Shown: one piece after another, positions 1 through 64,000 of the stretch
Numbering within the stretch: position 1 is the stretch's first letter
Layout: each line of letters begins with the position of its first letter
Source of the DNA: Kitasatospora cineracea
GTDB lineage: Bacteria > Actinomycetota > Actinomycetes > Streptomycetales > Streptomycetaceae
NCBI RefSeq assembly: GCF_003751605.1
Contig: NZ_RJVJ01000001.1
Coordinates: 5,208,001 to 5,272,000, forward strand
DNA length: 64,000 nt
Direction: 5' to 3'
Translations under genes and position numbers: made by a program
Notes under the pieces: generated by a model
Seen by the model: the letters and a program-made list of their open reading frames with translations, nothing else
The model's database searches: none
Told to the model about the DNA's origin: nothing

Positions 1-17
1 ACAGAGGAGAACCGTCC

Positions 18-953
18 ATGAACCGCCTGCTCACCCACCTGCGGCACGTCGATCTGGCCGTGCCCGACTTCGAGAAGCAGCTCGACTTCTACTCCGGCGT
101 CTGGGGCCTGACCGAGACCGCCTCCGACAACGGGATCTCCTTCCTGGCCGCCGAGGGCTCCCCCGAGCAGTACGTGGTGCGCCTGCGCCGGGCGGAGGAG
201 AAGCGCCTCGACCTGGTCTCCTACGGCGCCGCCACCCCCGCCGACGTCGACACCCTCGCCGAGCAACTCCTCTCCCAGGGCGTGCAGTTGATCTCCCGCC
301 CGGGCACCGTCGACACCCCCGGCGGCGGCTACGGCTTCCGCTTCTTCGACTGCGACGGCCGCACCGTCGAGGTCTCCGCCGACGTCGCCGCCCGCCAGCA
401 CCGCCGCATCGAGACCCAGGAGTCGATCCCCGTCCGGCTCTCCCACGTCGTCCTCAACTCGCCCGACCTGGACCGCACCCGGCTCTGGTACGAGCAGCAC
501 CTCGGCTTCCGGCTCTCCGACACGCTGTCCTCCCCGCACATGGGCGAGGTCATGCACTTCATGCGGATCAGCAACCAGCACCACTCGATGGCCCTCGCCA
601 AGGGCCCGCACACCTCGCTGCACCACATCTCGTTCGAACTGCGCGGCCTGGACGAGTACATGTACGGCACCGGGCGGGTGCTGCGGGCGGGCGTCCGCAA
701 GATCTGGGGCCCGGGCCGGCACCTGGCGGGCAACAACACCTTCTCCTACTTCCTCGACCCGCACGGCAACACGGTCGAGTACACCACCGAACTGGAGTCC
801 CTGGACGAGGACACCTGGCACCCGCACGTCTACGACTTCTCGCAGCCCGAGGTCACCGACCAGTGGGGCACCGCCAACCCGATGAGCGAGATCGTCGCCA
901 AGGAGTCCTTCAACGACGTCGACCGCGGTGTCTTCGTCGCCCCGCCCGTGTGA
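18..953 (+). CDS. VOC-family extradiol ring-cleavage dioxygenase
   Basis: A 311-residue two-module vicinal-oxygen-chelate protein, probably a cytoplasmic Fe(II) extradiol dioxygenase of the catechol 2,3-dioxygenase type. The N-terminal module (about residues 5-125) begins with RHVDLAVPD. The C-terminal module (about 138-258) carries the expected metal triad: His143 in LSHVVLNS, a His of the HH pair at 202-203 in LHHISFEL, and Glu254 in NTVEYTTE. The length fits the family. The ATG is preceded by AGAGGAGA, a good ribosome-binding site. It leads a rightward set with an FAH-family hydrolase, an SDR and a CoA-transferase pair, so it probably opens an aromatic ring. The substrate cannot be told from sequence. 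Upstream sequence lies outside the window. Confidence 0.85.
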   Translation: MNRLLTHLRHVDLAVPDFEKQLDFYSGVWGLTETASDNGISFLAAEGSPEQYVVRLRRAEEKRLDLVSYGAATPADVDTLAEQLLSQGVQLISRPGTVDTPGGGYGFRFFDCDGRTVEVSADVAARQHRRIETQESIPVRLSHVVLNSPDLDRTRLWYEQHLGFRLSDTLSSPHMGEVMHFMRISNQHHSMALAKGPHTSLHHISFELRGLDEYMYGTGRVLRAGVRKIWGPGRHLAGNNTFSYFLDPHGNTVEYTTELESLDEDTWHPHVYDFSQPEVTDQWGTANPMSEIVAKESFNDVDRGVFVAPPV

Positions 954-987
954 CGCGAACCTTTCGACGGACCGTCATCAACAAGCC

Positions 988-1040
988 CCGGGGACGCGGC
1001 GCGGCACTCATCCAGCCCTGACACCGCGCCGCGTCCCCGG
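988..1040. terminator. Perfect 17-bp inverted repeat between dioxygenase and hydrolase genes
   Basis: The arms at 988-1004 and 1024-1040 are exact reverse complements, with a 19-nt loop. There is no T-run after the stem, and the next gene starts 20 nt later with its own GAGGAA site. It may be a leaky terminator or an mRNA-stabilising hairpin that sets the ratio of the first gene to the rest of the operon. Confidence 0.6.
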
Positions 1041-1060
1041 TTCCAGCCCGAGGAACCTCC

Positions 1061-2026
1061 ATGCGCTTCGCCACCTACGAGCACGAGGGCCGCCGCCACT
1101 GCGGCGCGCTCGCCGCCGACGACCGGCTGCACCCGCTGTCCGACGGCACCGACCTGCTCGACCTGATCCGCTCCGGCGCCGAGGCCCTGCACGCCGCCGG
1201 TCGCACCGCCCTGGCCGGTCCGCCCGGCCCGGCCATCGGTGAGGTGCGGCTGCTGCCGCCGATCCAGCCGCCCACCGTCCGCGACTTCGTCGCCTTCGAG
1301 GAGCACGTCGAAGGCGTTCGCAAGAGCGTCAGCGGCGTCGCGGGCGTCCCCGAACAGTGGTACGCCGCACCGACGTTCTACTTCGGCAACCCCTACGCGG
1401 TGATCGGCGCCCACGACGACGTGCCGGTGCCGCCCGGCTCGCAGGCCCTCGACTTCGAACTGGAGGTCGCCGCCGTCATCGGCCGCGAAGGCAGCGACCT
1501 GACGCCGAAACAGGCCCGCGACCACATCATCGGCTACACGATCTTCAACGACTGGTCGGCCCGCGACCTGCAGTCCGCCGAGATGCAGGTCGGCCTCGGC
1601 CCCTGCAAGGGCAAGGACACCGCCACCACGCTCGGCCCCTGGCTGGTCACCGCCGACGAACTCGAACCGCACCGCGACGAGGACGGCTTCCTGCGCCTGG
1701 CCCTGACCGCCAGCGTCAACGGCATGGTGGTGGGTACCGACCTGCTCTCCAACATGGGCTGGACCTTCGAGGACCTGGTCGCCTACGCCTCGCGCGGCAC
1801 CACCGTCCGCCCCGGCGACGTGCTCGGCTCCGGCACCATGGGCAACGGCGGCTGCCTGGCCGAACTCTGGGGCCTGAACGGCGCCCAGCAGCCCGCGCCG
1901 CTGAAGGTCGGCGACACCGTCACCCTCACCGTCGAAGGCATCGGCACCGTCGCCAACACCGTGGTCCCCGGCGCCGCACCGCAGCCGATCCCCGCCGCCC
2001 GCCCGCGCCCCAGGCACCGGCCGTGA
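1061..2026 (+). CDS. Fumarylacetoacetate hydrolase (FAH) family protein
   Basis: A 321-residue FAH-superfamily enzyme, which hydrolyses or hydrates beta-diketo or 2-oxo-enol acids using a divalent metal. Visible family signatures are RDFVAFEEHVE (first acidic cluster), LDFELEVAAVIG (metal ligand glutamates) and GYTIFNDWSARDLQ. These are followed by a KGKDTATTLGPWLVT segment that resembles true fumarylacetoacetases more than the short YcgM type. The ATG has GAGGAA upstream. Next to a VOC dioxygenase it would be expected to process the ring-cleavage product. The stop overlaps the GTG start of the SDR by GTGA, so the two are translationally coupled. The exact substrate is unknown. Confidence 0.85.
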   Translation: MRFATYEHEGRRHCGALAADDRLHPLSDGTDLLDLIRSGAEALHAAGRTALAGPPGPAIGEVRLLPPIQPPTVRDFVAFEEHVEGVRKSVSGVAGVPEQWYAAPTFYFGNPYAVIGAHDDVPVPPGSQALDFELEVAAVIGREGSDLTPKQARDHIIGYTIFNDWSARDLQSAEMQVGLGPCKGKDTATTLGPWLVTADELEPHRDEDGFLRLALTASVNGMVVGTDLLSNMGWTFEDLVAYASRGTTVRPGDVLGSGTMGNGGCLAELWGLNGAQQPAPLKVGDTVTLTVEGIGTVANTVVPGAAPQPIPAARPRPRHRP

Positions 2027-2784
2027 CCGGGGCCGCGACCGCAGCCGCGACCGGAGGCGGACGGCTGGCCGGTCGGGTGGTCGTGGTCACCGGTGCCGCG
2101 CAGGGCCAGGGTGCGGCCGAAGCCCGGGCACTGGCCGCCGAGGGCGCCGTCGTGGTCGCCACCGACGCGCGCCCCGCCCCTGGTTGCCGCCCGCTGGACG
2201 TCGCCGACCCGGGCGCCTGGGCCGCGCTCGCCGCCGACCTGCGCGCCGAGCACGGCGCGGTGCACGGCCTGGTCAACAACGCGGGCGTCACCTGGCGGGC
2301 CCGGCTCGACGAGGTCACCGCCGAGGACTTCGCCCGCGTCCACGCCGTCAACGCCACCGGCCCGCTGCTGGGCATGCAGCACCTCGCCCCGCTGATGCCG
2401 CCCGGCGCCTCGATCGTCAACGTCGGCTCCGCGGCCGCCCTCACCGCCCACTACCCGGTCGCGTACACCGCCAGCAAGTGGGCGCTGCGCGGCCTCGCCA
2501 AGGCCGCCTGCCTCGAACTCGGCCCGCGCGGCATCCGGGTCAACACGATCCACCCCGGCTTCATCGAGACCGAGATGACCGCCACCGCCCCGGCCGCGTT
2601 CCGCGAGGCCAACCTGCGCGAGACCCCGCTCGGCCGCACCGGCACCGTCGACGAGGTCACGCCGCTGGTGGTGTTCCTGCTCTCCGACGAGGCGTCCTTC
2701 ATCACCGGCGCCGAGATCCCCGTCGACGGCGGCTACACCGCGCACGGCGGCGCCAAGTCGATCTCCGACGCACTCCGCATCTGA
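2023..2784 (+). CDS. Short-chain dehydrogenase/reductase (SDR)
   Basis: A 253-residue classical SDR, an NAD(P)-dependent oxidoreductase of hydroxyl or keto groups. It shows the nucleotide-binding motif [12 protein letters not shown] near residue 25, NNAG, the catalytic Tyr and Lys in YTASK, and the C-terminal signature [14 protein letters not shown]. The start is the GTG at 2023, which overlaps the TGA of the preceding hydrolase (GTGA); that coupling and the length both fit. It belongs to the 18-4198 catabolic operon and probably acts on an intermediate between ring cleavage and CoA activation. Steroid and 3-oxoacyl substrates are also possible from sequence alone. Confidence 0.85.
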
Positions 2785-2807
2785 CACATCCGGACAGGAA
2801 AGCACTC

Positions 2808-3563
2808 ATGGACAAAGTCAGTCCCACTGCGGCCGAGGCGGTCGCCGACATCGCCGACGGGGCGTCACTGGCCGTCGGCGGCTTCGGGCTCAGCGGCATC
2901 CCCTCCACCCTGATCCGTGCCCTGCACGAGCAGGGCACGAGCGGACTGCGGGTGGTGTCGAACAACTGCGGCGTCGACGGCGCGGGCCTGGGCCTGCTGC
3001 TGTCCGCCGGACGGATCGCCCGCGTCACCGGCTCGTACGTCGGGGAGAACAAGGAGTTCGCCCGCCAGTACCTCGGCGGCGAACTGGAGGTCGAACTCGT
3101 CCCGCAGGGCACCCTCGCCGAGCGGCTGCGGGCCGGCGGCTGCGGCATCCCCGCCTTCTACACCCCCGCCGGGGTCGGCACCCAGGTCGCCGGCGGCGGC
3201 CTGCCCTGGCGCTACGCGGCGGACGGATCCGTCGCGGTGGCCTCGCCGCCCAAGGAGCAACGCGCCTTCGACGGGCGGGAGTTCGTCCTGGAGCACGGCA
3301 TCACCTGCGACTTCGCCCTGGTCCGGGCCGCCCGCGGCGACCGGCACGGCAACCTGGTCTTCCACCGCGCCGCCCGCAACTTCAACCCGCTGGCCGCGAT
3401 GGCCGGCCGGATCGCGATCGCCGAGGTGGAGGAGCTCGTCGAGCCGGGCGAGCTGGACCCGGACCAGGTCCACCTGCCCGGCGTGTTCGTGCAGCGCGTC
3501 GTCGCGCTCACCCCCGCCCAGGCCGCCGACAAGGCCATCGAGAAGAGGACGGTGCGTCCCTGA
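2808..3563 (+). CDS. pcaI: CoA-transferase subunit A (3-oxoadipate or 3-oxoacid:succinyl-CoA)
   Basis: A 251-residue alpha subunit of a type I CoA-transferase. It carries the family hallmarks [10 protein letters not shown] near the N-terminus, [14 protein letters not shown], and [14 protein letters not shown] followed by [13 protein letters not shown]. It transfers CoA from succinyl-CoA to a 3-oxo acid, with the beta subunit supplying the catalytic glutamate. The downstream beta subunit overlaps by TGATG. A PcaL-like enol-lactonase follows, which suggests 3-oxoadipate as substrate (PcaI), but acetoacetate (ScoA) cannot be excluded. The S. coelicolor-type pca operon carries further genes (pcaF, H, G, B) that are absent here. 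Confidence 0.85.
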
Positions 3564-4198
3564 TGCCCTGGACCCGCCCGCAGATGGCGGCCCGCGCCGC
3601 CCGCGAACTCACCCCCGGCAGCTACGTCAACCTCGGCATCGGCCTGCCCACCCTGATCCCCGACCACCTGCCGCCCGGCGTCGACGTCGTCCTGCAGTCC
3701 GAGAACGGCATCCTCGGCACCGGCCCTTACCCGGCCGAGGCGGACGTCGACCCCGACCTGATCAACGCCGGCAAGGAGACCGTCACGGTCCTCGCGGGCG
3801 CGTCGTTCTTCGACTCCGCCCTCTCCTTCGGCATGATCCGCGGCGGCCACGTCGACACCGCCGTCCTCGGCGCCATGCAGGTCTCCGCGCGCGGGGACCT
3901 CGCCAACTGGACGGTCCCCGGCGCCATGGTCAAGGGCATGGGCGGCGCGATGGACCTCGTCCACGGCGCCCGCCGTGTCATCGCCCTGACCGAGCACACC
4001 GCCAAGGACGGCACCCCCAAGATCGTCGACACCTGCACCCTGCCGCTCACCGGCCGCGCCTGCGTCCACCGCATCGTCACCGACCTCGCCGTCCTCGACG
4101 TCACCCCCGACGGCCTCGCGCTCGTCGAGACCGCACCCGGCACCACGGTCGAGCAGGTCCTCGCCGCGACCGGCGCACCCGTCCTCGTCCAGGTCTGA
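3563..4198 (+). CDS. pcaJ: CoA-transferase subunit B
   Basis: A 211-residue beta subunit of the same type I CoA-transferase. The catalytic glutamate is Glu47 in QSENGILG, and [11 protein letters not shown] and the [14 protein letters not shown] segment are family-typical. The ATG lies inside the stop of subunit A (TGATG), so the two are made together. The partner acid is inferred, not seen: 3-oxoadipate from context, acetoacetate as the alternative. Downstream, a 9-bp hairpin (4244-4269, 8-nt loop) precedes the PcaL-like gene, which has its own strong ribosome-binding site. Confidence 0.85.
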
Positions 4199-4291
4199 CC
4201 GGCCACCAGCCCGGCGGTCGACCTGCACCGCCCTCATCCGCCCCGCCCGCCGTGATCCCGCGGCGGGCGAAAGGCGTCTTCAAGGAGAGCT

Positions 4292-5401
4292 TTGCCCGCC
4301 CTTCGGACCCTCCACTTCCGCGAGGACGGCCTGCCCGACGCTCCCGCGGTCCTGCTCGGACCGGCCTTGGGAACCTCCCTGAGGATGTGGGACCAACAGA
4401 TCCCCTACCTCGCGCCGCACCACCGTGTGATCCGCTGGGACCTCCCCGGACACGGCCGATCGCCGCGCCGGATGCTGCGATCGAGTGCCACAGCGACCGA
4501 CCTGGCCAAGCTCGTCCTACGTCTCGCCGACTCACTGGGCATCGACAGCTTCGCCTACGCCGGCGCCTGCCTGTCCGGCGCGGTGGGTCTCCACCTGGCG
4601 GCCCACCATCCCGGTCGGATCTCCTCGCTCGCGGTGATCGGTGCCTCGGCCGACTTCGGCTCCCCCAGATCGTGGCGTGAGCGTATGACCCAAGCCAAAG
4701 GCGAAGGGCTGCTGGTGGAGGCCAGTGACGCACCCGAGAGATGGTTCACCACTCCGTTCCGCTCGACGGACCGGGCCCGCTCCCTCGCCGCCGACCACCT
4801 CACTGTGGACCCCGCCAGCTATGCCTCCTGCTGCCACGCATTGGCAGCCCTGGACCTGCGCACCGCTCTGCCAGGCATCTCGGCACCGACTCTGGTGATC
4901 ACCGGAGCCCAGGACCCGGTGACTGTGCTCTCCCACGCCGACGAGCTCGCCGACCGCATCCCCGGCGCCGTGCTGCTGACGCTGTCGAACGCCGCACACC
5001 TGCCAGGCGTGGAGCGCCCCGAGGTGGTGGGCCGGGCCCTGGCGGACTTCTTCGCGCGGGAACCCGCTGCCGCCGAGCTCGTCGAGGGCGCGAAGGCCGA
5101 TCCGGCGCCGCCCACCCGGGACACGGGCCGGCGGCCGTCGCTTCGCCGTCCCCTTGCCCGGCGCGGGGATCTCCGGATCCGGTACCACGTGCGGCTGACA
5201 GCACTCGCGCTCGCCGGGCGCACGGCCGATTTGGAGGACGGGACCCGTGCCGCTATCGACGCCGGTCTCGCCCCGGGAGAGGTCGGCGCAGTCTTGGCGG
5301 AGGCGCTGGTCTACTGCCCACCAGGTGCCCGGGGCAGGGTCGAGGAGACCATGCGGAGGCTGGCTGGGGGCGGTGCGGCGGGAGCAGCGTCCGCCGGTTG
5401 A
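4292..5401 (+). CDS. PcaL-like alpha/beta hydrolase with truncated carboxymuconolactone decarboxylase tail
   Basis: A 369-residue protein laid out like actinobacterial PcaL, which fuses 3-oxoadipate enol-lactonase with 4-carboxymuconolactone decarboxylase. Residues 1-265 are an alpha/beta hydrolase (LGTSLRMWD, WDLPGHGRSP, acid in VITGAQDP, His in NAAHLPGVERP). The nucleophile elbow reads AGACLSGAVG, so the expected Ser is Cys93. Residues 300-355 match only the second half of the decarboxylase domain (RAAIDAGLAPGEVGAVL, ALVYCPPGA); the first half is replaced by an Arg/Pro-rich linker. The start is TTG with AAGGAG 4 nt upstream. It may be diverged or inactive in one or both activities. It lies after the CoA-transferase pair and may be a relic of a larger pca operon. 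Confidence 0.7.
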   Translation: MPALRTLHFREDGLPDAPAVLLGPALGTSLRMWDQQIPYLAPHHRVIRWDLPGHGRSPRRMLRSSATATDLAKLVLRLADSLGIDSFAYAGACLSGAVGLHLAAHHPGRISSLAVIGASADFGSPRSWRERMTQAKGEGLLVEASDAPERWFTTPFRSTDRARSLAADHLTVDPASYASCCHALAALDLRTALPGISAPTLVITGAQDPVTVLSHADELADRIPGAVLLTLSNAAHLPGVERPEVVGRALADFFAREPAAAELVEGAKADPAPPTRDTGRRPSLRRPLARRGDLRIRYHVRLTALALAGRTADLEDGTRAAIDAGLAPGEVGAVLAEALVYCPPGARGRVEETMRRLAGGGAAGAASAG

Positions 5402-5499
5402 GCGGGAACCGGCTCTGACCTGTCGCGAAAGTGCTGCGCCCACACGGCCGGTGCGGTGTGGTGATCCGGCGAGGTACGGAAAAACTTGCATACGCACGA

Positions 5500-5538
5500 C
5501 TGCCCCGGACGTTCGCCGGGTGGCGTCGTCCGGGGCAG
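5500..5538. terminator. Bidirectional terminator between convergent genes
   Basis: The stem arms at 5500-5511 and 5527-5538 are perfect 12-bp complements with a 15-nt loop. A TTTT run follows on the plus side (after 5541), and an A-run at 5480-5484 gives a T-run on the minus side. It lies between the PcaL-like gene and the convergent rhamnosidase gene, as expected for a shared terminator. Confidence 0.75.
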
Positions 5539-5563
5539 CGGGTTTTCGGATCGGGTGGCAGTC

Positions 5564-8187
5564 TCAGGCGATCGTGCTCACGGTGGCCCGGCCGGGTGCG
5601 GGGATGCCGGTTGCCTGGTCAAGGTCGGCGGTGCTGACACTGTGTGTGCCGGGGCCGAGGTGGCGGGGAGGGAGGCCGGGGAGGTCGAGGACTGCCTCGC
5701 AGCCCGCCGGGACGGTGAGTTCGGCGCTCAGGCCCTCGTCGGTGAGCTGCCAGGAGATGGCGGCGGTGCCGTGGGGGTGTCGTGGCGGGCCTTCGCCCAG
5801 GTGAGGCCGCCGCCGGGGCGGGGGGCGAAGCGGATGGTGCGGTAGCCGGGTTCGGCGGGGGCGAGGCCGGCGACGGTGCGGTGGAGCCAGTCGGCGACCG
5901 CGCCGAGGGCGTAGTGGTTGAAGGAGGTCATGCCGCCTGGGTTGAGGGTGCCGTCGGGGCGCAGGCTGTCCCAGCGTTCCCAGATCGTGGTGGCGCCCTG
6001 GGTGACGGGGTAGAGCCAGGACGGGCACTCGGTCTGCAGCAGCAGCCGGTAGGCGTCCTCCAGGTGTCCGGTGTCGGTGAGGGCGTCGCAGATCAGCGGG
6101 GTGCCGACGAAGCCGGTGGCGATCTTGTGGCCGCCTTCGCGGACGAGGTGGGCCAGGCGGTCGCCGGCCCGGCGGCGGGCGGCGGGGTCGGTGAGCAGGC
6201 CGAAGCGCAGGGCGACGGCGTACGCGGTGGGGCTGTCGGAGGTGAGCAGGCCGTCCGGGGTGCCCCAGCGCTGCCGGAACGCGGAGGCGACCTGGTCGGC
6301 CAGCAGGCCGTAGCGGCGGGCGTCGGCGTGTTCGCCGATCGCCCGGGCGGTGAGTGCCAGGTGCCGGGCGGAGTGGGCGAAGTAGGCGGTGGCGATCAGG
6401 TACGGGTCGGTGCGGCCCGCGCCGGGGTCCTCGGGCGGGGCGGCGGGGTCGAGCCAGTCGCCGAGCTGGAAGCCGCTGTCCCAGAGCCTGGTGGGTCCGG
6501 CGAGGCGGTCGACCAGGTCGACCCAGCGGCGTCCGGCGGTGTAGTGGCGGCGCAGCAGTTCGGGGTCGTCGAAGCGCTGGTGCAGCAGCCAGGGGGTGAG
6601 GGTGGCGGCGTCGCCCCAGACGGCGCCGGGCTGGATCGGCGTCCAGGCGGGTTCGCCGGGGATGACCGGCACGTACCAGGGGACGGTGCCGTCGGGGAGC
6701 TGCTCGATGCCGAGGTCGGTGAGCCAGGAGTCGAGCATGCCCGCGCAGTCGTAGAGGAAGGCCGCGGTGGGGGCGAAGACCTGGAGGTCGCCGGTCCAGC
6801 CGAGGCGTTCGTCGCGGGCGGGGCAGTCGGTGGGGATGTCGACGAAGTTGCCGCGCATGCTCCACACCACGTTCTCGTGGAGGCGGTTGACCATCGGGTC
6901 GCTGCACTCGAACCAGCCGGTGCGGCGCAGGTCGGTGTGGTGGACGCGGGCGGTGACGTCGGCCGGGTCGAGGTGGCCGGGCCAGCCGGTGATCTCGGCG
7001 TAGCGGAAGCCGTGCAGGGTGAAGCGGGGCTCCCAGGTCTGCGGGCCGCCGGCCAGGATGAGGGTGTCGACGGAGCGGGCCTCGCGCAGCGGGCGGACGG
7101 CGAGTTCGCCGCCGTCCAGGACCTCGGCGTGCCGCAGGACGACCTCGGTGCCGGGCGGGCCGTCGACGGTGATCCGCAGGCGGCCGACCAGGTTCTGGCC
7201 GAAGTCGAGCAGGTGGCGGCCGTCGGGTCGGCGGGTCACCGAGACGGGCGCGACCTCGGCGGTGCAGCGCACCGGGGGGCCCTGCGGGGCGGTGAGGGTG
7301 CGCGGGTCGCGGGTGTGGACGGCGACCGGGGTCCAGCCGTCGGTGGCGGCCCGGGGGGTGGACCACAGCGGGTCGTCGAGGCGGGAGTCGTGGGTCTCGC
7401 CCTCGTACAGGCCGCTGAACAGGATCGGGCCGGGGGCGGCCGTCCAGTGGGGGCCGGTGGCGACGGTGGTGCGGGTGCCGTCGGGGTGGGTGATCTCCAG
7501 TTGGGCGATCAGCGACTGGTCGGTGCCGTAGATGTTGCGGGTGCCGCCGTCGAAGCCGTACTTGCCGCGGTACCAGCCGTCGCCGAGCCAGGCGCCGAGG
7601 GCGTTGTCGCCGGGCACCAGGTGCGCGGTGACGTCGTGGGTGCGGTAGCGCAGGCGTTCGCCGTAGACCGTCCAGCCGGGGGCGAGGGCCTCGTCGCCGA
7701 CGCGGCGGCCGTTGATCTCGGCCTCGTACAGGCCGTGCGCGGTGACGTACAGGCGGGCGTGTTCGACGGGCTTGTCGAGGTGGAAGCCGGTGCGGACCCG
7801 GGCGGGGCGGCGTTCGGCGTCGGGGTCCTCGGGCCAGGCGGCGCCGACCGGGACGGCGGTCCAGTCGGCGGGGGAGAGCAGTCCGGCTTCGACGGCGGCG
7901 GGCGCGCTCCAGGCGGAGGGGCCCTCGCCGTCGGCCCAGACGCGGACGCGGACGGTGGCGCGTTCGCGGGAGGCGAGCGGCGCGGCGGGCCAGGGCACCA
8001 GGCGGTGGCCGGCGCCGGACAGCGGGCCGGTGGTGGTGCGGCGGCCGTCGCGTTCGACCTCGACCTCGTAGGCGTCCTGGGCGCGGGTGCCGGCGGGCAG
8101 GGTCCAGGACAGGCGGGGCGTGGCGACGCCGGTTCCGAGGCCGTCCGGCAGGTGTTCGAACGTCACCGGGGCGGGCGGGAGGAGCAT
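5564..8187 (-). pseudogene. GH78 alpha-L-rhamnosidase, one-base frameshift near the 3' end
   Basis: About 870 residues if the frame is restored. It is a cytoplasmic (no signal peptide) inverting alpha-L-rhamnosidase that releases L-rhamnose from glycosides. It has an N-terminal beta-sandwich, a Bac_rhamnosid_N-like region, an (alpha/alpha)6 core with the hallmark DCPARDERLGWTGD and catalytic-base motif TTIWERW, and a C-terminal beta domain. The ATG at 8187 follows GGAAGG. The frame breaks at a G5 run on the plus strand (5773-5777): after KARHDTP it goes out of frame, while the next frame continues HGTAAISWQLTDEG to the end. One extra C in the coding strand restores it. A sequencing error is as likely as real decay. 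It is the last gene of the transporter operon, so imported rhamnosides are probably cleaved inside the cell. Confidence 0.88.
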
Positions 8188-8237
8188 CAGGGACCTTCCG
8201 GGGTGTGGGTGGTGCGGGGCGGCGGGGTGAGGGGGCG

Positions 8238-9128
8238 TCAGCCCTTGACCGCGCCTCCGGTGAGGCCCTTCATGACCTTCTGGTTGAGGAAGAGGTAGAT
8301 CGCCAGCGTGCCGAAGACGTTGAGGCAGATCGCGGCGAACAGCGGGCCGTACTGGGTGGCGCCGAAGTCGCCGGTGAAGTTCAGCAGGCCGACCTGGACG
8401 GTGCGCAGGTCCTGGCTGTTGGTGAAGGTCAGGGCGACCAGCAGGTCGTTCCAGATGAAGAAGAACTGCACCAGGCCGACGGTGAGGATGGCGTTGCGCA
8501 CCATGGGCAGGCTGATCGTCCAGAACATGCGCAGGATGCCGGCGCCGTCGATGGTGGCCGCCTCGAAGAGCTCGCGGGGCATGCTCTTGTAGTAGGTGGC
8601 CATCATGAAGACGGTCAGCGGCAGGCCGGTGCCGGTGTAGGTGAGGATCAGCGGCCACAGCGTGCCGGACAGGCCGGTGCGGAAGTAGACGGTGAACAGC
8701 GGCAGCAGGATCATCTGCGAGGGCACCATGACGCCGGCCAGGAAGACCAGCAGGGTCAGGCTCCGGCCCTTCCACACCATGATCTGCAGCGCGAAGCCCG
8801 CGGCCGCGCCCATCAGCAGGACCAGCGCCAGCGAGGGGACGACGGCCAGCAGGCTGTTGCGCAGGTACAGGCCGATGTGGCCGGTGGTCCACGCCTCGGT
8901 GTAGTTGCCCCACTCCCAGTGGGTGGGCAGGCTCCAGGTGGAGTGGTTGAGGTAGTCGTTGTTGGACTTCACCGAGGTGAGGAACATCCACAGCAGCGGG
9001 TAGACCTCGACGACCACGAGCAGGCCGATCAGGATCCTGGCCCACAGGCCGCGCAGCGGGCGGCGGCGCGGGGCGGCCTTGCGGACGGCGTGGGCGGGTG
9101 CGGTGCGCAGCGGCGTGTCGACGGACAT
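8238..9128 (-). CDS. Carbohydrate ABC transporter permease, MalG type (CUT1)
   Basis: A 296-residue inner-membrane permease with six predicted segments. It has the conserved cytoplasmic EAA loop (EAATIDGAGILRMFWTISLPM split across about residues 190-210), where the ATPase docks, and a C-terminal VMKGLTGGAVKG typical of MalG-type subunits. It lies 6 nt downstream of the MalF-type gene and 50 nt upstream of the rhamnosidase. No ATP-binding subunit is present in the operon; in streptomycetes CUT1 systems commonly share the remote ATPase MsiK. The likely cargo is a rhamnose-containing oligosaccharide or glycoside, inferred from the GH78 neighbour. Confidence 0.92.
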   Translation of the reverse strand: MSVDTPLRTAPAHAVRKAAPRRRPLRGLWARILIGLLVVVEVYPLLWMFLTSVKSNNDYLNHSTWSLPTHWEWGNYTEAWTTGHIGLYLRNSLLAVVPSLALVLLMGAAAGFALQIMVWKGRSLTLLVFLAGVMVPSQMILLPLFTVYFRTGLSGTLWPLILTYTGTGLPLTVFMMATYYKSMPRELFEAATIDGAGILRMFWTISLPMVRNAILTVGLVQFFFIWNDLLVALTFTNSQDLRTVQVGLLNFTGDFGATQYGPLFAAICLNVFGTLAIYLFLNQKVMKGLTGGAVKG

Positions 9129-9134
9129 GGCGGC

Positions 9135-10019
9135 TCAGCCCTTCGTGAGATCGCGCCGCGAGACGCGGAAGACGACCAGCGTCACCAGCAGGCACAGCAC
9201 CGTCAGCAGGACCGCGATGGTGCTGCCGTAGCCGTACTCGCCGTAGGTGAAGGACGTCTGGAACATGGAGAGGGTCAGGGGGGTGGTGCCGTTCCCGGGG
9301 CCGCCGTTGGTGAGCGCGACGATCGAGTCGAACACCTTGAGGGTGCCGTTGATGCTGAAGATCGCCGAGGACATCAGGACCGGGAAGGACAGCGGCAGCA
9401 CGATGTGGCGGATCAGCCGCAGGCCGGAGGCGCCGTCGAGGCGGGCCGATTCGAGGACCTCGTCGGGGATGTCCACCAGGCCGGCGAACAGCAGCACCGC
9501 GTAGAAGCCCATCGAGCGCCAGACGTCCATCAGGATCAGGACCCAGAACGAGCTTCCGGCGCTGCCGAACCAGTCGACGGAGTGCAGGCCGACCAGCTCC
9601 AGCAGGGAGTTGACCGGGCCGGTCTGCGGGGCGACCTGGAAGAGCTTCTGGAACAGCAGGCCGACGGCGACGGTCGGCAGCACCACGGGGAAGAACACCA
9701 GGGTGCGCACCAGCGCGGAGGCCTTCTTCAGGTAGAAGGTGTACAGCAGGGCCAGCGCGTACCCGGCCGCGACCTGGCCGACGGTGACGACGGCCGCGTA
9801 CTTGACGGTGAACCAGAGGGCGTCGTGGACGGCCGGGTCGTCGGCGAGGCGCTGGAAGTTGGCGAGTCCGGCCCAGCTGAACCCCGTGATGCTGTTGCCC
9901 TTGGTGAAGGAGTACCCCAGCGACCAGCCGATGGGGACGAGCATGACGAGGGTGTACACCAGCAGGGCGGGGCCCAACAGGATCGCGACGGCCCTGCGGT
10001 CACCGAGTACGCGGTGCAT
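9135..10019 (-). CDS. Carbohydrate ABC transporter permease, MalF/UgpA type (CUT1)
   Basis: A 294-residue permease. The start is the ATG at 10019 (MHRVLGDRRAVAILLGPALL), which gives a normal length for this subfamily. Six hydrophobic segments are visible, and the EAA loop reads ESARLDGASGLRLIRHIVLP. The NGGPGNGTTPLTLSMFQ segment is characteristic of MalF-like sugar permeases. It pairs with the downstream MalG-type subunit. It is separated from the upstream binding-protein gene by a perfect 42-bp palindrome, so permease expression may be lower than that of the binding protein. Confidence 0.92.
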   Translation of the reverse strand: MHRVLGDRRAVAILLGPALLVYTLVMLVPIGWSLGYSFTKGNSITGFSWAGLANFQRLADDPAVHDALWFTVKYAAVVTVGQVAAGYALALLYTFYLKKASALVRTLVFFPVVLPTVAVGLLFQKLFQVAPQTGPVNSLLELVGLHSVDWFGSAGSSFWVLILMDVWRSMGFYAVLLFAGLVDIPDEVLESARLDGASGLRLIRHIVLPLSFPVLMSSAIFSINGTLKVFDSIVALTNGGPGNGTTPLTLSMFQTSFTYGEYGYGSTIAVLLTVLCLLVTLVVFRVSRRDLTKG

Positions 10020-10072
10020 TGGACGTGTCCTTCGTTGTCGTGGAGGGAGCGGTTGCGGCACGCGGCCGGGCG

Positions 10073-10114
10073 GGTGGCGGGGGCGGGGCGTGCGCACGCC
10101 CCGCCCCCGCCACC
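10073..10114. terminator. Perfect 42-bp palindrome between binding-protein and permease genes
   Basis: The arms at 10073-10093 and 10094-10114 are exact 21-nt reverse complements made almost entirely of G and C. It sits in the 107-bp gap after the solute-binding-protein stop codon. A hairpin here would partly terminate or protect the mRNA, the usual way of making more binding protein than permease. No T-run follows. Confidence 0.7.
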
Positions 10115-10126
10115 GGATCGGGTGCC

Positions 10127-11461
10127 TTACTGGGCCAGGGCGTCCTGGACCAGCTGCATGAACTTCTCCGGGCTGATCGCGCCGGTCGCCAGGGGAGCGG
10201 CGTTCTGCTGGCTGACGGTGGTGGCCTTGGTGCTGAACAGCGCCTCGAACCACAGCACGCTCTCCTTGGAGGCGCCGATGGTGTCGCGGATCTGGCCGGT
10301 GACGGCGTTCGCGTTGTCGACCGGGGTGTTCACCTTGAAGCCGGAGATGGTGCCCTGGTCCTTGAGCGCGACGCTGCCGTAGTTCTGCGCGATGCACTTC
10401 ACCCAGTCGCCGGTCTTCGCGTCGAAGCTCTTGGCGTTCACCGCGACCGGCAGGCCCACGTTGGAGGGGTACTGGTCGATGGAGCCCTTGCCGCCGGCGA
10501 CCGCCGGGAACGGCATGAAGCCGACGTTCTCCGCACCCAGGGTGTCCTGCTTGGCGTCGGCGATGTTGGCCAGCGCCCAGCTGCCCATGTAGAACATCGC
10601 GGCCTTGCCGCCCAGGAACTGGTTCATCGCGGTGTCGTAGTCGATGGAGCCGACGCCCTGCCCGAAGTAGCCCTTCTTGCCGAGCTCGGCGACCTGCTGG
10701 GCGGCCTTGACGTACTCGGGGTCGGTCAGCTTCGCGGTGCCGTTGGCGATCGCGCTCATCGCGCCCGGGCCCAGGCTGCGGTACAGGTAGCCGCTGACCA
10801 TGCGGGTGAGCGGCCAGCCCTGCTGGCCGGAGGCGGCGAAGGGCTGCACGCCCGCGCCCTGCAGCTTGGCGGCCGCGGCGACCAGCTCGTCCCAGGTCTT
10901 GGGGACGGAGATGCCGTTGGCCTCGAAGACCTTCTTGTTGTAGAAGATGCCCTCGATGTTGTACTCGTACGGCAGCACGGCGAGCTTGTTCTGGTACAGC
11001 GCCTTGATGGTGGACACCGCGGCGGGCTGCAGCTGGTCGAAGACGCCGAGCTTGGTGAGCTCGTCCTCCAGGTTTGCGACGTTGCCCGCGCCGAAGAGCT
11101 GGGTGGTCAGCGCCGGGGCGTTGCCGGCCGCGAACTGGACCGGCAGGGCGTTCTGACCCGCCAACAGCTGCAGCTTCTGGTCGAGGCCGGACTGCGGGAC
11201 GGTGTCGACCTTCAGCGGCAGCGCCTTGTTCTGGTCGGTGCAGGAGGTCGTCGACAGCGTGGTCAGCGTCTTCTTGATGGTGGTGTTCTCGGTGACCGAC
11301 AGGTAGTCGAAGTTCTTCGGGGAGGCGCTCGCGCCCGTCCCGCTGCTGCCGCACGCCGTGGCGAGCAGCACCACGGCGGCTGCGGCAGCGGTGAAGCCGA
11401 CGAGGCGGGTTCTGCCGGTGCGGGTGGGGTTGATGGTCACGGCTGTGCTCCCTGGCGTCAT
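10127..11461 (-). CDS. Extracellular sugar-binding lipoprotein of ABC transporter
   Basis: A 444-residue family 1 solute-binding protein. A signal sequence (residues about 18-36, hydrophobic stretch GFTAAAAAVVLL) ends in the lipobox LATAC with the lipidated Cys at 37, so it is tethered outside the membrane. Typical segments include PKTWDELVAAAAKL, GKAAMFYMGSWALANI and FMPFPAVAGGKGS. It delivers sugar to the two permeases downstream. Its promoter lies in the 263-bp gap shared with the divergent LacI-type regulator and contains a palindromic operator. A downstream GTG start is possible and would shorten only the pre-signal region. Confidence 0.92.
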   Translation of the reverse strand: MTPGSTAVTINPTRTGRTRLVGFTAAAAAVVLLATACGSSGTGASASPKNFDYLSVTENTTIKKTLTTLSTTSCTDQNKALPLKVDTVPQSGLDQKLQLLAGQNALPVQFAAGNAPALTTQLFGAGNVANLEDELTKLGVFDQLQPAAVSTIKALYQNKLAVLPYEYNIEGIFYNKKVFEANGISVPKTWDELVAAAAKLQGAGVQPFAASGQQGWPLTRMVSGYLYRSLGPGAMSAIANGTAKLTDPEYVKAAQQVAELGKKGYFGQGVGSIDYDTAMNQFLGGKAAMFYMGSWALANIADAKQDTLGAENVGFMPFPAVAGGKGSIDQYPSNVGLPVAVNAKSFDAKTGDWVKCIAQNYGSVALKDQGTISGFKVNTPVDNANAVTGQIRDTIGASKESVLWFEALFSTKATTVSQQNAAPLATGAISPEKFMQLVQDALAQ

Positions 11462-11531
11462 TGAGCGGAGGCAGAGGTGGGGGATCGCTGAACCGGAGAA
11501 CGCGGGGCTCTCCCGGAAGACGGGGCCCGAC

Positions 11532-11561
11532 TTTGTAGAACGTTCTCCACGATGGGGTCAA
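11532..11561 (-). promoter_or_regulatory. Promoter with LacI-type operator for the ABC transporter operon
   Basis: Reading leftward, TTGACC (11556-11561) and TACAAA (11532-11537) are separated by 18 bp. Between them lies the palindrome AGAACGTTCT (11537-11546) inside TGTAGAACGTTCTCCA (11534-11549). The central CG in a near-perfect inverted repeat is typical of LacI-family operators, so a bound regulator would block the promoter. The sequence is seen directly; the regulator assignment to the adjacent LacI gene is inferred. Confidence 0.65.
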
Positions 11562-11653
11562 CAGTGCCCCCGAGGGCAAGCTATCGTCAAGACACGAGGG
11601 CGTAACGAGGCGGTCACCTGGGCGATGCGGCTGGTCCCGGCCGGGAAAGATCG

Positions 11654-11670
11654 TGTAGAACGTTGCGCAA
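11654..11670. promoter_or_regulatory. Second LacI-type operator half-matching the first
   Basis: TGTAGAACGTTGCGCAA at 11654-11670 repeats the first 11 bases of the operator at 11534 and lies 55 bp before the regulator start. It probably allows autoregulation or DNA looping between the two sites 120 bp apart. Three imperfect 15-bp tandem repeats beginning GTGACTTT, GTGGCTTT and GTGACTTT (11673, 11688, 11703) follow immediately. Confidence 0.5.
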
Positions 11671-11724
11671 CAGTGACTTTCGAGGCCGTGGCTTTCGCGA
11701 CCGTGACTTTTCGGAAAGTGGGCC

Positions 11725-12759
11725 ATGGAGCCGACGAAACGCCCCAAGCGCGTCACCATCACCGACGTCGCCGCCCGCGCCGGCGTCTCGACCGCGGCCG
11801 TCTCCAAGGTGCTCCGCAACGCCTACGGCGTCAGCCCCGCCATGCAGGAGCGCGTGCGCGCCGCGATGGCCGAGCTGGACTACCGGCCGCATGCTGCCGC
11901 GCGCGGGATGCGCGGGCGGACCTACACGATAGGGGTGCTGCTCGACAGCCTCCGCAACACCTTCTTCGCCGACATCCTCGACGGCGTCCAGCAGCAACTG
12001 CACGGCAGCGACTACACGGTGCTGATCGGCGCGGCGGGCTTCGGCGCGAGCGAACAGGCGCGCACCGTCCAGTCGATGGTCGACCGCCAGATGGACGGCC
12101 TGATCCTCATCGCCCCCGGCACCAGCCGCGCCGAGGTCCTCGCCACCGCCGAGGCCGTGCCCACCGTCGTGATCGGCCACCACGACACCGCCGCCGTCCA
12201 CGACTCGGTCGTCGACGCCGACGACCAGGGCGCGGCGCTGGTCGTCGACCACCTCGCCGCCCTCGGCCACCGCCGGATCGCCCTGCTCGCCGCCCCCGGC
12301 CTCAAGGGCAGCCAGTGGAAGCTCACCCCCGAAGCGGTGCTCGCCAAGGGCTACACCGCCGCCATGAAACGCCACGGCCTCGCCCCGCAGGCCCTCGCCG
12401 CCGCCTACTCCGAGGAGGGCGGCTACGAGGCGGGCAAGCGGCTGCTGAGTACAGCCGACCGGCCCACCGCCATCATGGCCGGTGCGGACGTCGCCGCCCT
12501 CGGCGTCTACCGCGCCGCCGCCGAACTGGGCCTGGGCATCCCCGGCGACCTCTCGCTGGTCGGCTACAACAACACCGCGGTCGCCGCCCTCGCCCCGGTC
12601 CAGCTCACCAGCGTCGACCAGGCCGGCACCACCATGGGCGCCACCGCCGCCCGGATGCTCATCGAACGGGTCGAGGGCCGCCGCACCCAGGCGATGCAGA
12701 CCGCCATGACCCCCCGCCTCGTCGTGCGCTCCAGCACCGCCGCACCGCACGCCGACTGA
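11725..12759 (+). CDS. LacI-family regulator of the rhamnoside transporter
   Basis: A 344-residue regulator. The N-terminal helix-turn-helix (VTITDVAARAGVSTAAVSKVLRN split over residues 9-32) and hinge (YRPHAAARGMRG) are followed by a periplasmic-binding-protein-like sensor domain (IGVLLDSLRNTFFADILDGV; C-terminal LTSVDQAGTTMG). It diverges from the transporter operon across a gap containing two TGTAGAACGTT sites, so it is probably the local repressor, released by a rhamnose-related sugar. A matching site also lies upstream of the GH3 gene near 24.4 kb. The ATG start gives the full HTH; the ribosome-binding site is weak. Confidence 0.9.
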   Translation: MEPTKRPKRVTITDVAARAGVSTAAVSKVLRNAYGVSPAMQERVRAAMAELDYRPHAAARGMRGRTYTIGVLLDSLRNTFFADILDGVQQQLHGSDYTVLIGAAGFGASEQARTVQSMVDRQMDGLILIAPGTSRAEVLATAEAVPTVVIGHHDTAAVHDSVVDADDQGAALVVDHLAALGHRRIALLAAPGLKGSQWKLTPEAVLAKGYTAAMKRHGLAPQALAAAYSEEGGYEAGKRLLSTADRPTAIMAGADVAALGVYRAAAELGLGIPGDLSLVGYNNTAVAALAPVQLTSVDQAGTTMGATAARMLIERVEGRRTQAMQTAMTPRLVVRSSTAAPHAD

Positions 12760-12773
12760 GCGGCGTCCGCCGA

Positions 12774-12805
12774 AGCCCGCCGTTGAATGGATTCAACGGC
12801 GGGCT
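12774..12805. terminator. Bidirectional terminator hairpin containing an operator-like core
   Basis: A perfect inverted repeat of 15-nt arms (12774-12788 and 12791-12805) fills the 47-bp gap between two convergent LacI genes. The centre, TTGAATGGATTCAA, resembles the TTGAAACGATTCAA operator at 13933. It could therefore be both a terminator and a third binding site for the downstream regulator. Confidence 0.65.
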
Positions 12806-12806
12806 C

Positions 12807-13820
12807 TCACGCTGTCCGCGGGGCCAGCAGCGTGGAGCCGCGCACCACCAGCTCCGGCTCGAAGACCACCTGCCGGTGCCGGTGCGCACCGCCGCCGGTC
12901 TCCTGCGCGAGCAGCTCCACCGCCGTGCGCCCCATCGCCTCGGCGGGCTGGCGCACCGAGGTCAGCGGCACCGCCGCCGCGGCGGCGAACTCGATGTCGT
13001 CGTAGCCGACGATCGCCAGGTCCTCGGGCACCCGCAGGCCCGCCGCGAACGCGGCCTGCAGCAAACCAAGCGCCAGCAGGTCGTTCGCGCAGAAGACGGC
13101 CGTCGGCCGCGGCAGCATCCCCAGCAGCCGGGCGCCCGCGTCCCGCCCGGCCGCCACGTCCAGGCCCGCCACCTCCAGATCCACCAGTTCCGCGCCGCTA
13201 CCCTCCAGTGCCGCCAGCGCGCCCGAGCGGCGGTCGGCGACCTGCTGCAGGCGGTGGCGCCCGCCCGCGAACGCGATCCGCCGGTGCCCGCCCGCCAGCA
13301 GGTGCGCAGCCGCCAGCGAGCCGCCCTTGACGTCGTCCACCGACACCGAGCAGGCGTCGATCCCCGGCGCGAGGCGGTCGACCAGGACGAACGGCACGTC
13401 GTGGCGCCGCAGCGCCGCCGCCCCCGAGCCCTCCGTGTCGGCCGGGGTCAGCAGCACCCCGCGCACCCGCTGCTCGGCGAACAGCGCCAGGTAGTCCGCC
13501 TCGTCGGCCGGCCGCTGCGCGCTGTTGCAGACCATCACGCCCAGGCCCTCCGCCCGGGCGGCCCGCTCCGCGCCCCGGGCGACCGAGACGAAGAACGGGT
13601 TGCCCAGGTCGAGGACCAGCAGGCCGATGATCCGGCTGCTCCCGGAGCGCAACTGCCGTGCCGACTCGCTGCGCACGTAGCCGAGTTGCTCGATCGCGGC
13701 CTGGACCCGGGCCCGGGTCTCCTCACCGACCACCTCCGGCCGGTTGATCACGTTGGAGACCGTGCCCACCGACACCCCGGCCGCCCGGGCCACGTCCTTG
13801 ATCCCTGCCGCGCTGCCCAT
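12807..13820 (-). CDS. LacI-family regulator of rhamnose catabolic genes
   Basis: A 337-residue LacI-type repressor. The start is the ATG at 13820 (MGSAAGIKDVARAAGVSVGT), because further upstream codons run into the promoter and operators. The HTH occupies residues 6-28, the hinge ESARQLRSGSS follows, and the sensor domain has NPFFVSVARGAE, ANDLLALGLLQ and LTSVRQPAEAMG. It diverges from the rhamnose isomerase gene; two inverted repeats (TGAAAAGTTTCA and CTTGAAACGATTCAAG) lie between them. Probable role: repressor of rhamnose isomerase, aldolase and kinase genes and of itself, with a rhamnose pathway intermediate as inducer. Confidence 0.9.
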   Translation of the reverse strand: MGSAAGIKDVARAAGVSVGTVSNVINRPEVVGEETRARVQAAIEQLGYVRSESARQLRSGSSRIIGLLVLDLGNPFFVSVARGAERAARAEGLGVMVCNSAQRPADEADYLALFAEQRVRGVLLTPADTEGSGAAALRRHDVPFVLVDRLAPGIDACSVSVDDVKGGSLAAAHLLAGGHRRIAFAGGRHRLQQVADRRSGALAALEGSGAELVDLEVAGLDVAAGRDAGARLLGMLPRPTAVFCANDLLALGLLQAAFAAGLRVPEDLAIVGYDDIEFAAAAAVPLTSVRQPAEAMGRTAVELLAQETGGGAHRHRQVVFEPELVVRGSTLLAPRTA

Positions 13821-13844
13821 GCCCGTGTCCGTCTCCGTTTCGCA

Positions 13845-13858
13845 TTGAAAAGTTTCAT
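13845..13858. promoter_or_regulatory. LacI-type operator upstream of the regulator gene
   Basis: TGAAAAGTTTCA (13846-13857) has perfect 5-bp arms around AG and lies 26 bp upstream of the regulator start, well placed for autoregulation. It shares the TGAAA...TTTCA arm pattern with the site at 13932. Confidence 0.55.
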
Positions 13859-13898
13859 CGATGTGATCGCTGGACGGTTGCCAGATTACGGCAGCGGC

Positions 13899-13947
13899 TT
13901 GACGGTTTCGCGCTGCTCGACCTACGGTCTGCTTGAAACGATTCAAG
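13899..13947 (+). promoter_or_regulatory. Promoter and operator of the rhamnose isomerase operon
   Basis: TTGACG (13899-13904), an 18-bp spacer and TACGGT (13923-13928) form a reasonable housekeeping promoter. The operator CTTGAAACGATTCAAG (13932-13947; 6-bp perfect arms, central CG) covers the predicted transcription start near 13935. A repressor bound here would block initiation. Confidence 0.7.
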
Positions 13948-13978
13948 TTGAGTGATCGACGTGGTGAGAGGTGCTCCG

Positions 13979-15145
13979 GTGACCGACCGATCTGCCGTGA
14001 AGGACGCCCTGCGGGCCCAGCGCATCGAGACGCCCTCCTGGGGCTACGGGAACTCGGGCACCCGCTTCAAGGTCTTCGCCCAGCCCGGCGTGCCGCGCGA
14101 CCCGTTCGAGAAGCTCGCCGACGCCGCCCAGGTGCACGCCGCCACCGGCGCCGCCCCGAAGGTCTCGCTGCACATCCCCTGGGACAAGGTGGAGGACTAC
14201 GCCGCGCTGTCCGCTCACGCCCGCGGCCTCGGCTTGGAGATCGGCGCGATCAACGCCAACGTCTTCCAGGACGACGACTACAAGTTGGGCTCGGTCACCA
14301 ACCCGGATCCGCGGGTGCGCCGCAAGGCGGTCGACCACCTGCTGGAGTGCGTCGACATCATGGACGCCACCGGCTCGACGGACCTGAAGCTGTGGTTCTC
14401 CGACGGCACGAACTACCCCGGCCAGGACGACACTTCGGCCCGCCAGGGCCGCCTGGCCGACGCGCTCGCGGAGGTGTACGAGCGGCTCGGCGAGGACCAG
14501 CGGATCCTGCTGGAGTACAAGCTGTTCGAGCCCGCCTTCTACACCATGGACGTCCCGGACTGGGGCACCGCGTACGCGCACTGCCTGCGGCTCGGCCCGA
14601 AGGCCACCGTCGTCGTCGACACCGGCCACCACGCGCCGGGCACCAACATCGAGTTCATCGTCGCGTTCCTGCTGCGCGAGGGGAAGCTCGGCGGTTTCGA
14701 CTTCAACTCCCGCTTCTACGCGGACGACGACCTGATGGCCGGTGCGGCCGACCCGTTCCAGCTGTTCCGGATCATGCACGAGGTCGTCAAGAACGGCGGC
14801 CTCGCACCGGAGACCGGCGTGGCGTTCATGCTCGACCAGTGCCACAACATCGAGGCGAAGATCCCCGCGGTGATCCGCTCGGTGATGAACGTCCAGGAGG
14901 CCACCGCCAAGGCCCTGCTGGTGGACACTGGCGCCCTGACGGCCGCTCAGGACACCGGTGACGTGCTCGCCGCCAACGAGGTGCTGATGGACGCCTACAA
15001 CACCGACGTCCGCCCGCTGCTGGCCGAAGTCCGCGCCGAAGCCGGACTCGACCCGAACCCGCTGGCCGCCTACCGCGCCACCGGCTGGGCCGACAAGACC
15101 GCCGCCGACCGCGTCGGCGGCCACCAGGCCGGCTGGGGCGCCTGA
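13979..15145 (+). CDS. rhaI: L-rhamnose isomerase (RhaI type)
   Basis: A 388-residue TIM-barrel isomerase of the Pseudomonas-type RhaI family, converting L-rhamnose to L-rhamnulose with a divalent metal. Visible signatures are LHIPWDK, ETPSWGYGNSGTRF, DLKLWFSDGTNYPGQDD, EYKLFEPAFY, VVVDTGHHAPGTNIEF and MLDQCHNIEAKIP; the His, Asp and Glu residues in these motifs form the metal site in the family. GTG at 13979 was chosen because GAGAGG lies 7 nt upstream; a GTG at 13952 abuts the operator. First enzyme of the phosphorylating rhamnose pathway, followed by the aldolase/dehydrogenase fusion. Confidence 0.9.
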   Translation: MTDRSAVKDALRAQRIETPSWGYGNSGTRFKVFAQPGVPRDPFEKLADAAQVHAATGAAPKVSLHIPWDKVEDYAALSAHARGLGLEIGAINANVFQDDDYKLGSVTNPDPRVRRKAVDHLLECVDIMDATGSTDLKLWFSDGTNYPGQDDTSARQGRLADALAEVYERLGEDQRILLEYKLFEPAFYTMDVPDWGTAYAHCLRLGPKATVVVDTGHHAPGTNIEFIVAFLLREGKLGGFDFNSRFYADDDLMAGAADPFQLFRIMHEVVKNGGLAPETGVAFMLDQCHNIEAKIPAVIRSVMNVQEATAKALLVDTGALTAAQDTGDVLAANEVLMDAYNTDVRPLLAEVRAEAGLDPNPLAAYRATGWADKTAADRVGGHQAGWGA

Positions 15146-15157
15146 CCCACCGGCAGC

Positions 15158-15197
15158 GCGGGCCGGTCCGCACCGGCGCAACCACGGACCGGCCCGC
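15158..15197. terminator. Intra-operon hairpin between rhaI and the aldolase fusion
   Basis: A perfect 13-bp stem (15158-15170 with 15185-15197) and a 14-nt loop lie in the 107-bp intergenic gap. No T-run follows. It may attenuate or stabilise the message between the two genes. Confidence 0.55.
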
Positions 15198-15252
15198 ACA
15201 CCCCGTGAGCGCCACCGCCCCTCCGTCCAGACGTAAGGAAACCCCTCCCGCC

Positions 15253-17292
15253 ATGGCCCTGCACCCCGAAGTCGCCGCCCTCCTCGCCCGCTCCAACCGG
15301 CTCGGCGCGGATGCGCGCAACACCAACTACGCCGGCGGCAACACCTCCGCCAAGGGCACCGACACCGACCCCGCCACCGGCCGCGACGTCGAACTGCTCT
15401 GGGTCAAGGGCTCCGGCGGTGACCTGGGCACCCTGACCGCCTCCGGCCTGGCGGCGCTGCGCCTGGACCGGCTGCGCTCCCTCGTCGACGTCTACCCGGG
15501 GGTGGAGCGCGAGGACGAGATGGTCGCCGCGTTCGACTACTGCCTGCACGGGCGCGGCGGCGCCGCCCCGTCCATCGACACCGCCATGCACGGCCTGGTG
15601 GACGCCGCGCACGTCGACCACCTGCACCCCGACTCCGGCATCGCGCTGGCCTGCGCCGCCGACGGCGAGAAGCTCACCGCCGAGTGCTTCGGCGAGCGCG
15701 TGGTGTGGGTGCCCTGGCGCCGCCCCGGCTTCCAGCTCGGCCTGGACATCGCCGAGATCAAGCGCAACAACCCGCAGGCGATCGGCTGCATCCTCGGCGG
15801 CCACGGCATCACCGCCTGGGGCGAGAGCAGCGAGGAGTGCGAGGCCAACGCGCTGCACATCATCCGCACCGCCGAAGCCTTCCTTGCCGAGCGCGGCAAG
15901 GCGGAGCCGTTCGGCCCGCTCCTGGACGGCTACCAGGCCCTGCCGGAGGCGCAGCGGCGCGAGCGGGCCGCCGCGCTGGCGCCGTTGATCCGCGGCCTGG
16001 CCTCCACCGACCACCCGCAGGTCGGCCACTTCACCGACAGCGCTGAGGTGCTGGACTTCCTGGCCCGCGCCGAGCACCCGCGGCTGGCCGCGCTGGGCAC
16101 CTCCTGCCCCGACCACTTCCTGCGCACCAAGATCGCCCCGCTGGTCCTCGACCTGCCCGCCACCGCCACCCTCGACGAGGCGGCCGCACGCCTGCGCGAG
16201 CTGCACCAGCAGTACCGCACGGACTACCGCGCCTACTACGACCGGCACGCCGGCGCCGACTCCCCGGCGATCCGCGGCGCCGACCCGGCGATCGTCCTCG
16301 TCCCCGGCGTGGGCATGTTCTCCTTCGGCAAGGACAAGCAGACCGCCCGGGTGGCCGGGGAGTTCTACCTCAACGCGATCAACGTGATGCGCGGCGCCGA
16401 GGCCGTCTCCACCTACGCCCCCATCGAGGAGGCGGAGAAGTTCCGCATCGAGTACTGGTCGCTGGAGGAGGCCAAGCTGCGGCGGATGCCCGCTCCGAAG
16501 CCGCTGGCCACCCGGGTCGCGCTGGTCACCGGCGCCGGCTCGGGCATCGGCCGGGCGATCGCCGAGCGGCTGGTCGGCGAGGGCGCCTGCGTGGTGATCG
16601 CGGACCTGAACGCCGAGAACGCGGCGGCCGTCGCCGAGGAGCTGGGCGGCCCCGACAAGGCGGTGGCCGTCACCGTCGACGTCACCAGCGAGGAGCAGAT
16701 CGCCGAGGCGTTCAAGGCCGCGGCCCTCGCCTTCGGCGGCGTCGACCTGGTGGTCAACAACGCGGGCATCTCCATCTCCAAGCCGCTGCTGGAGACCACC
16801 GCCCGCGACTGGGACCTGCAGCACGACATCATGGCCCGCGGCTCCTTCCTGGTCTCCCGCGAGGCCGCCCGCATCATGATCGAGCAGGGCCTGGGCGGCG
16901 ACATCGTCTACATCGCCTCCAAGAACGCCGTCTTCGCCGGCCCCAACAACATCGCCTACTCCGCGACCAAGGCCGACCAGGCCCACCAGGTCCGGCTGCT
17001 GGCCGCCGAGCTGGGCGAGCACGGCATCCGCGTCAACGGCGTCAACCCCGACGGCGTCGTGCGCGGCTCCGGGATCTTCGCGGGCGGCTGGGGCGCGCAG
17101 CGCGCCGCCACCTACGGCATCGCGGAGGACAAGCTCGGCGAGTTCTACGCCCAGCGCACCATCCTCAAGCGCGAGGTGCTGCCCGAGCACGTCGCGAACG
17201 CGGTCTTCGCCCTCACCGGCGGCGACCTCACCCACACCACCGGCCTGCACGTCCCGGTCGACGCAGGCGTCGCCGCAGCCTTCCTGCGCTGA
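15253..17292 (+). CDS. Bifunctional rhamnulose-1-phosphate aldolase / alcohol (lactaldehyde) dehydrogenase
   Basis: A 679-residue fusion of the RhaEW/YuxG type. Residues 1-400 are a class II aldolase domain (NYAGGNTSAKG, DHLHPDSGIAL with metal-binding His, GGHGITAWG); it should split L-rhamnulose 1-phosphate into dihydroxyacetone phosphate and L-lactaldehyde. Residues 415-679 are an SDR domain (VTGAGSGIGRAIAERL, VNNAGIS, YSATK, HTTGLHVPVDAG) that would oxidise lactaldehyde. The ATG at 15253 (MALHPEVAALL) follows TAAGGAAA; an upstream GTG at 15205 is less likely. It is second in the rhamnose operon, between isomerase and kinase. Confidence 0.9.
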   Translation: MALHPEVAALLARSNRLGADARNTNYAGGNTSAKGTDTDPATGRDVELLWVKGSGGDLGTLTASGLAALRLDRLRSLVDVYPGVEREDEMVAAFDYCLHGRGGAAPSIDTAMHGLVDAAHVDHLHPDSGIALACAADGEKLTAECFGERVVWVPWRRPGFQLGLDIAEIKRNNPQAIGCILGGHGITAWGESSEECEANALHIIRTAEAFLAERGKAEPFGPLLDGYQALPEAQRRERAAALAPLIRGLASTDHPQVGHFTDSAEVLDFLARAEHPRLAALGTSCPDHFLRTKIAPLVLDLPATATLDEAAARLRELHQQYRTDYRAYYDRHAGADSPAIRGADPAIVLVPGVGMFSFGKDKQTARVAGEFYLNAINVMRGAEAVSTYAPIEEAEKFRIEYWSLEEAKLRRMPAPKPLATRVALVTGAGSGIGRAIAERLVGEGACVVIADLNAENAAAVAEELGGPDKAVAVTVDVTSEEQIAEAFKAAALAFGGVDLVVNNAGISISKPLLETTARDWDLQHDIMARGSFLVSREAARIMIEQGLGGDIVYIASKNAVFAGPNNIAYSATKADQAHQVRLLAAELGEHGIRVNGVNPDGVVRGSGIFAGGWGAQRAATYGIAEDKLGEFYAQRTILKREVLPEHVANAVFALTGGDLTHTTGLHVPVDAGVAAAFLR

Positions 17293-17354
17293 CCCCCTGA
17301 ACCGCTCCGGCAGCCCCCCGCGACAACGCTCCGTCACCTGCGGGACATGAGGGT

Positions 17355-17432
17355 GGTGCGCGGCGACGCCGCCGCGCACCGGGCTCCGGGGCAACCGGTG
17401 CGGGCCGTGTACTCCTCTTCGCGGCCCGCACC
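17355..17432. other. Two hairpins in the gap before the rhamnulokinase gene
   Basis: The 181-bp gap holds two perfect inverted repeats: 11-bp arms at 17355-17365 and 17370-17380 with an ACGC loop, and 10-bp arms at 17397-17406 and 17423-17432. No T-runs follow. They may reduce read-through into the kinase gene or process the transcript. Confidence 0.5.
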
Positions 17433-17473
17433 ACCTCCCCACACCACCACCGCACCACCGAGGACACACCGCC

Positions 17474-18948
17474 GTGAAGCCCCACGCCCCCCACGCCCCG
17501 ACCGCCTTCGCCGCGGCGGACCTCGGCGCCACCAGCGGACGGGTCGTCGTCGGCCGCGTCGGCCGCGACAGCCTGGAGCTCACCGAGACCCACCGCTTCG
17601 ACAACACCCCCGCCCAGCTCCCCGACGGCCTGCACTGGAACGCCCTCGGCCTGTACCAGGGCGTCCTCGACGGACTGCGCGAAGCCGCCGCCCGCTGGGA
17701 GATCGCCTCCGTCGGCATCGACAGCTGGGCCGTCGACTACGGACTCCTCGACGCCGACGGCGCCCTCATCAACAACCCCTTCCACTACCGCGACCCGCGC
17801 GGCGCCGCCGCCGTCGAAGACGTCTGGCGCCGCGTCCCCGCCCGCGACCTCTACCGCATCACCGGCCTCCAGCACCTGCCGTTCAACACGCTCTTCCAGC
17901 TCGCCGCCGAGAAGAACCTCGACCGGGCCCGCACCCTGCTGCTGATCCCCGACCTGCTCACCCACTGGCTCACCGGCACCCTCGGGACCGAGGCCACCAA
18001 CGCCTCCACCACCGGCCTGTACGACGCCCGCACCGGCAACTGGTCCACCCCGATCCTCACCGCCCTCGGCCTCGACCCCGCCGTCCTGGCCCCGCTGCGC
18101 CGGCCCGGCGACCACGCCGGCACCGTCCTGCCGCACGTCGCCGCCGCCACCGGACTGCGCCCCGGCACCCCCTGGTCGCCGTCGCCTCCCACGACACCGC
18201 CTCCGCCGTCGCCGCCGTCCCCGCCACCACCGCCGACTTCGCCTACATCTCCTGCGGCACCTGGTCGCTGGTCGGACTGGAACTCGACAAGCCGGTGCTC
18301 ACCGACGCCTCCCGCGCCGCGAACTTCACCAACGAGCTCGGCATCGACAACACCGTCCGCTACCTGCGCAACGTCATGGGCCTGTGGCTGCTCAGCGAGA
18401 GCCAGCGCACCTGGCGCGCCCAAGGCCGCAGCCACCAGCTGCCCGAGCTGCTCGAACGCGCCGCCGCCGCCCGCCCCTTCGCCGCGCTCGTCAACCCCGA
18501 CGCCCCCGAGTTCCTCGCCCCCGGCGACCTGCCCGCCCGCCTCGCCGAGTACTGCGCCCGCACCGGCCAGCACCTGCCGGCCGACGACCCGGGCGCCGTC
18601 GTCCGCTGCATCCTGGAGAGCCTCGCCCTCGCCCACCGCCACACCCTGCGCCGGGCCGCCGAACTGACCGGCAAGCCCATCCGCACCGTCCACCTCGTCG
18701 GCGGCGGCAGCCGCAACGAACTGCTCTGCCAGTTCACCGCCGACGCCACCGGCCTGCCCGTCATCGCCGGCCCCACCGAGGCCACCGCCATCGGCAACAT
18801 CCTCGTTCAGGCCCGCACCCACGGCCTGGTCGCCGACCGCCGCGCCATCCGCCGCCTGGTCGCACGCACCCAGCACCTCAAGCGCTACGAGCCCAGCGGC
18901 GACACCCGCGCCTGGGACTCCGCCGCCGCCCGCGTCGGCCTGAGCTGA
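17474..18948 (+). pseudogene. rhaB: Rhamnulokinase, one-base frameshift in the middle
   Basis: About 491 residues when the frame is restored; FGGY-family kinase that phosphorylates L-rhamnulose. The N-terminal half shows AADLGATSGRVVVG (phosphate loop), SVGIDSWAVDYGLL and NPFHYRDPR. The C-terminal half shows VASHDTASAVAAVP, YISCGTWSLVG and VHLVGGGSRNELLCQFTADATG. The halves lie in different frames joined at the C5 run 18168-18172; one extra C gives GTPLVAVASHDTA. The GTG start has GAGGAC upstream. As written it encodes a truncated protein ending in a Pro/Ser-rich nonsense tail. The 3' end overlaps the convergent MFS gene by 64 bp. Confidence 0.88.
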
Positions 18949-20195
18949 ACCGGCCGGAGAAGCACCGTCGTGAACTCGTCGCGCCGGACCCCGCGGAAGC
19001 CGAACCAGCCGATCGCCAGACCCGCGGCCGACACGGCGGCCAGCCCTCCGTAGAGCAGGGCCGGGTCGAATCGCAGCAGCGCCGGGGTGACCAGGGCGAA
19101 CGCGGCGGCGAGGTAGCGGGCGGTGGCGATGACCGCGCCCTGGGCGGTGGCGCGCAGCAGGGTGGGGAAGGACTCCTGTGCCCAGGTCTTCATGATCCCC
19201 TCGAAGGCGAACGCGCCGCCGATCGCGTTGACCGCCATGGAGAGTGCGAGGGTGGCCAGGGAGAACCCGAACAGCGGCGGGATCAGGTAGCCGCCCGCCA
19301 GGCAGGCGGCACCGAACGCGAAGTACCCCATGCGGCGCGGTGTGCCGGCGATCCGCATGAACCACAGGCCCGCTGCCACGGTGACGGGCAGCACCAGCAG
19401 CGACAGTCGCGCGCTGACGTCGACCGGGAGGTGGGCGACGTTGGCCGCGACGTAGGCGCCGAACTGGCCGCTGGTGTTGGCGGCCAGGTTGGTCAGGGCG
19501 TAGAAGCCGAGCAGTGCGGCGAACGGGCGCAGGTACGGGCCGGTGAACAGGGCGCGGGCCGAGGCCGCAGCCGCCCGGGGCGACGCCCGTTCGCGTCGGG
19601 CGGCCAGCCAGGCCGGGGACTCCGGCAGGCGGAGCCGGGCCAGCAGTAGGACCAGCGCGACCGCGCCGACGTGCCCGTAGAGGATCTGCCCGCCGGTTCG
19701 GCCCCAGCCGCCGACGAGGGCGGCGACCGTACCGGCGGCCGCGGCGCCCACGCCCCACAGGACGTTGGAGAAGCCGATCAGCGCGGCCCGGTTCCGGTCG
19801 GTCGCGGACTCGGAGACCATCGCGAGCGCCACCGGCAGGTCGGCCCCGGAGCCCAGTCCGAGCACCAGGACGCCGAGCAGCAGGGGGGCGAAGCCGGTGG
19901 AGAGGACCGTGAGTGCGCATCCGGCGACGACCATCGCCATGGTGGCGGCGAACACGCGGCGGCGGCCGAAGCGGTCGCCCAGGCGCCCGCCCAGCAGGGC
20001 GCCGGTGGCGATGGCGGCGGTCAGCGCGCCGGAGAGGACGCCGATGTGGCCGCCGGTCAGGTGCAGCGGCTCCTGGTAGAGGACCAGGGCGATGCCGGTG
20101 GAGACGATCGCCGCGGCGTCGACGTACGAGGCCATGCCCGCGACCACGCCCGTGCGCCAGGCGTGCGGGGGCTGTGCGGGAGCGCGGTGGTTCAT
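18885..20195 (-). CDS. MFS transporter, sugar/aromatic-acid type
   Basis: A 436-residue major-facilitator permease with about 12 membrane segments. Diagnostic pieces are GGRLGDRFGRRRV in the loop between helices 2 and 3, an acidic residue in helix 1 (SYVDAAAIVSTG), and LPESPAWLAARR after helix 6, the pattern of the sugar and aromatic acid:H+ symporter families. It is the last gene of the leftward 3-hydroxybenzoate/gentisate set, 163 bp after the MarR gene, so uptake of an aromatic acid is the simplest reading. A sugar substrate is possible because the rhamnose genes converge on it. Confidence 0.8.
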   Translation of the reverse strand: MNHRAPAQPPHAWRTGVVAGMASYVDAAAIVSTGIALVLYQEPLHLTGGHIGVLSGALTAAIATGALLGGRLGDRFGRRRVFAATMAMVVAGCALTVLSTGFAPLLLGVLVLGLGSGADLPVALAMVSESATDRNRAALIGFSNVLWGVGAAAAGTVAALVGGWGRTGGQILYGHVGAVALVLLLARLRLPESPAWLAARRERASPRAAAASARALFTGPYLRPFAALLGFYALTNLAANTSGQFGAYVAANVAHLPVDVSARLSLLVLPVTVAAGLWFMRIAGTPRRMGYFAFGAACLAGGYLIPPLFGFSLATLALSMAVNAIGGAFAFEGIMKTWAQESFPTLLRATAQGAVIATARYLAAAFALVTPALLRFDPALLYGGLAAVSAAGLAIGWFGFRGVRRDEFTTVLLRPVQLRPTRAAAESQARVSPLGS

Positions 20196-20358
20196 GGGGG
20201 CTCCTGGAGGTTCACGCCGGTCGGTCGGGCGCGTGGCGACCTGGGTCGAGCGGCGTCGACGTCACCGAAGCCCGGAGGGGTTCCGCCTCCATGGTGCGGG
20301 AGCGGGCTCCGGTCTCCGGACGCCCGGAGGTGTGAGGTGCGCCGCTCCGCCCGGGAGG

Positions 20359-20793
20359 TCAGCCGGCGTCGTCGACGCAGGCGATCTTCCGCAGCAGGTC
20401 GATCGCGACGGGCCGCTCGCCGTCCTGGAGGGAGGCCAGCAGCAGTTCGTTGACGTGTTCGGCAGGCGGGATGAGCTGCTGCAGCAGCCGCGCACCCTCG
20501 GCGGTGAGCTCCAGCAGGGTGCGGCGGCGGTCGGCGTCGTCGCGGACCTGGCTGACGTAGCCCTGGTCGGTCAGACGCCGGACGATGTTGTTGACGGTGG
20601 AGCGGTCCAGGGAGGTCGCGGACGCCACCGTGCGCTGGTCGTTGCCGGGCATGCGGGCGAGCGCGTTGAGGACGGCGAACTGCTGGGAGGTGACCTCGCG
20701 CGAGACGTGCGCGGCCCAGAGCGAGGTGTGGACCTGCTCCGCCCGGCGGATGAGGTGCCCGACGTAGTGGTCCAGTTCCAGTGAGCGTGTCAA
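20359..20793 (-). CDS. MarR-family regulator of the gentisate-type operon
   Basis: A 144-residue winged-helix MarR protein. The start is the TTG at 20793 (TRSLELDHYVGHLIRRAEQ), chosen because the preceding frame has no ATG or GTG near enough and AAGGAAA lies upstream. The recognition region reads LDRSTVNNIVRRLTDQGYVSQVRDDADRRRTLLELT (residues about 62-98), including the wing DRRR. It probably represses the operon upstream of it through the CATCAA/TTGATG palindrome at 24152-24166 and is released by an aromatic ligand. It is co-oriented with the catabolic genes. Confidence 0.85.
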   Translation of the reverse strand: MTRSLELDHYVGHLIRRAEQVHTSLWAAHVSREVTSQQFAVLNALARMPGNDQRTVASATSLDRSTVNNIVRRLTDQGYVSQVRDDADRRRTLLELTAEGARLLQQLIPPAEHVNELLLASLQDGERPVAIDLLRKIACVDDAG

Positions 20794-20900
20794 GGTGCTG
20801 CCGTTTCCTTCGCCGAGGGGTGCCGCGGGCGCGCGTGGGTGCGACCGGTCGTCGAGTCTACGAGCGCGCGGCACCGCCCCGGCGCGGCGCAGGGCCCGGA

Positions 20901-21767
20901 TCAGTCGGCGGTGCGCACCCGGCGGCCGGGCCGCTCGGCGTACGGGGTGGCGCGGCTGCCGTCGACGCCGACCTCCAGGCGGCCGATCCGCTCGATGTCG
21001 ACGGTGATCCGGTCGCCGTGCCGGATCGGGCCGACGCCGGCCGGGGTGCCGGTGGCGATCACGTCGCCGGGGTGCAGGGTCATCACGGAGCTGGTGTAGG
21101 CGATCAGCTCTGCGACGCCGAAGATCAGGTCCGCGGTGCTGGTGTGCTGCCGTTCCTCGCCCGCCACCGCGCAGCGCAGGTCGAGCGCGTCGGGGTCGGG
21201 GACCTCGTCGGCGGTGGTGACCCACGGGCCGAGGGGGGTGAAGGTGTCGTAGGACTTGCGGGTGGAGCGGTCCTCGGTGGAGCGGACTGTGATGTCCAGC
21301 AGGCAGCTGTAGCCGAAGACGTAGTCGAGGGCCTCGCCCGCAGGCACGTGGCTGGCGGTGCGGCCGATGACGACGGCGAGCTCGCCCTCCTGGTCGGTGC
21401 GCGTGTCGCTGTAGGGCAGCAGGACGTCCCGGCCAGGGCCGATCACGGAGGAGTTGGCCTTGAGGAAGACGCCGAGCTCGGCGATGGAGGTCGGGTACTC
21501 CATCTCGGCCTTGTGGTCGAGGTAGTTGACCGGCGCGCCGACGATCTTCCCGGGACGGGGGAGCGGGGCTTCGAGCTTCGCGTCCGCCAGCGGGACGCGC
21601 GGCAGGCCGGACAGGTCGGCGGGCAGGGTGCCGCCGAGCTCGATGTGACGCTGCAGGGGCCCGGCCGGGCCGTACGGGCCCGGACCGGCGAGGAGTTCGG
21701 TGACGTCGACGAGGTGGTCGCCGTCGACCAGGCCGATCCGGTCCTGGTCGAAGAGTGCGAGACGCAT
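20901..21767 (-). CDS. FAH-family hydrolase, probable fumarylpyruvate/maleylpyruvate hydrolase
   Basis: A 288-residue FAH-superfamily enzyme. Signatures are KIVGAPVNYLDHKAEM (substrate end), FLKANSSVIGPGRDV, the acidic metal-binding segment DQEGELAVVIGR, FGYSCLLDITVRSTEDR and MTLHPGDVIATGTPAGVG near the C-terminus. In gentisate pathways this family cleaves fumarylpyruvate to fumarate and pyruvate, or maleylpyruvate directly. It lies 30 nt after the gentisate dioxygenase gene in the same operon. No maleylpyruvate isomerase gene is visible nearby, which leaves open direct maleylpyruvate hydrolysis. Confidence 0.85.
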   Translation of the reverse strand: MRLALFDQDRIGLVDGDHLVDVTELLAGPGPYGPAGPLQRHIELGGTLPADLSGLPRVPLADAKLEAPLPRPGKIVGAPVNYLDHKAEMEYPTSIAELGVFLKANSSVIGPGRDVLLPYSDTRTDQEGELAVVIGRTASHVPAGEALDYVFGYSCLLDITVRSTEDRSTRKSYDTFTPLGPWVTTADEVPDPDALDLRCAVAGEERQHTSTADLIFGVAELIAYTSSVMTLHPGDVIATGTPAGVGPIRHGDRITVDIERIGRLEVGVDGSRATPYAERPGRRVRTAD

Positions 21768-21797
21768 AGGTGGTCCTTGCTGGGGAGGGGAGGAGGA

Positions 21798-22838
21798 TCA
21801 GGCGCCGGGGTCGCCCGGTTCGGTGCGGTACAGGCCCAGGGCGCGCATCACCGGCTCGTCGCTGTAGGAGAACAGCACCGCGTCCTGGGAGGCGGAGGCG
21901 TTGACGTGCCGGTAGGTGGCCCAGCCGGGGATGGCGATGGTGTCGTGCTCGGACCACTCCAGGCGGACGCCGTCGACGATGGTGGCGCCCTCGCCGCGGA
22001 CGACGTTGACGATGGTGGAGGCGGTGTGGCGGCGGCCGGCGCCGTCGAAGCCGGGGCGCAGGCGGTGGATCCGGCAGCCGATGGTGGACATGACCGGTCC
22101 GCCGGTGAACGGGTCGGTGTACTCCAGCGCGATGCCGTCCACCTCGCTGCCGGTGGCGTCGTCGGCGATGGCGTCGAGCGCGCGGGCCGTCTCCTGCCAG
22201 GGGTAGCGGGTGACGGGGGAGTTGCCGGTGCCGTCCGGGGTGAGCCAGGTGGGGGTGAGGCGGCCGTGCAGGAACTGACGGCTGCCGAGGTCGGCGGTGC
22301 GGGTGAGCGGCTGGAGCCGCTGGTGGTACTGCTCGTAGAAACCGGCTTCGAGGGCGTTGACCAGCGGGTAGTCGAGGGCGTCGAGCCAGATCATCGGCGC
22401 GTCGCCCTGGTGGGTGTGGTCGTGCCAGTGCCAGCCGGGGGTGAGCAGCAGGTCGCCGGGTGCCATCCGCACGGGTTCGCCGTTGACGGTGGTGTAGGCG
22501 CCCTCGCCCTCCAGGACGAAGCGGAAGGCGTTGGAGGTGTGGCGGTGGGCCTGGGCGGTTTCGCCGGGCAGGATGATCTGCAGGCCCGCGTACAGGGTGG
22601 TGACGGTGGCGGGCGGGTCGGTGAGGCCGGGGTTGACCAGCATCAGCACGCGCCGCTCGGCCTCGTGCAGGGAGAGCGTCTTGGAGAAGTGCAGCAGGTG
22701 GGGGCGCAGGTCCTGCCAGCTCCAGCGGAACGGCACGGCCCGGCTGCGGGGCTGGGCGGGGAAGAGGTTGCCGTAGAAGCGCCACAGCGGGGCGGCGCCG
22801 AGTCCTTCCAGGTTCTGGTACGCCTGGTCGTCGGTCAT
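21798..22838 (-). CDS. Gentisate 1,2-dioxygenase
   Basis: A 346-residue bicupin. The N-terminal cupin carries the iron-binding His pattern QAHRHTSNAFRFVLEGEGAYT and PGDLLLTPGWHWHDHTH; the second cupin spans about residues 235-325 (RRHTASTIVNVVRGEG...EHDTIAIPGWATYRHVNAS). It opens gentisate between carbons 1 and 2 to give maleylpyruvate. The ATG at 22838 overlaps the stop of the upstream hydroxylase (ATGA), so it is translationally coupled, and the product of that enzyme is the substrate of this one. Length and motifs fit the family well. 1-Hydroxy-2-naphthoate dioxygenase is the main alternative. Confidence 0.9.
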   Translation of the reverse strand: MTDDQAYQNLEGLGAAPLWRFYGNLFPAQPRSRAVPFRWSWQDLRPHLLHFSKTLSLHEAERRVLMLVNPGLTDPPATVTTLYAGLQIILPGETAQAHRHTSNAFRFVLEGEGAYTTVNGEPVRMAPGDLLLTPGWHWHDHTHQGDAPMIWLDALDYPLVNALEAGFYEQYHQRLQPLTRTADLGSRQFLHGRLTPTWLTPDGTGNSPVTRYPWQETARALDAIADDATGSEVDGIALEYTDPFTGGPVMSTIGCRIHRLRPGFDGAGRRHTASTIVNVVRGEGATIVDGVRLEWSEHDTIAIPGWATYRHVNASASQDAVLFSYSDEPVMRALGLYRTEPGDPGA

Positions 22839-24082
22839 GCCGGGGCTCCGATCGAAGCAGCGGTCGCGGTGGCGGGTGCGGCGACGGTGTCGGGGGCGGG
22901 TATCCACACCCAGGCGATGTCGTCGAAGTCCGCGGGGGAGCGGTGGGCCAGGGCGAGGTTGCGCATCGTGGCGCCCATGCCCTCCAGGTGGCAGAGGTCG
23001 CCGAACAGGTGCGCGCTGGTCTGGATCCGCCCGGCCCGCTCGGTGCGCCGCGCGGCGTAGGCGGTGAACGCGTCCGAGGCGTCGGGCTGTTCGCGCAGTG
23101 CCCGGCCGAGTGCGGTGGCGTCCTCCAGTGCCTGGCAGGCGCCCTGGGCGAGGTACTGCAGCATCGGGTGCGCCGCGTCGCCGAGCAGGGCGATCCGGCC
23201 GTAGGCCCACTGCTTCAGCGGCGGGCGGTCGTACAGCGGCCAGCGGCGGTCGCGGGCGACCAGCGGCAGCGCGTCGCGGACGGCGTCGCAGGCGCCGGCG
23301 AAGCGCTGCTCCAGCTCGGCCTCGGTGCCCCAGTCGTCGGAGTCGAGGGTGTAGCTGTCGCTGCGGAACACGGCGACCTGGTTGTACAGCTCGCCGCGCC
23401 GCACCGGGTACTGGACCAGGTGCATGGCGGGCCCGGCCCAGACCATGACGGCCTCGTCGGCCGCCGCCTGCGACATCCGGCCGGTCATCCGCTCGGTGGG
23501 GATCGCGCCGCGGAAGGCGACGTAGCGCGAGCAGACCGGGTCGCCCTCGCCGGTCAGCGCGCGGCGCAGCCGGGAGTGCAGGCCGTCGGCGGCGATCACC
23601 GCGTCGGCGAGCAGCGCCTCGTCCTGCTCCTCGAAGAACAGCCGTACGTGGTCGTTGTCCTGCTCGGCGTGGATGACGGTGAGGCCGGTGCACAGGGTGA
23701 TCAGCGGCTCGGCTCGGCAAGCGGCGAGCAGGGCCGCGTGCAGGTCGGTGCGGTGGGTGACCATGTAGGGGTGCCGGAACCGCTCGGTGTAGGCGCTGCT
23801 GCGCAGGTCGAGCGAGCTCACCTCGGTGCCGGAGACGGCGTCCATCATGACCAGCCGGGGCGGCATGACGGCGTTGCGCTGCACGTCGGCCAGGACGCCG
23901 AGTTCGTCCAGGGCGAGCGAGGCGTTGGGCGCCAGCTGCAGGCCGGCACCGATCTCGCCGAACTGCGCGGCGCGCTCGACCAGCGTGACGGTGCGGCCCG
24001 CGCGGGCAGCGGCCAGCGCTGCGGCGAGACCGCCGATCCCGCCGCCGACGACGGCGAGCGGACGCGGGGATGACGAGGGCAT
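22835..24082 (-). CDS. FAD-dependent 3-hydroxybenzoate 6-monooxygenase (salicylate-hydroxylase-like)
   Basis: A 415-residue flavoprotein aromatic hydroxylase. Visible are the N-terminal dinucleotide motif VVGGGIGGLAAALAAARAG, the DG motif VIAADGLHSRLRRAL, and the FAD-ribityl GD motif IALLGDAAHPMLQYLAQGA. With a gentisate dioxygenase directly downstream (ATGA overlap), the expected reaction is NADH-dependent para-hydroxylation of 3-hydroxybenzoate to gentisate. Salicylate 5- or 1-hydroxylation is the alternative from sequence alone. First gene of the leftward operon; a MarR-type palindrome lies 70 bp upstream. Confidence 0.87.
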   Translation of the reverse strand: MPSSSPRPLAVVGGGIGGLAAALAAARAGRTVTLVERAAQFGEIGAGLQLAPNASLALDELGVLADVQRNAVMPPRLVMMDAVSGTEVSSLDLRSSAYTERFRHPYMVTHRTDLHAALLAACRAEPLITLCTGLTVIHAEQDNDHVRLFFEEQDEALLADAVIAADGLHSRLRRALTGEGDPVCSRYVAFRGAIPTERMTGRMSQAAADEAVMVWAGPAMHLVQYPVRRGELYNQVAVFRSDSYTLDSDDWGTEAELEQRFAGACDAVRDALPLVARDRRWPLYDRPPLKQWAYGRIALLGDAAHPMLQYLAQGACQALEDATALGRALREQPDASDAFTAYAARRTERAGRIQTSAHLFGDLCHLEGMGATMRNLALAHRSPADFDDIAWVWIPAPDTVAAPATATAASIGAPA

Positions 24083-24151
24083 GCGGCCTCCTCGTTCAGG
24101 AGTGGGAGGGGAGGGCGGCGTCGGGTGGGCGGCCGCCCCATATGATCAGTA

Positions 24152-24166
24152 CATCAATCATTGATG
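24152..24166. promoter_or_regulatory. MarR-type operator of the 3-hydroxybenzoate operon
   Basis: CATCAA TCA TTGATG is a 6-bp perfect inverted repeat with a 3-bp centre, set in a locally AT-rich patch 70 bp before the hydroxylase start. Size and symmetry suit a MarR dimer. The regulator at 20359-20793 is the obvious candidate, by inference. Confidence 0.6.
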
Positions 24167-24399
24167 CATAGACGATATGGGTCGGGCGGCACCTGGTCAA
24201 CGCGCTGCAAGAAGGTTTCTCGCCACTGCCGGGAGCCGGATCGACAGGTAGGTGGACAACGTTTTACGGGTGAAGGCGCCGAAAGGGTTCGCGGCGGCCA
24301 GGTCGGATCGAGTGCCGATGCGGCCGCCATCCTGCGACTTTGCTACGCAAGGTCGATGTTGGGGCAGAGTGCCCGGCGGAAGAGGCGCCGCCGCAAGCC

Positions 24400-24453
24400 T
24401 TGACCGCCCCGTAGGTGACGTCTAGATTTCCGCGACATGTAGAACGTTTTACG
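24400..24453 (+). promoter_or_regulatory. Promoter plus LacI-type operator upstream of the GH3 gene
   Basis: TTGACC (24400-24405), a 17-bp spacer and TAGATT (24423-24428) make a near-ideal promoter. The operator TGTAGAACGTTTTACG (24438-24453) follows at the predicted start site. Its first 11 bases match the operators at 11534 and 11654, so the LacI protein at 11725 may also control the GH3 enzyme. Confidence 0.7.
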
Positions 24454-24828
24454 CGCGGCAGGCGCAGTGTCAGGCCCACCCCCACCCCCGCGGATCTGAC
24501 GGACAGTCTTTGGCTCACCCCCTCTCGATCGCCGATGACCGCCTGCCCACACGCGGCCAAACCCCCGTCCGATCCGCTCCCGCACCGGAAATTCGCTGCG
24601 GACCGAGACGACGCTCCGCCCTCGGCGGTCACGGAACTCCTCGACAAGGCTGGCGGAGCAACTGCCCGGAAGCCTTCATGACCGCTGCCCGGCGAGAAGC
24701 CCCGTCCGGTCCATCCGTCACACCCGCGTGCTGCGGAACTCCCATCCGCGCACCGCCCCGCCCCCCACCACCGGCGCGTGCTCCACCACGCACGCCCGGC
24801 CCGTTGCTAGATTCCCCCGGAGAGCCGC

Positions 24829-27306
24829 ATGAGACGCCGCGCGTTCCTCACCACCGCCGTCCTGTCCGCCCTGGCCACCACCGTCCCCCCATCGGCTGCG
24901 GCACCCGCCGCCCGCGCCGCCACGGCCGGCGCCACCCCCCGGACCCGAGCCGACCAACTCCTCGCCACGATGACGCCAGCCCAGAAGGAAGCACTGATCC
25001 GGTGCGACTTCGGCGCGCTCGCGGGCCTTGGCATCCCTGCCCTGTCCATCGCCGACGCCTCGGCGGGCCTGCGCGGCGAGAGCGGCGTGACGGCCTTCCC
25101 CGTCCCGATCGCCCAGGCCGCCACCTTCGACGCCGACCGCACCGGCGCGCTCGGCGCCGCCATCGGCGCGGAAGGCCGCGCCAAGGGCTACAACAACCTG
25201 CTCGCCCCCACCATCGACATCGCCCGGCACTGGCACTCCGGTCGCCAGGCCGAAGGCATGGGCGAGGACCCGTACCTCACCGGCACCCTCGCAACGACCT
25301 TCACCGCCTCGATGCAGCAGCAGGGCGTCGTCGCCACCGTCAAGCACTTCACCGCCTACACCCAGGAGGACAACCGGAGCGCGGTCAACGTCACCGTCTC
25401 CGACCGCGCCCTCCACGAGGTCTACCAGGCCCCGTTCCGCCGCATCATCGCCACCACCCCGCTGACCTCCGTGATGATGGCCTACCCCAAGGTCAACGGC
25501 GTCTTCGCCGTCCAGAGCCAGGCCCTGTTCAACGACCTGAAGAACACCATCGGCCTGCAGGGCTACACCGTCCCCGACTTCTGGGCCGGTGACGACCAGG
25601 TCGCCGCCGTCCGAGCCGGGATGGACCTCGTCGGACTCGGCCCCGGCGGCGTTCAGGCCCCGGCCGGCAGCATCACCTCCGGCGTCAGCTCCGCCCGCCT
25701 CGACGACGCCGCCCGCCGCGTCCTGGCCACCATGATCGGCGCCGGACTGTTCGACAACCCGCTCCCGGCCCCCGCCGCGAACGTCAGCACCCAGGCCCAC
25801 CAGAACCTCGCCCACGACCTCGCCATCCACGGCACCGTCCTGCTGCAGAACAAGAACGGCGCGCTGCCCCTGGCCCAGGGCGCCCGTATCGCCGTCATCG
25901 GCCCGGCCGGCGCCGACACCATCACCGGCGTCTCCGGCTCCAGCTACGTCGACCCCGGCACCTGGACCACCCCACTGCAGGCCATCCGCGACCGGGCCGG
26001 CAGCGCAGCCACCGTCACCTTCACTCAGGGCAGCACCGGCGACGTCCCGCTCGCCGCCGTCCCCGCCACCGCGCTGAAGACCGCTGCGGGCGCCACCGGA
26101 CTGACCGTCAGTTACTACGCCGGCCCGCAGCCCACCGGCACCCCCGTCGCCACCCAGACCGTCTCCACCATCGACTTCACCCAGGCCCCGCTCAGCAGCC
26201 TGCCTCCGATCTGGTCCGCCCGCTGGACCGGCAAGCTCACTCCCACCAGCACCGGCCTGCACCGCTTCTCGCTGCTGCCCTCCGGCACCGCGAGCCTCGC
26301 CCTCGGCGGGACCACCGTCGTCTCCGGCACCCGCCACATGGCCCGCTTCTTCCTCGGCCCCTTCGACTACCCCCTCCAGGGCACCGCCACCCTCACCGCC
26401 GGAACCCCCGTCGACGTCGAGGTCACCTACACCAACGCCAGCGCCCAGTACGGCACCTGCGGCCTCACCCTCGGCTGGCAGCCCGACTCCCTCATCCCCG
26501 CCGCGGTCGCCGCCGCACGCACCGCCGACACCGCCGTCGTCTTCGCCAACCGCACGGCCGGCGAGGACATGGACCACACCTCGCTCGACCTCCCCGGCGA
26601 CCAGAACCAGCTCATCGCCGCCGTCGCCGCCGCCAACCCCCGCACCATCGTCGTCCTCAACACCGACGGTCCCGTCGCGATGCCCTGGCTGAACTCCGTC
26701 AGCGGCGTCGTCCAGGCCTGGTACGGCGGCCGCGCCGCCGGCACCGCGCTCGCCGCCGTCCTGTTCGGTGACAGCGACCCCGCCGGGCGCCTGCCCGTCA
26801 CCTTCCCCGCCACCGCCACCCAGGGCGCCGGCGCCACCCCCGCGACCTACCCCGGCGACGGCACCACCGTCGCCTACAGCGAGGACACCGCCGTCGGCTA
26901 CCGCTCCTACGACCGCTACGGCCAGAACCCCCTCTTCCCCTTCGGCCACGGCCTGTCCTACACCACCTTCGCCGTCGGCGACCTCACCCTCGCCTGGGAC
27001 GCCTCCGCCAAGACCCTCACCGCCACCGCCAAGGTCACCAACTCCGGCACCCGCACCGGCTGGAGCGTCGTCCAGCTCTACGCCGCCCTGCCCGCTGCCG
27101 CCAACGCCGAACCCCGTCGCCTGGTCGGCTTCCGCAAGGTCCAGCTCGCCAAGGGTGCCAGTACCCGGGTCGCCTTCACCGTCACCGCCCAGGACCTCTC
27201 CACCTGGCAGTCCGGCGCCTGGTGCCTGACCCCGGGCCTGTACACCCTCTCCGCCGGCCGGTCCTCCCGCGACCTGCCCGTCCAGCGCACCATCACCCTC
27301 GGCTGA
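24829..27306 (+). CDS. Secreted GH3 glycoside hydrolase (beta-glucosidase-like) with PA14 insert
   Basis: An 825-residue enzyme. The N-terminus (MRRRAFLTTAVLSALATTV, then PSAAAPAARAA) looks like a Tat signal peptide. The GH3 barrel follows (APTIDIARHWHSGRQAEGMGEDP, ATVKHFTAYTQEDNR), with the nucleophile Asp250 in GYTVPDFWAGDD. Then come the alpha/beta sandwich (VLLQNKNGALPL), a PA14-like beta insert (about residues 425-555), the rest of the second domain (GEDMDHTSLDLPGDQNQLI) and a C-terminal fibronectin-like domain. Substrate class is beta-glucosides or related; the exact sugar is not readable. GGAGAG precedes the ATG. Expression is probably induced by the sugar sensed by the LacI regulator of the rhamnoside transporter. 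Confidence 0.9.
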   Translation: MRRRAFLTTAVLSALATTVPPSAAAPAARAATAGATPRTRADQLLATMTPAQKEALIRCDFGALAGLGIPALSIADASAGLRGESGVTAFPVPIAQAATFDADRTGALGAAIGAEGRAKGYNNLLAPTIDIARHWHSGRQAEGMGEDPYLTGTLATTFTASMQQQGVVATVKHFTAYTQEDNRSAVNVTVSDRALHEVYQAPFRRIIATTPLTSVMMAYPKVNGVFAVQSQALFNDLKNTIGLQGYTVPDFWAGDDQVAAVRAGMDLVGLGPGGVQAPAGSITSGVSSARLDDAARRVLATMIGAGLFDNPLPAPAANVSTQAHQNLAHDLAIHGTVLLQNKNGALPLAQGARIAVIGPAGADTITGVSGSSYVDPGTWTTPLQAIRDRAGSAATVTFTQGSTGDVPLAAVPATALKTAAGATGLTVSYYAGPQPTGTPVATQTVSTIDFTQAPLSSLPPIWSARWTGKLTPTSTGLHRFSLLPSGTASLALGGTTVVSGTRHMARFFLGPFDYPLQGTATLTAGTPVDVEVTYTNASAQYGTCGLTLGWQPDSLIPAAVAAARTADTAVVFANRTAGEDMDHTSLDLPGDQNQLIAAVAAANPRTIVVLNTDGPVAMPWLNSVSGVVQAWYGGRAAGTALAAVLFGDSDPAGRLPVTFPATATQGAGATPATYPGDGTTVAYSEDTAVGYRSYDRYGQNPLFPFGHGLSYTTFAVGDLTLAWDASAKTLTATAKVTNSGTRTGWSVVQLYAALPAAANAEPRRLVGFRKVQLAKGASTRVAFTVTAQDLSTWQSGAWCLTPGLYTLSAGRSSRDLPVQRTITLG

Positions 27307-27413
27307 CCGGATCCGCTGCGGCCCGGGCGAGACGGCACTGCCACCTCGTCCGGGCCGCAGTGCTGCGGGCGGCTGGAGCGGCCCGAGTGCCGTGGTTCGG
27401 GATGTTGGATATG

Positions 27414-27439
27414 TTGACATAGGTATGTCGGGGTATCTA
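27414..27439 (+). promoter_or_regulatory. Operator and likely leaderless promoter of the MarR gene
   Basis: GACATA GG TATGTC (27416-27429) is a perfect 6-bp inverted repeat overlapping TTGACA (27414-27419). A TATCTA box (27434-27439) lies 10 bp before the GTG start at 27450, so transcription could begin at the start codon. The 14-bp spacing is short, so the -35 assignment is uncertain. Confidence 0.55.
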
Positions 27440-27449
27440 ACCTGGGGCG

Positions 27450-27920
27450 GTGCCCTCCTTCCGTGTTCGCAGTGAGCAAGTCGACTCCACCGCCGAGGTG
27501 TTGGTGTCCGTCCTGCCCGTGCTGAACCGGGTGCTGGAGCGGCAGGTCGCGCTGGACTTCCCGCACCCCGGGCTGCCCGAGGGGCAGCTCGCCCTGCTGA
27601 GGCTGGTCGAGGAGCGCGCGGGCATCACGGTCCGCGAGGCCGCTGAGGTGCTGCTCATGAAGCCGAACAACGTCAGCGCCCTCGTCACGCAGCTCACCGA
27701 CCAGGGCCTGCTGGAGCGTCGGCAGGACGCCGGTGACAAGCGCGTCGCGCACCTGCACCCCACGCCGCTGGCCGCCTCGCGGCTGGCCGAGGCCCGGGCG
27801 ATCAAGACCGCCCACCTGACGCGGCTGCTGGCCACGCTCACCGACGGGGAGCAGGACGCCCTCGGCTCGGCGCTCGGCGCCCTGAACTCGCTCGTCCGGC
27901 ACCTCCACCCCGCCGGCTGA
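27450..27920 (+). CDS. MarR-family repressor of the adjacent efflux pump
   Basis: A 156-residue winged-helix regulator. The recognition region is AEVLLMKPNNVSALVTQLTDQGLLERR with the wing DAGDKRVAHLHPT (about residues 65-105). The GTG start lies just after a -10 box, suggesting a leaderless message. A palindrome overlapping its promoter points to autorepression. A DHA2-type drug exporter follows 135 bp downstream on the same strand, the common MarR/efflux arrangement in which a drug-like ligand relieves repression. Confidence 0.88.
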   Translation: MPSFRVRSEQVDSTAEVLVSVLPVLNRVLERQVALDFPHPGLPEGQLALLRLVEERAGITVREAAEVLLMKPNNVSALVTQLTDQGLLERRQDAGDKRVAHLHPTPLAASRLAEARAIKTAHLTRLLATLTDGEQDALGSALGALNSLVRHLHPAG

Positions 27921-28055
27921 CCGTCCGGCACCGCCCGCTCCACCCGTCGAACCGGTGCACACGGGCGGGTCCGACGGCGCTCCGGCGCGCGTCCGTGCCG
28001 CGAACGCGGCCGGGCGCGACGTCTCCGTCAACTCCCTTTCAGACAAGGCACCTTC

Positions 28056-29660
28056 ATGCCCTCCTCCACCCCGGTGGACCGCACCGCCCTGCCCGCACCG
28101 GCCGAACCGCCCAGTGGATCCGGCGGGCGGCGCGCCAACCCGTGGCTGACGCTGATCGCCGTCGCGATCGGCCTGTTCATGGTCAACCTCGACGGGTCGG
28201 TGGTCTCGATCGCCAACCCGGAGATCGGCCGCGACCTGCACGCCTCCACCTCTGACCTGCAGTGGGTCACCAACGCCTACCTGCTGGCGATGGCCGCCGC
28301 GCTGATCCTCGGCGGCAAGCTCGGCGACAGGTTCGGCCGCCGCACCTTCTACCTGGTCGGCGCCGCCGGGTTCGTCGTCTCCTCGGTGATGATCGGCCTG
28401 ATCGGCTCCGTGAGCGGCGTCATCGCCTTCCGCGCCCTGCAGGGCCTGTTCGGCGCGCTGCTGATCCCCAACACCCTGGGCCTGCTGCGCGCGGTCTTCC
28501 CGCCCCGGCAGTTCGGCACCGCCGTCGGCCTGTGGGCGATGGTCGCCTCCTGCTCGACCGCGCTCGGCCCGATCGTCGGCGGCCTGCTGGTCGAGCACGT
28601 CAGCTGGGAGTCCGTCTTCTACATCAACGTGCCCATCGGCATCGGCGCGCTGGTCTTCAGCCTGCTCGTCCTGCCGCAGAGCAAGGACTCCACCGGGCAT
28701 CACCGTTTCGACCTGGTCGGCGTCGCTGTCCTGGCCCTCGGGCTGGTCGCTCTGGTCTTCGGCGTGATCAAGGGCGAGAGCTGGGGCTGGAGTTCGCCCG
28801 GCACCCTGGGCACCCTGGCGGGCGGCCTGGTGCTGCTGGCGCTCTTCGCCCGGCACGAGAGCCGGATCGCCCACCCGCTGCTGCCGATGCGGCTGTTCCG
28901 CAGCCCGGCCCTGACCATCGGCACGGTCGTCACCGCGATCAACTTCTTCGTCCTGCTCGGCGTCATCTTCTTCCTGATGCTCTACCTGCAGAACGTTCGA
29001 GGCCTCAGCCCCGTCGAGGTCGGCGTGCGCACCCTCCCGATGAGCCTGGCCTCCGTCGTCGCCGCACCCCTCGGCGCCGCCCTGACCGGACGCTTCGGCG
29101 CCCGCCTGACCATGCCCGCGGGCATGCTGCTGGAAGCCGTCGCCGCGCTGTGGATGAGCACCTGGGACAGCCACTCCGCCTACGGGGCGATGTGGCCGCC
29201 GTTCGTCCTGATCGGCCTCGGCGTCGGCATGGTGATGTCCGCCTCCTCCGACGCCATCGTCGCCAACGCCCCCGTCCGCGACGGCGGCGTGGCCAGCGGC
29301 CTACAGGCCACCGCGCTGCAGATCGGTGGCGCGCTCGGCACCTCCGTCTTGGTCTCCCTGGTCAGCGGCCGGGTCGGCGCCACGCTGGTGCGGGAGCTGA
29401 CCGGTGCGGGCGTGCCGGAACTCGCCGCCCAGGGCTTCGCGGGCGCCAAGGACGCCGTCGCGATGGGCGTCGCCCCCGTCGACGCCACCATGCCCGCCCA
29501 ACTGAAGGCCGCCGTCGTCGAAGGCAGCGGCAACGCCTTCATGAACGGCGTCCACACCGCGGTCCTGGTCACCGCCGTCCTGTGCGTCATCGGCGCCCTC
29601 CTCGCTGCCGCCGGACTGCGCCACGGCACCCGCAAGCTGACCGCCGCCGCCCACGCCTGA
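28056..29660 (+). CDS. DHA2-family (EmrB/QacA) MFS drug exporter, 14 segments
   Basis: A 534-residue proton-coupled efflux protein with a cytoplasmic N-terminal tail of about 30 residues. Hallmarks are the helix-1 motif VNLDGSVVSIANPEIG, GGKLGDRFGRRTFY between helices 2 and 3, RALQGLFGALLIPNTLGLL in helix 4, and GPIVGGLLVEHVSWESVFYINVPIG in motif C and the following loop. Fourteen hydrophobic segments and the length fit the EmrB/QacA group. Substrates are not predictable. It is probably controlled by the MarR repressor just upstream. Confidence 0.92.
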   Translation: MPSSTPVDRTALPAPAEPPSGSGGRRANPWLTLIAVAIGLFMVNLDGSVVSIANPEIGRDLHASTSDLQWVTNAYLLAMAAALILGGKLGDRFGRRTFYLVGAAGFVVSSVMIGLIGSVSGVIAFRALQGLFGALLIPNTLGLLRAVFPPRQFGTAVGLWAMVASCSTALGPIVGGLLVEHVSWESVFYINVPIGIGALVFSLLVLPQSKDSTGHHRFDLVGVAVLALGLVALVFGVIKGESWGWSSPGTLGTLAGGLVLLALFARHESRIAHPLLPMRLFRSPALTIGTVVTAINFFVLLGVIFFLMLYLQNVRGLSPVEVGVRTLPMSLASVVAAPLGAALTGRFGARLTMPAGMLLEAVAALWMSTWDSHSAYGAMWPPFVLIGLGVGMVMSASSDAIVANAPVRDGGVASGLQATALQIGGALGTSVLVSLVSGRVGATLVRELTGAGVPELAAQGFAGAKDAVAMGVAPVDATMPAQLKAAVVEGSGNAFMNGVHTAVLVTAVLCVIGALLAAAGLRHGTRKLTAAAHA

Positions 29661-29674
29661 GCGGCTGATGCGGA

Positions 29675-29712
29675 GGAGGTGCCCGGCCGGTGGGTTCCGG
29701 CCGGGCACCTCC
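29675..29712. terminator. Strong terminator hairpin after the drug exporter
   Basis: The arms at 29675-29690 and 29697-29712 form a perfect 16-bp stem with a 6-nt loop, 15 bp after the exporter stop codon. There is no long T-run, as is usual for high-GC actinobacterial terminators. Confidence 0.75.
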
Positions 29713-29937
29713 GGGTAGTACGCCGGGCGCACCGTGCGGCCCGCGGAGGTGCCCGCGCGGCGCGTGCGCTCCCGCGATCCGGGCACGATCGACCCGCGGC
29801 CACCGGGCCGAGAGCTCGACGTCCGTTCCGCGGGCCGTCAAAGGCCGTGGCACGGCCTGTGAGGACCGGTGGCCGGATCGTTCCGCCGCCACTCCCGCGG
29901 TGTTGCCCGCGACCTGACGAGCCGTCACTCTCTGCGG

Positions 29938-30720
29938 ATGGTCAACAGGTGCCGTGCGATGAAGCCGGACGGGAAACTCTGCAGGAACCTCGTACGCCAA
30001 GCGGGCCTCCGCTGTCACCTGCATCAAGGGCTCCCCGCGGGTCCGAGGTCTCTCGGGCCCGCTCCTCGGCGCGCCGCCAACCGCCCGCAGCCCACGCCGT
30101 CCAGGCCCCGCCGGACGGCTCCGGCCCCGCCGCCCCTTCGGATCCCGCCCCAGCGCAGCGGACCGTCCACCTCACCCCGGGCGCCGCGCGTCGTGTCCCG
30201 TACGGAGACGGACAGCGCCGTTAGGGCGTGCGCGCAGCTCGTCGGCGGGGGCGGCGGCGACGTCATCGCGGCGCAGGCGGTGCGCTACGTGGCCCCGGAG
30301 ATCTGGAACGCCCTCGTCGAGCGGCACCGTGGCAAGGGCTGCGACGCGCTGGCCGCCTTCGCCCGCGCGCTGCTGGACGGTAAGAAGTCCCTGCACGGCG
30401 TGGTCGGCAGCCTCGTCGGCGCCCTGCTGGCCGCACTCGGCCGCCCCCGCATCGAGCAGGTCTTCACGCAGGAGCTCGCCAGCCGCGTACCGCTTCCGTT
30501 CGGACACGAGATCGCCCTCGCCGCCCGCGGCCTCCAGGCAGCCGGCATCGTCATCTGCTTCACCGACGCGGGCATGATGAACGACTGCGCCTGCCTGCGC
30601 GACCTCCTGCTCAACGAGGGCAAGGCCCAGCTCGACAACCTCCTCCAAGGAGCCCTGAACGACTGGAGCGAACTACCGGCCCGCCTGCAGCCCGTGACCA
30701 CAGCAGCCGGACAACACTGA
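29938..30720 (+). CDS. Unknown protein with N-terminal Cys/His zinc-knuckle-like motif
   Basis: A 260-residue protein of unknown function. The N-terminus reads RCRAMKPDGKLCRNL and then LRCHLHQG, a C-x8-C-x9-C-x2-H type pattern seen in small zinc-binding knuckles of hypothetical and phage-linked proteins. A disordered Pro/Arg/Ser linker follows (about residues 33-85). The C-terminal domain (about 90-255) is mostly helical and Ala/Leu-rich, with PEIWNALVERHRGKGCDALAAF and GLQAAGIVICFTDAG; no family was recognised. The ATG at 29938 was chosen because the motif starts there; the ribosome-binding site is weak. It stands alone between the exporter and the TcmP gene. Confidence 0.55.
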   Translation: MVNRCRAMKPDGKLCRNLVRQAGLRCHLHQGLPAGPRSLGPAPRRAANRPQPTPSRPRRTAPAPPPLRIPPQRSGPSTSPRAPRVVSRTETDSAVRACAQLVGGGGGDVIAAQAVRYVAPEIWNALVERHRGKGCDALAAFARALLDGKKSLHGVVGSLVGALLAALGRPRIEQVFTQELASRVPLPFGHEIALAARGLQAAGIVICFTDAGMMNDCACLRDLLLNEGKAQLDNLLQGALNDWSELPARLQPVTTAAGQH

Positions 30721-30860
30721 TCCAGGCTGCGGCTTCCGCCACCCGGCTACGCTGGATCGCAATGCTCCGGCCGATACGAGGTCTTTACGGCGGCGGCGCG
30801 GTTCCTCCACGCTTGATCGAGCACCGCCTGACATGTGCCACCGGTCGTGAAGGGGGACGG

Positions 30861-32006
30861 ATGTCGAACGGAACCTCGAGGGAGTACTGGCACGCGCCCG
30901 CTCTGCCAAGCGTGTTCAAGCACGCGCTGCTCAGCCGCTACATACCCAAGTTCGGCGGAATGACGGGGTCGAAGAGCGGCCATGAGGTCGTCTACCTGGA
31001 TGGGTACGCGGGCGAGGGGCGGTACGAGAACGGTGATCCCGGGTCGGTCGATACGGTGCTGCGCATCGCGGCGGACCACCAGGCCAAGGGCTTGATCCGT
31101 TGGACCTGCTTCTTCGCCGAACGGTCGGCGTCCTCGTTCGCCCACCTGGAATCCCTCGTCGGTGAATACTGCGGCCGGGGCGTCGACGCTCGCGCCTTCC
31201 ACGGCGACGTCCTCACGTTGATGGACGACGTCCTGGCTGCCGCGGTCGGGCGGCCGTTGTTCCTCTTCCTTGACCCCTGCGGTCTGGGACTGCCGTTCGA
31301 CACCCTCGTGGACATCCTGGCCCGCCGCCGCAGGGAGACCTGGCCCCCGACCGAACTGCTGCTCAACTTCAGCATGATGGCGGTGCGCCGCATCGGCGGG
31401 AACTCCCGTTCCGACAAAGGCAACGAGCGAACCAGCAAGCGCCTGGACGAGGTCTGCGGCGGCCAGTGGTGGCGGGAGTATTTCGCCGCCGGCTACAGCC
31501 GGGACGCGGACGACGAGGTCGCAGCCGAGTACAGCCGACGCCTCGGGCAGGCCACGGGCATGCACACGGTCTCCGTCCCGGTCACCAAAGCCCCCGGCCA
31601 GAAGGCCGTCTACAACCTCGTCTTCGGAACCCGCAGCAACCACGGCCTGTGGGTCTTCGGCGACGCGCACTCCCGTGCCCGCGACACGTGGTGGGAAGGG
31701 CTGGAACTCCGAGAAGAGGACGACGGGCTGTTCTCCGTGGCGAGCATGCAGCGCCCAGACCCGAAGAAGATCCACGACCAGGCGATCCCCGTCATGGCCC
31801 ACAACATTGCCAGCCTGCTCCAGCAGGGCCGAGCCTTCAAACTCGTCGAGCACACGGCAGACGTCTTCGGAGAGTTCTACGGTCAGGTGCCCGAGACGGT
31901 GGCCCGCAAAGCGGTCAAGCACCTGAGAACGGCGGGTGGGACACCGAGCGACGGCACCGGCTCACCGATCCACAACCTGCAGGTACTTCCCCCGCTCAGA
32001 CCGTGA
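30861..32006 (+). CDS. tcmP: Three-Cys-motif partner protein (TcmP-like)
   Basis: A 381-residue protein resembling TcmP, the partner of three-Cys-motif (phage Gp37/Gp68, DUF5131) proteins. Recognisable parts are the N-terminal KHALLSRYIPKF, the DGYAGEGRYENGDPGS loop (a methyltransferase-like glycine loop), and LFLFLDPCGLGLPFDTLV, with ELLLNFSMMAVRR after it. The DUF5131 gene lies convergent to it with an 11-bp overlap of the 3' ends, which supports the assignment. The biochemical role is not established. The ATG at 30861 has AGGGGG 4 nt upstream. It could act with its partner in nucleic-acid modification or phage-related functions; that is inference. Confidence 0.8.
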   Translation: MSNGTSREYWHAPALPSVFKHALLSRYIPKFGGMTGSKSGHEVVYLDGYAGEGRYENGDPGSVDTVLRIAADHQAKGLIRWTCFFAERSASSFAHLESLVGEYCGRGVDARAFHGDVLTLMDDVLAAAVGRPLFLFLDPCGLGLPFDTLVDILARRRRETWPPTELLLNFSMMAVRRIGGNSRSDKGNERTSKRLDEVCGGQWWREYFAAGYSRDADDEVAAEYSRRLGQATGMHTVSVPVTKAPGQKAVYNLVFGTRSNHGLWVFGDAHSRARDTWWEGLELREEDDGLFSVASMQRPDPKKIHDQAIPVMAHNIASLLQQGRAFKLVEHTADVFGEFYGQVPETVARKAVKHLRTAGGTPSDGTGSPIHNLQVLPPLRP

Positions 32007-32742
32007 GGGGCAGCGGCATCTGATCCCACGTCCGACCCTCCAGCAGCCGACCGCCGGCCTTGGGCGTGTGTCCACCCCACTGTTTGAAGAAGAACGCGAC
32101 CTCTTCCCGCAGACAGGCGTCGCGCACGTCCAAGGCCCACTCCTCCTCCATCGGCCGATGACCGGGCCCGGACTCCCCACCGACGATCACCCAGTCGATG
32201 CCCTCCAGGTCCAGGCCGTCGAGCGGGCCGAGCAGCGGCTCGCAGGACAGGAACCGCACAGCGGCGGGCACGGCACGCAGGTCGTCGACACGGTCCAGCT
32301 CTGCCGCGCTCTCCACGGAGACACCGACCCACACGTTCGGCGGCCAATCCAACCGATCAGCCACACGGCGAAGCCGACGGGCCCGCTTGGTCAGCACCTG
32401 ATAGGTGTGCTGCGGCGTATCGGCCATCACAGCGAAGACCCGACGCACGAAATCGAGCGGCACCTTCGCGTGGAACAGGTCCGACATCGAGTTGACGAAC
32501 ACCGTCCGCGGCGCCCGCCACCCGTACGGCACCGACAGCGCGTCCGGATGCAGCGTCAGACCGAATCCGGGCCCCGACGTCCGAGGATCGCCGTCCTCCT
32601 GGTACTTCGCCGCGCCCATCGCCTTGAGCCGCTTCGCCAGGGCCAGGGCGTAGCAGTTGTCGCAGCCGGCCGAGACGCGGTCGCACCCGGTGGTCGGGTT
32701 CCATGTCGCCTCCGTCCACTCGATGCTGCTGCGATCGCTCAC
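31996..32742 (-). CDS. DUF5131 / phage Gp37-Gp68 family three-Cys-motif protein
   Basis: A 248-residue protein with the family start IEWTEATWNPTTGCDRVSAG followed by CDNCYA. The three cysteines (20, 27, 30; C-x6-C-x2-C) could hold an iron-sulphur cluster as in radical-SAM-like enzymes. Other conserved pieces are VNSMSDLFHAKVP, THTYQ-like QHTYQVLTKRARRL, VWVGVSVES, FLSCEPLLGPL, WVIVGGESGPGHRPM and FFFKQWGG. The family occurs in phages, plasmids and genomic islands and is linked to TcmP proteins, one of which converges here. The GTG start at 32742 is preceded by GAGGAG. Function is unknown; an IS256-type element lies just upstream. Confidence 0.85.
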   Translation of the reverse strand: MSDRSSIEWTEATWNPTTGCDRVSAGCDNCYALALAKRLKAMGAAKYQEDGDPRTSGPGFGLTLHPDALSVPYGWRAPRTVFVNSMSDLFHAKVPLDFVRRVFAVMADTPQHTYQVLTKRARRLRRVADRLDWPPNVWVGVSVESAAELDRVDDLRAVPAAVRFLSCEPLLGPLDGLDLEGIDWVIVGGESGPGHRPMEEEWALDVRDACLREEVAFFFKQWGGHTPKAGGRLLEGRTWDQMPLPLTV

Positions 32743-32879
32743 TGCTCACTCCTCGCCCCAGACCCTCGCCCCGCGGCACCGGCCGCACGGCACTGCCTAC
32801 CATCCTCTGCCAACAGCGCGATGTCGAACCGGTCGACAACAGCAACAGAACCTGCCCAACTGGAGAGAAAGCATGCTCC

Positions 32880-34265
32880 GGGTGTGTCCAGTGACTGGTG
32901 TATCTGATGTTGTGTGAGTTACCGGCGGCCGATGGAGAGTCGGCCGTCGAAGGCGATGTCGAACGCCTGGAGGGCGGGCTTCCATCGCATGGTCCAGCGT
33001 TTGCGGCCCCGGCCGGTGGGGTCGAGGCTCATGACGGCCATGTAAACGCACTTCAGCGCCGCTTGCTCGTTCGGGAAGTGCCCGCGGGCCCGGACGGCCT
33101 TGCGAATACGGGCGTTGACCGACTCGATCGCGTTCGTCGTGCAGACGACGCGACGGATCTCGACAACGAACTGCAGGAAGGGCACGAACTCGGCCCAGGC
33201 GTTCTCCCACAGCCGCACGATCGCCGGATACTTCCTCCCCCATGCCTCCTGGAACTCCAGGAACCGCTCCTCGGCGGCGTCCTGGGTCGGGGGGGGGGTG
33301 GAGACGGGCTTGAGCGCCTTCGAGATCTTGTCCCAGTCCTGGCGGGCCGCGTAGCGGAACGAGGCGCGCATCAGGTGGACGACGCAGGTCTGCGTGATCG
33401 CCTGCGGCCGGACCGTGCCGATGGCGTCGGGCAGCCCCTTCAAGCCGTCGCAGACGACCATGCACACGTCCTCGACGCCGCGGTTCTTGATCTCGGCGAG
33501 GACCTGGAGCCAGTACTTGGCGCCCTCACCGCCGTCGCCGGCCCACAGGCCCAGGATGTCGCGGGCGCCGTCGACGGTGACCGCGAGAGCGACGTAGACC
33601 GGCCGGTTGGCGACCTGCCCGTCGCGGACCTTCACATGGATGCAGTCAATGAACACGACCGGGTAGACCGGGTCGAGGGGACGGTTCTGCCACTCGGCCA
33701 TTCCGTCCACGACCTTGTCGGTAATGGTGGAGATCGTCGACTTGGACACGCTCGCGCCGTAGACCTCGGCCAGGTGGGCAGAGATGTCACCGTGCGTCAG
33801 ACCCCTTGCGGACAGGGACAGCACCATCTCATCCACGCCGGCCAGCCGCCGCCGGCGCTTCTTGACGAGCTGCGGCTCGAAGGAGCCCTGACGGTCGCGC
33901 GGCACCGCGATCTCGACCGGCCCGACATCGGTCAGCACGGTCTTCGAACAGATCCCGTTGCGGGAGTTCCCGCTGCCGGCCCCGACCTTGTCGTGCTTCT
34001 CGTAGCCGAGGTGGTCGGTGATCTCGCCCTCCAGAGCGGACTCCAGCACGCGCTTGGTCAGCTGCTGCAGCAGCCCGCCCTCGCCGGTCAGCCGGATCCC
34101 GCCTGCGTGGGCCCGGTCGACCAGCTGCCCGATCAACTGCTCGTCCAACAGGTCCGCCGCCATCTCAACCGGCCGAACCTCCTCAACCGCCTCAACCGAG
34201 GCAGTCACGTCGCTCATCAGGTGCTCTTCCTTGATCAGGAGATGCACCGGTCACCGTACAGACCC
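32880..34265. mobile_element. IS256-family insertion sequence
   Basis: The ends form imperfect 26-bp inverted repeats (32880-32905 and 34240-34265; 21 of 26 match), starting GGGTGTGT on one side and GGGTCTGT on the other. They enclose a single full-length IS256-type transposase gene. The length of 1386 bp is normal. No clear flanking duplication was found, so the insertion may be old or rearranged. It lies immediately upstream of the DUF5131 gene. Confidence 0.8.
32919..34217 (-). CDS. IS256-family (mutator-type) transposase
   Basis: A 432-residue DDE transposase. The start is the ATG at 34217 (MSDVTASVEAVEEV), preceded by GGAAGAG; an upstream start is possible. Family landmarks are ALEGEITDHLGYEKHD, GNSRNG, DKVVDGMAEWQNRPLDPVYPVVFIDCIHVKV (first Asp), VCDGLKGLPDAI (second Asp) and RVVCTTNAIESVNARIRKAV (Glu). 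The frame is intact despite a run of ten G on the plus strand at 33289-33298. It should catalyse movement of the surrounding element. Confidence 0.92.
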   Translation of the reverse strand: MSDVTASVEAVEEVRPVEMAADLLDEQLIGQLVDRAHAGGIRLTGEGGLLQQLTKRVLESALEGEITDHLGYEKHDKVGAGSGNSRNGICSKTVLTDVGPVEIAVPRDRQGSFEPQLVKKRRRRLAGVDEMVLSLSARGLTHGDISAHLAEVYGASVSKSTISTITDKVVDGMAEWQNRPLDPVYPVVFIDCIHVKVRDGQVANRPVYVALAVTVDGARDILGLWAGDGGEGAKYWLQVLAEIKNRGVEDVCMVVCDGLKGLPDAIGTVRPQAITQTCVVHLMRASFRYAARQDWDKISKALKPVSTPPPTQDAAEERFLEFQEAWGRKYPAIVRLWENAWAEFVPFLQFVVEIRRVVCTTNAIESVNARIRKAVRARGHFPNEQAALKCVYMAVMSLDPTGRGRKRWTMRWKPALQAFDIAFDGRLSIGRR

Positions 34266-34325
34266 TCTTCTAGCGTGCGGAGTTGCGCCGGAGCGCTCAG
34301 GCTCGGTCGGTGCTTTCCCGTCAGG

Positions 34326-35384
34326 TCAGGTCTGGATGGGCCGTTCGTCGAAGGCGAGTTCCCGAAAGGCGTTGCGGATGCCGGTGAGGGGCTGCCGGTC
34401 GCGGGTGTAGTAGAGCTTGTTGGTGAGCAGTACGGCCCAGGTTTCCCGGCTGGGGGAGATCCACATGCCGGTGCCGGTGAAGCCGTAGTGGACCCAGGTG
34501 TCGTCGGCGGGGTCGGTGCCCGGGGCGGGGTGCCAGAACAGGCCGCGTGCGGGTGTCAGTTCGCCGGTGTGGACGGTCAGGGACTCCTTGACCCAGGTGG
34601 GGCCGAAGCCGGCCTGTCCGGTGGGGGAGGGGGTGAGCAGGTGGCGGAGGAACCGGGCGAGGTCGTCGGCGGTGGAGAAGACGCCGGCGATTCCGCAGAC
34701 GCCGTTCAGGAGGCGGGCGGAGAAGTCGTGGGCGGTGCCGCGGAGGTGGCGGCCGGTCTCCTCGTCGAATTCGGTGGGGGCGCTCAGGGCGGCCCGGTCG
34801 GCGGGTAGCGGGCCGAAGCGGGTGGAGTCCATGCCGAGGGGCTGCCAGATCCGTTCGGCGGCGAGTCGGTCGAGGGGGTGGCCGGAGAGGTGTTCGGCGA
34901 GGTAGCCGAGGACGAGGGCGGCGCGGTCGGTGTAGTCGACGGCTTCGCCCGGGCGACGGTGGAGGGCTTCGTGGAGGACGCCTTCGCGGACGGCGGCCGG
35001 GTCGGTGCCGTAGAGGTTCTTGAGTTGGGCCCGCAGCGGGAGGCCGGCGGTGTGGGCGAGCAGGTTCCGTGCGGTGGCCCGGCCGAGGGGGTGCCCGGTT
35101 ACCTCGGGCCAGAAGGCGCCGAGCGGTTCGTCGAGGGGGAGGAGGCCGTCCTCCCAGAGCGTGCCAGCGGTGGACCAGACGGCGAGGATCTTGGTGAGGC
35201 TGGCGACGTCGAAGACGGTGTCCGGCAGCATCGGGGTGTCCGGGCAGGCGGGGTCGAGGACGCCGACGGCGCCGCCCACTTGGAATCCGGCCGCGTTGCC
35301 GACGGCCCATACGGCGCCGGGGTAGGCCCGGTCGCGGACACCGTCGGCCAGGAGCTGCTGGATGCGGTCGGTGCTGGGTGTCAT
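34326..35384 (-). CDS. Serine hydrolase, beta-lactamase/DD-peptidase-like
   Basis: A 352-residue member of the class C beta-lactamase/esterase family. The nucleophile motif is SLTK (FDVASLTKILAVW, about residues 59-71), the second motif is YTD (VDYTDRAALVLGYL), and HYGFTGTGMWISP supplies the third. There is no signal peptide, so it is probably cytoplasmic and more likely an esterase or peptide/amide hydrolase than a drug-resistance enzyme. It lies just downstream (85 bp) of the MurA-like operon in the opposite reading order along the minus strand: it starts upstream of the IS element and after the glycosyltransferase stop. Its link to that operon is uncertain. Confidence 0.85.
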   Translation of the reverse strand: MTPSTDRIQQLLADGVRDRAYPGAVWAVGNAAGFQVGGAVGVLDPACPDTPMLPDTVFDVASLTKILAVWSTAGTLWEDGLLPLDEPLGAFWPEVTGHPLGRATARNLLAHTAGLPLRAQLKNLYGTDPAAVREGVLHEALHRRPGEAVDYTDRAALVLGYLAEHLSGHPLDRLAAERIWQPLGMDSTRFGPLPADRAALSAPTEFDEETGRHLRGTAHDFSARLLNGVCGIAGVFSTADDLARFLRHLLTPSPTGQAGFGPTWVKESLTVHTGELTPARGLFWHPAPGTDPADDTWVHYGFTGTGMWISPSRETWAVLLTNKLYYTRDRQPLTGIRNAFRELAFDERPIQT

Positions 35385-35469
35385 CGTCTCCCCGATTCGC
35401 TGTGGACGTCCCGCTCCGGCCAGCGTAGTGAGCGGGCCGGAGCGGAACGGGTTGCGGCGTGACGCGGCG

Positions 35470-36582
35470 TCAGCCGAGTCGGCGGCCGAGTTCGGCCAGG
35501 GCGGTGGCGGTGGTGCTGAGCGGGTGGCGGGCCGCGTTGGCCCGGCCCGCGTCGCGTAGTTCGGTGAGGAGGGTGCGGGCGGTCCGCAGCCGGCCCAGGG
35601 TGCGGGCGACGGCGGCGGGATCGGTGAAGTCGACGGCCAGCGCGGAGGCCCCGAGGGCCTCCACCAGTCCGGGGACGGGTTGGTAGAGGACGGGCAGGCC
35701 GCAGGCCTGGGCCTCGAGCGCGACCAGGCCCATGGCCTCCAGAGTGGTGGAGGGTACGGCGAGCGCGTCGTGCTCGGTGAAGGCCTGCCAGAGCTGCGGA
35801 CGGGGCAGCCAGCCGAGGTAGCGGGCGTCGACGCCCGCCTGCTGGAGCACGGGGCGGAACGCGCCGAACTCCGCGGCCGGTGCGGCGATGCTCAGCTCGA
35901 TCCCGGGGAGGGCGGCCAGTGCCTGGGCGAGGACGACGCCGCCCTTCTCCGGGGTGAGCCGTCCGGCGTACAGCAGCCGCAGGCGCTCGGCCGGGGCCGC
36001 CCCGAACGGTGCGGGCGGGTGGCGTAGGAGACGGTCGGGGACGCCCCACGGGATGTGGTGGATCTTGCGCGGATCGGTGTGGGGTGCGAGGCGGAGCAGG
36101 TGGTCGGCCATGGCGGGGGTGGGGGCCACGACGGCGTCGGCGAGGCGCGCGCTCTCGCGCAGGACCTGCAGTTGGTCGCGGTGCTGCTCGGCGAACAGCA
36201 GGTCGGTGCCGTGGATCAGCGCGATCCGGGGACGGTCGGGCAGGGCCCGGAGCAGCGCGGGGGTGGCACCGAATGCGAGGTGTTGCAGGTGCAGCACCTC
36301 GACCGGCTCCGCGGCCAGGGCGTGGGCGAGGGCTCGGGAGAGGGCGGCCACGTACCGGTGGAAGGTGGGCCCCTGGAGGGTCTTGCCGGTGACGGTGAGC
36401 AGGCCGAGCCCGGCCGGAAGCACGGGTGCTGGGCCGGACGGCCGGAGCATGAAGGCCCGGGCGGGGATCAGCGGGTCGGGGCCGGTGTAGAAGTCGTGGA
36501 AGAGTTCGACGCTGCCGCCGGGGCTGTCGGCGGGCAGGTCGAGGCAGGTGGCGACCAGCGGCCGGGGCATGGGGGTGGTCAT
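35470..36582 (-). CDS. GT4-family glycosyltransferase
   Basis: A 370-residue GT-B fold retaining glycosyltransferase. The C-terminal nucleotide-sugar domain shows LLYAGRLTPEKGGVVLAQAL and the donor-binding EAMGLVALEAQACGLPVL with its E-x7-E pattern. The N-terminal acceptor domain has an LIHGTDLLF segment. No signal or membrane segment is evident, so it is cytoplasmic. Its ATG overlaps the stop of the Dcd-like gene (ATGA). It is the last gene of a five-gene coupled operon and may add a sugar to a nucleotide- or enolpyruvyl-derived small molecule; acceptor and donor are unknown. Confidence 0.85.
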   Translation of the reverse strand: MTTPMPRPLVATCLDLPADSPGGSVELFHDFYTGPDPLIPARAFMLRPSGPAPVLPAGLGLLTVTGKTLQGPTFHRYVAALSRALAHALAAEPVEVLHLQHLAFGATPALLRALPDRPRIALIHGTDLLFAEQHRDQLQVLRESARLADAVVAPTPAMADHLLRLAPHTDPRKIHHIPWGVPDRLLRHPPAPFGAAPAERLRLLYAGRLTPEKGGVVLAQALAALPGIELSIAAPAAEFGAFRPVLQQAGVDARYLGWLPRPQLWQAFTEHDALAVPSTTLEAMGLVALEAQACGLPVLYQPVPGLVEALGASALAVDFTDPAAVARTLGRLRTARTLLTELRDAGRANAARHPLSTTATALAELGRRLG

Positions 36583-37115
36583 CGGGGGCCTCCGGGGATC
36601 TCCTCGTAGAGACGGGAGGTGTCGATGCCGTCGGTACCGGTGTACTTGAGGCCGAGCTGCTGGTAGCTGGCGGGGGCGCCGAAGGTCTGGAGGAAGACGA
36701 CCTTCCCGAACGTCATGCCGGCGTGGACCCGGACGGGGCGGACGGCGCGGATCTCCAGGGTCCAGCGGATCGCGTGGCCGGCGTGCCCGAGCGGAGCGGA
36801 GACGTGGACCCAGATGCCGAGCGATCCGACGGTGCGGTCGCCGTTGAGCATCTGCGCGTACCGCTCGGAGCCGGTGCGCTCCAGCGTCACCCCGAGGTAG
36901 AGCACGCCCGGATCGAGGACCACGCCCTCGGGCGGGATGGTGAGTTCCGTGGAGGAGGTGGGCGCGGCGGCGTCCAGGTCGCCGTCGCACACCCGCAGCG
37001 TCTCGCCCAGGCGCCAGTCGTAGGCGTTGGGGGACAGCCGGGCCGGGTCGAACGGCTCGATGGCGATCTCGCCCGCTGCGACGGCGGCGGCGATCGCGGG
37101 GCCGGTGAGGATCAT
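36579..37115 (-). CDS. Dcd-like protein, second paralogue (keeps Glu, lacks SS/R)
   Basis: A 178-residue dUTPase/dCTP-deaminase fold protein. The N-terminus MILTGPAIAAAV and the C-terminal GMTFGKVVFL and LGLKYTGTDG align with dCTP deaminase. The Ser-Ser-x-x-Arg segment is changed: it reads GDRTVGSLG (residues 92-100), so the first Ser is Arg94, the second Thr95, and the arginine is Ser98. The catalytic-type Glu is kept as Glu121 in WTLEIRAV. The paralogue directly upstream has the reciprocal pattern. Starts overlap as TGATG upstream and ATGA downstream. It may form a mixed oligomer with its partner, may bind nucleotides without deaminating them, or may have a new activity. Confidence 0.8.
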   Translation of the reverse strand: MILTGPAIAAAVAAGEIAIEPFDPARLSPNAYDWRLGETLRVCDGDLDAAAPTSSTELTIPPEGVVLDPGVLYLGVTLERTGSERYAQMLNGDRTVGSLGIWVHVSAPLGHAGHAIRWTLEIRAVRPVRVHAGMTFGKVVFLQTFGAPASYQQLGLKYTGTDGIDTSRLYEEIPGGPR

Positions 37116-37651
37116 CAGGCCGCCGCCCCGGCACCGGGCAGGTCGCGCCAGTAGGCAGAGGGCTGCGGGCCCTGTGCGGCCTGGTACTTGCCGCGGTAGA
37201 GGTCGACGGCGCCGACGGAGAGGAAGAACATGATCTGGCCGATCTTCATGCCCTCGTAGACCCGTAGCGGGCGGGTGGCGGAGAGCATCAGGGTCCACTG
37301 CCCGTGGAAGCCGATGTCGCCGATCGGCGCGGTGATCTCGACGAACAGGCCGAGCCTGCCCACCGACGAGCGGCCGAACAGCAGCGGGACGAACGTGTCG
37401 GAGCCGACCTCCTCCACGGTGTGCCCGAGGTAGAGCTCGCCGGGCTCCAGGACGAATCCGCCCGCACCGATCTCGAACTCCCTGGTGGGGTTGGGGCGGT
37501 GGGCGTCGATGACGGTGCCGGTGTAGACCCGCAGCGTCCTGCCGAGGCTGACGTTGTAGCTGTTGGGGTTGACCTGGTCGGCCTCGAACGGGGAGATGCG
37601 CATCCGGCCGTCGCCGGTGGCGGTGGTGATCTCCGGTCCGGTGAGGATCAT
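37115..37651 (-). CDS. Dcd-like protein, first paralogue (keeps SS/R, lacks Glu)
   Basis: A 178-residue dCTP-deaminase-fold protein. It keeps GRSSVGRLG (residues 93-101), with Ser95, Ser96 and Arg99 matching residues important in Dcd, and it keeps YEGMKIGQIMFF and YRGKYQAAQGP. The catalytic glutamate of the T-L-E-L segment is replaced by Met122 (WTLMLSAT). Classical Dcd converts dCTP to dUTP; without this Glu that reaction is doubtful for the protein alone. It overlaps the phosphatase gene upstream (ATGA) and its paralogue downstream (TGATG). The housekeeping dcd gene is expected elsewhere in the genome. Confidence 0.82.
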   Translation of the reverse strand: MILTGPEITTATGDGRMRISPFEADQVNPNSYNVSLGRTLRVYTGTVIDAHRPNPTREFEIGAGGFVLEPGELYLGHTVEEVGSDTFVPLLFGRSSVGRLGLFVEITAPIGDIGFHGQWTLMLSATRPLRVYEGMKIGQIMFFLSVGAVDLYRGKYQAAQGPQPSAYWRDLPGAGAAA

Positions 37652-38880
37652 GAGACGGCTCCTTCGTCGAATGGGGTGTCAGTGAGGGTGTGTCGGACGG
37701 CCAGCCCGAGCGGGTGGCCGAGCCGGTGTGCGGGCCCGGCCGGGAAACCCTCGGCCAGGTAGTCGGTGGTGAGTACGGCGCGCACCCCGGGCGGCAGCGG
37801 GTCGGGGACGGTCACCAGTGGCCCGGCCCGCTCGGCGAGCACGGGAAGCAGAGCGGGCAGGTCCGGATCGGCGTCTTCGGGGAGGGGAACGTGGACGAGT
37901 CGGTTGCCGCACGGTTCGACGGACAGCAGGTCGGCCAGGCACAGTTCGTCGCCGAGTGGGGTCTCCCGCAGCACGGTCTCGTTGAGGATCACGGCCTCCG
38001 CACCGAGTTCGGTGCGCAGCCGGACCGCGATGGCTTCCAGCAGTTCGCGCCGATCGGGCACCACGTTCCGCCAGCGGTCGGCGAGCCGCCCGAGCGGGAT
38101 GGCGAGTTCGGCTGCGAGCGCCTCGATCTGCTCGCCGATCGGCTCCAACTCGGCAGGGAGTGGAGCTGATTGGGGAAAGCAGCCGGTGCGGGCGGCCCAG
38201 CCGACACCGGCGGGTTCGGCGAGGGCGTACCCGGCGCCGAGTTCGGCGCCCTTGACGATCAGGGTGGTGCCGACCTGCTCGGGACCGTAGCGGTCGCTGT
38301 GGCAGTGCCCGGCGAAGACGACGTCCAGGAACGGGCACTCGTCGACCAACCGAAGGTCGTGCTCGAATCCGGAGTGGGACAGCACTACCCAGGAGTCCAC
38401 CTCGTGGTGGTGGGCGATCAGCAGGTCGCGCAGGGCCCGGACCGGGTCTGTGGCGCGTTGGCCGACACGATCGCCCAGTGGGATAGCGGAGAACGCCTGC
38501 TCGCCGATGACCGCAGTGACCGCCACTCTCCGGCCGCCGACCTCGGCCTTCTGCAGCGGACGGAACAGCAGTTCACCGGTCTCCGAGTCGACAGCGTTCG
38601 CGCAGACCGTCAACTCGCGCAGGCCTGGCTCGAAGTGATGGCTCCAGCCGTGGTTGCCCGGTGCGATCACGTCGAACAGCGATAGTAGGACGCGCCGCTC
38701 GACACGGCCTTGGCCGAGGCGGTAGATGCCGGTGCCCTCGAAGAAGTCGCCGCAGTCCACCACCAGGGCGCCCTCGCGGGCGGCGTGCAGGTGGGCCAGC
38801 ATCCCGGTCGACCCGGCGAGGGAGGAGTGGATGTCGGTGGTGGCGATGATCTGCCGCAGCGTCCGCGTCGGCGGGGTCAT
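37648..38880 (-). CDS. Metallophosphatase / 5'-nucleotidase-like
   Basis: A 410-residue calcineurin-like phosphoesterase with a UshA/CpdB-type layout but no signal peptide. Metal-binding motifs are in order: TTDIHSSLAG (D-x-H), VVDCGDFFEG (GD), APGNHGWSHHF (GNH), VVLSHSGFEHD (H) and VFAGHCHSDRYG (GHxH). The C-terminal region (about residues 270-400) corresponds to a 5'-nucleotidase C domain. It may dephosphorylate a nucleotide intermediate made by the MurA-like and Dcd-like neighbours. The ATG at 38880 overlaps the MurA-like stop (ATGA). Cytoplasmic location is unusual for the UshA group. Confidence 0.85.
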   Translation of the reverse strand: MTPPTRTLRQIIATTDIHSSLAGSTGMLAHLHAAREGALVVDCGDFFEGTGIYRLGQGRVERRVLLSLFDVIAPGNHGWSHHFEPGLRELTVCANAVDSETGELLFRPLQKAEVGGRRVAVTAVIGEQAFSAIPLGDRVGQRATDPVRALRDLLIAHHHEVDSWVVLSHSGFEHDLRLVDECPFLDVVFAGHCHSDRYGPEQVGTTLIVKGAELGAGYALAEPAGVGWAARTGCFPQSAPLPAELEPIGEQIEALAAELAIPLGRLADRWRNVVPDRRELLEAIAVRLRTELGAEAVILNETVLRETPLGDELCLADLLSVEPCGNRLVHVPLPEDADPDLPALLPVLAERAGPLVTVPDPLPPGVRAVLTTDYLAEGFPAGPAHRLGHPLGLAVRHTLTDTPFDEGAVS

Positions 38881-40190
38881 CGGGTGGCCTCGGTGATGTC
38901 GGCCCCCAGCGCGCGGAGTTTTCCGGGCAGATCGGCGTGGCCGCGTCGGAGCTGGTCGAGACCGCTGACGGTCGTGGTGCCGCGTGCGGTCAGGCCGGCG
39001 ATCAGCAGCGCAGTGCCGGTGCGGATGTCGGTGGCCCGGACAGCGGTGCCGGTGAGCCGCTGGGGTCCGGTCAGGTGGCATTCGGTCGAGGAGATCTCTT
39101 CGAACTCGGCCCCGAGTGCGCGCAGTTGGGAGAGCAGGTTGTGGTGTCGGCCGGGGTTGACTGCGTCGGCGAACCGGTGGGTGCCGGGCAGACCGAGGGC
39201 GAGGGCGAGCAGGGCGGGTTCGAAGTCGGCGTCCAGGCCGTCCGGGTCGAGCGAGGCTACGGCGGACAGCGGCTTGCCGCTCGGGGTGCCGCCACCGGGC
39301 AGAACCAGGGCCTCGGGTTCAGCTATGGCGGGGATGCCGAGACGGTTGAGCGCCCGGACGACAGGGGCGGTGTCCAGGCCGTGCACGCCTTCGATCCGGC
39401 CGCTGCCGCCGGTCGCGGCGATCGCGCAGGCCAGCGTTCCGGCTTCGATCTTGTCGCCGGGTACCGTCCAGCTCAGGTCCGCACCGCTGGTGACGGACGG
39501 AGGTTCGAGGACGAGGCGGTTCTCGCCGAGGTCCGCTCGCCATCCGCCCTGCCGCAGGAAGTCCAGTACGCCGGTGAACTCCGGTGACAGGTTGGGGCTG
39601 CCCAGGAGCAGCCGCCGATCGCCCGCCACGGCGCGCAGCACCGCGACGACGCTGGCCCCGCGGGAGCGGAACGGCAGCTCGATCGCCACCTGCCCGGCGC
39701 GGCCGGCGGCGGTGGCGACTCGGTAGCCGGCGTCGCCGGTCTCGACCTCGTCGCCGAACGCCTCGTAGACCTTGAAGTGCAGGTCCATGCCCCGCTCACC
39801 GATCCGGCAGCCCCCGGGCCAGGGCAACTGGGCCTGGCCGTAGGTGGCCAGCAGGGAGGGCACCAGGTAGTAGGAAGCGCGGATCCGGGCGGCCTCGGTG
39901 AGATGGGACAGCCGGGTGCGGTCCTCGACGGGAGCGAGGGCGACCGCCCGGGGAGCGGAGACAGGGCGGGTCAGGCAGTTGCCCGCGCGCTGGAGCAGCG
40001 TCAGCATCAGCTGGACGTCCGTGCTGTCGGGCACGTTGTCCAGGGTGACCGGGCGGCGGACCGCCGCGGCGGCGGCCAGCAACGGCAGGGCGGCGTTCTT
40101 CGAGCCGTCCACCCGCACGGCGCCGGCCAGCGGGCGGCCGGGGCGGACGGTGATGGACGGACCGGCCTCGGTGATGGAGATGGGCGTCAT
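38877..40190 (-). CDS. MurA-like enolpyruvyl transferase
   Basis: A 437-residue EPSP-synthase/MurA fold protein. It keeps the substrate-binding GSKNAALP near residue 30, the MurA-type cysteine in PWPGGCRIGERGMDLH (the Cys that reacts with phosphoenolpyruvate), and VPGDKIEAGTLACAIAATGG with the conserved Asp and Glu. MurA proper adds enolpyruvyl to UDP-GlcNAc for peptidoglycan. Here the gene heads an operon with a nucleotidase and Dcd-like proteins, and not cell-wall genes, so the acceptor may be another nucleotide, as in nikkomycin/polyoxin-type pathways; that is inference. The ATG at 40190 follows GGAGGA at 5 nt. A divergent XRE regulator lies across a 307-bp gap. Confidence 0.85.
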   Translation of the reverse strand: MTPISITEAGPSITVRPGRPLAGAVRVDGSKNAALPLLAAAAAVRRPVTLDNVPDSTDVQLMLTLLQRAGNCLTRPVSAPRAVALAPVEDRTRLSHLTEAARIRASYYLVPSLLATYGQAQLPWPGGCRIGERGMDLHFKVYEAFGDEVETGDAGYRVATAAGRAGQVAIELPFRSRGASVVAVLRAVAGDRRLLLGSPNLSPEFTGVLDFLRQGGWRADLGENRLVLEPPSVTSGADLSWTVPGDKIEAGTLACAIAATGGSGRIEGVHGLDTAPVVRALNRLGIPAIAEPEALVLPGGGTPSGKPLSAVASLDPDGLDADFEPALLALALGLPGTHRFADAVNPGRHHNLLSQLRALGAEFEEISSTECHLTGPQRLTGTAVRATDIRTGTALLIAGLTARGTTTVSGLDQLRRGHADLPGKLRALGADITEATR

Positions 40191-40497
40191 GGAATCCTCC
40201 ACGGCAGTGGGCGGAACGGACGGGCGAGGGGGGAACGAGTCGGCCGGGCGAACCGGACCGTGGAGCCTCGTACCGGTCGGACGGAATGCGTCAGCGGCCG
40301 CCGCACGTCGGTCCGCGACGGTGGCCGGGCCTCCCGGGCCCGCCCCCGGCGGTCGAGCGCACGTTCGCCGCTCGATCGGGGAGAGCTCAATCCGACACCC
40401 GATCAGGTGGTCGTGGCAGGGCAGATTAGGTGGGTGAATTACGGCTGCCGAGTAGGCTGAATCCCCTTCCTACTCGCTCAGTTGGGGGATCGGACAG
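40191..40497. other. 307-bp divergent promoter region, MurA-like operon / XRE regulator
   Basis: The region lies between divergent starts and should contain both promoters. GGAGGA for the MurA-like gene and GGGGGAT for the XRE gene are visible at the two edges. A short inverted repeat, GTAGG...CCTAC (40452-40472), lies 26 bp before the XRE start. No confident -35/-10 pair and no gene were found. Confidence 0.45.
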
Positions 40498-41691
40498 ATG
40501 GAGAACCGGGCCTTGCGGCAGGCCAGGGAGGCAGCGGGCTGGACTCAGCAGGATGTGGCCGACCGTGTCCAGGACTGGCTCCTGGAACGTGACTTCGATC
40601 CCGGGAGCTTTGACGCCAGTACGGTCAGCCGCCTTGAATGCGGTCGCATCAGGTGGCCACGGGACGAGACGCGGACGGCACTGCGTGCGGTGTTCGGGGT
40701 CGACACCGATGCGGAACTCGGCCTGCACGGCAGGCGGAGGCCGCGGACCGCGAAGCCCGAGGTGAGTACGACGAGACGCCGAACCTTCCTGTCGATCGGC
40801 GCAGCCGCCGTGCTGCCCGACAGCGCGATCGCACCGACCCGACTCGGCGCCGACGATGTGCGCGAACTCCGGTACCACGTCGAAGCCCTGGCCGACTGGG
40901 ACCGCCGCTCCGGGGGCCGTTCCACCCGCCACTTCGCCGGCCTGGAACTGCAGCGCGCGATCGGCCTCGGCACGGCGTCGATGAACCCGGCCGTCCGCAC
41001 CAGCTGGAGCACCGAGGTGGCCCGGTTGGCCGGCCTGTACGCATGGACCACCTTCGACGCCGGGGCGAACGGCGCCGGGCCCGTCTTCGACCTGGCCCTC
41101 GAAGCAGCACGGGAGGCGAACGACTCCTCCGCCTACTGCCGCATCGCCACGAACGCCGCCCGCCAGGCCGTCCACGCGGCCGACGCCGACCGGGCACTGG
41201 CCCTCACCGCTTCCGTCCCCGGTGCTCACCCGCCCGCGGTTCGGGCGATGATCGCCGCCGTCACCGCGCAGGGCCTCGCACTCCGCGGTGACGTCCGGAG
41301 CGTGATGCGGGCCGTCGACGAGGCCGAAGCCCACGCGTCCCGCGCCGATGCTGCCGAAGAAGGCGAAGGGTGGATGCAGACCCTGACCCCGGGCAAACTC
41401 CGCTCCGACCTCGGCTACGCCCTGTACCGGTTGTCCGCGACCACCGGCCATCTCGTTCCCGATCTGGTGCCGCAACTGCGTCGCGCCGCCGGGGTATCCG
41501 CGACGGCCCAGCCTCGGGCGAAGGCGATGGGTGCAGCCCGGCTGGCCACCGTCCTGGTCCGCCAAGGGGAGCTGGACGAGGCCCGGCACCATGCGGCGGT
41601 CGCCGTCGAACTCGCTGCGGTCGTGCAGTCGGCGCGCCTCGACACGGCCGTCGCCGAGATGCGGGCAGCGGGTTGCGGAGAACCGTTCTGA
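40498..41691 (+). CDS. XRE-family HTH regulator with TPR-like C-terminal region
   Basis: A 397-residue regulator. The N-terminal helix-turn-helix (ALRQAREAAGWTQQDVADRV, then ASTVSRLECGR; residues 5-50) is unusual in having an extra charged insertion (QDWLLERDFDPGSF). An Arg-rich linker follows, and then an all-helical Ala-rich region of about 280 residues with TPR-like repeats (for example LDEARHHAAVAVELAAVVQ). Such proteins often sense small molecules or peptides in streptomycetes. It diverges from the MurA-like operon and may control it. The ligand is unknown. Confidence 0.82.
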   Translation: MENRALRQAREAAGWTQQDVADRVQDWLLERDFDPGSFDASTVSRLECGRIRWPRDETRTALRAVFGVDTDAELGLHGRRRPRTAKPEVSTTRRRTFLSIGAAAVLPDSAIAPTRLGADDVRELRYHVEALADWDRRSGGRSTRHFAGLELQRAIGLGTASMNPAVRTSWSTEVARLAGLYAWTTFDAGANGAGPVFDLALEAAREANDSSAYCRIATNAARQAVHAADADRALALTASVPGAHPPAVRAMIAAVTAQGLALRGDVRSVMRAVDEAEAHASRADAAEEGEGWMQTLTPGKLRSDLGYALYRLSATTGHLVPDLVPQLRRAAGVSATAQPRAKAMGAARLATVLVRQGELDEARHHAAVAVELAAVVQSARLDTAVAEMRAAGCGEPF

Positions 41692-41771
41692 ACCGGTCGC
41701 GCGGTTCGTCGCGGAGCCGGGGCGGCCAGTAGCCTTCGAGACGACACGGCAGCCGAGAGGACCGGGACGAC

Positions 41772-43550
41772 ATGACCGAGAACGACGGACTGTCGGCTGC
41801 GGAAGCGGCTAGAGCCGCTGTCACCCGCGACGAGCTGGTGGCGGCTCACGGCGCGCTCTGGTGGCTGGAATCCGATCCGGACCAGGGCGGAGGGAAACGG
41901 CTGGTCCGATCCGAACCGTCCGGCCGGGCCGTCCCGGTCACTCCTTCCGCACTGCCGGTGGGTGGTTCGCTGCACGCCTACGGGGGCGGGAACTTCGCCG
42001 TCGCCGAAGACGCGGTGTGGTTCGTCGGCCCGGGGGACGGGGTCTTCTTCCAGCCCGTCGACGGCGATCCGGTCGTGCTGGAAAAAGGGAACGGCTGGGC
42101 CTACGGGGACCTCTCGCTGAGCCCGGACGGGAGGCTGCTCGCGGTCCGCGGCAACGACGGCACGGACGAGATCGTCGCCATCGCTCCGGACGGACAGGTG
42201 GAGGTGCTCGTCGGCTCCCCCGACTTCCTGGGCCACCCCCGTGTCGCGGGAGGCCGCTTGGCCTTCCTGGAGTGGGACCGGCACCGGATGCCTTGGGACG
42301 GTACCCGGCTGGTTGTCACGGGCATCGGTGACAGCCCGTCAGCTGCGTGCCGGATCGCGGGCGGGCCCGCCGAATCCGTGGTCCAGCCCGTTTGGGGCCC
42401 CGACGGCGAGCTGTACTTCCTGTCGGACCGCACCGGGTGGTGGAACCTCTACCGCCACCGCGCCGCGGGCGCCGTCGAAGCAGTGGCCCCGATCGAAGCC
42501 GACTGCGCTCCGGCCCCGTGGGAGGGCGGCTACCGGTCGTACGCGCTCTCCCCGGCCGGCGACACCGTCCTGACCGCGACGGACGGCATCACCACCGAGT
42601 TGCTCGTGGTGGACGGCGCAGGGCAGGTGTCGCGGATCGGGGCGAACCTCAGCTCCGTGAAGCCGTACGTGGCGCTCCTGGATGATGCGGTCGCCGTGAT
42701 CGGATCGACTCCGACGAGTGCACCGGCGATCTGGACGGCTGATCTCGACAGCCGGTCCGGCGCGGTGGCCCTTCCGGCTTCCGCCGCGGAGCCGCTCACC
42801 GGACCTCGGTCCGGGCCGCCGCCCGTGGTGCGGTCCGTCCCCGGGGCCGACGGGCAGGTGCGCTACCTGCTCCACCTGCCCGAGGCCGACGGCCCGGTAC
42901 CGGTGCTCGTCCGCGCGCACCCCGGACCGACCGACGGGGTGCCCCTGCGGTTGGACTGGTCGGTGCAGTACTTCGTCAGCCACGGCTTCGCGGTCGCGGA
43001 ACCGCTCTACCGCGGGAGCACCGGCCGGGGCCGGGCCTTCCGGCAGCAACTGGACGGCCGGTGGGGCGAACTCGACGTGGACGACTGCGCCGCCGTGGCC
43101 GAGCACCTCGTCGCCCAGGGCGTGGCCCGCCCCGACGCCCTCTTCCTCAGCGGTGCCAGCGCCGGCGGGTACACCACGCTCCAAGCCGCTTGCCGGCCGG
43201 GCCCGTTCGCCGCGGCGACCGCGATCTCGGCGATCATCGACCCGGCCCGGTGGGAGCAGTCGGTACCGGCGTGGCAGCGCCCGCACGCGGTGGCCCTCCG
43301 CGGCCCGGCCGGTGCTGTCCGGCCGGAGCGGATCCGCTGCCCCGTCCTGGTGATCCACGGTTCGAAGGACACCATCACGTCCGGAGAGGATGCCATGGAG
43401 TTCGGCCGCGCCCTCGCCGCCCGCGGGGCGGGCGAGGTGCTGCTGCTGGACGGCGGCGACCACTACCTGTCCGACCCCCGGCACCGTGCGGCGGCGCTGG
43501 CCGCCGAACTCGGCTTCTACCGTACGGCGGTGCTCGGTCTCATCCGGTGA
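41772..43550 (+). CDS. Prolyl-oligopeptidase-family (S9) serine peptidase
   Basis: A 592-residue cytoplasmic hydrolase with an N-terminal beta-propeller (about residues 25-330; repeats such as YGDLSLSPDGRLLAVRG and VQPVWGPDGELYFLSDRTGWWNLY) and a C-terminal alpha/beta hydrolase. The triad is visible: Ser in FLSGASAGGYTTLQ, Asp in VIHGSKDTITSGE and His in LDGGDHYLSDP. It resembles the DPP4/acylaminoacyl-peptidase branch and should release short peptides or acyl amino acids. It is on the same strand as the XRE gene, 80 bp downstream, and its 3' end overlaps the next convergent regulator by 11 bp. Confidence 0.88.
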   Translation: MTENDGLSAAEAARAAVTRDELVAAHGALWWLESDPDQGGGKRLVRSEPSGRAVPVTPSALPVGGSLHAYGGGNFAVAEDAVWFVGPGDGVFFQPVDGDPVVLEKGNGWAYGDLSLSPDGRLLAVRGNDGTDEIVAIAPDGQVEVLVGSPDFLGHPRVAGGRLAFLEWDRHRMPWDGTRLVVTGIGDSPSAACRIAGGPAESVVQPVWGPDGELYFLSDRTGWWNLYRHRAAGAVEAVAPIEADCAPAPWEGGYRSYALSPAGDTVLTATDGITTELLVVDGAGQVSRIGANLSSVKPYVALLDDAVAVIGSTPTSAPAIWTADLDSRSGAVALPASAAEPLTGPRSGPPPVVRSVPGADGQVRYLLHLPEADGPVPVLVRAHPGPTDGVPLRLDWSVQYFVSHGFAVAEPLYRGSTGRGRAFRQQLDGRWGELDVDDCAAVAEHLVAQGVARPDALFLSGASAGGYTTLQAACRPGPFAAATAISAIIDPARWEQSVPAWQRPHAVALRGPAGAVRPERIRCPVLVIHGSKDTITSGEDAMEFGRALAARGAGEVLLLDGGDHYLSDPRHRAAALAAELGFYRTAVLGLIR

Positions 43551-44784
43551 CGGCGGCCGGCAAAACCGCCCTCGTGAACTCCTGCAGCTCCCGCACGGGG
43601 GCGTACCCGCTGTGCGGGCCGAGCGCGCCGAGGACCGCACCGACCCGTTCGACGCACCGGCCCGACCCGGTGCGCGCGGCGTACTCGACGGCCTCGGTGC
43701 CTACCGCACACGCCTGGTCCAACTCGCCGGAAGCGATCCAGGTGGAAGCGAGCAGGGCCGCGTCGATCGCACGCCGACGCACCCGGTCGGTGCCCACTCC
43801 GCCGAGCGCGTCGACCAGTTGTCCCCGGGCGGTCGGCGGCCTGCCGAGGTCGTGGAAGCAGTGGGCCGCCTCGTCCGCGAGGTAGGCGTGGGTGAAGTAG
43901 CCGATCCACGGCGGTTCGTCCGAGCCTCCTTCGTCGAGCAGCCGCTCCGCCTCCAGGAGCAGCCTGGTCGCCTCGTCTTCCCGCTGGAGACGCGCGTTGG
44001 CCCTGGCCACCACCGCCGTGATCGCCGCCCTGGTGGCAGGGCTCGCGGCCGTCCCGGCAGCGGCCAGGGCGGCCGATGCCCAGCGCAGCGCCAACTCGGC
44101 CTCGCCGCAGTGCAACGCGAGGTGCCCGAGGTTGACGGCCGTCAGGTACGCACCGTAGGCGTGGTCGCCGGTGGCGACGGTCAGGTTCAGCGCGCGTTGG
44201 TAGTACGCCTGCGCTTGCTGGGGGCGGCCGTTGTCCACGGCCTGGTAGCCCGCCAGCTCGCAGGCTTCGGCGGTCAGCATGGCCCGCTGGTGCGCGATCG
44301 AGGGACTGGCTGCGGGGCGCTGCTGGAGGTCGTTGAGCTGACGTTCGATGAAATCGGTGACCTGTCCGGCGCTCTGCCTGGCGCCGTAGGTGTGATCGAG
44401 CTGGCGGAACACGGCCAGCATCTGCCTCACCATCCCCAGATCCTCCTCCGTGACCCGCAGGGCCCGGCCAGGGGAGGGCCCACCGGTCGGTGACAGGCCG
44501 ATCCAGTCGTTGACCATGTCGTCGAGGTCATGCAACGACGACGGATTGGAAGACGGGCCGGGGCTTCGGCTGCTGTCGGCCGCCGAGTTGAGCAGAGCGT
44601 CCAACTTTTCGACGCTGATCTTCAACGCCGTTGCGACCCGGGGAAGTTGCCTGGGGTAGGGCGTGGCCTCGCCGCGTTCCCACCGGCCCCAGGTCCGGCG
44701 GTCGACCCCGGCTGCCCGAGCGGCATCGTCCTGGGAGTGGCCGACCGCCCTGCGGCGCATCGCCAGCGGCGACGAGTCGTTCAT
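43540..44784 (-). CDS. XRE-family HTH regulator with TPR repeats
   Basis: A 414-residue regulator. The start is the ATG at 44784 (MNDSSPLAMRRRAVGHSQDD); the frame is open further upstream, but that region holds direct repeats that look regulatory. The HTH is at residues 9-40 (SQDDAARAAGVDRRTWGRWERG). The remainder is a TPR-like array, including QQAQAYYQRALNLTVATGDH and GEAELALRWASAALAAAG. The 3' end overlaps the convergent S9 peptidase by 11 bp. It diverges from the ten-gene array starting at 45131 and may regulate it, with a signal-binding TPR domain. Confidence 0.85.
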   Translation of the reverse strand: MNDSSPLAMRRRAVGHSQDDAARAAGVDRRTWGRWERGEATPYPRQLPRVATALKISVEKLDALLNSAADSSRSPGPSSNPSSLHDLDDMVNDWIGLSPTGGPSPGRALRVTEEDLGMVRQMLAVFRQLDHTYGARQSAGQVTDFIERQLNDLQQRPAASPSIAHQRAMLTAEACELAGYQAVDNGRPQQAQAYYQRALNLTVATGDHAYGAYLTAVNLGHLALHCGEAELALRWASAALAAAGTAASPATRAAITAVVARANARLQREDEATRLLLEAERLLDEGGSDEPPWIGYFTHAYLADEAAHCFHDLGRPPTARGQLVDALGGVGTDRVRRRAIDAALLASTWIASGELDQACAVGTEAVEYAARTGSGRCVERVGAVLGALGPHSGYAPVRELQEFTRAVLPAAVTG

Positions 44785-45130
44785 CGGCAACCCCCACTTC
44801 GATGCCCGGAGAAACCGCAGCTCAAAGCCGCGATGTCCCAAGGCTGTCCCACGGATGTCCCCAAGTCTGACCTGTTCAGCTCCAGTTCGTGCCTGATTCT
44901 CTGTACTCACACCCGATCCGGTTCGTTCGGGAGAGTGGCGCGACTCGGTCGGCGTGCGGACGAACACCGACAGGCAGAGGCGCTGGTGCGGCTCTCCGAT
45001 GTCGAAGCGGGTCCCTGTATGTCATGTTCAGATCAAAAAGCTGCTGCGCTACCGGCCATGTGGCAGATACCACGGCCGTTGCTACGGCTGCCGGGGCCGC
45101 ACCGACGGACCACGAAGGAGGAAGCAGGTC
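44785..45130. other. 346-bp divergent promoter region upstream of the ten-gene array
   Basis: No gene is evident. Three direct TGTCCC repeats at exact 11-bp spacing lie at 44834-44861. A relatively AT-rich stretch (45025-45050) may hold the rightward promoter, but no convincing -35/-10 pair was recognised. AAGGAGG at 45115-45121 is the ribosome-binding site of the first gene. Confidence 0.5.
44834..44862. promoter_or_regulatory. Three 7-bp direct repeats with 11-bp period
   Basis: TGTCCCA, TGTCCCA and TGTCCCC start at 44834, 44845 and 44856, each separated by 4 bp. Heptamers repeated once per helical turn are the known pattern of SARP-type activator sites. No SARP gene lies in the window, so the binding protein could instead be the XRE/TPR regulator encoded next to it. 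Confidence 0.5.
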
Positions 45131-46117
45131 ATGTCATCAGCGCCCACGGCGGTCGGCACCGCCCAACTCGTGCCGCATCCGGCCGGCCATGACGGCGAGC
45201 TGCGGGCGGCGGTCGAGGAACTGCGGCAGGGACGGCGGTTCGCAGCGCGGGCGCTGCTCGCCCGTACCTGGGGGGACCCGGGGCTGTGGGCGGCGCGGAC
45301 CCAGGTACTCGGCGCGGCAGCCGGCCACTCCGACGTGCTCCGCCATTGGGAGACCGAGGAGCCGGAGGCCGTCGGCCTGATCGCGCTGTGCACCCGTGTC
45401 GCGGTGGACCGCGCCGTGCTGGCCGGCCGGCAGCAGCCCGGCTCGCGCGATGCCGCGGCGCTGGACGGGGCTGCCCGGCAGTGGTGCTGGCTGACGGCTT
45501 CGGCGACCGAGGGCGACCCGGTGCCGTGGCTGGGCCTGCTCACCCTCGCGCAGTTGGACTCCCGGCAGGTCCGGCAGGAACACCGAGTGTCGGCGCCCGA
45601 CCGGATGCTGCCACCGGGGCCGTGGGGGCTGTTCGGCCAGGCCCGCCGGGTCGACCCGTGGGGCCGGGAGGCGTTCCACCGGATGCTGCGCTTCTGGGCG
45701 GCCCGCGGTGAGAGCGGTCCCGCTGCCGAGTTCCTGGCCGCCCACCTGCCCGGCGCACCGGAAGGCTCAGCCCTTCACGCCCTGCCGCTGTACCTGTACG
45801 TCGACCGCTACCGCCGAGCGAAGCGCAAGGACGCCGTTCTGCTGCAGTGGACGAACGAGGAGAAGGTCCGCGCCACGGTGCTGACCGCGTTCTCGCACTG
45901 GCAGTTCGCGCTCGAGCGGGGTGCCCGGTGGCCGGTGGGGGACGAGAGTCACCTCGCCCACGCGCTCTGGGCGAGCCGCCGACCCCGGGAGGCGGCCGAG
46001 GTATTCACCGGCATGAGCCCGTTCGTCGCCTCGGAACCCTGGGTGACCATGTCCCCGGACCGGCCGGGTGACCTGCTGCGGCAGGCGCTGGCCCAGTCGT
46101 ACGCCGTCGCCGGCTGA
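45131..46117 (+). CDS. Unknown helical protein, first gene of the array
   Basis: A 328-residue soluble protein with no recognised family. It is rich in Ala, Leu, Arg and Trp and appears all-helical, with repeating features reminiscent of TPR or DUF4034-like repeats (ELRAAVEELRQGRRFAARAL near the N-terminus; HALWASRRPREAAEVFTG near the C-terminus). The ATG has AAGGAGG 9 nt upstream, which is strong. It heads the rightward set leading to the permease 55 bp downstream. Residues 205-245 (ALPLYLYVDRYRRAKRKDAV) are distinctive and may help in searches. Function cannot be assigned. Confidence 0.7.
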   Translation: MSSAPTAVGTAQLVPHPAGHDGELRAAVEELRQGRRFAARALLARTWGDPGLWAARTQVLGAAAGHSDVLRHWETEEPEAVGLIALCTRVAVDRAVLAGRQQPGSRDAAALDGAARQWCWLTASATEGDPVPWLGLLTLAQLDSRQVRQEHRVSAPDRMLPPGPWGLFGQARRVDPWGREAFHRMLRFWAARGESGPAAEFLAAHLPGAPEGSALHALPLYLYVDRYRRAKRKDAVLLQWTNEEKVRATVLTAFSHWQFALERGARWPVGDESHLAHALWASRRPREAAEVFTGMSPFVASEPWVTMSPDRPGDLLRQALAQSYAVAG

Positions 46118-46172
46118 CCGCTGCTCTTCCGTCCGCCGGACTCAACTCCCCTTTTTCACTGGAGGTTTCGCC

Positions 46173-47663
46173 ATGCCCGGATCCAATCCCGTGCTTCTGC
46201 CCGAGGACGACTACCTCCGCTCTCTCGGCTACCAGCCCGAACTGCTGCGCAAGATGGGCTCCTTCGGGAACTTCGCTGTCAGCTTCTCGGTCATCTCGGT
46301 ACTCAGCGGCTGCATGACGCTGTTCGGCTTCGGGCTGACGGCCGGCGGGCCGACCGTGATGATGCTGGGCTGGGTCGCCGTGGGCCTGGCCGTGCTGCTG
46401 GTCGGCATGTCGCTGGCGGAGGTCACCAGCGCCTACCCCACTTCCGGCGCGCTCTTCTACATGTCGAGGCAGCTCGGCGGCCCCCGGTGGGGCTGGGTGA
46501 CGGGCTGGCTGAACTTGCTGGGGCTGCTGGGCGGGATCGCCGGCATCGACTACGGGGCAGCGGGCTTCATCGCGGCGTTCGCCGGACTGCAGTGGGGCGT
46601 CGTTCCGACGCCAGGCCTGATCCTGGGCGTCTTCGCGGGCGTCCTGCTGCTGCATGCGCTGCTGAACGTCGTCGGGGTCCGGGCCGTCAGTGTGCTCAAC
46701 TCGGTCTCGGTATGGTGGCACCTGGCCGGTGTCGCGCTGATCGTCGGTGTGCTGGCCGTCGTGCCCGCCCGCCACCAGACGATGGGCTGGGTGATCGGAC
46801 ACTTCGAGAACGGCACCGGTTGGTCCAGCCCCCTCTACGCCTCTGCGATCGGGCTGCTGCTGGGCGGTTACACCTTCTGCGGCTTCGACGCTTCCGCTCA
46901 CATGAGCGAGGAGACCGCTGACGCACGGGTGGCCGCGCCCCGTGGCATCGTCCGCTCGATCTGGGTGTCGCTGCTGGTCGGGTTCGTCCTGCTGGGCGGC
47001 CTGCTGTTCGCCGTTCAGGACTACGACGGGACGGTCGCCGCCGCGGTGCCGCCCGCACAGATCTTCCTGGATGCGCTCGGCGCGGGCGGCGCGAAGACGC
47101 TGCTGCTGGTCGTCATCGGCGCGCAGCTGTTCTGCGGCAGCGCGGAGACCACCGCCGCGAGCCGGATGATCTACTCCTTCTCGCGGGACGGCGCGCTGCC
47201 GGGCTCGGCGACGTGGCGCCGGGTCTCGGCCAACGGCACTCCGGTGCCGGCGGTGTGGCTGGCGGTGACGGTGGCGTTCGTCCTGGCCGTCCCTTCACTC
47301 TGGTCGGCCACCGCGTACGGCGCGGTGACGGCGGTGAACGTGATCGGCATGACCCCGTCGTACGTCGTCCCGGTCTTCCTGAAGCTGCGCTACCCGCACA
47401 AGTTCACCCCGGGGCCGTGGAACCTGGGCCGCTGGAGCAGGCCGGTGGGGATCGCGGCGGTGGTATGGGTGGCGGTGCTGACGGTACTGGTGTGCCTGCC
47501 GCAGCGCGCCCCGGTGACGGTCGACTCGTTCAACTACGCACCACTCACCCTGCTGGCGGTCCTCGCCATGGCGTGGGTGTGGTGGAAGCTCGCCGGCGAC
47601 AAGTTCGACGTCCCGGTGGTGGCCGACGCCCACCTGGCCAAGATCGAGGCCCAGATCGTATGA
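46173..47663 (+). CDS. APC-superfamily amino acid permease (GABA/polyamine-permease-like)
   Basis: A 496-residue membrane protein with about 12 segments. The N-terminal DDYLRSLGYQPELLRKMGSF and the next FGNFAVSFSVISVLSGCMTLFG, followed by MSLAEVTSAYPTSGALFYMS, are typical of the bacterial GABA permease/amino acid transporter group; GFDASAHMSEETADA marks helix 6. GGAGG lies 7 nt before the ATG. The stop overlaps the start of a glutamine-synthetase-like ligase (ATGA). A permease coupled to such a ligase suggests uptake and gamma-glutamylation of an amine or amino acid, as in PuuP/PuuA. Confidence 0.88.
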   Translation: MPGSNPVLLPEDDYLRSLGYQPELLRKMGSFGNFAVSFSVISVLSGCMTLFGFGLTAGGPTVMMLGWVAVGLAVLLVGMSLAEVTSAYPTSGALFYMSRQLGGPRWGWVTGWLNLLGLLGGIAGIDYGAAGFIAAFAGLQWGVVPTPGLILGVFAGVLLLHALLNVVGVRAVSVLNSVSVWWHLAGVALIVGVLAVVPARHQTMGWVIGHFENGTGWSSPLYASAIGLLLGGYTFCGFDASAHMSEETADARVAAPRGIVRSIWVSLLVGFVLLGGLLFAVQDYDGTVAAAVPPAQIFLDALGAGGAKTLLLVVIGAQLFCGSAETTAASRMIYSFSRDGALPGSATWRRVSANGTPVPAVWLAVTVAFVLAVPSLWSATAYGAVTAVNVIGMTPSYVVPVFLKLRYPHKFTPGPWNLGRWSRPVGIAAVVWVAVLTVLVCLPQRAPVTVDSFNYAPLTLLAVLAMAWVWWKLAGDKFDVPVVADAHLAKIEAQIV

Positions 47664-49060
47664 GGACGACGATGCGGGCCGCTCGCCCCGCGGCAACCCC
47701 TCCCACCAGACCGGTCGGACCGCTGGAGCAACTGGTCACCGACTTCGACCTCGACACCGTGCTGGTGGCGATGATCGACCAACAGGGCAGACTCAAGGGC
47801 AAGGAGTACGACGCGGCCGGGCTGGCCGAGCGGCTGGCGGCAGGGTCGTCGCTGGAGGTGTGCGGCTACCTGCTCGGCACCGATGTGGACATGACCCCGG
47901 CAGCACGCGGACCGTTCTCGTGGACGAGCGGGTTCGGCGACGTCGAGATGTTGCCCGGTACGGAGCGGGCCCGGCTGCTGCCGTGGTTGCCGGCCACCGC
48001 GCTGGTCCTCGCCGACCTGGTCAGTTACGGAGCCCCGCATCCGCTGGCTCCGACTACGGTGCTGGAGCGGCAACTGCGCCTGCTGGCCCGCCTCGGCGTC
48101 GTACCCCAGGTCGGCATCGAGACGGAGTTCGTGCTCTACGAGGGCACCCTCCGGGACGCGGAGGCGTCCGGGTGGCGTCGCCTTCGCCCCGCGGCCTGCG
48201 GAAACCGCGACTACGCGCTGGACGCCCCCGGCCCGGTGCGGGAGTTCGGCCGTCGCCTGCGGCAGGTCCTCGGGGCGGCCGGCCTGCCGGTCGAGGCCGT
48301 CAAAGGGGAAGGTGCGCCCGGTCAGGTCGAAGTGACCTTCCCGTACGGAGTCGCCGAGGAAGCGTGCATCCAGCACGTGCTGTTCAAGCATGCCGCGAAG
48401 ACGGTCGCGGACGGGCTGGGGCTGACAGCGTCGTTCATGGCGGCGAACCCCGGTGGGGTCGGCTCGGGGATGCACCTGCACGTCTCCCTGCACGACGGTG
48501 ACGGCCGGTCGCTGCTGGCCGCCGACCCGGAGCGCGGCACGGAGCTGTCGGAACTGGGCGGGTGGGCGGTGGCCGGGCTGCTGGCCGCGATGGGGGAGTT
48601 CGGCCCGCTGTGGGCGCCGTACGTCAACAGCTACAAGCGGCTCGCCACCGACCACTCCTTCGCGCCGACCCGCCTCGCGTGGGGTCGGGACAACCGGACG
48701 TGCGCGGTCAGGGTGGTCGGCCACGGCCCCAGCCTGCGGCTGGAAGTGCGGCTGCCGGGCGCGGACGCCAACCCGCTGCTCGCCCTGGCAGCAGCGCTGG
48801 CCGGCATCCGGCACGGCATCACCGCCAGGCTCGAACCCCCGCCCGCCGTCAGCGGCGACGCCTACGTGCTGCTCGACGCCCCACCGGTGCCGTGCTCCCT
48901 CCAGGAGGCCGTCGGCCTGTTCGAGGCCAGCGCGCTGGCCGGGGAACTACTGGGCGAACCTGTGGTCCGGCACCTGGCGCGGGTGGCCCAGATGGACCTG
49001 GACCACCACGCCGCGCGCGTCACCGACGCCGAGGTCGAGCGCGGCCTGGCCCAGGCGTGA
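47660..49060 (+). CDS. Glutamine-synthetase-family ligase (gamma-glutamyl-amide type)
   Basis: A 466-residue GS-fold enzyme, distinct from housekeeping GlnA. Active-site pieces are QVGIETEFVLYEG (metal Glu), EGAPGQVEVTFPYG, GGVGSGMHLHVSL (metal His), and NSYKRL with FAPTRLAWGRDNRTCAVRV (ATP and glutamate site). The N-terminal beta-grasp half (about residues 25-120) is present. This type ligates glutamate to amines or amino compounds with ATP (PuuA/GlnA3-like). It is coupled by ATGA to the permease, so it probably acts on the imported compound. The true acceptor is unknown; the Tyr adenylylation region of GlnA was not recognised. Confidence 0.87.
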   Translation: MRTTMRAARPAATPPTRPVGPLEQLVTDFDLDTVLVAMIDQQGRLKGKEYDAAGLAERLAAGSSLEVCGYLLGTDVDMTPAARGPFSWTSGFGDVEMLPGTERARLLPWLPATALVLADLVSYGAPHPLAPTTVLERQLRLLARLGVVPQVGIETEFVLYEGTLRDAEASGWRRLRPAACGNRDYALDAPGPVREFGRRLRQVLGAAGLPVEAVKGEGAPGQVEVTFPYGVAEEACIQHVLFKHAAKTVADGLGLTASFMAANPGGVGSGMHLHVSLHDGDGRSLLAADPERGTELSELGGWAVAGLLAAMGEFGPLWAPYVNSYKRLATDHSFAPTRLAWGRDNRTCAVRVVGHGPSLRLEVRLPGADANPLLALAAALAGIRHGITARLEPPPAVSGDAYVLLDAPPVPCSLQEAVGLFEASALAGELLGEPVVRHLARVAQMDLDHHAARVTDAEVERGLAQA

Positions 49061-49145
49061 GTCCCGGGACGGCAGCGGACCAGCCTCCGAGCCCGCCGTC
49101 GGCCTGAACCAACTTCCTTGTACTGAACGACTGTTGGAGATCCAC

Positions 49146-51140
49146 ATGAGTATCACCGCCCCGTCCGGTACGGCGCCGCTACCCGGACTGCTGTCGGCCG
49201 TCCACCTCGTCGGGTCCTGCGAGCCCGGAATGGAGGGCCTGGCCCGCTGGCTGGCCGGGGCCGGTGCCGACGTCACCGGCAGCGTCCCCGAGGCAGAGCA
49301 GGGCGCCCCGGCCGTGGCCGCCCTCGCCGAGGCGGGCATCCGGGTGCGGGTCGGATTCGACGCCGAACACCTGCTCGCCGACCGCACCGCGGTGCTGTGG
49401 TCGGGGGCGAGCGGGCCGCACCCCGAACTGGACCGCGCCCAGGCGCTACGGCTGCCGATCCTGAGCCGGGACATTGCCCTCAGGGCGGTCTGCGCCGAGG
49501 CCGGCAGCGGGGCGGTGGCCGTGGCCGGCAGCCACAGCACTGCTACCGCGGCCGCCGCCCTCGCCCATCTCCTCGACGACGGAGCCACCGGCTGGATCCT
49601 CAACACTCCGGCCCGCGGAGCCACCGCCGGGCACGCGGCCGGGCAGCGGGTCGTGGTGGACCTGTGCCCGGACACCGCCACCCACGAGGCCGCCCCGAGG
49701 GGCGGCTGGCAGCGACGTCCCACACCGTACGTCCGGCTCGCCACCGAACAGCTCGCCGCCGCGCTGATCATGGCGACCGGCGCCAACGTCCCGCACTACG
49801 AGGACCACGTCGCCGGTCTCGACGCCGCCGAACGTCTCGCCCGCCGCACCGACATCCTCGTCCTGCCGACTTGGGACAACAGCACGGTCAACCTGCGCGA
49901 ACGCCTGGCAGACCGCCCCGTGCCCGGCCAGCACGTGGTCACCGTCGGTATCGCCCCCGACTCCACCGCCCGGATCGTTCACCTCACCCGCACCGGGGTG
50001 GGCTATCGCACCGTACTGCGCTACCGGCAGGAGGAGCACTCCTTCCTCCTGCCGGTCACCGGCGAGCACCACGCCCGAGCGGTGTGCGCCGCCGTCGCCT
50101 GCGCGCTGGCGCTCGGCGAGCACCCGCAGACCGTCGTCGCCCGAGCCGCCGGCTTCCGCGGAGTCGAGGGCTGCCTCGCCACTGCCGCCACCCAGCGCGG
50201 CGTCACCGTGGCCATGTCCCGTGCCCGGCACCCGCACGAGGTCGCCCAGGACGTGCAGGCAGCCCGCTTGCTGACCGAAGGCGCGCTGATCGCTGTCCTG
50301 GAACCGGACGGTATCGCCCGCGCCGGCGCCCACGCCGCCGAACTCGGAGACGCCCTCGTCGGCGCCGACCAGGTACTGCTGCTGCCGGTCAACACCCCGT
50401 TGGCCGGACACGCCGGGCCGGACCCGCTGGAGGCCATCGAGGAGATGGCCCGTCAGCGGCGCGGTGACGGCACCGTCCATCGCACCGGCCGTAGCCCGGA
50501 GCAGCAGATCGACGGACTGGTCGGGGAGGGGGACCTGGTCCTCGTCATCGGCACCGGGGCGGCTCGGCTGCTGGGGCCGCGCCTGCTGGCTCGCCTGGGT
50601 CACCCCACTCCGCCGACCGCGCCCGCTCCCGGCCTCGACCAGGAGACGGCTGCGGTCGCGAACAGCCTCAGCGACCTCACCCCCAAGAGCATCGAACTCG
50701 CTGTCGCCATCGCGGCCGGCCGCACCGCCCGCGACATCGCCCGCGGCTCCAGCACCTACCGGAGTACCGAAGGCGCCCGAAAAGCGGTCGAACACCTTCT
50801 ACGCAAGACCGGCGCCCGCCACCGCCGCCAGCTCACCGCTTGGGCAACCGCCGCGAAGATCGTCACCGCTCCGTCCCGCGACACGAAGGCGCTGACCTCC
50901 CCGCCAGTTCTACCGCCCCGGATCCAGACGATTCTCCAGGGCTGGGCCGACGGCCGCTCCACCGAGGAGATCAGGAAGGAGCTCAACGTTTCCCAGCCGA
51001 TCCTGGACGTCTACATCCGCACCCTGCAACTGCACTTGGACGTGGACACCCTCGAGCAGGCCATGGTCGTGGCCGTCCTTTCGGGCCTCGTCCGAGTCGA
51101 ACTGCCCGGAGATCCGTACCCGGCGGAGGTGACGCCGTGA
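49146..51140 (+). CDS. MurC-like protein with degenerate P-loop fused to two C-terminal helix-turn-helix domains
   Basis: A 664-residue protein. Residues 17-485 follow the order of Mur ligases of the MurC type: N-terminal Rossmann (AVHLVGSCEPGMEGLARWLA, then NPEL-like HPELDRAQAL), central domain, and C-terminal domain (GEHHARAVCAAVACALALG, ARHPHEV, EGDLVLVIGTGA). The ATP loop, normally GTHGKTTT, reads GSHSTATA (128-135), so the Lys is lost and ligase activity is doubtful. Residues 508-570 and 588-645 look like LuxR-type HTH regions (LTPKSIELAVAIAAGRTARDIA; IQTILQGWADGRSTEEIRKELNVS). It may be a DNA-binding sensor derived from MurC. The ATG has GGAG upstream; it overlaps the next gene (GTGA). 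Confidence 0.8.
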   Translation: MSITAPSGTAPLPGLLSAVHLVGSCEPGMEGLARWLAGAGADVTGSVPEAEQGAPAVAALAEAGIRVRVGFDAEHLLADRTAVLWSGASGPHPELDRAQALRLPILSRDIALRAVCAEAGSGAVAVAGSHSTATAAAALAHLLDDGATGWILNTPARGATAGHAAGQRVVVDLCPDTATHEAAPRGGWQRRPTPYVRLATEQLAAALIMATGANVPHYEDHVAGLDAAERLARRTDILVLPTWDNSTVNLRERLADRPVPGQHVVTVGIAPDSTARIVHLTRTGVGYRTVLRYRQEEHSFLLPVTGEHHARAVCAAVACALALGEHPQTVVARAAGFRGVEGCLATAATQRGVTVAMSRARHPHEVAQDVQAARLLTEGALIAVLEPDGIARAGAHAAELGDALVGADQVLLLPVNTPLAGHAGPDPLEAIEEMARQRRGDGTVHRTGRSPEQQIDGLVGEGDLVLVIGTGAARLLGPRLLARLGHPTPPTAPAPGLDQETAAVANSLSDLTPKSIELAVAIAAGRTARDIARGSSTYRSTEGARKAVEHLLRKTGARHRRQLTAWATAAKIVTAPSRDTKALTSPPVLPPRIQTILQGWADGRSTEEIRKELNVSQPILDVYIRTLQLHLDVDTLEQAMVVAVLSGLVRVELPGDPYPAEVTP

Positions 51141-51316
51141 GCCCCAACACGCAGGGCGGACGCCAGCCGGGAGACGGTTGCGACATACCGCGTCGGGCGT
51201 GTTACTGCCTCGGTTCCACCACCGGCTTCCCCGGGGTGTGCCCCATGGCGCTGGCGAGCACGGCCACCGTCCGCGCCACCGGTGTGCCGGTTCCGACCCG
51301 GGGAGCGGAGCAGTGA
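51137..51316 (+). CDS. Small Cys-containing protein, 59 residues
   Basis: A short unknown protein supported mainly by translational coupling: its GTG overlaps the previous stop (GTGA) and its TGA overlaps the next GTG (GTGA). The middle holds DGCDIPRRACYCLGSTTGFP with a fourth Cys soon after (GVCPM); the C-x7-C-x-C pattern may bind metal or form disulphides. No family was recognised. It could also be a spacer frame that is translated only to couple its neighbours. Confidence 0.5.
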   Translation: MSPNTQGGRQPGDGCDIPRRACYCLGSTTGFPGVCPMALASTATVRATGVPVPTRGAEQ

Positions 51317-51603
51317 CTCCGGAACGCCGGATCGCCCGCGTCGGAGCGGTGCTGGTGTGCTTCCTGCTCGGCTGGCCGGTCGGGGCCGCGCTGATGTTCC
51401 TGCTCGAACACCGGGCCAGCGCCCAGCCGGCCTGGCTCGCCTTGGCTGCCGGCTCTGCCCTCGCGGCGGCCGCGGGCTGCGACTGGCTGCTGCGCTGCCG
51501 TGCGGCAGGCGGCCGTACTTCCACGCACCGCACCCATGGCGGCCGTCCGGGTCAGGGCCGCACCTCTCCTACCTCCGCACCGGTTCCTCCTGCAGAGAAG
51601 TGA
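51313..51603 (+). CDS. Small two-helix membrane protein, 96 residues
   Basis: An unknown protein with two predicted membrane segments (about residues 9-28, ARVGAVLVCFLLGWPVGAAL, and 35-53, PAWLALAAGSALAAAAG), then a charged, Ser/Thr/Pro-rich cytoplasmic tail from residue 58. The GTG start overlaps the upstream stop (GTGA), and its stop overlaps the following ATG (TGATG), which supports translation. It is placed between the MurC-like/HTH protein and the deoxyribosyltransferase-like protein. Function cannot be inferred. Confidence 0.55.
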   Translation: MTPERRIARVGAVLVCFLLGWPVGAALMFLLEHRASAQPAWLALAAGSALAAAAGCDWLLRCRAAGGRTSTHRTHGGRPGQGRTSPTSAPVPPAEK

Positions 51604-52118
51604 TGAGCCCTCAACTCCCCTCATTCGTTTCGCTCCCCGCAGGCTTGCGTTACATCGAGGCGCCGGAGCCGTTCCACCCGGACGGCCGCCCGTCGCTGTA
51701 CCTGGCCGGGGCGACCGTCGGCTGCCCGGACTGGCAGTCGGAGGCGGTCGGCCTGCTGGAGGACGCCGGCTTCGACGGCACCGTCCTCAACCCCAGGCCC
51801 TCCCGCAACACCGTCACCAACTCCTATGCCGCGTGGTCTCCGTTCGGCTGGCAGGACCGCAACATCCGCCGTACCAGTGTCGTGCTGTTCTGGAACCCGC
51901 TCAGCCACGCACGCGTACAGGAGTGCTACCAAGCCCACCTGTCCACCGCGTACGGCGGGGCGGTGGTCGTCGGTTGCGACCCCGCCGACATCGTCCAACG
52001 GGCCAACCGCGCATTGCTCGTCCATGCCCTGCCGTGGCTGGCCGTCGCGGACACGCTCGCCGGCACCGTCTCTGCAGCCCTCGCCGAACTCGAAGTCGCC
52101 GCCTCACCTCGGTACTGA
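51603..52118 (+). CDS. Nucleoside 2-deoxyribosyltransferase-like protein
   Basis: A 171-residue protein resembling the small Nuc_deoxyrib_tr2 group. The core starts SLYLAGATVGCPDWQSEAV (family-typical start of the Rossmann-like fold), then GFDGTVLNPRPSR, and DRNIRRTSVVLFWNPLSHARVQ, where the acidic residue and the beta-strand fit an N-glycosidase/ribosyltransferase pocket. Known members exchange or cleave bases from deoxynucleosides; many distant ones are uncharacterised and phage-linked. The ATG overlaps the stop upstream (TGATG). It could be a base-releasing enzyme acting on nucleotide-like compounds; that is inference. Confidence 0.75.
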   Translation: MSPQLPSFVSLPAGLRYIEAPEPFHPDGRPSLYLAGATVGCPDWQSEAVGLLEDAGFDGTVLNPRPSRNTVTNSYAAWSPFGWQDRNIRRTSVVLFWNPLSHARVQECYQAHLSTAYGGAVVVGCDPADIVQRANRALLVHALPWLAVADTLAGTVSAALAELEVAASPRY

Positions 52119-52153
52119 CCACCCATCACCCACCTGCCCACGTCAGGATCTCC

Positions 52154-54051
52154 ATGCTCCGCACCCTGCCCCGGTACCGGATCGAGGACCATGCGCTCCT
52201 CGGCAACACCGCCTCGGCCGCCCTGGTCCTCCCGAACGGGACCGTCGACTGGGCGTGCCTGCCCGGCTTCGACTCCCCGGCGCTCTTCTCCTCCCTGCTC
52301 GGCGGCCCCGAGCACGGCTACTGGCGCATCGGCCCGGCCGTCCCGGACGGCCCGCCCCCGGACGCCGACCGCCGCCAGTACCTGGGCGACACCATGGTCC
52401 TGCGGCAGGAGTACGACACCGCCAGCGGCACCCTGGCCGTCACGGACTTCATGCCGGCCCCCGACTCCACCGGCGCGGCCGCGCCGCGGATCGTACGGAT
52501 CGTCGAATGCGTGAGCGGTGTCGTGGACGTCGTCTCCGTCTACCGGCCCCGCGCCGACTACGGCGCCGCCGCGCCGCTCATCCAGCAGGCCACCTCCCGT
52601 GCTCCGTGGCTGTCGGCCACCGTCGGGGCCGACACCTACTGGCTCCAGGGCGGTCGCGACCACTCGGTCAACCGCGACCGGATGTGCCGTGCCACGTTCA
52701 CCCTGGCCGCGGGCGAGGTCACCGCGTTCATCCTCACCTGGGGCCCCACCCGACGCGGCGGGTCCGCCCCGGCCCGGCCGGACGCCCTCGCCGAGCTGGT
52801 CGAGACCGTGCGGCACTGGGAGCGGTGGGCACGCGGGTGCACCTACCGCGGACCCCACCGGGAGGCGGTGATGCGCTCGGCCCTCACCCTGGCGGCGATG
52901 TGCCACCCGGACGGCGGCATCGTGGCCGCGCCGACCACGTCCCTGCCCGAGGAGATCGGCGGCACCCGCAACTGGGACTACCGGTTCGTCTGGCTGCGCG
53001 ACAGCGCGCTGGCCGCCGCCACCCTGCTGCGCCTGGGGCGGCTGGAGGAGGCCCGGCGCTGGCTGCACTGGCTCATCACGACCGTCGACCCCGCACACCT
53101 CCAGCCGATCTACCGCCTCGACGGCACCACCGACCTCACCGAACAGATCCTGGACCACCTGCCCGGCTACGAGGGCTCCCGGCCGGTGCGCCTCGGCAAC
53201 GCCGCCGCCGGCCAGCTCCAACTCGACGTGTTCGGCGAGATCGCCGACACCCTGCTGCTGGCCGAGGACGCCGGACTGTCCCCGAGCCGTGGACCGACAT
53301 CCTGCTGCTGGCCCTCGCCCGGCAGGTGGAGCGCCGCTGGCACGAGCCGGACGAGGGGATCTGGGAAATCCGCGGCCCAGCCCGCCACTTCACCCACTCC
53401 AAGATCATGTGCTGGATGGCTGTCGACCGGACCCTGCGGCTGCTGCAACGCCGCCCCGACCCCGATGCCGCCCTCCTGCACCACCTCGCCGAACTGCGCG
53501 AGCAGATCCACGCCGACGTGTGCGAACGAGGCGTCGACCCCGAACGGGGCGTCTTCACCCAGTACTACGGCTGCCGGGAGCTGGACGCCTCTCTGCTGCT
53601 GATCCCGCTGGTCGGTTTCCTCCCGCCGGACGACAAGCGCGTCATCGCCACCGTCGAGGCCATCCAGCGCGAACTGTCCACCGACGACGGCCTCGTGCTG
53701 CGCTACGCCACCGGGCAGCACGCCGCCGCGAACGTCGACGGTCTCTCCGGCCACGAAGGCGCCTTCCTCGCCTGCTCGTTCTGGCTGGTCGAAGCACTGA
53801 CCGCCATCGGCCGCGACGGCGAGGCCCGCGAGCTGTTCGACCGGCTCCTGTCGCTGCGCAGCGACCTGGGCCTGCTCGCCGAGGAGCGGGACCCGCACGC
53901 CTGCCGGCAACTCGGCAACTACCCGCAGGCGTTCTCCCACTGGGCGCTTGTCGACGCCGCGCTCCGCCTCGACCAGAACCGGCCGACGGCCGCGGCGGGC
54001 GAGACGCTTCCGGCCCGACAGCCGCAGCTCGCGGGGCAGGTGAGCCGGTGA
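52154..54051 (+). pseudogene. GH15 glucoamylase/trehalase-like protein, one-base frameshift in the middle
   Basis: About 632 residues when the frame is restored. An N-terminal beta-sandwich (YRIEDHALLGNTASAALV, TVDWACLPGFDSPALFSSLL) precedes an (alpha/alpha)6 barrel with GGTRNWDYRFVWLRDSAL, WEIRGPARHFTHSKIMCWMA (general-acid region) and GHEGAFLACSFWLVEAL (base region). GH15 members hydrolyse alpha-1,4-glucans or trehalose. The frame breaks at the C4 run 53280-53283: AEDAGLS ends one frame and PEPWTDILLLALARQ continues in the next; one more C repairs it. No signal peptide, so it is cytoplasmic. Its stop overlaps the next start (GTGA). Confidence 0.85.
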
Positions 54052-55213
54052 CCGCCACCCCGCTGCCCGACGGCGCCCTCGGCGCTGCGCTCGCCCGCTT
54101 CCCCCTCACACCCCCTGTCCCTGCCCGGACGGCGCCGCCGCTGGAGCAGCGGGTGGACGACCTGGACGCGCTGGCCCGCCGCGCCGCCGAGAGTGGCGAC
54201 ACCGCGCTGGCTGCCGAGGTGCACCGCCGCGCCGCACTGCTGCACTTCGACCTGGGCCACCCCGGTACGGCGTACGCGCTGTGCAACCTCCACACCGCCC
54301 TGTTCCTCGGGCACCGCCCGCTGAGCGTCGAACTCGCCCGGTGCGCGCTGGAGTTGCAGCTCACCCACGCCGAGCTCCTGATCCGTGAGGGCCTGCCCGG
54401 CACCGCCATCGAGCTGGTCCAGGAGATCCTGCGGGCCATCGGGGCGGGCCAGGATGCCGCGGCGGCCGCCGCCGGGATCCTGCCGCTGGCCGGCCTCACC
54501 GCCACCGAGCAGGACCGCATCACCCTCTATGACTGGTGGGACAACGCCTCTCTGCAGCTCCTGGCCACCGCGCTGGTGCGTGCCGGCGAGTGGTCGAAGG
54601 CCCGGCTCGTCCTGAAGGCAGACCCTGTTCCGCCGCCCGGCCCGGCCGCCGCCCGGCAAATCGAGACGATCACCCTGGCCCTCGGCGGCCAGCACCGGAT
54701 CGCCGCGACACTGCTGGCCAAGACCCCCCCCTCGACCCCCGCACCCCCTGGGAACACGCGGTCGCCGCCGCGCTCGCCGTCGTCTGCGCCTTGCTCGCCG
54801 GACAAACAGACAGCGGCGAACTCACCGCACTGTTCGACGTGCTGGGTGACGCCCACGACACCTACGACCCCACCGGCGACCCGCTGTTCGACACGCAGCT
54901 GACGCTCGCCTGCGCCGACCTGTGCACCGCTGCGGAGCGGCCGGCGGGCGCGCACCGGCTCTACGAGATCGCCACCGACTGGGCGCTCCAGACCCCCGAC
55001 GGCCACAGCGCCCGCGCCCTGCTGGGCCACGACCTCGCCGCCCGACTGCCCGAAGAGCACAGACGGGAACTGACCGAGACCACCATCCGCGCCGGATTCC
55101 GGGCTGCCGCGCTGCCGCACGACCTCGACGGCCGGGTCACGGCCGCGCTGGCCCTGGCCGCCGAGGCCATCACCAGCGCCACCGCCAACTCCGCCCTGCC
55201 GCAGCAGCCGTGA
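54048..55213 (+). pseudogene. Unknown helical (TPR-like) protein, one-base frameshift
   Basis: About 388 residues when corrected. The N-terminal half (to LLAKTPP) and the C-terminal half (from TPWEHAVAAALAVVCALLAG) lie in different frames joined at the C8 run 54724-54731; one extra C gives a continuous helical protein. It is Ala/Leu-rich with TPR-like pieces (AEVHRRAALLHFDLGHPGTA, then LCNLHTALFLGHRPLS; AAERPAGAHRLYEIATDWAL). It resembles the first protein of the array in composition. The GTG start at 54048 overlaps the GH15 stop (GTGA). No function can be assigned. Confidence 0.65.
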
Positions 55214-55319
55214 CCGGGCCGACTACCGCGCCGCACTCCCGGGCACCCCCGCGGTTTGGTCCGGCGCAGCTCCCCGGTACGCCGTCCGCACCGACCCCGA
55301 CACTGAGAGGCACACATCC

Positions 55320-56276
55320 ATGACCACCACGCCCCCGCCCGCCACTGCCGAGCCCGCCCGCCCGGTCATGCTGCACGTCGGCTGGAACATCCAGCACGGC
55401 TGGAAGCTCCCCGAGGCGATCGGCTTGTTGAAGCAGTTCGCCCAGGAGCACGGCGTTGACCGCCCGCACCTGCTCACCCTCCAGGAACTCCAGGAGGACC
55501 AGGCCGAGAAGGTGGCCGAGCAACTGGGGCTGGCCTGCGTCGAGGCACCCAACGTCCGCCCCGGGTCGCGCAACGCGCTCTTCTACGACCCCGAGATGTT
55601 CCAGCCCGACCCGGACTGGACCGCCTACTCCACCGAGGTCCGGCACCGCCCCGCCACCGCGAAACTCCGCCTCATCCACCCCGACACCGGCGTCCTCGGC
55701 CGGCGCGAGATGTCGGTGGCGAGCATCCACCTCGACTTCGGCGACCCCGACAACCGGCAGCACCAGATCCGCTGGCTGCTGGCCAACATGTACAAGCACA
55801 ACTGGCTGGCCCTCTTCCAGGGCGACATGAACAGCTGGCCGGTGTGGGGCTGCCCGCTCTCCCTGGACCGGGTCGTGGACCGTGCGTTCGCTCTGGACCG
55901 CTCGATCATCCGGGCCGACGTAACCACCGGGCCCGACGACGTGCCCGACCGGATCATGACCACCCGCCACATGGTCGATGTCGGTCGGCACGCCGCCACC
56001 GTGCTCGGCCAGACCGGCGCGGACCGGGCCACCACCTGGGACGGGCCCAAGAAGGCCCGCCAGCAGATCCCGGCCGAGGACTGCCCGCCCGGTGGCCTCG
56101 GCCCGATCGACCGCACCTACGTCTCCCGGGAGCTGGAGCCCGCACTCCTCTCGTCCGCGACCCCCGCCACGCCCGAGGTGGAAGCGGTCTCCGACCACCT
56201 CCCGCAGGTCACCGCCTGGGATCTGCGGCAACTGTGGGAGGTGATGGACGCCGAGGTCGAGACCGTCCGCCACTAG
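55320..56276 (+). CDS. Endonuclease/exonuclease/phosphatase (EEP) fold protein
   Basis: A 318-residue protein of the DNase I/AP-endonuclease-like fold. Catalytic signatures are in order: VGWNIQHGWK (Asn), LLTLQELQEDQ (metal Glu), ASIHLDFGD, LFQGDMNSWP (GDxN) and VSDHLPQVTAWD (terminal SDH). The substrate may be a nucleic acid or a phosphodiester small molecule; it lacks a signal peptide. The ATG has GAGAGG upstream. The stop codon TAG is part of the CTAG target at which an IS701-type element has inserted, so the reading frame is preserved. It is the last gene of the array before the element. Confidence 0.85.
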   Translation: MTTTPPPATAEPARPVMLHVGWNIQHGWKLPEAIGLLKQFAQEHGVDRPHLLTLQELQEDQAEKVAEQLGLACVEAPNVRPGSRNALFYDPEMFQPDPDWTAYSTEVRHRPATAKLRLIHPDTGVLGRREMSVASIHLDFGDPDNRQHQIRWLLANMYKHNWLALFQGDMNSWPVWGCPLSLDRVVDRAFALDRSIIRADVTTGPDDVPDRIMTTRHMVDVGRHAATVLGQTGADRATTWDGPKKARQQIPAEDCPPGGLGPIDRTYVSRELEPALLSSATPATPEVEAVSDHLPQVTAWDLRQLWEVMDAEVETVRH

Positions 56277-56330
56277 TACTCCAGTGCGACTTCGCGATCA
56301 TGTCGGTCTCCCGGTCTACCCTTGCTGGCC

Positions 56331-56579
56331 ATGGGCTACGACGTGCACATCACGCGGCGCGAGAACTGGTGGGATGAAGAGGGCCAGGACATCAGCACGG
56401 CGGAATGGGAAGTGCTGGTCGCTACCGACCCCAGCCTCGTGATGGTTCCGATGTGGTGGAACGCCGGGCGGATCGTGTCCAAGAACCCGAGCGATGCGGT
56501 GATCGCGACGATGTGCCGGGTGGCGAAGGAGCTGGACGCCCGGGTTCAGGGCGACGACGGCGAGTACTACGACGCCTGA
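56331..56579 (+). CDS. YDxHITR-family small protein carried inside the IS701-type element
   Basis: An 82-residue protein (MGYDVHITRRENWWDEEGQD at the N-terminus; ELDARVQGDDGEYYDA at the end). It is a clear relative of the two proteins encoded at 60467-60772 and 60787-61086, sharing the YDxHITR start and the ARVQGD end. Those two follow a YD-repeat toxin and are candidate immunity proteins. It lies between the left inverted repeat and the transposase, so it travels with the element. The ATG has a weak site. It may protect the host against a toxin, be an orphan immunity gene, or have a family-wide function that is not immunity. Confidence 0.75.
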   Translation: MGYDVHITRRENWWDEEGQDISTAEWEVLVATDPSLVMVPMWWNAGRIVSKNPSDAVIATMCRVAKELDARVQGDDGEYYDA

Positions 56580-56611
56580 CGGCTGCGGCCACCGCGAGAT
56601 GATCAAGGGTT

Positions 56612-57960
56612 GTGTGGACTCTTGAAGATCGTGTGGTGGCCGCGAGCGATAGCGTAGACCCTGCTCGATGGCGGGCGTTGTTCGACCAGGCCATGGCCAG
56701 GATTGCGGGCCTGTTCGGACGGGTGGAACCGCGGGCCACCGCCCGCGCCTATCTGCTCGGCTTGCTGTCCGGCACCGAGCGCAAGAACTGCTGGCGGCTG
56801 CGGAGCACGCCGGCCATGCCCGGCCCGGACCGATGCAGCGGCTGCTGCGGGGTGCCCGGTGGGACGCGGACGCAGCGTGCGACGAGGTTCGCCGCTACGT
56901 CCTGGACCACCTCGGCACCGACGATGGTGTCCTGATCGTGGACGAGACCGGATTCCTGAAGAAGGGCCGCGGTTCGGCCGGTGTCCAGCGGCAGTACACC
57001 GGCACCGCCGGACGGATAGAGAACAGCCAGGTCGGCGTCTTCCTCGCATACGCCTCCAGCAAGGGTCGGGCGTTAATCGACCGTCGGCTCTACCTGCCCG
57101 AACACACCTGGTGCCAGGACGCTGAACGCCGCCGCAGGGCCGGCGTGCCCGACGACATCGTCTTCGCGACCAAACCCCGCCTCGCCCTGCAGATGATCGC
57201 GGCGGTGCTGGACGCCGGAGTGAGTACGTCGTGGGTGACCGGCGATGAGGCATACGGGCAGGACCCCGGCCTGCGGGCCGGGCTGGAGGCCCGCGGGATC
57301 GGCTACGTGCTGGCGGTCTCATGCGCGACCAGGGTGCGGATCAACCAGGGACGCACCCCGATCCGCACGGACGAGGTCGCCAATCGCCTGCCCGTCTCCG
57401 CCTGGCACCGGCAGAGTGCCGGCGCCGGGGCGAAGGGGCCCCGCTACTACGATTGGGCCTGGGTGCGCATCGGCACTGGCGACTACCGCCACCTGCTGAT
57501 CCGCCGCAATCCCACGACCGGCGAGCTCGCCTTCTACCTGTGCTGGTCACCCCGGACCGTGCCACTGTCCGAGCTGGTGCGCGTCGCCGGCACCCGCTGG
57601 TGCATCGAGGAATGCTTCCAGGCGGCCAAGGGCCAGGTCGGCCTGGATCACTACCAGGTCCGGAACTGGACTGCCTGGCATCGGCACGTCACCCTGGCCA
57701 TGCTCGCCCTTGCGTTCCTGGCTGTCGCCGTCGACGACGCGCGGCCGACCAGGCCTGCGGATCCGAACCGTCCCACCCGAAACGGGGAACCGGTCGACCT
57801 CACCGTCCCGGAGGTCCGCCGCTTGATCGGCGTACTGTTCAGCCCTCCGGCCACGTCCCTGCGTGCGCTCCTGCACTGGTCGAACTGGCGCAGAAGCCAC
57901 CAGGCTTCGGCACGTCGCAGCCACTATCGGCGGCGACTTTCCGTTCCCTCAGGAACGTAG
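56612..57960 (+). pseudogene. IS701-family transposase, one-base frameshift
   Basis: About 449 residues when corrected. The GTG start (VWTLEDRVVAASDSVDPARW) follows AAGGG. Frame 1 ends after ERKNCWRL; the next frame continues AEHAGHARPGPMQRLLRGA. One missing G at about 56800 (CTGCGGAG for CTGGCGGAG) explains it. The DDE residues are visible in LIVDETGFLKKG (Asp), VTGDEAYGQDPG (Asp) and RWCIEECFQAAKGQVGLDHY (Glu). The C-terminus ends at the right inverted repeat, the stop codon sharing its first base with it. No slippery sequence is visible at the break, so programmed frameshifting is unlikely. Confidence 0.85.
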
Positions 57961-58134
57961 ATCGCAAAGTCACACTGGAGTACTAGCTGTCCCGTCCGGG
58001 TCGTACACCGGGAGAAGGCGAAATGTGACCAACCCTGGACAGAGGCAAGACGATTCACCTGCAACGGAGCTGTCCCCAACCCGACCGGGCAGTCTAGGTC
58101 TGGCGGAGCAGTTGCTGCGCCCGACGGTATGGGC

Positions 58135-58152
58135 GGCCCGCTTCTGCGGGCC
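58135..58152. terminator. Hairpin after the terminase genes
   Basis: A perfect 7-bp stem (58135-58141 with 58146-58152) and a TTCT loop lie 9 bp beyond the terminase stop codon, read on the minus strand. It may terminate the terminase transcript; no T-run follows. Confidence 0.45.
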
Positions 58153-58160
58153 AGCCCCGG

Positions 58161-59696
58161 CTACCGGCGGCCCCGCAGGCGGCCGTCGTCCATGCCCTGT
58201 CCGAGGGCGTCGGCCTGGCCGCCGCCTGCCAGTTCGGTGAGGTCGTGGACTGCGGCGTCCATCCGGTCGGGGCTGTTCATGCCGGCCACCCAAGTCACCA
58301 TCTGCCCCTCCAGCTCCGCGAAGTGGCCGACGTGGTGGACGCGGCCCTGGTCGTAGAGCTGCGCCACCGGCTCGGCCCGCAGCCGCTTGCCGACCTTCGC
58401 GTTGACCTCGACGATCATCGGCATCAGCTGGCCGCGGGTCTCCCCGTCGCGGGCGAGTTGGTCCCAGGCCTGCGAGACGACGGACTTGGCCATGTTGCCG
58501 CCGTAGTTGGCCTCGACCACGATGGCGTCCGCGCGCAGCGACAGGGCCAGTCGGCACGCGGTGAGGCCCCAGTCGTTGGCGCCGAGGGTGCCGGACTTGT
58601 CGGCCAGGACGTACAGGTGGTCGTCGTTGTCGGCGCCGAGGCCGACGATGCCGGTCTCGTCGTTGACGGTGGAGTCGCCGCCGGACGGGTCGACGGCGAC
58701 GACGACCCGGGCCAGCTCGATGGCGGCGAACTCGACCGGGGTGAGGCGGTGCTTGTCGATCCAGGCCCGCTGCCACACCCCGCCCTCGACGGGGCGGGGC
58801 TTCTGCTGGAACAGGCTCCACCAGACCCGCTCGCCGACGGCGCGCCGGATCGCCGCCAGGGCCTTGCGCCCGTACCGGGCGGGCCACAGCGGTTCGCCGA
58901 TCTTCCGGCCGAGCGCGTCGTCCTCGCTGTCCGCGATGGCGGGCAGGTCGATGATCGTCCAGTCCGAGGCGGTCTCCCCGGCGAGAATCCGCCCGGCAAG
59001 ATCATCTTCATGCCAGCGGGTCTGGATGACGATCACGGACCCGCCCGGCTCGACGCGAGTGAGGAGGACGGCCTGCCACCACTCCCACAACCTGCGCCGC
59101 ATCATCGGTGACTGGGCGTCGGCGTCGTCCTTGATCGGGTCGTCGACGACCGCGAGATTCGCGCCCTTGCCGGTCAGGCCGCCGCCGACACCGGCGGCGA
59201 ACAGGCCGCCCTCCTTCGAGAGGATGTCGAACCGGTTCGCGGCCTTCGACCCGGGGTGCAGGTTCAGGCCGAGCTGGTCGCCCCACTCGGTGATCGCGTC
59301 CCGGATCCACCGGCCGTGGTCATCGGCCAGATCGGAGGAGTACGAGGCGATCATGATCCGGTGATCCGGGCGCTGCGCCAAGTACCACAGCGGCGCCCAC
59401 CGGGCCGCGCGCCTCGACTTCCCGTGCCGGGGCGGCATCGTCAACAGCAGCCGAATCGACTCCCCCGCGCCGATCCGCTGGAACGCCTGGTCGATCAGGT
59501 CCAGGTGCGGGGCCTGCATCTCCTTACCGTCGGTGAGGACCGCGGCCAGCGACCCGGGCGAGTGCCGCATCGCCAAGTCCCGCTCGACCGCGGCCAGCCG
59601 GCTGCGCAGCGCCGGCGACGCTCGGGCGGCGATCTCCCGGCGCCGCTCCGCCGGCAGCACCCGGTACTGCTCGACCAGGACGTCGACGCCGCTCAC
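58161..59696 (-). CDS. Phage terminase large subunit
   Basis: A 511-residue DNA-packaging ATPase/nuclease. The ATPase domain has the Walker A region TMPPRHGKSRRAARW, Walker B LAVVDDPI and the coupling segment VIVIQTRWHEDDLAGRI. The nuclease domain has VVVAVDPSGGDSTVND (first Asp) and IVVEANYGGNMAKSVV, with a late acidic MDAAVHDLTELA. The GTG start at 59696 overlaps the stop of the small-subunit gene (GTGA). No portal, capsid, protease or tail genes are visible around it, so this is a packaging pair isolated from a phage or satellite. The frame is intact. Confidence 0.9.
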   Translation of the reverse strand: MSGVDVLVEQYRVLPAERRREIAARASPALRSRLAAVERDLAMRHSPGSLAAVLTDGKEMQAPHLDLIDQAFQRIGAGESIRLLLTMPPRHGKSRRAARWAPLWYLAQRPDHRIMIASYSSDLADDHGRWIRDAITEWGDQLGLNLHPGSKAANRFDILSKEGGLFAAGVGGGLTGKGANLAVVDDPIKDDADAQSPMMRRRLWEWWQAVLLTRVEPGGSVIVIQTRWHEDDLAGRILAGETASDWTIIDLPAIADSEDDALGRKIGEPLWPARYGRKALAAIRRAVGERVWWSLFQQKPRPVEGGVWQRAWIDKHRLTPVEFAAIELARVVVAVDPSGGDSTVNDETGIVGLGADNDDHLYVLADKSGTLGANDWGLTACRLALSLRADAIVVEANYGGNMAKSVVSQAWDQLARDGETRGQLMPMIVEVNAKVGKRLRAEPVAQLYDQGRVHHVGHFAELEGQMVTWVAGMNSPDRMDAAVHDLTELAGGGQADALGQGMDDGRLRGRR

Positions 59697-60241
59697 TGCC
59701 CGCCCCGCTCGGCGTCCGGGTCGGTCAGGGCGATCAGCGCCGCCAACTCGTCGGCGGTCGCGTCGGTGACCTCGATCGGGCCGCCGTCCTGCCCGCTGAT
59801 CTCCGTGCGCAGCGGCCGGTCCAGGCCGCGCAACCGGGCCCGACGCTCCATGATCCGCAGCGCCCGGTCGATCGCGGGCAGCTCGCCGTCGCGCACTGCC
59901 CGCCGGTACGCGACGAGGAACAGCCGGTCCAGCCGGGCGTCCTCCAGGGCCCGCAGCGCCTCCATGTCGGCCTGCGACGAGGCGATCCGCTGCTCCAGGG
60001 CCTCCGTGATGTCCCGGTTCACCGACCGGATCAGGGTCTCCTCGTCCGGCGCGGGGCGGCCCTTGGCGTACAGCTCGTGCCCGTACCCCAGCGGGTAGGC
60101 GATCCGGTCGGAGTTCAGGGTCGGGTCGGCGGCGAGCTTGCGGCCGACGGTCAGCGGGTCGGCGCCGGCCAGGCGCAGTTCGACGGCGTCCGCCCGCCGC
60201 TGGGCGATGGCGGCGCGCTGAGCCCGGGTAGGGCGGGGCAT
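59693..60241 (-). CDS. Phage terminase small subunit-like protein
   Basis: A 182-residue protein preceding the large terminase by a 4-bp overlap. The start is the ATG at 60241 (MPRPTRAQRAAIAQRRADAV), with GGAGGA 9 nt upstream. The N-terminal part looks like a helix-turn-helix (VELRLAGADPLTVGRKLA; residues 20-40), used for DNA recognition in packaging. A charged helical region with an ERQ-like coiled-coil segment (residues about 75-130) follows. Assignment rests mostly on position; sequence similarity is weak by eye. Confidence 0.7.
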   Translation of the reverse strand: MPRPTRAQRAAIAQRRADAVELRLAGADPLTVGRKLAADPTLNSDRIAYPLGYGHELYAKGRPAPDEETLIRSVNRDITEALEQRIASSQADMEALRALEDARLDRLFLVAYRRAVRDGELPAIDRALRIMERRARLRGLDRPLRTEISGQDGGPIEVTDATADELAALIALTDPDAERGGQ

Positions 60242-60390
60242 GGGCGCAGGTCCTCCAGGAATGCGCCCCCGCGCCGGATCCATGATCCCTCACCGGCCGC
60301 GCCGTTCCCGCCTCCTCTGCGCGAGCGGAGCACACAGAGCCAGCCGAGCAGTCGCCGATCCTGCCCCTCGCCCGGTCTCCGGCCAGGCAA

Positions 60391-60424
60391 TCTGCCCCGC
60401 CACCACAGGTGGTGGCGGGGCAGA
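60391..60424. terminator. Strong terminator after the immunity-like genes
   Basis: A perfect 15-bp inverted repeat (60391-60405 with 60410-60424) around CAGG lies 43 bp past the stop codon at 60467, read leftward. It should end the YD-repeat toxin/immunity transcript before the terminase genes. Confidence 0.7.
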
Positions 60425-60466
60425 CCTGGAATTCTTCTTGCTCCGAAGTAGCTCCTGAAGCGGATC

Positions 60467-60772
60467 TCAGCCGTTAATCATCATCTCCGAGTACGTGAGC
60501 ACCCAGGGCTGCCGCCAAGACCTCGGCTGCGGTTTTTGTTGCTCCACCTTACCGACCGGTGATGTCGATGTTCCGCACCACCATGCGAATTCTGCAGTTT
60601 CGCCCGGAACGCTGAATGTATTTTCCAGGCCGGAGTCGCTGAACTCCCAGGGAGGCCATTCTTCGATCAACGGACTCCGGGTGGCAAGATCCTCCCATCC
60701 CTCGATTCCGATCGGGTCGCTTTCGCTCTCCGTCCAGCCCTGCGCCCGAGTGATGTGAAATTCGGATCCAAT
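60467..60772 (-). CDS. YDxHITR-family protein, tandem paralogue with ATT start
   Basis: A 101-residue protein aligned to its neighbour at 60787-61086: it starts GSEFHITRAQGWTESESDPI where the neighbour has MSYDFHITRAEHWFDSQDAPI-like sequence, and shares DLATRSPLIEE and NTFSVPGE. No ATG, GTG or TTG starts this frame; the codon aligned with the neighbour's ATG is ATT at 60772, with AGGAGG 10 nt upstream. Either ATT is used as a rare start or the gene is losing expression. The C-terminal 30 residues (QQKPQPRSWRQPWVLTYSEM) differ. Candidate immunity protein or decayed copy. Confidence 0.65.
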   Translation of the reverse strand: MGSEFHITRAQGWTESESDPIGIEGWEDLATRSPLIEEWPPWEFSDSGLENTFSVPGETAEFAWWCGTSTSPVGKVEQQKPQPRSWRQPWVLTYSEMMING

Positions 60773-60786
60773 TCTCCTAGGACCTC

Positions 60787-61086
60787 CTAATCCTCATCGC
60801 CCTGCACGCGCGCGGCCATGGCGACTGCAAGCCGCTCTGCAACCTCCTGCGTTTTTGCTGTCCATTCTCCCCTGATGTCGATGCGCCCGTGACGCCAGGA
60901 GAAGAAGGTGTCTTCTCCAGGAGCGGCGAATGTCTTCTGAGCGCCGATGTCCGACCACTCCAAGGCCCCACGTTCCTCGAGGAGCGGACTCCGGCTTGCC
61001 AGTTCTTCCCACGATTCGCGGGGGATCGGAGCGTCCTGACTGTCGAACCAGTGCTCTGCACGGGTGATGTGGAAGTCGTAGCTCAT
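60787..61086 (-). CDS. YDxHITR-family protein, candidate immunity protein for the YD-repeat toxin
   Basis: A 99-residue acidic protein starting MSYDFHITRAEHWFDSQD, ending MAARVQGDED. The ATG follows GAGAGG and lies 13 nt after the toxin stop codon on the same strand, the standard place for the cognate immunity gene of a polymorphic toxin. The next gene is a paralogue, and a third copy is inside the IS701-type element at 56.3 kb. The family is a small, widespread one of unknown biochemical role; that it neutralises this toxin is inference. Confidence 0.75.
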   Translation of the reverse strand: MSYDFHITRAEHWFDSQDAPIPRESWEELASRSPLLEERGALEWSDIGAQKTFAAPGEDTFFSWRHGRIDIRGEWTAKTQEVAERLAVAMAARVQGDED

Positions 61087-61099
61087 GCTGTCCTCTCGA

Positions 61100-64000
61100 T
61101 CATCCCTTCGAGGTGCCGAACAACACTGTGACAGGTGTGGGTAGCTCCCGGCCATAGTTTGCCAACCGGCGTAGGCCTTCAGTCTGAGCCGAGGTGAGCG
61201 GGACGTTTCCGTTGACCACCACGAACATCACGCGTGTCTGAATATCTGAGCCGAGGAGAACGCCGGGATTGTTGCGGTCTTCCACATAGTTCGAAGCGTC
61301 GTTAATCGCTTCCTTCAGGTTGCTGAAGATGGCTGCCGGCTTCTGGTAGCTGGGCTTGGTGGTATCGAGGCTCTTGAGGCTAATCGCAGTCTTGGTGGCC
61401 GCATCCCAATGATCGAAGGTAGCGTGCCTATCGGGAAGGTTGCTCAGCTCAAGGACCTTCTCAAAGTCGACGCCTCGCAGATGAGCGGGAAGGTCCCACA
61501 GATTGATGAGAGGTACGTGGGTTGCGGCTCCCAACTCGACGGGGTTGTCCGGGGTGGCCTTGGCCCGGAACTTCTTCATCGCCCAGGAGTCGATTCCTCC
61601 GATCATTCCGACAGCGAGCTGCTGAACGAGTTCATCGGCGTTCTTGTCGACTTCGTCGGCGACGTTGTTGCAGCCGAACTCGCGGAGCTTGTTGGATGCG
61701 ATGTAGAGGGCATAGGCGGGGCGGACGGGGTAGTACTTGTCGACGAAGGCCCCGGCTCCGCCGTTTTGGCCGGTGGCGGCGTTGTACATGTCGCCGATGT
61801 ACTCGAACGGCGACGTGAAGCCGATCTTCAGCCCGCTGATGATGGCTTCGACGTTGCTCATGTGCGCCGGGTCATCGTCCTGCGGGGTCATTCCACTGGG
61901 GTCGGTGTAGATCGTGGGCGCGTCGGCGGCATAGGAGTAGGCCGAGCCATAGGGTGCCGCGGCTGGGCTGGAGAGCGGGTCGCGGCTGTTGAAGCGGCCG
62001 GTGGCGGTGTTGTACTCGCGGGCCCTGAGGTACTGCTTGCCGGGGATGACAGGGTCGTTGTACTGGCCGGCGAAGCCGAAGGGTGTGGCGGGTGCTCCGG
62101 TGGCGGTGGTGGCGGTGCCGGACTGTCCGAAGGGGTCGTAGCCGGTTCGGAGCTGCTGGGTTCCGTCGGACTTGGTGAGGTCGGTGATGGAGCCGACCCA
62201 GTCGTGGTGGTGGTAGTAGGTGCCGGAGGGGTTGTGCTGGCTCTGGGGAAGGCCGAGCGGGTCGTAGGTGTAGTCGCCGATGAGGCCGCCGGTGCCGTTG
62301 GTCTCGGTGGCGATCTGCGGGAGGGAGTTGTTGATGTCCCAGGTGAGGGTGTTGCTCAGGGTGCCGTCGGTCTTGGTGGTGACGCGGTTGCCGTCGGCGT
62401 CGTAGGTGAAGGTGTAGGTCTGTTTGCCGACGACGGTGGTGGCGTTGCCCGCGGCGTCGTAGGTGTAGGTGGTGGTGTAGTTGGACAGTGCCGGGCGGTA
62501 GGTCTTGGAGCTCCAGACGGCCGTACCGGCGGTGTTGTAGATGACGAAGTTGCCGTCGTCCTGGACCTTGGCGATGGCGCCGGTGTTCCCTGCGGTGTTG
62601 GACGCCCACAGGATGGTGCCGGTGGTGTCGGTGACGACGAGGTTGCCGTCGCTCTGCAGGGTGGCGGTGGCGCCGGGGTGGCCGTAGGTGTCAGTGGACC
62701 AGGCGGTGCGGCCGGTGTCGATCTGGGTGAGGACGAGGTTGCCGTCGCTCTGCATGGTCAGGCGGGCGTTGTTGGACGCGATGACCGTGCCGGGGGTGAG
62801 GGTGGTGCCGCTGGCGATGGTGCGGTTGCGGTAGGGCAGGGTGACGGAGGTGGTGCGGCCGTCGTTGTCGTAGGCGTACGTCGTGGTGACGGAGTTGCCC
62901 TTGCTCGAGGTGAGCTGGTCGGCGGCGTCGTACGTGTAGGTCGTGGTGCCGTAGGAGTCGGTCTGGGTGAGGCGGTTGCCGACGTTGTCGTAGGTGTAGG
63001 TCAGGGTGCCCGCGGTGCAGCCGGTGAAGTTCGGGGTGACGGGGCAGCCCGAGGTGAGTCGGCCGGCGTTGTCGTAGGTGAAGCTCTCGGTGCCAGCGGT
63101 GAGGCCCAGGCGTTTGATGTCGACGCTTTGCGGTTGGCCAGCGTTGTCGCGGTGGAGCTGCCAGGACGCGAGGGTGGTGGTGCCCTTGGTGCTGGCGATT
63201 GCCGAGATGCGTCCGACGTTGTCGTAGGTGCGGTTCTCGGTGTAGCCGTTGGCGGTGGGCAGGGTCGTGGTGGTGAGGTTGCCGGCGTCGTCGTAGCCAT
63301 AGCTGGTGCTGGCGCCGTCGGCAGTCAGCTGGGTCTGCCGGCCGTCGTCGTCGTATCCGTAGGTGAGGCTCTCACCGTCGGGGTAGGTGCGGGACTTGAC
63401 GCTGCCTCGGGTGTCGTAGGTGTAGGTGAAGCCGGTTCCGCCGCCCGGCGCGGTGATCGACAGGAGGCGGTCGGCGTTGTCGTAGCCGAGGGTGCGGGTG
63501 CCGGTGGCGTCGGTGACCGAGGTGACGCGGCCGGCGGCGTCGTAGGCTTTGGTGATCGGGGCGGTGCTGTCGGAGTAGGTGGTGCCGGTCGGCAGGCCGC
63601 GCGGGTCGTAGCCGGCGGTGGTGGTCTGTCCGCGGCCGTCGGTGACGGTGGTCGTGTGGCCTTCCGGGTCGTAGCCGTAGGTGGTGGTGTGGCCGAGCGG
63701 GTCGGTAGTGGTGGCCAGCCGGTGGACTGCGTCGAAGGTGAACGTGGTGGTGTGGTTGTTCGCGTCGGTGCGGGAGGTGCGGTCGTTGACGGTGTTCCAG
63801 CCGTTGGAGGTGACGGCGCCCGTCGGGTCGGTGACCGTGACGACGCGCCCGGCGGCGTCGTACGCGGTGGACGTGGTGCGGCCGAGGGGGTCGGTGACGG
63901 AGGTCGGACGGTTGGCCGCGTCGTACGCCGTGGTGGTGGTGTTGCCGAGGGCGTCCTTGACGGTGGTGCGGTTGCCCGCGACGTCGTAGCCGAACGTGGT
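61100..64000 (-). CDS. YD-repeat (Rhs-type) polymorphic toxin with inserted bulb-lectin domain, partial
   Basis: At least 966 residues; the N-terminus lies beyond the right edge and the frame is open to it. Most of it is YD repeats (TYTYDAAGN- and AYDAAGRVTSVTD-type), the beta-shell encasing the toxin. About 62497-62812 encodes a bulb-type lectin domain (repeats MQSDGNLVL, LQSDGNLVV, VQDDGNFVI) placed between YD repeats. The RHS core ends at YLRAREYNTATGRFNSRDPLSS near 62000. The C-terminal domain (about the last 150 residues) has RGVDFEKVLELSN, FDHWDAATKTAISLKSLDT and looks like a restriction-endonuclease-fold (PD-(D/E)xK) toxin. Secretion would kill neighbours lacking immunity. Confidence 0.88.
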   Translation of the reverse strand, partial: TTFGYDVAGNRTTVKDALGNTTTTAYDAANRPTSVTDPLGRTTSTAYDAAGRVVTVTDPTGAVTSNGWNTVNDRTSRTDANNHTTTFTFDAVHRLATTTDPLGHTTTYGYDPEGHTTTVTDGRGQTTTAGYDPRGLPTGTTYSDSTAPITKAYDAAGRVTSVTDATGTRTLGYDNADRLLSITAPGGGTGFTYTYDTRGSVKSRTYPDGESLTYGYDDDGRQTQLTADGASTSYGYDDAGNLTTTTLPTANGYTENRTYDNVGRISAIASTKGTTTLASWQLHRDNAGQPQSVDIKRLGLTAGTESFTYDNAGRLTSGCPVTPNFTGCTAGTLTYTYDNVGNRLTQTDSYGTTTYTYDAADQLTSSKGNSVTTTYAYDNDGRTTSVTLPYRNRTIASGTTLTPGTVIASNNARLTMQSDGNLVLTQIDTGRTAWSTDTYGHPGATATLQSDGNLVVTDTTGTILWASNTAGNTGAIAKVQDDGNFVIYNTAGTAVWSSKTYRPALSNYTTTYTYDAAGNATTVVGKQTYTFTYDADGNRVTTKTDGTLSNTLTWDINNSLPQIATETNGTGGLIGDYTYDPLGLPQSQHNPSGTYYHHHDWVGSITDLTKSDGTQQLRTGYDPFGQSGTATTATGAPATPFGFAGQYNDPVIPGKQYLRAREYNTATGRFNSRDPLSSPAAAPYGSAYSYAADAPTIYTDPSGMTPQDDDPAHMSNVEAIISGLKIGFTSPFEYIGDMYNAATGQNGGAGAFVDKYYPVRPAYALYIASNKLREFGCNNVADEVDKNADELVQQLAVGMIGGIDSWAMKKFRAKATPDNPVELGAATHVPLINLWDLPAHLRGVDFEKVLELSNLPDRHATFDHWDAATKTAISLKSLDTTKPSYQKPAAIFSNLKEAINDASNYVEDRNNPGVLLGSDIQTRVMFVVVNGNVPLTSAQTEGLRRLANYGRELPTPVTVLFGTSKG

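Follow-up and report, generated by a model that had tools for sequence, protein, structure and literature searches.

Two adjacent genes on the reverse strand of a 64,000-nucleotide stretch of the Kitasatospora cineracea genome, here called the window, encode Dcd-like proteins that share out the active-site residues of dCTP deaminases between them. Comparison of their sequences and of analogous enzymes indicates that this arrangement is probably best explained by an obligate heteromer of the two chains with one complete site. Dcd1 (37115..37651, 178 amino acids), the presumed beta-type subunit, retains motif 2 as GRSSVGRLG (residues 93-101, at 37349..37375, including Ser95, Ser96 and Arg99), the motif-3 residue Asp112 and the C-terminal lid GKYQ, and harbors Met122 (codon 37286..37288, within TLML) at the position of the catalytic Glu. 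Dcd2 (36579..37115, 178 amino acids), the presumed alpha-type subunit, retains this residue as Glu121 (codon 36753..36755, within TLEI), whereas its motif 2 is changed to GDRTVGSLG (residues 92-100, at 36816..36842), with a serine at position 98. In phmmer alignments, the Glu of the Mycobacterium tuberculosis Dcd motif ITLELSN pairs with Met122 in Dcd1 and with Glu121 in Dcd2. The coordinates and residues reported in an earlier sequence-only reading of this DNA were thus reproduced. Two further complementary losses, absent from that reading, concern the motif-3 Asp, which is replaced by His in Dcd2, and the lid Gln (Gln157), which is gone from it; Dcd1 keeps both. The C-termini are of the Dcd type GKYQ..GPQ or a remnant thereof. 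The stop codon of Dcd1 overlaps the ATG of Dcd2 in the sequence TGATG (37115..37119), which was read as translational coupling.

Both proteins belong to the DCD family PF22769 of Pfam, with scores of 140 bits for Dcd1 and 87 bits for Dcd2 at a cut-off of 27. The narrower NCBIfam equivalog dCTP_deam (TIGR02274, cut-off 92.8) includes Dcd1 at 98.2 bits and leaves Dcd2 below at 61.7 bits. AlphaFold2 monomer models of Dcd1 and Dcd2 reached pLDDT values of 93 and 89 and pTM values of 0.87 and 0.85, respectively, and both models matched solved Dcd chains with TM scores of about 0.87-0.91, so that a Dcd fold is confidently predicted for each chain. The housekeeping and solitary Dcds that were sampled possess the motif-3 Asp; since this residue is missing from Dcd2, its reaction may differ. 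If the split-site reading is true, labelling these genes plainly as dCTP deaminases is unsafe.

Orthologues of Dcd2 were collected from one genome per species, which returned 80 loci, mainly from Streptomyces but also from Kitasatospora, Streptacidiphilus, Yinghuangia, Promicromonospora and Microtetraspora. Dcd1 is located directly upstream of Dcd2 in all 80. Ser95, Ser96, Arg99 and Met122 of Dcd1 are unchanged in 79 of 79 clean orthologues, while Dcd2 contains Glu121 in 80 of 80 loci and an Arg at position 98 in none. The stop and start codons of the two genes overlap in nearly all loci, most orthologues having a 4-nt GTGA/ATGA form. In the 94 complete pairs of this kind, designated type A, Dcd1 always combines Met with Ser/Ser/Arg and Dcd2 always has the Glu and never the Arg; the catalytic Glu and the motif-2 Ser/Arg are divided between the two chains and never occur in one polypeptide. 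Being invariant in 94 type-A pairs, the split is far from chance. The constant adjacency with the same division of residues that the sequence-only reading had proposed to look for is therefore present throughout. Median dN/dS ratios, obtained with a simple counting method, were 0.26 for Dcd1 and 0.28 for Dcd2 (range about 0.25-0.28), which points to purifying selection on both genes. Each copy does miss active-site residues, as would be expected if duplicated dcd genes were simply decaying, and occasional decayed pairs are known (a second copy in genome G648 and a pair in Embleya). However, the low dN/dS ratios and the full invariance across dozens of species leave decay with a negligible probability: because both genes are under purifying selection and the split is invariant, it is excluded, in agreement with the earlier argument that such a neat division would not be expected to arise in this way.

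Pairing extends beyond type A. Among the Dcd-like genes of 395 Streptomycetaceae genomes, those additional to the housekeeping copy occur in twos, with 1, 3, 5 or 7 matches per genome. Two exceptions with 2 matches were a genome in which only the pair was matched (G086) and one in which the second match was no stronger than that of a housekeeping gene (G520). The single-paralogue loci that would have spoken against the original proposal were thus not encountered among the non-housekeeping copies of these genomes. Altogether 125 complete pairs were compared, comprising 94 of type A, 23 of type B and 8 of type C, the latter two types being located in other operons. Exactly one partner carries the Glu in 125 of 125 pairs, and this is always the alpha chain. 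The beta chain retains Ser95, Arg99, Asp112, Lys155, Tyr156 and Gln157 in 125 of 125 pairs. Asp112 and Gln157 are retained by none of the alpha chains, and those of types A and C have lost Ser95 and Arg99 as well; in motif 3 of the alphas, position 112 is occupied by His, Asn or Gln instead of Asp and position 115 by His, Ala or Ser instead of Phe. In type B, which is also found on Nonomuraea, Nocardiopsis and Rhizobium plasmids, the first gene encodes GRSSxGRLG together with the Glu, and the second encodes RSGxARLG, the Asp and the lid, with Gln or Met at the Glu position. In type C, the Glu-less partner forms the N-terminal domain of a fusion of approximately 830 residues with PPDK ATP-binding and PEP-utiliser domains, and the partner with the Glu is encoded 7-10 kb downstream of the fusion gene. 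Eight loci with such a fused beta (L210-L212, L215-L217, L219 and L224) belong to operons that also contain HAD, type I phosphodiesterase and DUF6001 genes; in L210 a CTP synthase gene is located near the alpha gene.

In phylogenetic trees all alpha chains form one clade (100/93 and 99/92), whereas a single clade of beta chains is weakly supported (70/36), and the grouping of type-A with type-C alphas was flagged for long-branch risk. Solitary relatives in Paenibacillus and Aneurinibacillus (Paenibacillaceae) contain the whole residue set in one chain. The simplest history suggested by these sequences would be one duplication, after which beta lost the Glu and alpha lost the Asp and the lid, followed by loss of motif 2 in the A/C line. 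The steps of this history would then still be represented, from the complete enzyme of the solitary relatives through type B, where the Glu alone is divided, to types A and C, where the division affects both sets of residues. If this is true, the order of losses becomes directly testable.

The two chains of each pair might instead form independent homo-oligomers with separate jobs that merely share an operon. This is compatible with type B, in which the alphas keep both motif 2 and the Glu and could act alone, and with type C, in which the partner genes are 7-10 kb apart and one is a fusion. Shared inheritance of an operon would by itself also hold a pair together. However, the pairing is strict, the start/stop overlap is conserved in type A, and the alphas of types A and C lack the Ser/Arg that bind phosphate. 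Since these are missing, a homotrimer of such alphas would have none of the usual phosphate-binding residues and could not bind nucleotides in the usual way. Separate homo-oligomers are accordingly considered improbable, and the obligate heteromer remains the favored reading.

In members of the dUTPase superfamily, one active site draws its motifs II and III from neighboring subunits. Judging from this motif layout and from known Dcd structures, the Dcd Glu, located just past motif III, should face motif 2 of the adjacent chain. Dcd1 and Dcd2 would then represent the beta and alpha subunits of a heteromeric enzyme with a dCTP-deaminase fold. In a mixed ring, for example beta2-alpha, motif 2 of beta (Ser95, Ser96 and Arg99) and Glu121 of alpha would form the sole complete site, the opposite interface between alpha motif 2 and beta Met122 would be inactive, and binding but no deamination would be possible at the beta/beta interface. 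The sequence-only reading had spoken of complete sites rebuilt from both chains; as a 2:1 ring allows at most one complete interface, this was corrected to one complete site. According to the titles of PDB entries, Dcd variants with Ala or Gln in place of the Glu have been crystallized with a ligand, either nucleotide or pyrophosphate (1xs4, E138A, with dCTP; 3gf0, E145Q). Natural subunits with Gln or Met at this position therefore need not be non-binding.

The complete site would most likely deaminate dCTP or a related cytosine nucleotide to its uracil counterpart, dCTP as the specific substrate being less certain than the heteromer. Two other assignments likewise presuppose a heteromer, and the likelihoods given here for the various alternatives are not mutually exclusive. 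The complete site might not deaminate dCTP at all, the pair having taken on a different reaction on nucleotides, or their sensing, within the pathway. The alphas lack the motif-3 Asp and the aromatic residue in all pairs, the operons are biosynthetic and highly varied, and a separate housekeeping dcd is present elsewhere in the same genome. Nevertheless, alpha never loses the deaminase Glu (125 of 125 pairs) and beta never loses Ser95 and Arg99 of motif 2, so that such a recruitment appears rather unlikely, although it is the strongest of the alternatives. Less probable still is a beta-rich ring with a deaminase site at the beta/alpha interface and a dUTPase-like site, with Asp and without Glu, at the beta/beta interface, which would jointly convert dCTP to dUMP. 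Every beta contains motif 2, Asp112 and the lid but no Glu, a dUTPase-like set, alpha carries the opposite motif-3 set, and a nucleotidase-like gene is part of the operon; however, the P-loop motif V was not seen in beta. This P-loop motif is absent from DCDs (PMC4827122).

For the favored heteromer, the product would be handled by the other enzymes of the operon and end in a small nucleotide-derived metabolite. All of these genes are located on the reverse strand. A MurA-like enolpyruvyl transferase (38877..40202), which aligns with MurA through the SKN motif, the PGGC motif containing the catalytic Cys, and the Asp and Arg motifs, is followed by a calcineurin-like metallophosphatase (37648..38880) that has an N-domain resembling 5'-nucleotidases such as UshA. 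Downstream of Dcd1 and Dcd2 are a GT4-family glycosyltransferase (35470..36582), which overlaps the stop of Dcd2 by 4 nt, and a serine hydrolase of the beta-lactamase family PF00144 (34326..35384), the last gene of the conserved operon. The order MurA-like protein, metallophosphatase, Dcd1, Dcd2, GT4 and serine hydrolase is intact in 71 of the 80 loci, and several of the other 9 are interrupted by contig ends. The phosphatase shares 32% identity with a phosphatase beside a type-B pair, and the GT4 shares 33% with a GT4 neighboring a type-B pair. A divergent type-A subgroup contains Dcd1-Dcd2-GT4 alone, amid NRPS-like, argininosuccinate-synthase-like, P450 and O-methyltransferase genes. The conserved operon looks like a biosynthetic pathway acting on a nucleotide; as the shared theme of its genes is enzymes for nucleotides and sugars, we infer a nucleotide-derived metabolite. 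It would represent a widespread, apparently undescribed Streptomyces operon family, probably for such metabolites.

A third MurA homologue of this genome is encoded on a different contig (C3, 75197-76489; 313 bits, above the cut-off). Divergent from the operon, an NsdA-family regulator is encoded at 40498-41691 on the forward strand. It is not kept there in other type-A loci, most of which have an opposite-strand gene of another family at this position.

Mobilisation-type genes occur 7-8 kb upstream in about 34 of the 80 loci, and one operon is located on a 208-kb plasmid. In L045, L063, L086, L087, L107 and about 30 further type-A loci, genes for MobC (identified by Pfam), a relaxase-like protein and a SpoIIAB-like ATPase lie 3.5-10 kb upstream of Dcd2. 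The relaxase-like gene shows a HxDxHIH motif by eye and has no Pfam match. The recurrence of these three genes suggests that the operon is the cargo of a mobile element. A wider proposal, rated at not quite an even chance, is that all pairs belong to an undescribed, obligate alpha/beta split-site Dcd-like family that arose by one duplication, has persisted in both actinobacteria and rhizobia within three or more kinds of biosynthetic operon, frequently plasmid-borne or next to mobilisation genes, and makes a precursor of nucleoside-type metabolites with one deaminase site per ring and perhaps a separate dUTPase-like site.

Dcd1 and Dcd2 have the same fold and arrangement of motifs as dCTP deaminases and bifunctional DCD-DUT enzymes (Escherichia coli 1xs1, M. 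tuberculosis 2qxx, Methanocaldococcus jannaschii 1ogh), and the catalytic Glu and motif 2 of these enzymes are present as well, distributed over the two chains. However, the known Dcd enzymes are homotrimers in which every chain is complete, whereas Dcd1 and Dcd2 each miss a part. One precedent is provided by tandem Dcds (PF06559 DCD_N plus a C domain; Agrobacterium 2r9q), whose N domain retains motif 2 as PKSSTGRLD and whose C domain has lost motif 2 and retains motif 3 (AGFFDPGFG) and the Glu. Six tandem Dcds from a few genomes of the same phylum (L249-L254) likewise contain motif 2 in the N domain only, and their C domain retains motif 3 and the Glu. Unlike Dcd1 and Dcd2, the tandem proteins are single fused polypeptides with very low sequence similarity to the pair, their N domain still has the Glu and their C domain the motif-3 Asp. 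PF06559 does not match Dcd1 or Dcd2, whose genes are separate and not fused, and no tandem PF06559 Dcd was found in the source genome at an E-value of 1e-15. A second precedent is found in the monomeric herpesvirus dUTPases (Epstein-Barr virus, 2BSY), in which duplication followed by complementary motif loss resulted in one active site (PMC12524310); in contrast to the pair, these are fused dUTPases without the deaminase Glu. Motif splitting is thus already known in fused chains, whereas the accessible literature yielded no conserved form of it with separate genes in biosynthetic operons. A search of open-access papers found no published split-site Dcd encoded by separate genes, no relevant work on Dcd in gene clusters for nucleosides or in those of Streptomyces, and no paper mentioning dCTP deaminase together with a nucleoside antibiotic. 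If true, the heteromer would be a clear example from nature of a metabolic enzyme that passed from a homo-oligomer to an obligate hetero-oligomer in which a single active site remains. The nucleoside-antibiotic pathways with NikO (4fqd) resemble the operon in that an enolpyruvyl transferase of the MurA type takes part in what looks like a pathway on nucleotides; the MurA-like protein of the operon is nearer to MurA (163 bits) than to NikO (79 bits).

In the second copy of G648 (L227:7281-8214), a type-A pair, Dcd1 is disrupted by a frameshift or a deletion and Dcd2 is open. On an Embleya plasmid (L244:8001-8696), an alpha gene continues in frame into the last third of a beta gene, apparently via a deletion between VQPVRVY repeats, and may be a natural chimera or a decayed pair.

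Two other readings of the operon were considered and dropped: an anti-phage defence system, such as the known ones based on dCTP deaminases, as none of the six operon proteins matched a PADLOC defence model, and a phage origin, as Dcd2 had no match in 50,697 phage records. Elsewhere in the window, a three-Cys-motif partner protein (TcmP; 30762-32006, forward strand) adjoins a DUF5131 protein (31996-32742, reverse strand) that matches the PADLOC candidate defence models PDC-M41B/M30B (1.5e-110), and an IS256 transposase follows at 32919-34247. Outside the studied operon, amino-acid permease, glutamine-synthetase-like and Mur-ligase-like open reading frames are arranged in series at 46068-51140 on the forward strand.

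Follow-up and report, generated by a model that had tools for sequence, protein, structure and literature searches.

The window, by which we mean the whole 64,000-nucleotide stretch of Kitasatospora cineracea DNA that was analysed, carries on its minus strand an operon of six genes, MUR-NUC-Dcd1-Dcd2-GT-BLA, spanning positions 34326-40190. The first gene, MUR (38877..40190, 437 aa; PF00275), which codes for a MurA-like enolpyruvyl transferase paralogue, has a ribosome-binding-like GGAGG directly 5′ of its ATG. It is followed by NUC (37648..38880, 410 aa; PF00149), which codes for a putative 5′-nucleotidase/UshA-type metallophosphatase, by Dcd1 (37115..37651, 178 aa; PF22769, TIGR02274) and Dcd2 (36579..37115, 178 aa; PF22769), which code for two proteins of the dCTP-deaminase/dUTPase fold, and by GT (35470..36582, 370 aa; PF00534 among others), which codes for a GT4 glycosyltransferase. 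The sixth gene, BLA (34326..35384, 352 aa; PF00144), codes for a serine beta-lactamase/S12-fold hydrolase and lies 85 bp beyond GT. An earlier sequence-only reading had proposed a five-gene set; its five frames are real and lie on the minus strand, but the unit has to be extended by BLA. The overlapping junctions that it described are present, three as ATGA and that of Dcd1/Dcd2 as TGATG.

The gene order, which the same reading had suggested looking for in other genomes, does recur there: of the 62 distinct loci compared, among them the window, 56 contain the complete set in that order. For contigs shared by the two collections, loci were merged on the basis of their MUR sequence. Four of the six incomplete loci reach contig ends (L060, L068, L074 and L087), and two hold MUR alone (L089 and L100). 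Two loci, L035 with a 967-bp gap between NUC and Dcd1 and L044 with truncated genes, were scored as gene-holding by tblastn. Across the 62 loci, nearly every copy of the first four junctions shows an overlap of 1-4 bases (MUR/NUC, −4 in 58/60; NUC/Dcd1, −4 or −1 in 54/58; Dcd1/Dcd2, −4 or −1 in 56/58; Dcd2/GT, −4 in 58/58). The hosts are mostly Streptomyces, with Kribbella and Microtetraspora also represented, and a full six-gene operon is carried by a 209-kb plasmid. Presence is patchy (25/297 genomes of the window's family), which fits specialised metabolism, where patchiness is usual. A class-wide MUR search (4/394) returned no further cluster type, and the six-gene unit holds no transporter, resistance gene or tailoring oxidase.

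MUR is separated by a 307-bp divergent intergenic region (40191..40497), the expected promoter place, from a gene on the plus strand (40498..41691) coding for an NsdA-family XRE/TPR-like regulator (NF053720, 181.5 bits against a cut-off of 75). Neither a sigma-70-consensus promoter nor a T-run terminator was found in 34100-40600, so the promoter was not located. This regulator and the nearby S9 peptidase had been suggested as pathway members, a suggestion that we abandon: both are absent from the other 69 loci searched (tblastn, E≤1e-8, about 9-10 kb of flank where the contig allowed), and they were rejected as conserved partners. Other XRE-type regulators lie upstream of the operon in 50 of the 62 distinct loci.

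MUR and the MurA superfamily

MUR is a member of the MurA/EPSP synthase superfamily (PF00275, 110 bits, cut-off 22.8) that scores 222.4 bits against the murA model TIGR01072, below its equivalog cut-off of 392.7. The reactive cysteine on which the sequence-only reading relied is indeed present, as Cys128 within PWPGGC, and the motif PWPGGC.IG.RG occurs in 66 of 70 MUR sequences. Lys31-Asn32, Cys128, Asp322, Arg348, Arg390 and Arg416 are invariant among 18 aligned orthologues, so that MUR has in common with housekeeping MurA its family, the Lys-Asn pair, the Cys loop and the Asp and Arg residues. Also invariant in these 18 orthologues are changes in the acceptor loops, RGM[D/E] for RPVD and RSRG for PSVG. 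We take these to correspond to the MurA loops that touch uridine diphosphate, and the changes count against unchanged use of UDP-GlcNAc.

MUR shares 30% identity with the housekeeping MurA of its own genome. Clustering with housekeeping MurA, named beforehand as an outcome that would refute the proposal, was not seen: a branch with support 98/95 sets 15 MUR rows apart from the own MurA (L003) and two MurA proteins from the PDB. Its separate branch, its score under the equivalog cut-off, its altered acceptor loops and its coupling to nucleotide genes distinguish MUR from housekeeping MurA, and by these comparisons MUR is a dedicated paralogue. The nucleotide made by the Dcd pair is our tentative candidate for its acceptor, with somewhat less than even confidence; UDP-GlcNAc or another NDP-sugar is possible, with a lower probability. 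MUR also matched 42 phage records, each at less than 60% identity.

A precedent for a MurA-like enzyme and a phosphatase in a nucleoside context is the octosyl acid pathway, for which enolpyruvyl-UMP and its dephosphorylation have been described, with NikO/PolA and PolJ as the enzymes (PMC5365060). The special link to nikO/polA that had been proposed for MUR did not hold up. Among the 33 PDB matches to the MUR profile, NikO (4fqd) ranks last, with 132.3 bits compared to 160-218 for the MurA chains, and scores below every MurA chain listed. No radical SAM partner of the PolH/NikJ type was found among the window proteins scanned, which include the products of all six conserved genes; in place of such an enzyme the operon holds the Dcd pair, a GT4 enzyme and a serine hydrolase. 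On these two grounds, we do not regard an octosyl acid pathway of the NikO type as the closest known system.

Division of catalytic residues between the Dcd-like proteins

Dcd1 matches PF22769 with 140 bits and TIGR02274 with 98.2 bits, above the cut-off of 92.8, and Dcd2 matches the same models with 86.7 and 61.8 bits, the latter below the cut-off. Dcd1 keeps Ser95, Asp112 and Gln139 and has Met122 at the place of the deaminase Glu, and Dcd2 keeps this Glu as Glu121 with His111 for Asp, Arg94 for Ser and Lys138 for Gln. The same division, which the sequence-only reading had not pointed out, holds in all 85 tandem pairs detected by similarity to Dcd2 (numbering of M. tuberculosis Dcd:Dut). Every a (Dcd2-type) partner keeps Glu129, which we take to be the deamination residue (E. 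coli Glu138), and has Asp119 replaced (H 72, N 9, Q 4). Conversely, every b (Dcd1-type) partner keeps Asp119, Ser102, Arg106 and Gln148 and has Glu129 replaced (M 61, Q 24). The deaminase Glu and the superfamily Asp occur together in none of the 170 chains; both are found in one chain in 2qxx, 4xjc, Paenibacillus L111 and the housekeeping Dcd of the genome itself. The a partners of types A, A′ and E are also without Ser102, Arg106 and Gln148 (64/64) and would therefore need another subunit for phosphate binding. According to published work, dUTPase activity cannot do without Ser102, Asp119 and Gln148 (PMC3360063), and members of the superfamily form trimers whose active sites lie in clefts between subunits (PMC4827122).

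In this count, type A contributes 56 distinct loci with chains of 161-199 aa and excludes L044, L058, L089, L100, L074 and L087. G165 (L147, holding a C-terminal piece of Dcd2, GT and BLA only) and G026 (a short partial match) were not counted as pairs. The four type E genomes, represented by the overlapping pieces L148-L155, contribute one pair each, and the named type C plasmid L176 stands outside the 85 pairs. A natural Dcd1/Dcd2 chimera at L058, which might have borne on the idea of a composite site, is out of frame. The structure prediction for Dcd2 (pLDDT 48.8) is too poor for use.

M. tuberculosis Rv0321 (2qxx) resembles these proteins in fold, length and motif layout, and Dcd1 and Dcd2 jointly hold all of its catalytic residues. 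However, Rv0321 is one polypeptide forming one homotrimer, whereas here there are two coupled paralogues, neither with both Asp119 and Glu129. The separate housekeeping Dcd of the genome, which keeps all the residues and is 74% identical to M. tuberculosis Dcd:Dut, implies that dTTP can be supplied without the pair. It is fairly probable that the two Dcd-like proteins work jointly as a split DCD/DUT.

The Dcd pair in other gene clusters

The a and b partners fall on opposite sides of one branch (SH-aLRT 91), which is retained when the diagnostic and C-terminal columns are removed (87/75; 84% of 200 bootstraps). The pair thus appears to stem from one old duplication, with moderate support for the a/b split, and the 85 pairs probably reflect long conservation of this single duplication, not 85 independent events. 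Distances among the a and the b partners run in parallel (r 0.88 for 34 pairs; 0/2000 permutations as high), a value that co-inheritance alone could also yield.

The cluster types with tandem Dcd pairs number at least six (A, A′, B, C, D and E, plus single loci of further kinds), several of them with NRPS, ATP-grasp or tRNA-synthetase-like genes. Type A′ is close to the window's operon in Dcd1 (75-76% identity), Dcd2 (71-72%) and GT (52-56%), and has extra genes for ATP-grasp, argininosuccinate-synthase-like, NRPS A-PCP and MFS proteins. Type C combines NUC and GT homologues with TauD, PIG-L, tRNA-synthetase-like and MurG-like genes. Dcd2-like matches were found in 45/297 genomes of the window's family, and a phylum-wide Dcd2 search (3/396) gave no further cluster type. 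One match of the class- and phylum-wide searches, G891 (L173), has a map without a labelled Dcd gene and was not counted.

Mycothiol and bacillithiol pathways use a GT4 enzyme (MshA/BshA), a PIG-L deacetylase and an aminoacyl ligase. The window's operon resembles them in the fold of its GT, and the sister type C cluster has a GT4 enzyme, PIG-L and a tRNA-synthetase-like gene; type C might apply a mycothiol-like logic to a nucleoside. Unlike these pathways, the window's operon is without deacetylase or ligase, and the Dcd pair and the nucleotidase would build the acceptor side. We regard as evenly balanced the broader proposal that tandem Dcd pairs mark an unrecognised actinobacterial superfamily of biosynthetic gene clusters, in which an obligate heteromeric split DCD/DUT core would make a shared nucleotide that each type glycosylates and decorates differently. 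Depending on the type, the decorations could be enolpyruvate, amino acids added by NRPS, ATP-grasp or tRNA-synthetase-like ligases, or methylation. Among the papers listed by searches of the open-licence literature of PMC, judged by title and opening of the abstract, none dealt with such a gene cluster.

Proposed pathway and alternatives

NUC has the nucleotidase 3ivd as its best PDB match (E 8.8e-17), and its metal motifs are conserved (TTD.HS 65/68; GDFFEG, PGNHG and LSHSG 67/68 each); with the two-metal motifs of UshA-type phosphatases, it is a predicted nucleotidase. GT belongs to the GT4 family by both family and fold, its model (pLDDT 91.5) lying nearest to the solved folds of GlgM, MshA, sucrose-phosphate synthase and BshA. 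BLA matches PF00144 with 165 bits, has PBP4B as its best NCBIfam match, and conserves ASLTK in 63/64 and H.G..GT in 64/64 orthologues.

The operon is very probably dedicated to a metabolite. The suggestion of the sequence-only reading that it could make a nucleotide-derived small molecule gains support from the non-housekeeping MUR, from the separate housekeeping Dcd and from the recurrence of the Dcd pair beside clear secondary-metabolism genes. The best overall explanation, which we consider reasonably likely, is an operon for a nucleoside-type metabolite that combines a split DCD/DUT with MUR, NUC and GT steps. Dcd2 would supply the deaminase Glu and Dcd1 the hydrolase Ser, Asp and Gln, most likely in one heteromeric enzyme converting a nucleoside triphosphate into a pyrimidine nucleoside monophosphate. 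MUR would then use PEP to place an enolpyruvyl group on a hydroxyl of this nucleotide, NUC would strip the 5′-phosphate after the MUR step, and GT would attach a sugar from a nucleotide-sugar donor, as MshA and BshA do, yielding an enolpyruvylated, glycosylated nucleoside. The target of BLA could be an acyl, ester or amide group in the product; alternatively, BLA could be protective. We infer the heteromer, the substrates, the order of the steps, the product and its secretion or bioactivity from sequence.

A plain trimer leaves no room for perfect alternation of two subunit types, so a heteromer would have unequal sites. Two separate homotrimers acting in sequence, Dcd2 as deaminase and Dcd1 as nucleotide diphosphatase with the other steps unchanged, would also fit the way in which the residues are divided, with one half-reaction of the bifunctional enzyme falling to each partner. 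We judge this arrangement unlikely, since the deaminase-side partners of types A, A′ and E would have no phosphate site of their own; the parallel evolution of the partners also speaks against it, with the reservation already made. Another route, in which MUR makes UDP-GlcNAc-enolpyruvate, GT uses it as donor on a nucleoside or other acceptor made by the Dcd proteins and NUC, and BLA acts on a muramyl-like sugar, is rather doubtful. It draws on the nearness of the GT fold to the GlcNAc-transferring MshA and BshA, on the PBP4B match of BLA and on the coupling in type C of a GT homologue with the GlcNAc deacetylase PIG-L. MurB-like and GlmU-like genes of pFRL4 have as neighbours a BLA homologue (38%) and a gene for a MurA-like protein, a context that favours an NDP-sugar. 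However, this MurA-like protein is 34% identical to MUR and hardly less so to housekeeping MurA (31%), the six-gene unit has no MurB, and the invariant changes in MUR affect the very loops that in MurA contact uridine diphosphate.

Two further explanations are much less probable than these. The retention of the MurA active-site residues, including the Cys, could mean that MUR is a spare MurA conferring self-resistance to an inhibitor of enolpyruvyl transferases or of the cell wall. This is very improbable, as MUR comes first in the operon, is closely coupled with the nucleotide enzymes at almost every locus and has invariant altered acceptor loops; moreover, with its Cys retained, MUR would be sensitive to fosfomycin. 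Nucleotide deaminases are found in defence systems, and the operon is patchy and partly plasmid-borne, yet we give a role in phage defence or nucleotide depletion the least credence of all. None of the six proteins matched a family in a PADLOC scan, no relative of Dcd2 was confirmed on viral contigs, and the sister clusters hold NRPS, aminoacyl-ligase-like and glycosyltransferase genes, not defence genes.

If the nucleoside-type reading with a split DCD/DUT is true, the pair would be a natural case of a bifunctional homotrimer turned into two interdependent paralogues. Adjacent Dcd-like genes with divided Glu and Asp would then be a sequence signature for finding many unexplored nucleoside-type pathways, and one that would reach well-studied antibiotic producers.

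Architecture and conservation of a six-gene operon

The window lies on contig C1 of an 8.76-Mb genome. Five coupled genes on its minus strand (40190 to 35470) code, in order, for a MurA-like protein (MUR, PF00275), a 5'-nucleotidase-like protein (NUC, PF00149), two dCTP-deaminase-like proteins (Dcd1 and Dcd2, both PF22769) and a GT4 glycosyltransferase (GT). The overlapping junctions claimed by the sequence-only reading were read in the sequence as ATGA, ATGA, TGATG and ATGA, and the coupling of the five genes was upheld, but the unit is not limited to them: a conserved sixth gene coding for a serine hydrolase (BLA, PF00144, 34326-35384) follows GT by 85 bp.

A protein search with MUR among 297 genomes of the window's family (E≤1e-70) returned 25 genomes, and a contig scan yielded 44 loci, including some from Kribbella catacumbae and Microtetraspora glauca. 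Counting the window, the total is 70 loci, of which 62 are distinct by MUR sequence. All six genes are found in a single order and on a single strand in 56 of the 62, the others being cut by contig ends (four) or containing MUR alone (two). The overlap is −4 at MUR/NUC in 58/60 loci, at NUC/Dcd1 in 45/58 (−1 in 9/58), at Dcd1/Dcd2 in 53/58 (−1 in 3/58) and at Dcd2/GT in 58/58; BLA is set apart from GT, mostly by 80–111 bp. Damaged copies are few (L044, L058 and L035); a deletion between dcd1 and dcd2 in L058 (12513-13157) leaves an out-of-frame remainder, and its other genes look intact. A plasmid of Streptomyces sp. NBC_00161 bears a complete copy, and apparent remnants were seen on the plasmids of NBC_01456 (L175, 5720-7123; BLA at 66% with a 43-aa GT remnant upstream) and NBC_01321 (L178, 6002-6583; a BLA fragment).

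The two-metal motifs of NUC are conserved. The GT model (pLDDT 91.5) has GlgM, MshA, sucrose-phosphate synthase and BshA as its nearest structures, and BLA, in which the serine-hydrolase motifs are present, is weakly similar to structurally characterised esterases, peptidases and beta-lactamases. The protein families of the operon are already known, and we rate it as a probable nucleoside-type biosynthetic cluster; the operon, the recurring Dcd pair and the residue partition described below were not found in the open-licence PMC text searched.

Residue partition in tandem Dcd pairs

Compared with M. tuberculosis Dcd:Dut (2qxx), Dcd1 keeps Ser102, Arg106, Asp119 and Gln148 and has Met for Glu129, which we take to be the deaminase residue (E. 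coli Glu138). Dcd2 keeps Glu129, with Asp119 replaced by His, Ser102 by Arg, Arg106 by Ser and Gln148 by Lys. Loss of dUTPase activity without Ser102, Asp119 or Gln148 is reported in PMC3360063. Because of these kept and lost residues, Dcd1 looks hydrolase-competent and deaminase-dead, and Dcd2 the reverse.

Searches with Dcd2 of plasmids and of the family's 297 genomes (45 matching at E≤1e-20) revealed tandem pairs outside the window-type operon (type A). Type A' (4 loci) combines Dcd1-Dcd2-GT with ATP-grasp, argininosuccinate-synthase-like, ROK kinase, HIT, MFS and NRPS A-PCP genes. Type B (10 loci) contains a kinase, the pair, mostly a cytidine-deaminase-like gene, often a methyltransferase, and sugar-nucleotide enzyme, radical SAM, GT4 and HAD genes. 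Type C (4 loci, plus plasmid L176, which was left out of the residue count) contains rRNA-methylase-like, NUC homologue (32–37%), TauD, pair, PIG-L, WbqC, GT homologue (33–36%), tRNA-synthetase-like and MurG-like genes. Type D (5 loci) contains a P450, the pair, a class II synthetase-like gene, a methyltransferase and a kinase; a class I lysyl-tRNA synthetase gene, possibly for self-resistance, is divergent from the cluster (L165, L170-L172). In type E (4 genomes), a Dcd-like domain is fused to a pyruvate-phosphate-dikinase-type domain (~830 aa), with HAD, phosphodiesterase, kinase and distant second Dcd genes; DUF6001 and DUF6031 proteins lie alongside (L148-L155). The neighbours at two single loci, L157 and L164, differ from all of these.

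Residues were counted in 85 pairs (56 A, 4 A', 10 B, 4 C, 5 D, 4 E, L157 and L164), whose members were labelled a (Dcd2-type) or b (Dcd1-type) from BLAST similarity and not from the diagnostic residues. In all 85, the a partner has Glu129 and a replaced Asp119 (H 72, N 9, Q 4); its b counterpart has Asp119 and a replaced Glu129 (M 61, Q 24). Ser102, Arg106 and Gln148 are retained by every b partner; a partners have lost them in 64/64 pairs of types A, A' and E and retain them in the other 21. The single-gene relatives L111, 2qxx and 4xjc and the genome's housekeeping Dcd possess both Glu129 and Asp119. In a 71-row tree, a and b fall on opposite sides of a single branch (support 91), a split that persists without the diagnostic stretches and C-terminus (87/75; 84% of 200 bootstraps). 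Distances among a and among b partners run parallel (r 0.88; 0/2000 permutations; 34 pairs), for which co-inheritance by itself may account.

The MurA-like protein and a possible pathway

PF00275 occurs at five places in the genome: L001 and L002, read as AroA, L003 (MurA), L004 and MUR. L004 (contig C3:73709-77953) holds a further MurA paralogue, a 521-aa MurA-like protein fused to an XRE-type helix-turn-helix (1231-2796). MUR shares 30% identity with L003, and in a tree whose long branches caution against interpreting its deeper order, a branch with support 98/95 separates the 15 MUR rows from the rest. Its PEP- and catalytic-site residues, whose roles we assume from MurA, are invariant across 18 orthologues. 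Its loops RGM[D/E] and PFRSRGA, the latter present in 67/70 MUR sequences, are unlike those of MurA, in which the matching loops contact the nucleotide. The suggested kinship with the enolpyruvyl-UMP transferase NikO was not borne out, NikO being the weakest of 33 PDB matches to MUR.

In the simplest scheme that we infer, Dcd2 and Dcd1 would convert a pyrimidine nucleoside triphosphate to a monophosphate with a deaminated base, MUR would add enolpyruvate to the nucleotide, and NUC would dephosphorylate the product, a step paralleled by PolJ, which is reported to dephosphorylate 3'-enolpyruvyl-UMP (PMC5365060). GT would then attach a sugar, and BLA could have a finishing or protective role. A nucleotide acceptor for MUR is favoured because TauD in type C, or other modifying genes elsewhere, occupy the place that MUR has in type A. 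Alternatively, MUR could act on an NDP-sugar, for which the best argument is plasmid pFRL4 (L174, 6148-10389), where GlmU-like, MurA-like (Cys to Asp), BLA homologue (38%) and MurB-like genes stand in a row without Dcd; these possibly constitute a muramyl-sugar pathway tied to the window operon through BLA.

Regulators and neighbouring genes

The regulators vary: 50 of the 62 distinct loci have an XRE-type gene, belonging to either of two families, no more than 1.5 kb upstream, and 38 have a small upstream gene, read as HATPase-like, whose position on the NBC_00161 plasmid is annotated 'ATP-binding protein'. The S9 peptidase and the XRE/TPR (NsdA-family) regulator beside the operon, earlier put forward as possible pathway members, are missing from the remaining 69 loci, which argues against that role. 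A second NsdA-family regulator (43540-44793, minus strand; NF053720, 252.9 bits) lies close to the first. Downstream of the operon (30762-34247), what we take by eye to be TcmP-like and DUF5131-like genes stand beside an IS256-type transposase.

Follow-up and report, generated by a model that had tools for sequence, protein, structure and literature searches.

What could bring ten genes of apparently unrelated families together on one strand of a Kitasatospora cineracea genome? The window, meaning the whole 64-kb stretch of DNA that was analysed, carries these genes (P1 to P10, Table 1) from 45131 to 56276 on the forward strand. An earlier note described them as a one-strand array with overlaps of 1-4 bp, and a check of open reading frames and overlaps bears this out: five junctions overlap, by 4 bp each at P2/P3, P4/P5, P5/P6 and P8/P9 and by 1 bp at P6/P7. 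Pfam recovers the APC permease, the GS catalytic domain, the N- and C-terminal Mur ligase domains with GerE, and GH15 with TREH_N. Other labels of the note stand in part. The deoxyribosyltransferase-like (NDT-like) assignment of P7 is upheld at the level of fold by structure comparison, with no NDT match in Pfam, and the endonuclease/exonuclease/phosphatase (EEP) label of P10 is weakly supported by a score below the PF03372 cut-off of 24.5 bits. The MurC/HTH fusion is present in the window copy, whereas relatives encode Mur and HTH as neighbouring separate genes. In this assembly frameshifts disrupt GH15 and the second helical gene, one in each; the copies of relatives are intact.

Table 1. 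Features of the array and its upstream neighbours, in window coordinates.
Feature	Coordinates	Strand	Basis
S9-family prolyl oligopeptidase, conserved upstream neighbour	41772..43550	+	Peptidase_S9
XRE-type HTH protein	43540..44784	-	HTH_31/HTH_3 above cut-off, TPR signal below
P1, TPR-like alpha-solenoid, APC permease partner gene	45131..46117	+	fold and adjacency
P2, APC-superfamily permease	46173..47663	+	Pfam; best NCBIfam model 2A0304, below its cut-off
P3, GS-like ligase, predicted gamma-glutamyl-amide ligase of GlnA4 type	47660..49060	+	residues, GS catalytic domain
P4, pseudo-MurC domain fused to LuxR/GerE-type HTH region	49146..51140	+	Pfam
Degenerate P-loop of P4, GSHSTAT in place of GTHGKTT	49527..49547	+	alignment, 1gqq comparison
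GerE domain of P4, DNA-binding by family	50910..51074	+	PF00196, 25.8 bits against a cut-off of 23.5
P5, 59-aa open reading frame	51137..51316	+	no homologue found
P6, small hydrophobic, probable membrane protein	51313..51603	+	hydrophobicity read from sequence; 10 of 20 loci
P7, NDT-like fold, probably without catalysis	51603..52118	+	structure comparison
P8, GH15/TREH_N gene, frameshifted near 53270	52154..54051	+	both window pieces above cut-off
P9, helical TPR-like gene, frameshifted in a C run near 54735	54048..55213	+	
P10, endonuclease/exonuclease/phosphatase-like	55320..56276	+	PF03372, 18.9 bits, sub-threshold

The array is a real, conserved and mosaic feature of Kitasatospora and is predicted to be an operon. 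The earlier note had suggested that it might be a conserved orphan system and proposed a gene-neighbourhood search; the anchored search found conserved gene order rather than scattered homologues. Close homologues of P1 occupy 21 loci in 70 Kitasatospora genomes. Loci L038-L056 and L058-L076 of the comparison overlap, several being the same place in two copies of one genome. P1, the permease and the GS-like gene stand together in 21 of the 21, the Mur-like gene follows in 20, and the NDT-like and GH15 genes are present in 14 and 15, respectively. P1 and the pseudo-Mur gene are both present in 18 of the 70 genomes (Fisher p about 2.5e-11), and gene order and strand are kept across the relative loci; together these features argue that the array is more than a chance assembly. 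The orphan status also held, as no description of the array was found in the literature searched, including the available portions of PMC6529630, PMC8998196 and PMC7159879.

Conservation of order does not make the array a single evolutionary unit, and the word 'system' in the earlier note is qualified to that extent, its genes evolving as exchangeable cassettes. The array is a mosaic of cassettes with separate histories: P1-permease, GS-Mur-HTH and NDT-GH15. P3 co-varies with P4 (rho 0.85 over 19 loci; 0.70 over 13 loci, permutation p 0.0005), as does P4 with the HTH (rho 0.75). Correlations between cassettes are low (0.17-0.56), and the front end could therefore work independently of the NDT/GH15 end. 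The tail genes differ from locus to locus.

The first cassette pairs the permease with a protein that belongs to no Pfam family. The AlphaFold model of P1 is all-helical (mean pLDDT 94.7), and its nearest solved folds are TPR proteins at low TM; a sequence search of solved structures gave no match up to E = 1. P1 adjoins a permease in all 80 close loci and in 23 of 26 distant ones, the latter hand-picked from match lists rather than drawn at random, with the permease undetected in L155, L156 and L185. In a tree of 79 of 122 P1 sequences, with chromosomal Streptomyces thinned by number and L131 left out because its extended reading frame ran on, a Streptomyces chromosomal clade carries P1 with a permease and without any GS. 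P1 is therefore not specific to the relay proposed below.

P3 is predicted to be a gamma-glutamyl-amide ligase acting on an amine. Compared with the metal, glutamate and ATP residues of GlnA4 listed in the available part of PMC6529630, residues E154, E156, E217, E224, H272 and E362, R327 and R364, and H274 and R351 are invariant in 23 sequences of the P3 family. The flap glutamate of the ammonia site is replaced by phenylalanine in P3 (F334) and by phenylalanine or cysteine in eight plasmid relatives; the GlnA4 ethanolamide synthetase likewise has phenylalanine at the flap position numbered E327, according to the same partial source (PMC6529630). This pattern, together with the adjoining permease, supports the amine-linked chemistry suggested earlier and makes amine uptake followed by gamma-glutamylation fairly likely. 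P3 is 43% identical to a GlnA4-like protein of the same genome, which is encoded separately and is followed by genes that read from sequence as an aldehyde and a short-chain dehydrogenase.

The Mur part of P4 matches PF01225 and PF02875 above cut-off and is 33% identical to the MurC (UDP-N-acetylmuramate--L-alanine ligase) of the same genome, with which it shares the N- and C-terminal Mur domains. Unlike that MurC, whose P-loop reads GTHGKTTTT, the Mur part has an altered glycine-rich loop, and a GerE-type protein comes after it or is fused to it. The ATP-binding P-loop lysine is missing in all 15 Mur sequences with a valid row (of 16; the L033 row, on the wrong strand, was excluded), which defines the domain as a pseudo-ligase. 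Its dN/dS of 0.27-0.48 in six closer pairs argues that the pseudo-Mur is maintained despite the loss.

Of the two tiny proteins noted earlier, P6 is matched in half of the loci compared and P5 is unmatched. With no relative carrying it, P5 was no longer considered a candidate signal peptide or RiPP precursor. The P7 model (pLDDT 86) has an NDT-like fold, with 4mcj as the best Foldseek match (probability 1.0, TM 0.53-0.63), and plasmid homologues are annotated as NDT domain-containing. Nucleoside deoxyribosyltransferases have a conserved glutamate nucleophile; by contrast, the P7 family keeps no aspartate or glutamate in at least 90% of 17 sequences. Catalysis is thus probably absent, and the nucleotide-linked chemistry of the earlier note is weakened. 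P8 shares GH15 and TREH_N domains with trehalases and glucoamylases, and in 13 intact relatives of the frameshifted window copy E402 and E572/E573 are invariant, which we take to be the catalytic-motif positions of GH15; a phmmer search of solved structures gave no match up to 1e-5, so these positions are taken from GH15 motifs rather than from a solved homologue. The intact P9 homologue in L045 has 394 aa, and P10 homologues (61% and 49% identical) lie downstream in L040 and L046.

The upstream flank is also shared among relatives. Of the loci retrieved, 10 distinct ones have an S9 peptidase copy (55-74% identical) upstream. The divergent XRE-type protein has full-length homologues (53-74%) in eight distinct relative loci, where it is again divergent from P1, and it is the likely regulator of the operon. 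A palindrome, TGTCATGNNCATGA, was considered as a shared operator upstream of P1. L047 and L049 carry it without mismatch, L042 with one, L070 with two and the window with three (shuffle fraction 0.09); the remaining XRE-type loci lack it. The palindrome is kept as a lead only, given its presence in few loci and a pattern drawn from the same sequences on which it was scored.

The front end of the array also occurs on plasmids. The triad of P1, permease and GS recurs in all eight Streptomyces plasmid loci examined (H5, H6, H8, H9, H10, H12, H13 and H14, of 12 matching plasmid records), and the catalytic residues of P3 are intact in every copy. A plasmid-borne Mur/HTH module was discarded as a candidate, the Mur matches being weak, partial and confined to three plasmids. 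Four of the eight loci have annotated conservons close to the triad, and genes labelled from sequence as Roadblock/LC7-like occupy the front-end place before Mur-HTH in L052, L055 and L057. The array itself differs from conservons in that none of their four proteins (kinase-like, roadblock, DUF742 and GTPase) is among its ten products.

Taken as a whole, the array probably imports a small nitrogen compound, attaches a tag to it and signals to regulators derived from worn-out enzymes. In the best reading, which is possible but tentative, amine uptake and gamma-glutamylation feed a pseudo-Mur/LuxR-type relay in an operon assembled from cassettes. P2, with P1 as a dedicated partner, would import a small amine or amino compound, and P3 would couple it to the gamma-carboxyl of glutamate. 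From the pseudo-Mur domain and its HTH neighbour we infer the relay half, in which P4 would serve as a ligand-binding or scaffold domain, read the gamma-glutamyl product or a cell-wall precursor and set transcription through its LuxR/GerE-type HTH protein. The substrate, the ligand, the direction of signalling and all regulation are conjectural elements of this scheme. P6 may anchor the relay to the membrane, the NDT fold of P7 may serve in binding, GH15 would be a leaderless, probably cytosolic trehalase or alpha-glucosidase at the output side, and the divergent XRE protein would be the likely switch. The EEP protein, P9 and P5 have no place in the scheme.

The closest known system is the Streptomyces glnA4 ethanolamine cluster which, in the available part of its description, shares the permease beside a GS-like ligase, the metal, glutamate and ATP residues and the flap phenylalanine (PMC6529630). 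An amine-catabolism operon of this kind, running from uptake through gamma-glutamylation and oxidation to glutamate release with the other genes as accessories, would explain the permease and the GlnA4-like substrate-site pattern. It is nevertheless unlikely, as Pfam and NCBIfam detect neither an aldehyde nor a short-chain dehydrogenase nor a glutamine amidotransferase in the ten products, and EpuRI, also part of that cluster as far as the source was available (PMC6529630), is lacking too. The same genome has its separate GlnA4-like gene with two apparent dehydrogenases, and the pseudo-Mur, HTH, NDT-like and GH15 genes, which the array adds along with P1, would be left unaccounted for. The array might instead form no functional unit, being a recombination hot spot where cassettes of separate function share a promoter region. 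Differing cassette histories, variable tails and two frameshifted genes fit this idea, but constant order and strand in many loci, overlapping starts and joint presence across genomes make it unlikely.

The triads on Streptomyces linear plasmids have terpene, P450, prenyltransferase, ATP-grasp RiPP or FxLD lanthipeptide genes as neighbours, and FxLD-like precursors were read from sequence near four Kitasatospora relatives. This raises the prospect of a biosynthetic accessory cassette, in which a building block for an adjacent natural product is supplied or protected through amine uptake and gamma-glutamylation. Linear plasmids, however, are rich in biosynthetic clusters in any case, the array has no biosynthetic core, and the neighbouring products vary by locus, arguing against a shared building block; this account is rather improbable. 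Least probable by far is a defence or conflict system with NDT and EEP as effectors, a version of the defence-like system that the earlier note had raised. An NB-ARC/TPR protein does lie directly 3' of GH15 in L060, with similar-looking proteins in further loci, and an NDT-like retron effector structure matches P7 weakly, at rank 43. Yet PADLOC, run on all products except GH15 (nine in total, P9 as individual pieces), returned no match, the NDT acidic residues are unconserved, the NB-ARC protein and EEP both fall outside the constant core, and ordinary amine-metabolism genes open the operon. The available part of a conflict-system paper contains no mention of Kitasatospora, trehalase, Mur ligase or deoxyribosyl.

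A bolder and doubtful extension of the uptake-and-relay reading would make P1 the founder of a family of TPR-like APC permease partners across Streptomycetaceae. In Kitasatospora the two-part transporter would feed a signalling chain of a new type, in which a dead MurC coupled to a LuxR-type regulator reads a gamma-glutamylated amine; the dead NDT would be a second binding module, and this chemical-signal input would be swappable with a conservon-like input before the same pseudo-Mur/HTH output. Should P1 pair physically with APC permeases, a partner protein would have gone unnoticed for a large class of amino-acid transporters of antibiotic producers. Should the pseudo-Mur relay hold, a cell-wall enzyme would have been turned into a sensor of a gamma-glutamylated amine, and nitrogen compounds would be tied to regulation next to natural-product genes.

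The gene order of the array is conserved, and the neighbourhood search anchored on the Mur/HTH protein (P4) and P1 bears out the conserved system that the earlier note had considered. Among 20 stretches, mostly of 20 kb, picked from Mur/HTH matches in 200 genomes of the family, 14 carry P1, the permease P2, the GS-like P3 and Mur in the same order and on the same strand; the NDT-like gene (nucleoside deoxyribosyltransferase) is present in 12 and GH15 in 13. A P1 profile run over 70 Kitasatospora genomes matched 21 loci in 19 genomes at E < 1e-100. The permease and GS-like genes adjoin P1 in all 21, pseudo-Mur (a Mur domain without the P-loop lysine) in 20, the exception being genome G073, the NDT-like gene in 14 and GH15 in 15. 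Counting strong matches only, P1 (19 carriers) and pseudo-Mur (23 carriers) occur together in 18 of the 70 genomes (p ~2.5e-11, a generous value because the genomes are related), and 15 of 16 NDT-like carriers also have pseudo-Mur. On the upstream side, an S9 peptidase gene is shared by 10 distinct loci and a divergently transcribed gene for an XRE protein by eight. The palindrome TGTCATGNNCATGA, perfect or one off, lies 33-41 bp before P1 in L047, L049 and L042 and is a possible operator of the XRE protein.

Coordinates of the array and other features (window positions unless a genome or locus is named)
Feature	Position	Strand	Content
Array, ten genes P1-P10	45131-56276	+	P1 helical, P2 permease, P3 GS-like, P4 Mur/HTH, P5/P6 small, P7 NDT-like, P8 GH15, P9 helical, P10 EEP-like
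P8 frameshift	~53270		
P9 frameshift	~54735		in C run
Tightly packed genes (labels by eye)	36579-40190	-	two dCTP deaminase-like proteins, metallophosphoesterase, MurA-like enolpyruvyl transferase
Transposase	56331-57960	+	DDE_5, preceded by small ORF
Terminase genes, adjoining array	58161-60241	-	phage-type large subunit (Terminase_6N), probable small subunit
L055, second cluster in the window genome	G000:C1:3201001-3221000		pseudo-Mur, NDT-like, GH15
NB-ARC/TPR gene directly 3' of GH15	L060 18902-20974		Pfam, L060 only

At five junctions of the array, neighbouring genes share 1 or 4 bp. Codon-position GC reveals a switch of coding frame within P8 and within P9, placed by alignment to relatives and due to mutation or assembly error; GH15 is intact in 13 aligned relatives and P9 in relative L045. 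Nearby, the packed minus-strand genes have no homologue in the fetched loci, and the terminase genes are a possible prophage remnant. The small ORF before the transposase appears to travel with the element as a passenger gene, since in L159 the same ORF (82%) adjoins an 89% identical transposase.

Pairwise protein identities divide the array into cassettes, with rho of 0.81 for P1-P2, 0.85 for P3-Mur, 0.75 for Mur-HTH and 0.59 for NDT-GH15, and weaker values between cassettes. In the 13 loci with all six proteins the values are 0.92 (P1-P2), 0.70 (P3-Mur) and 0.59 (NDT-GH15), against 0.17-0.56 across cassettes. L058 is a plain example, at 77/90% identity to the window for P1/P2, 57/48% for P3/Mur and 75/76% for NDT/GH15. 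Mur-HTH(-NDT)-GH15 also stands without P1-P3 in L052, L055 and L057, preceded by a short protein read from its sequence as roadblock/LC7-like; in L055, within the 8.76 Mb window genome itself, the NDT region lies inside a long ORF whose start is LuxR-like. Proteins similar to the NB-ARC/TPR protein of L060 follow GH15 directly in L061, L064 and L052. Downstream of L047, L052, L057 and L143, short FxLD lanthipeptide-like precursors and then larger genes were read.

P1 is a putative partner protein of permeases. In a contig scan with 15 P1 sequences, and no permease sequence, as query, a P2-like permease follows P1 in all of the best 80 loci among 311 relatives. Among distant P1 loci hand-picked from match lists, in 23 of 26 a permease lies on the same strand no more than 500 bp away, before or after P1, and these permeases fall in three groups. 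The AlphaFold model of P1 is confident (pLDDT 94.7) and all-helical, with TPR solenoids closest at low TM-scores. On the P1 tree the GS neighbour requires four gains or losses, and chromosomal Streptomyces form a clade without it.

The catalytic residues listed for GlnA4, the Streptomyces ethanolamide synthetase, in PMC6529630 are kept in 23 P3 relatives, and P3 shares with GlnA4 the Phe that the paper describes at the flap Glu position. The nearest of five other GS proteins of the window genome is 43% identical to P3; the genes after it, read as aldehyde dehydrogenase and short-chain dehydrogenase, likely form the genome's true ethanolamine cluster with it. On Streptomyces linear plasmids, all eight loci opened are annotated in the order hypothetical protein, amino acid permease, glutamine synthetase family protein, the last retaining the catalytic residues with Phe or Cys at the flap. 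An annotated conservon (roadblock/DUF742/GTPase operon) lies in the shown stretch of four of the eight; GH15 is directly upstream of one triad, and others adjoin an ATP-grasp RiPP or FxLD lanthipeptide cluster.

The Mur domains of P4 are clear and match PDB MurC chains. The P-loop reads GSHST, GSHGT or GTHST in 15/15 valid rows of the P4 family, without the lysine that the MurC of the window genome has (GTHGKTTTT). Although ligation is not expected, a Mur-part dN/dS of 0.27-0.48 in six closer relative pairs, on par with other genes, indicates that the protein is maintained. The MurC/HTH fusion noted earlier holds for the window; relatives encode the HTH separately. Two such HTH genes stand in L065, and the greater similarity of the window HTH to the second (46 vs 36%) suggests that a deletion joined Mur and HTH. 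In several Kitasatospora genomes (L159-L164) a second MurC-like gene keeps its glycine-rich loop intact, and the genes beside it were read as MurF-like, D-Ala-D-Ala ligase and threonine dehydratase. A Streptomyces plasmid carries a comparable annotated set ~2 kb past the P1 triad (L211).

Structure comparison shows that P7 folds like NDT, and no Asp or Glu is kept at 90% among 17 sequences of its family. In GH15, the Glu of both motifs that we take to be catalytic is kept in 13/13 relatives; these have no signal peptide obvious by eye, so the enzyme is likely cytosolic.

Each enzyme family is already known. The literature searched, with most subscription papers outside its scope, held no account of this gene combination or of P1, and seems not to describe the P1-permease pairing, the cassette structure or a maintained pseudo-MurC next to a LuxR-type gene. 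A catabolic reading of the array is weakened by its lack of oxidising enzymes, a biosynthetic one by the lack of a constant product, and the defence-like system suggested earlier gained no strong positive evidence. The main doubt about a complete chain is that freely exchanging cassettes may only share a promoter. Such a chain, in which a pseudo-Mur/HTH relay would use the signal and GH15 would lie on its output side, is the favoured reading of the array, tentative and somewhat doubtful as a whole; its first part, a transporter-ligase front end that would supply the signal, is fairly probable.
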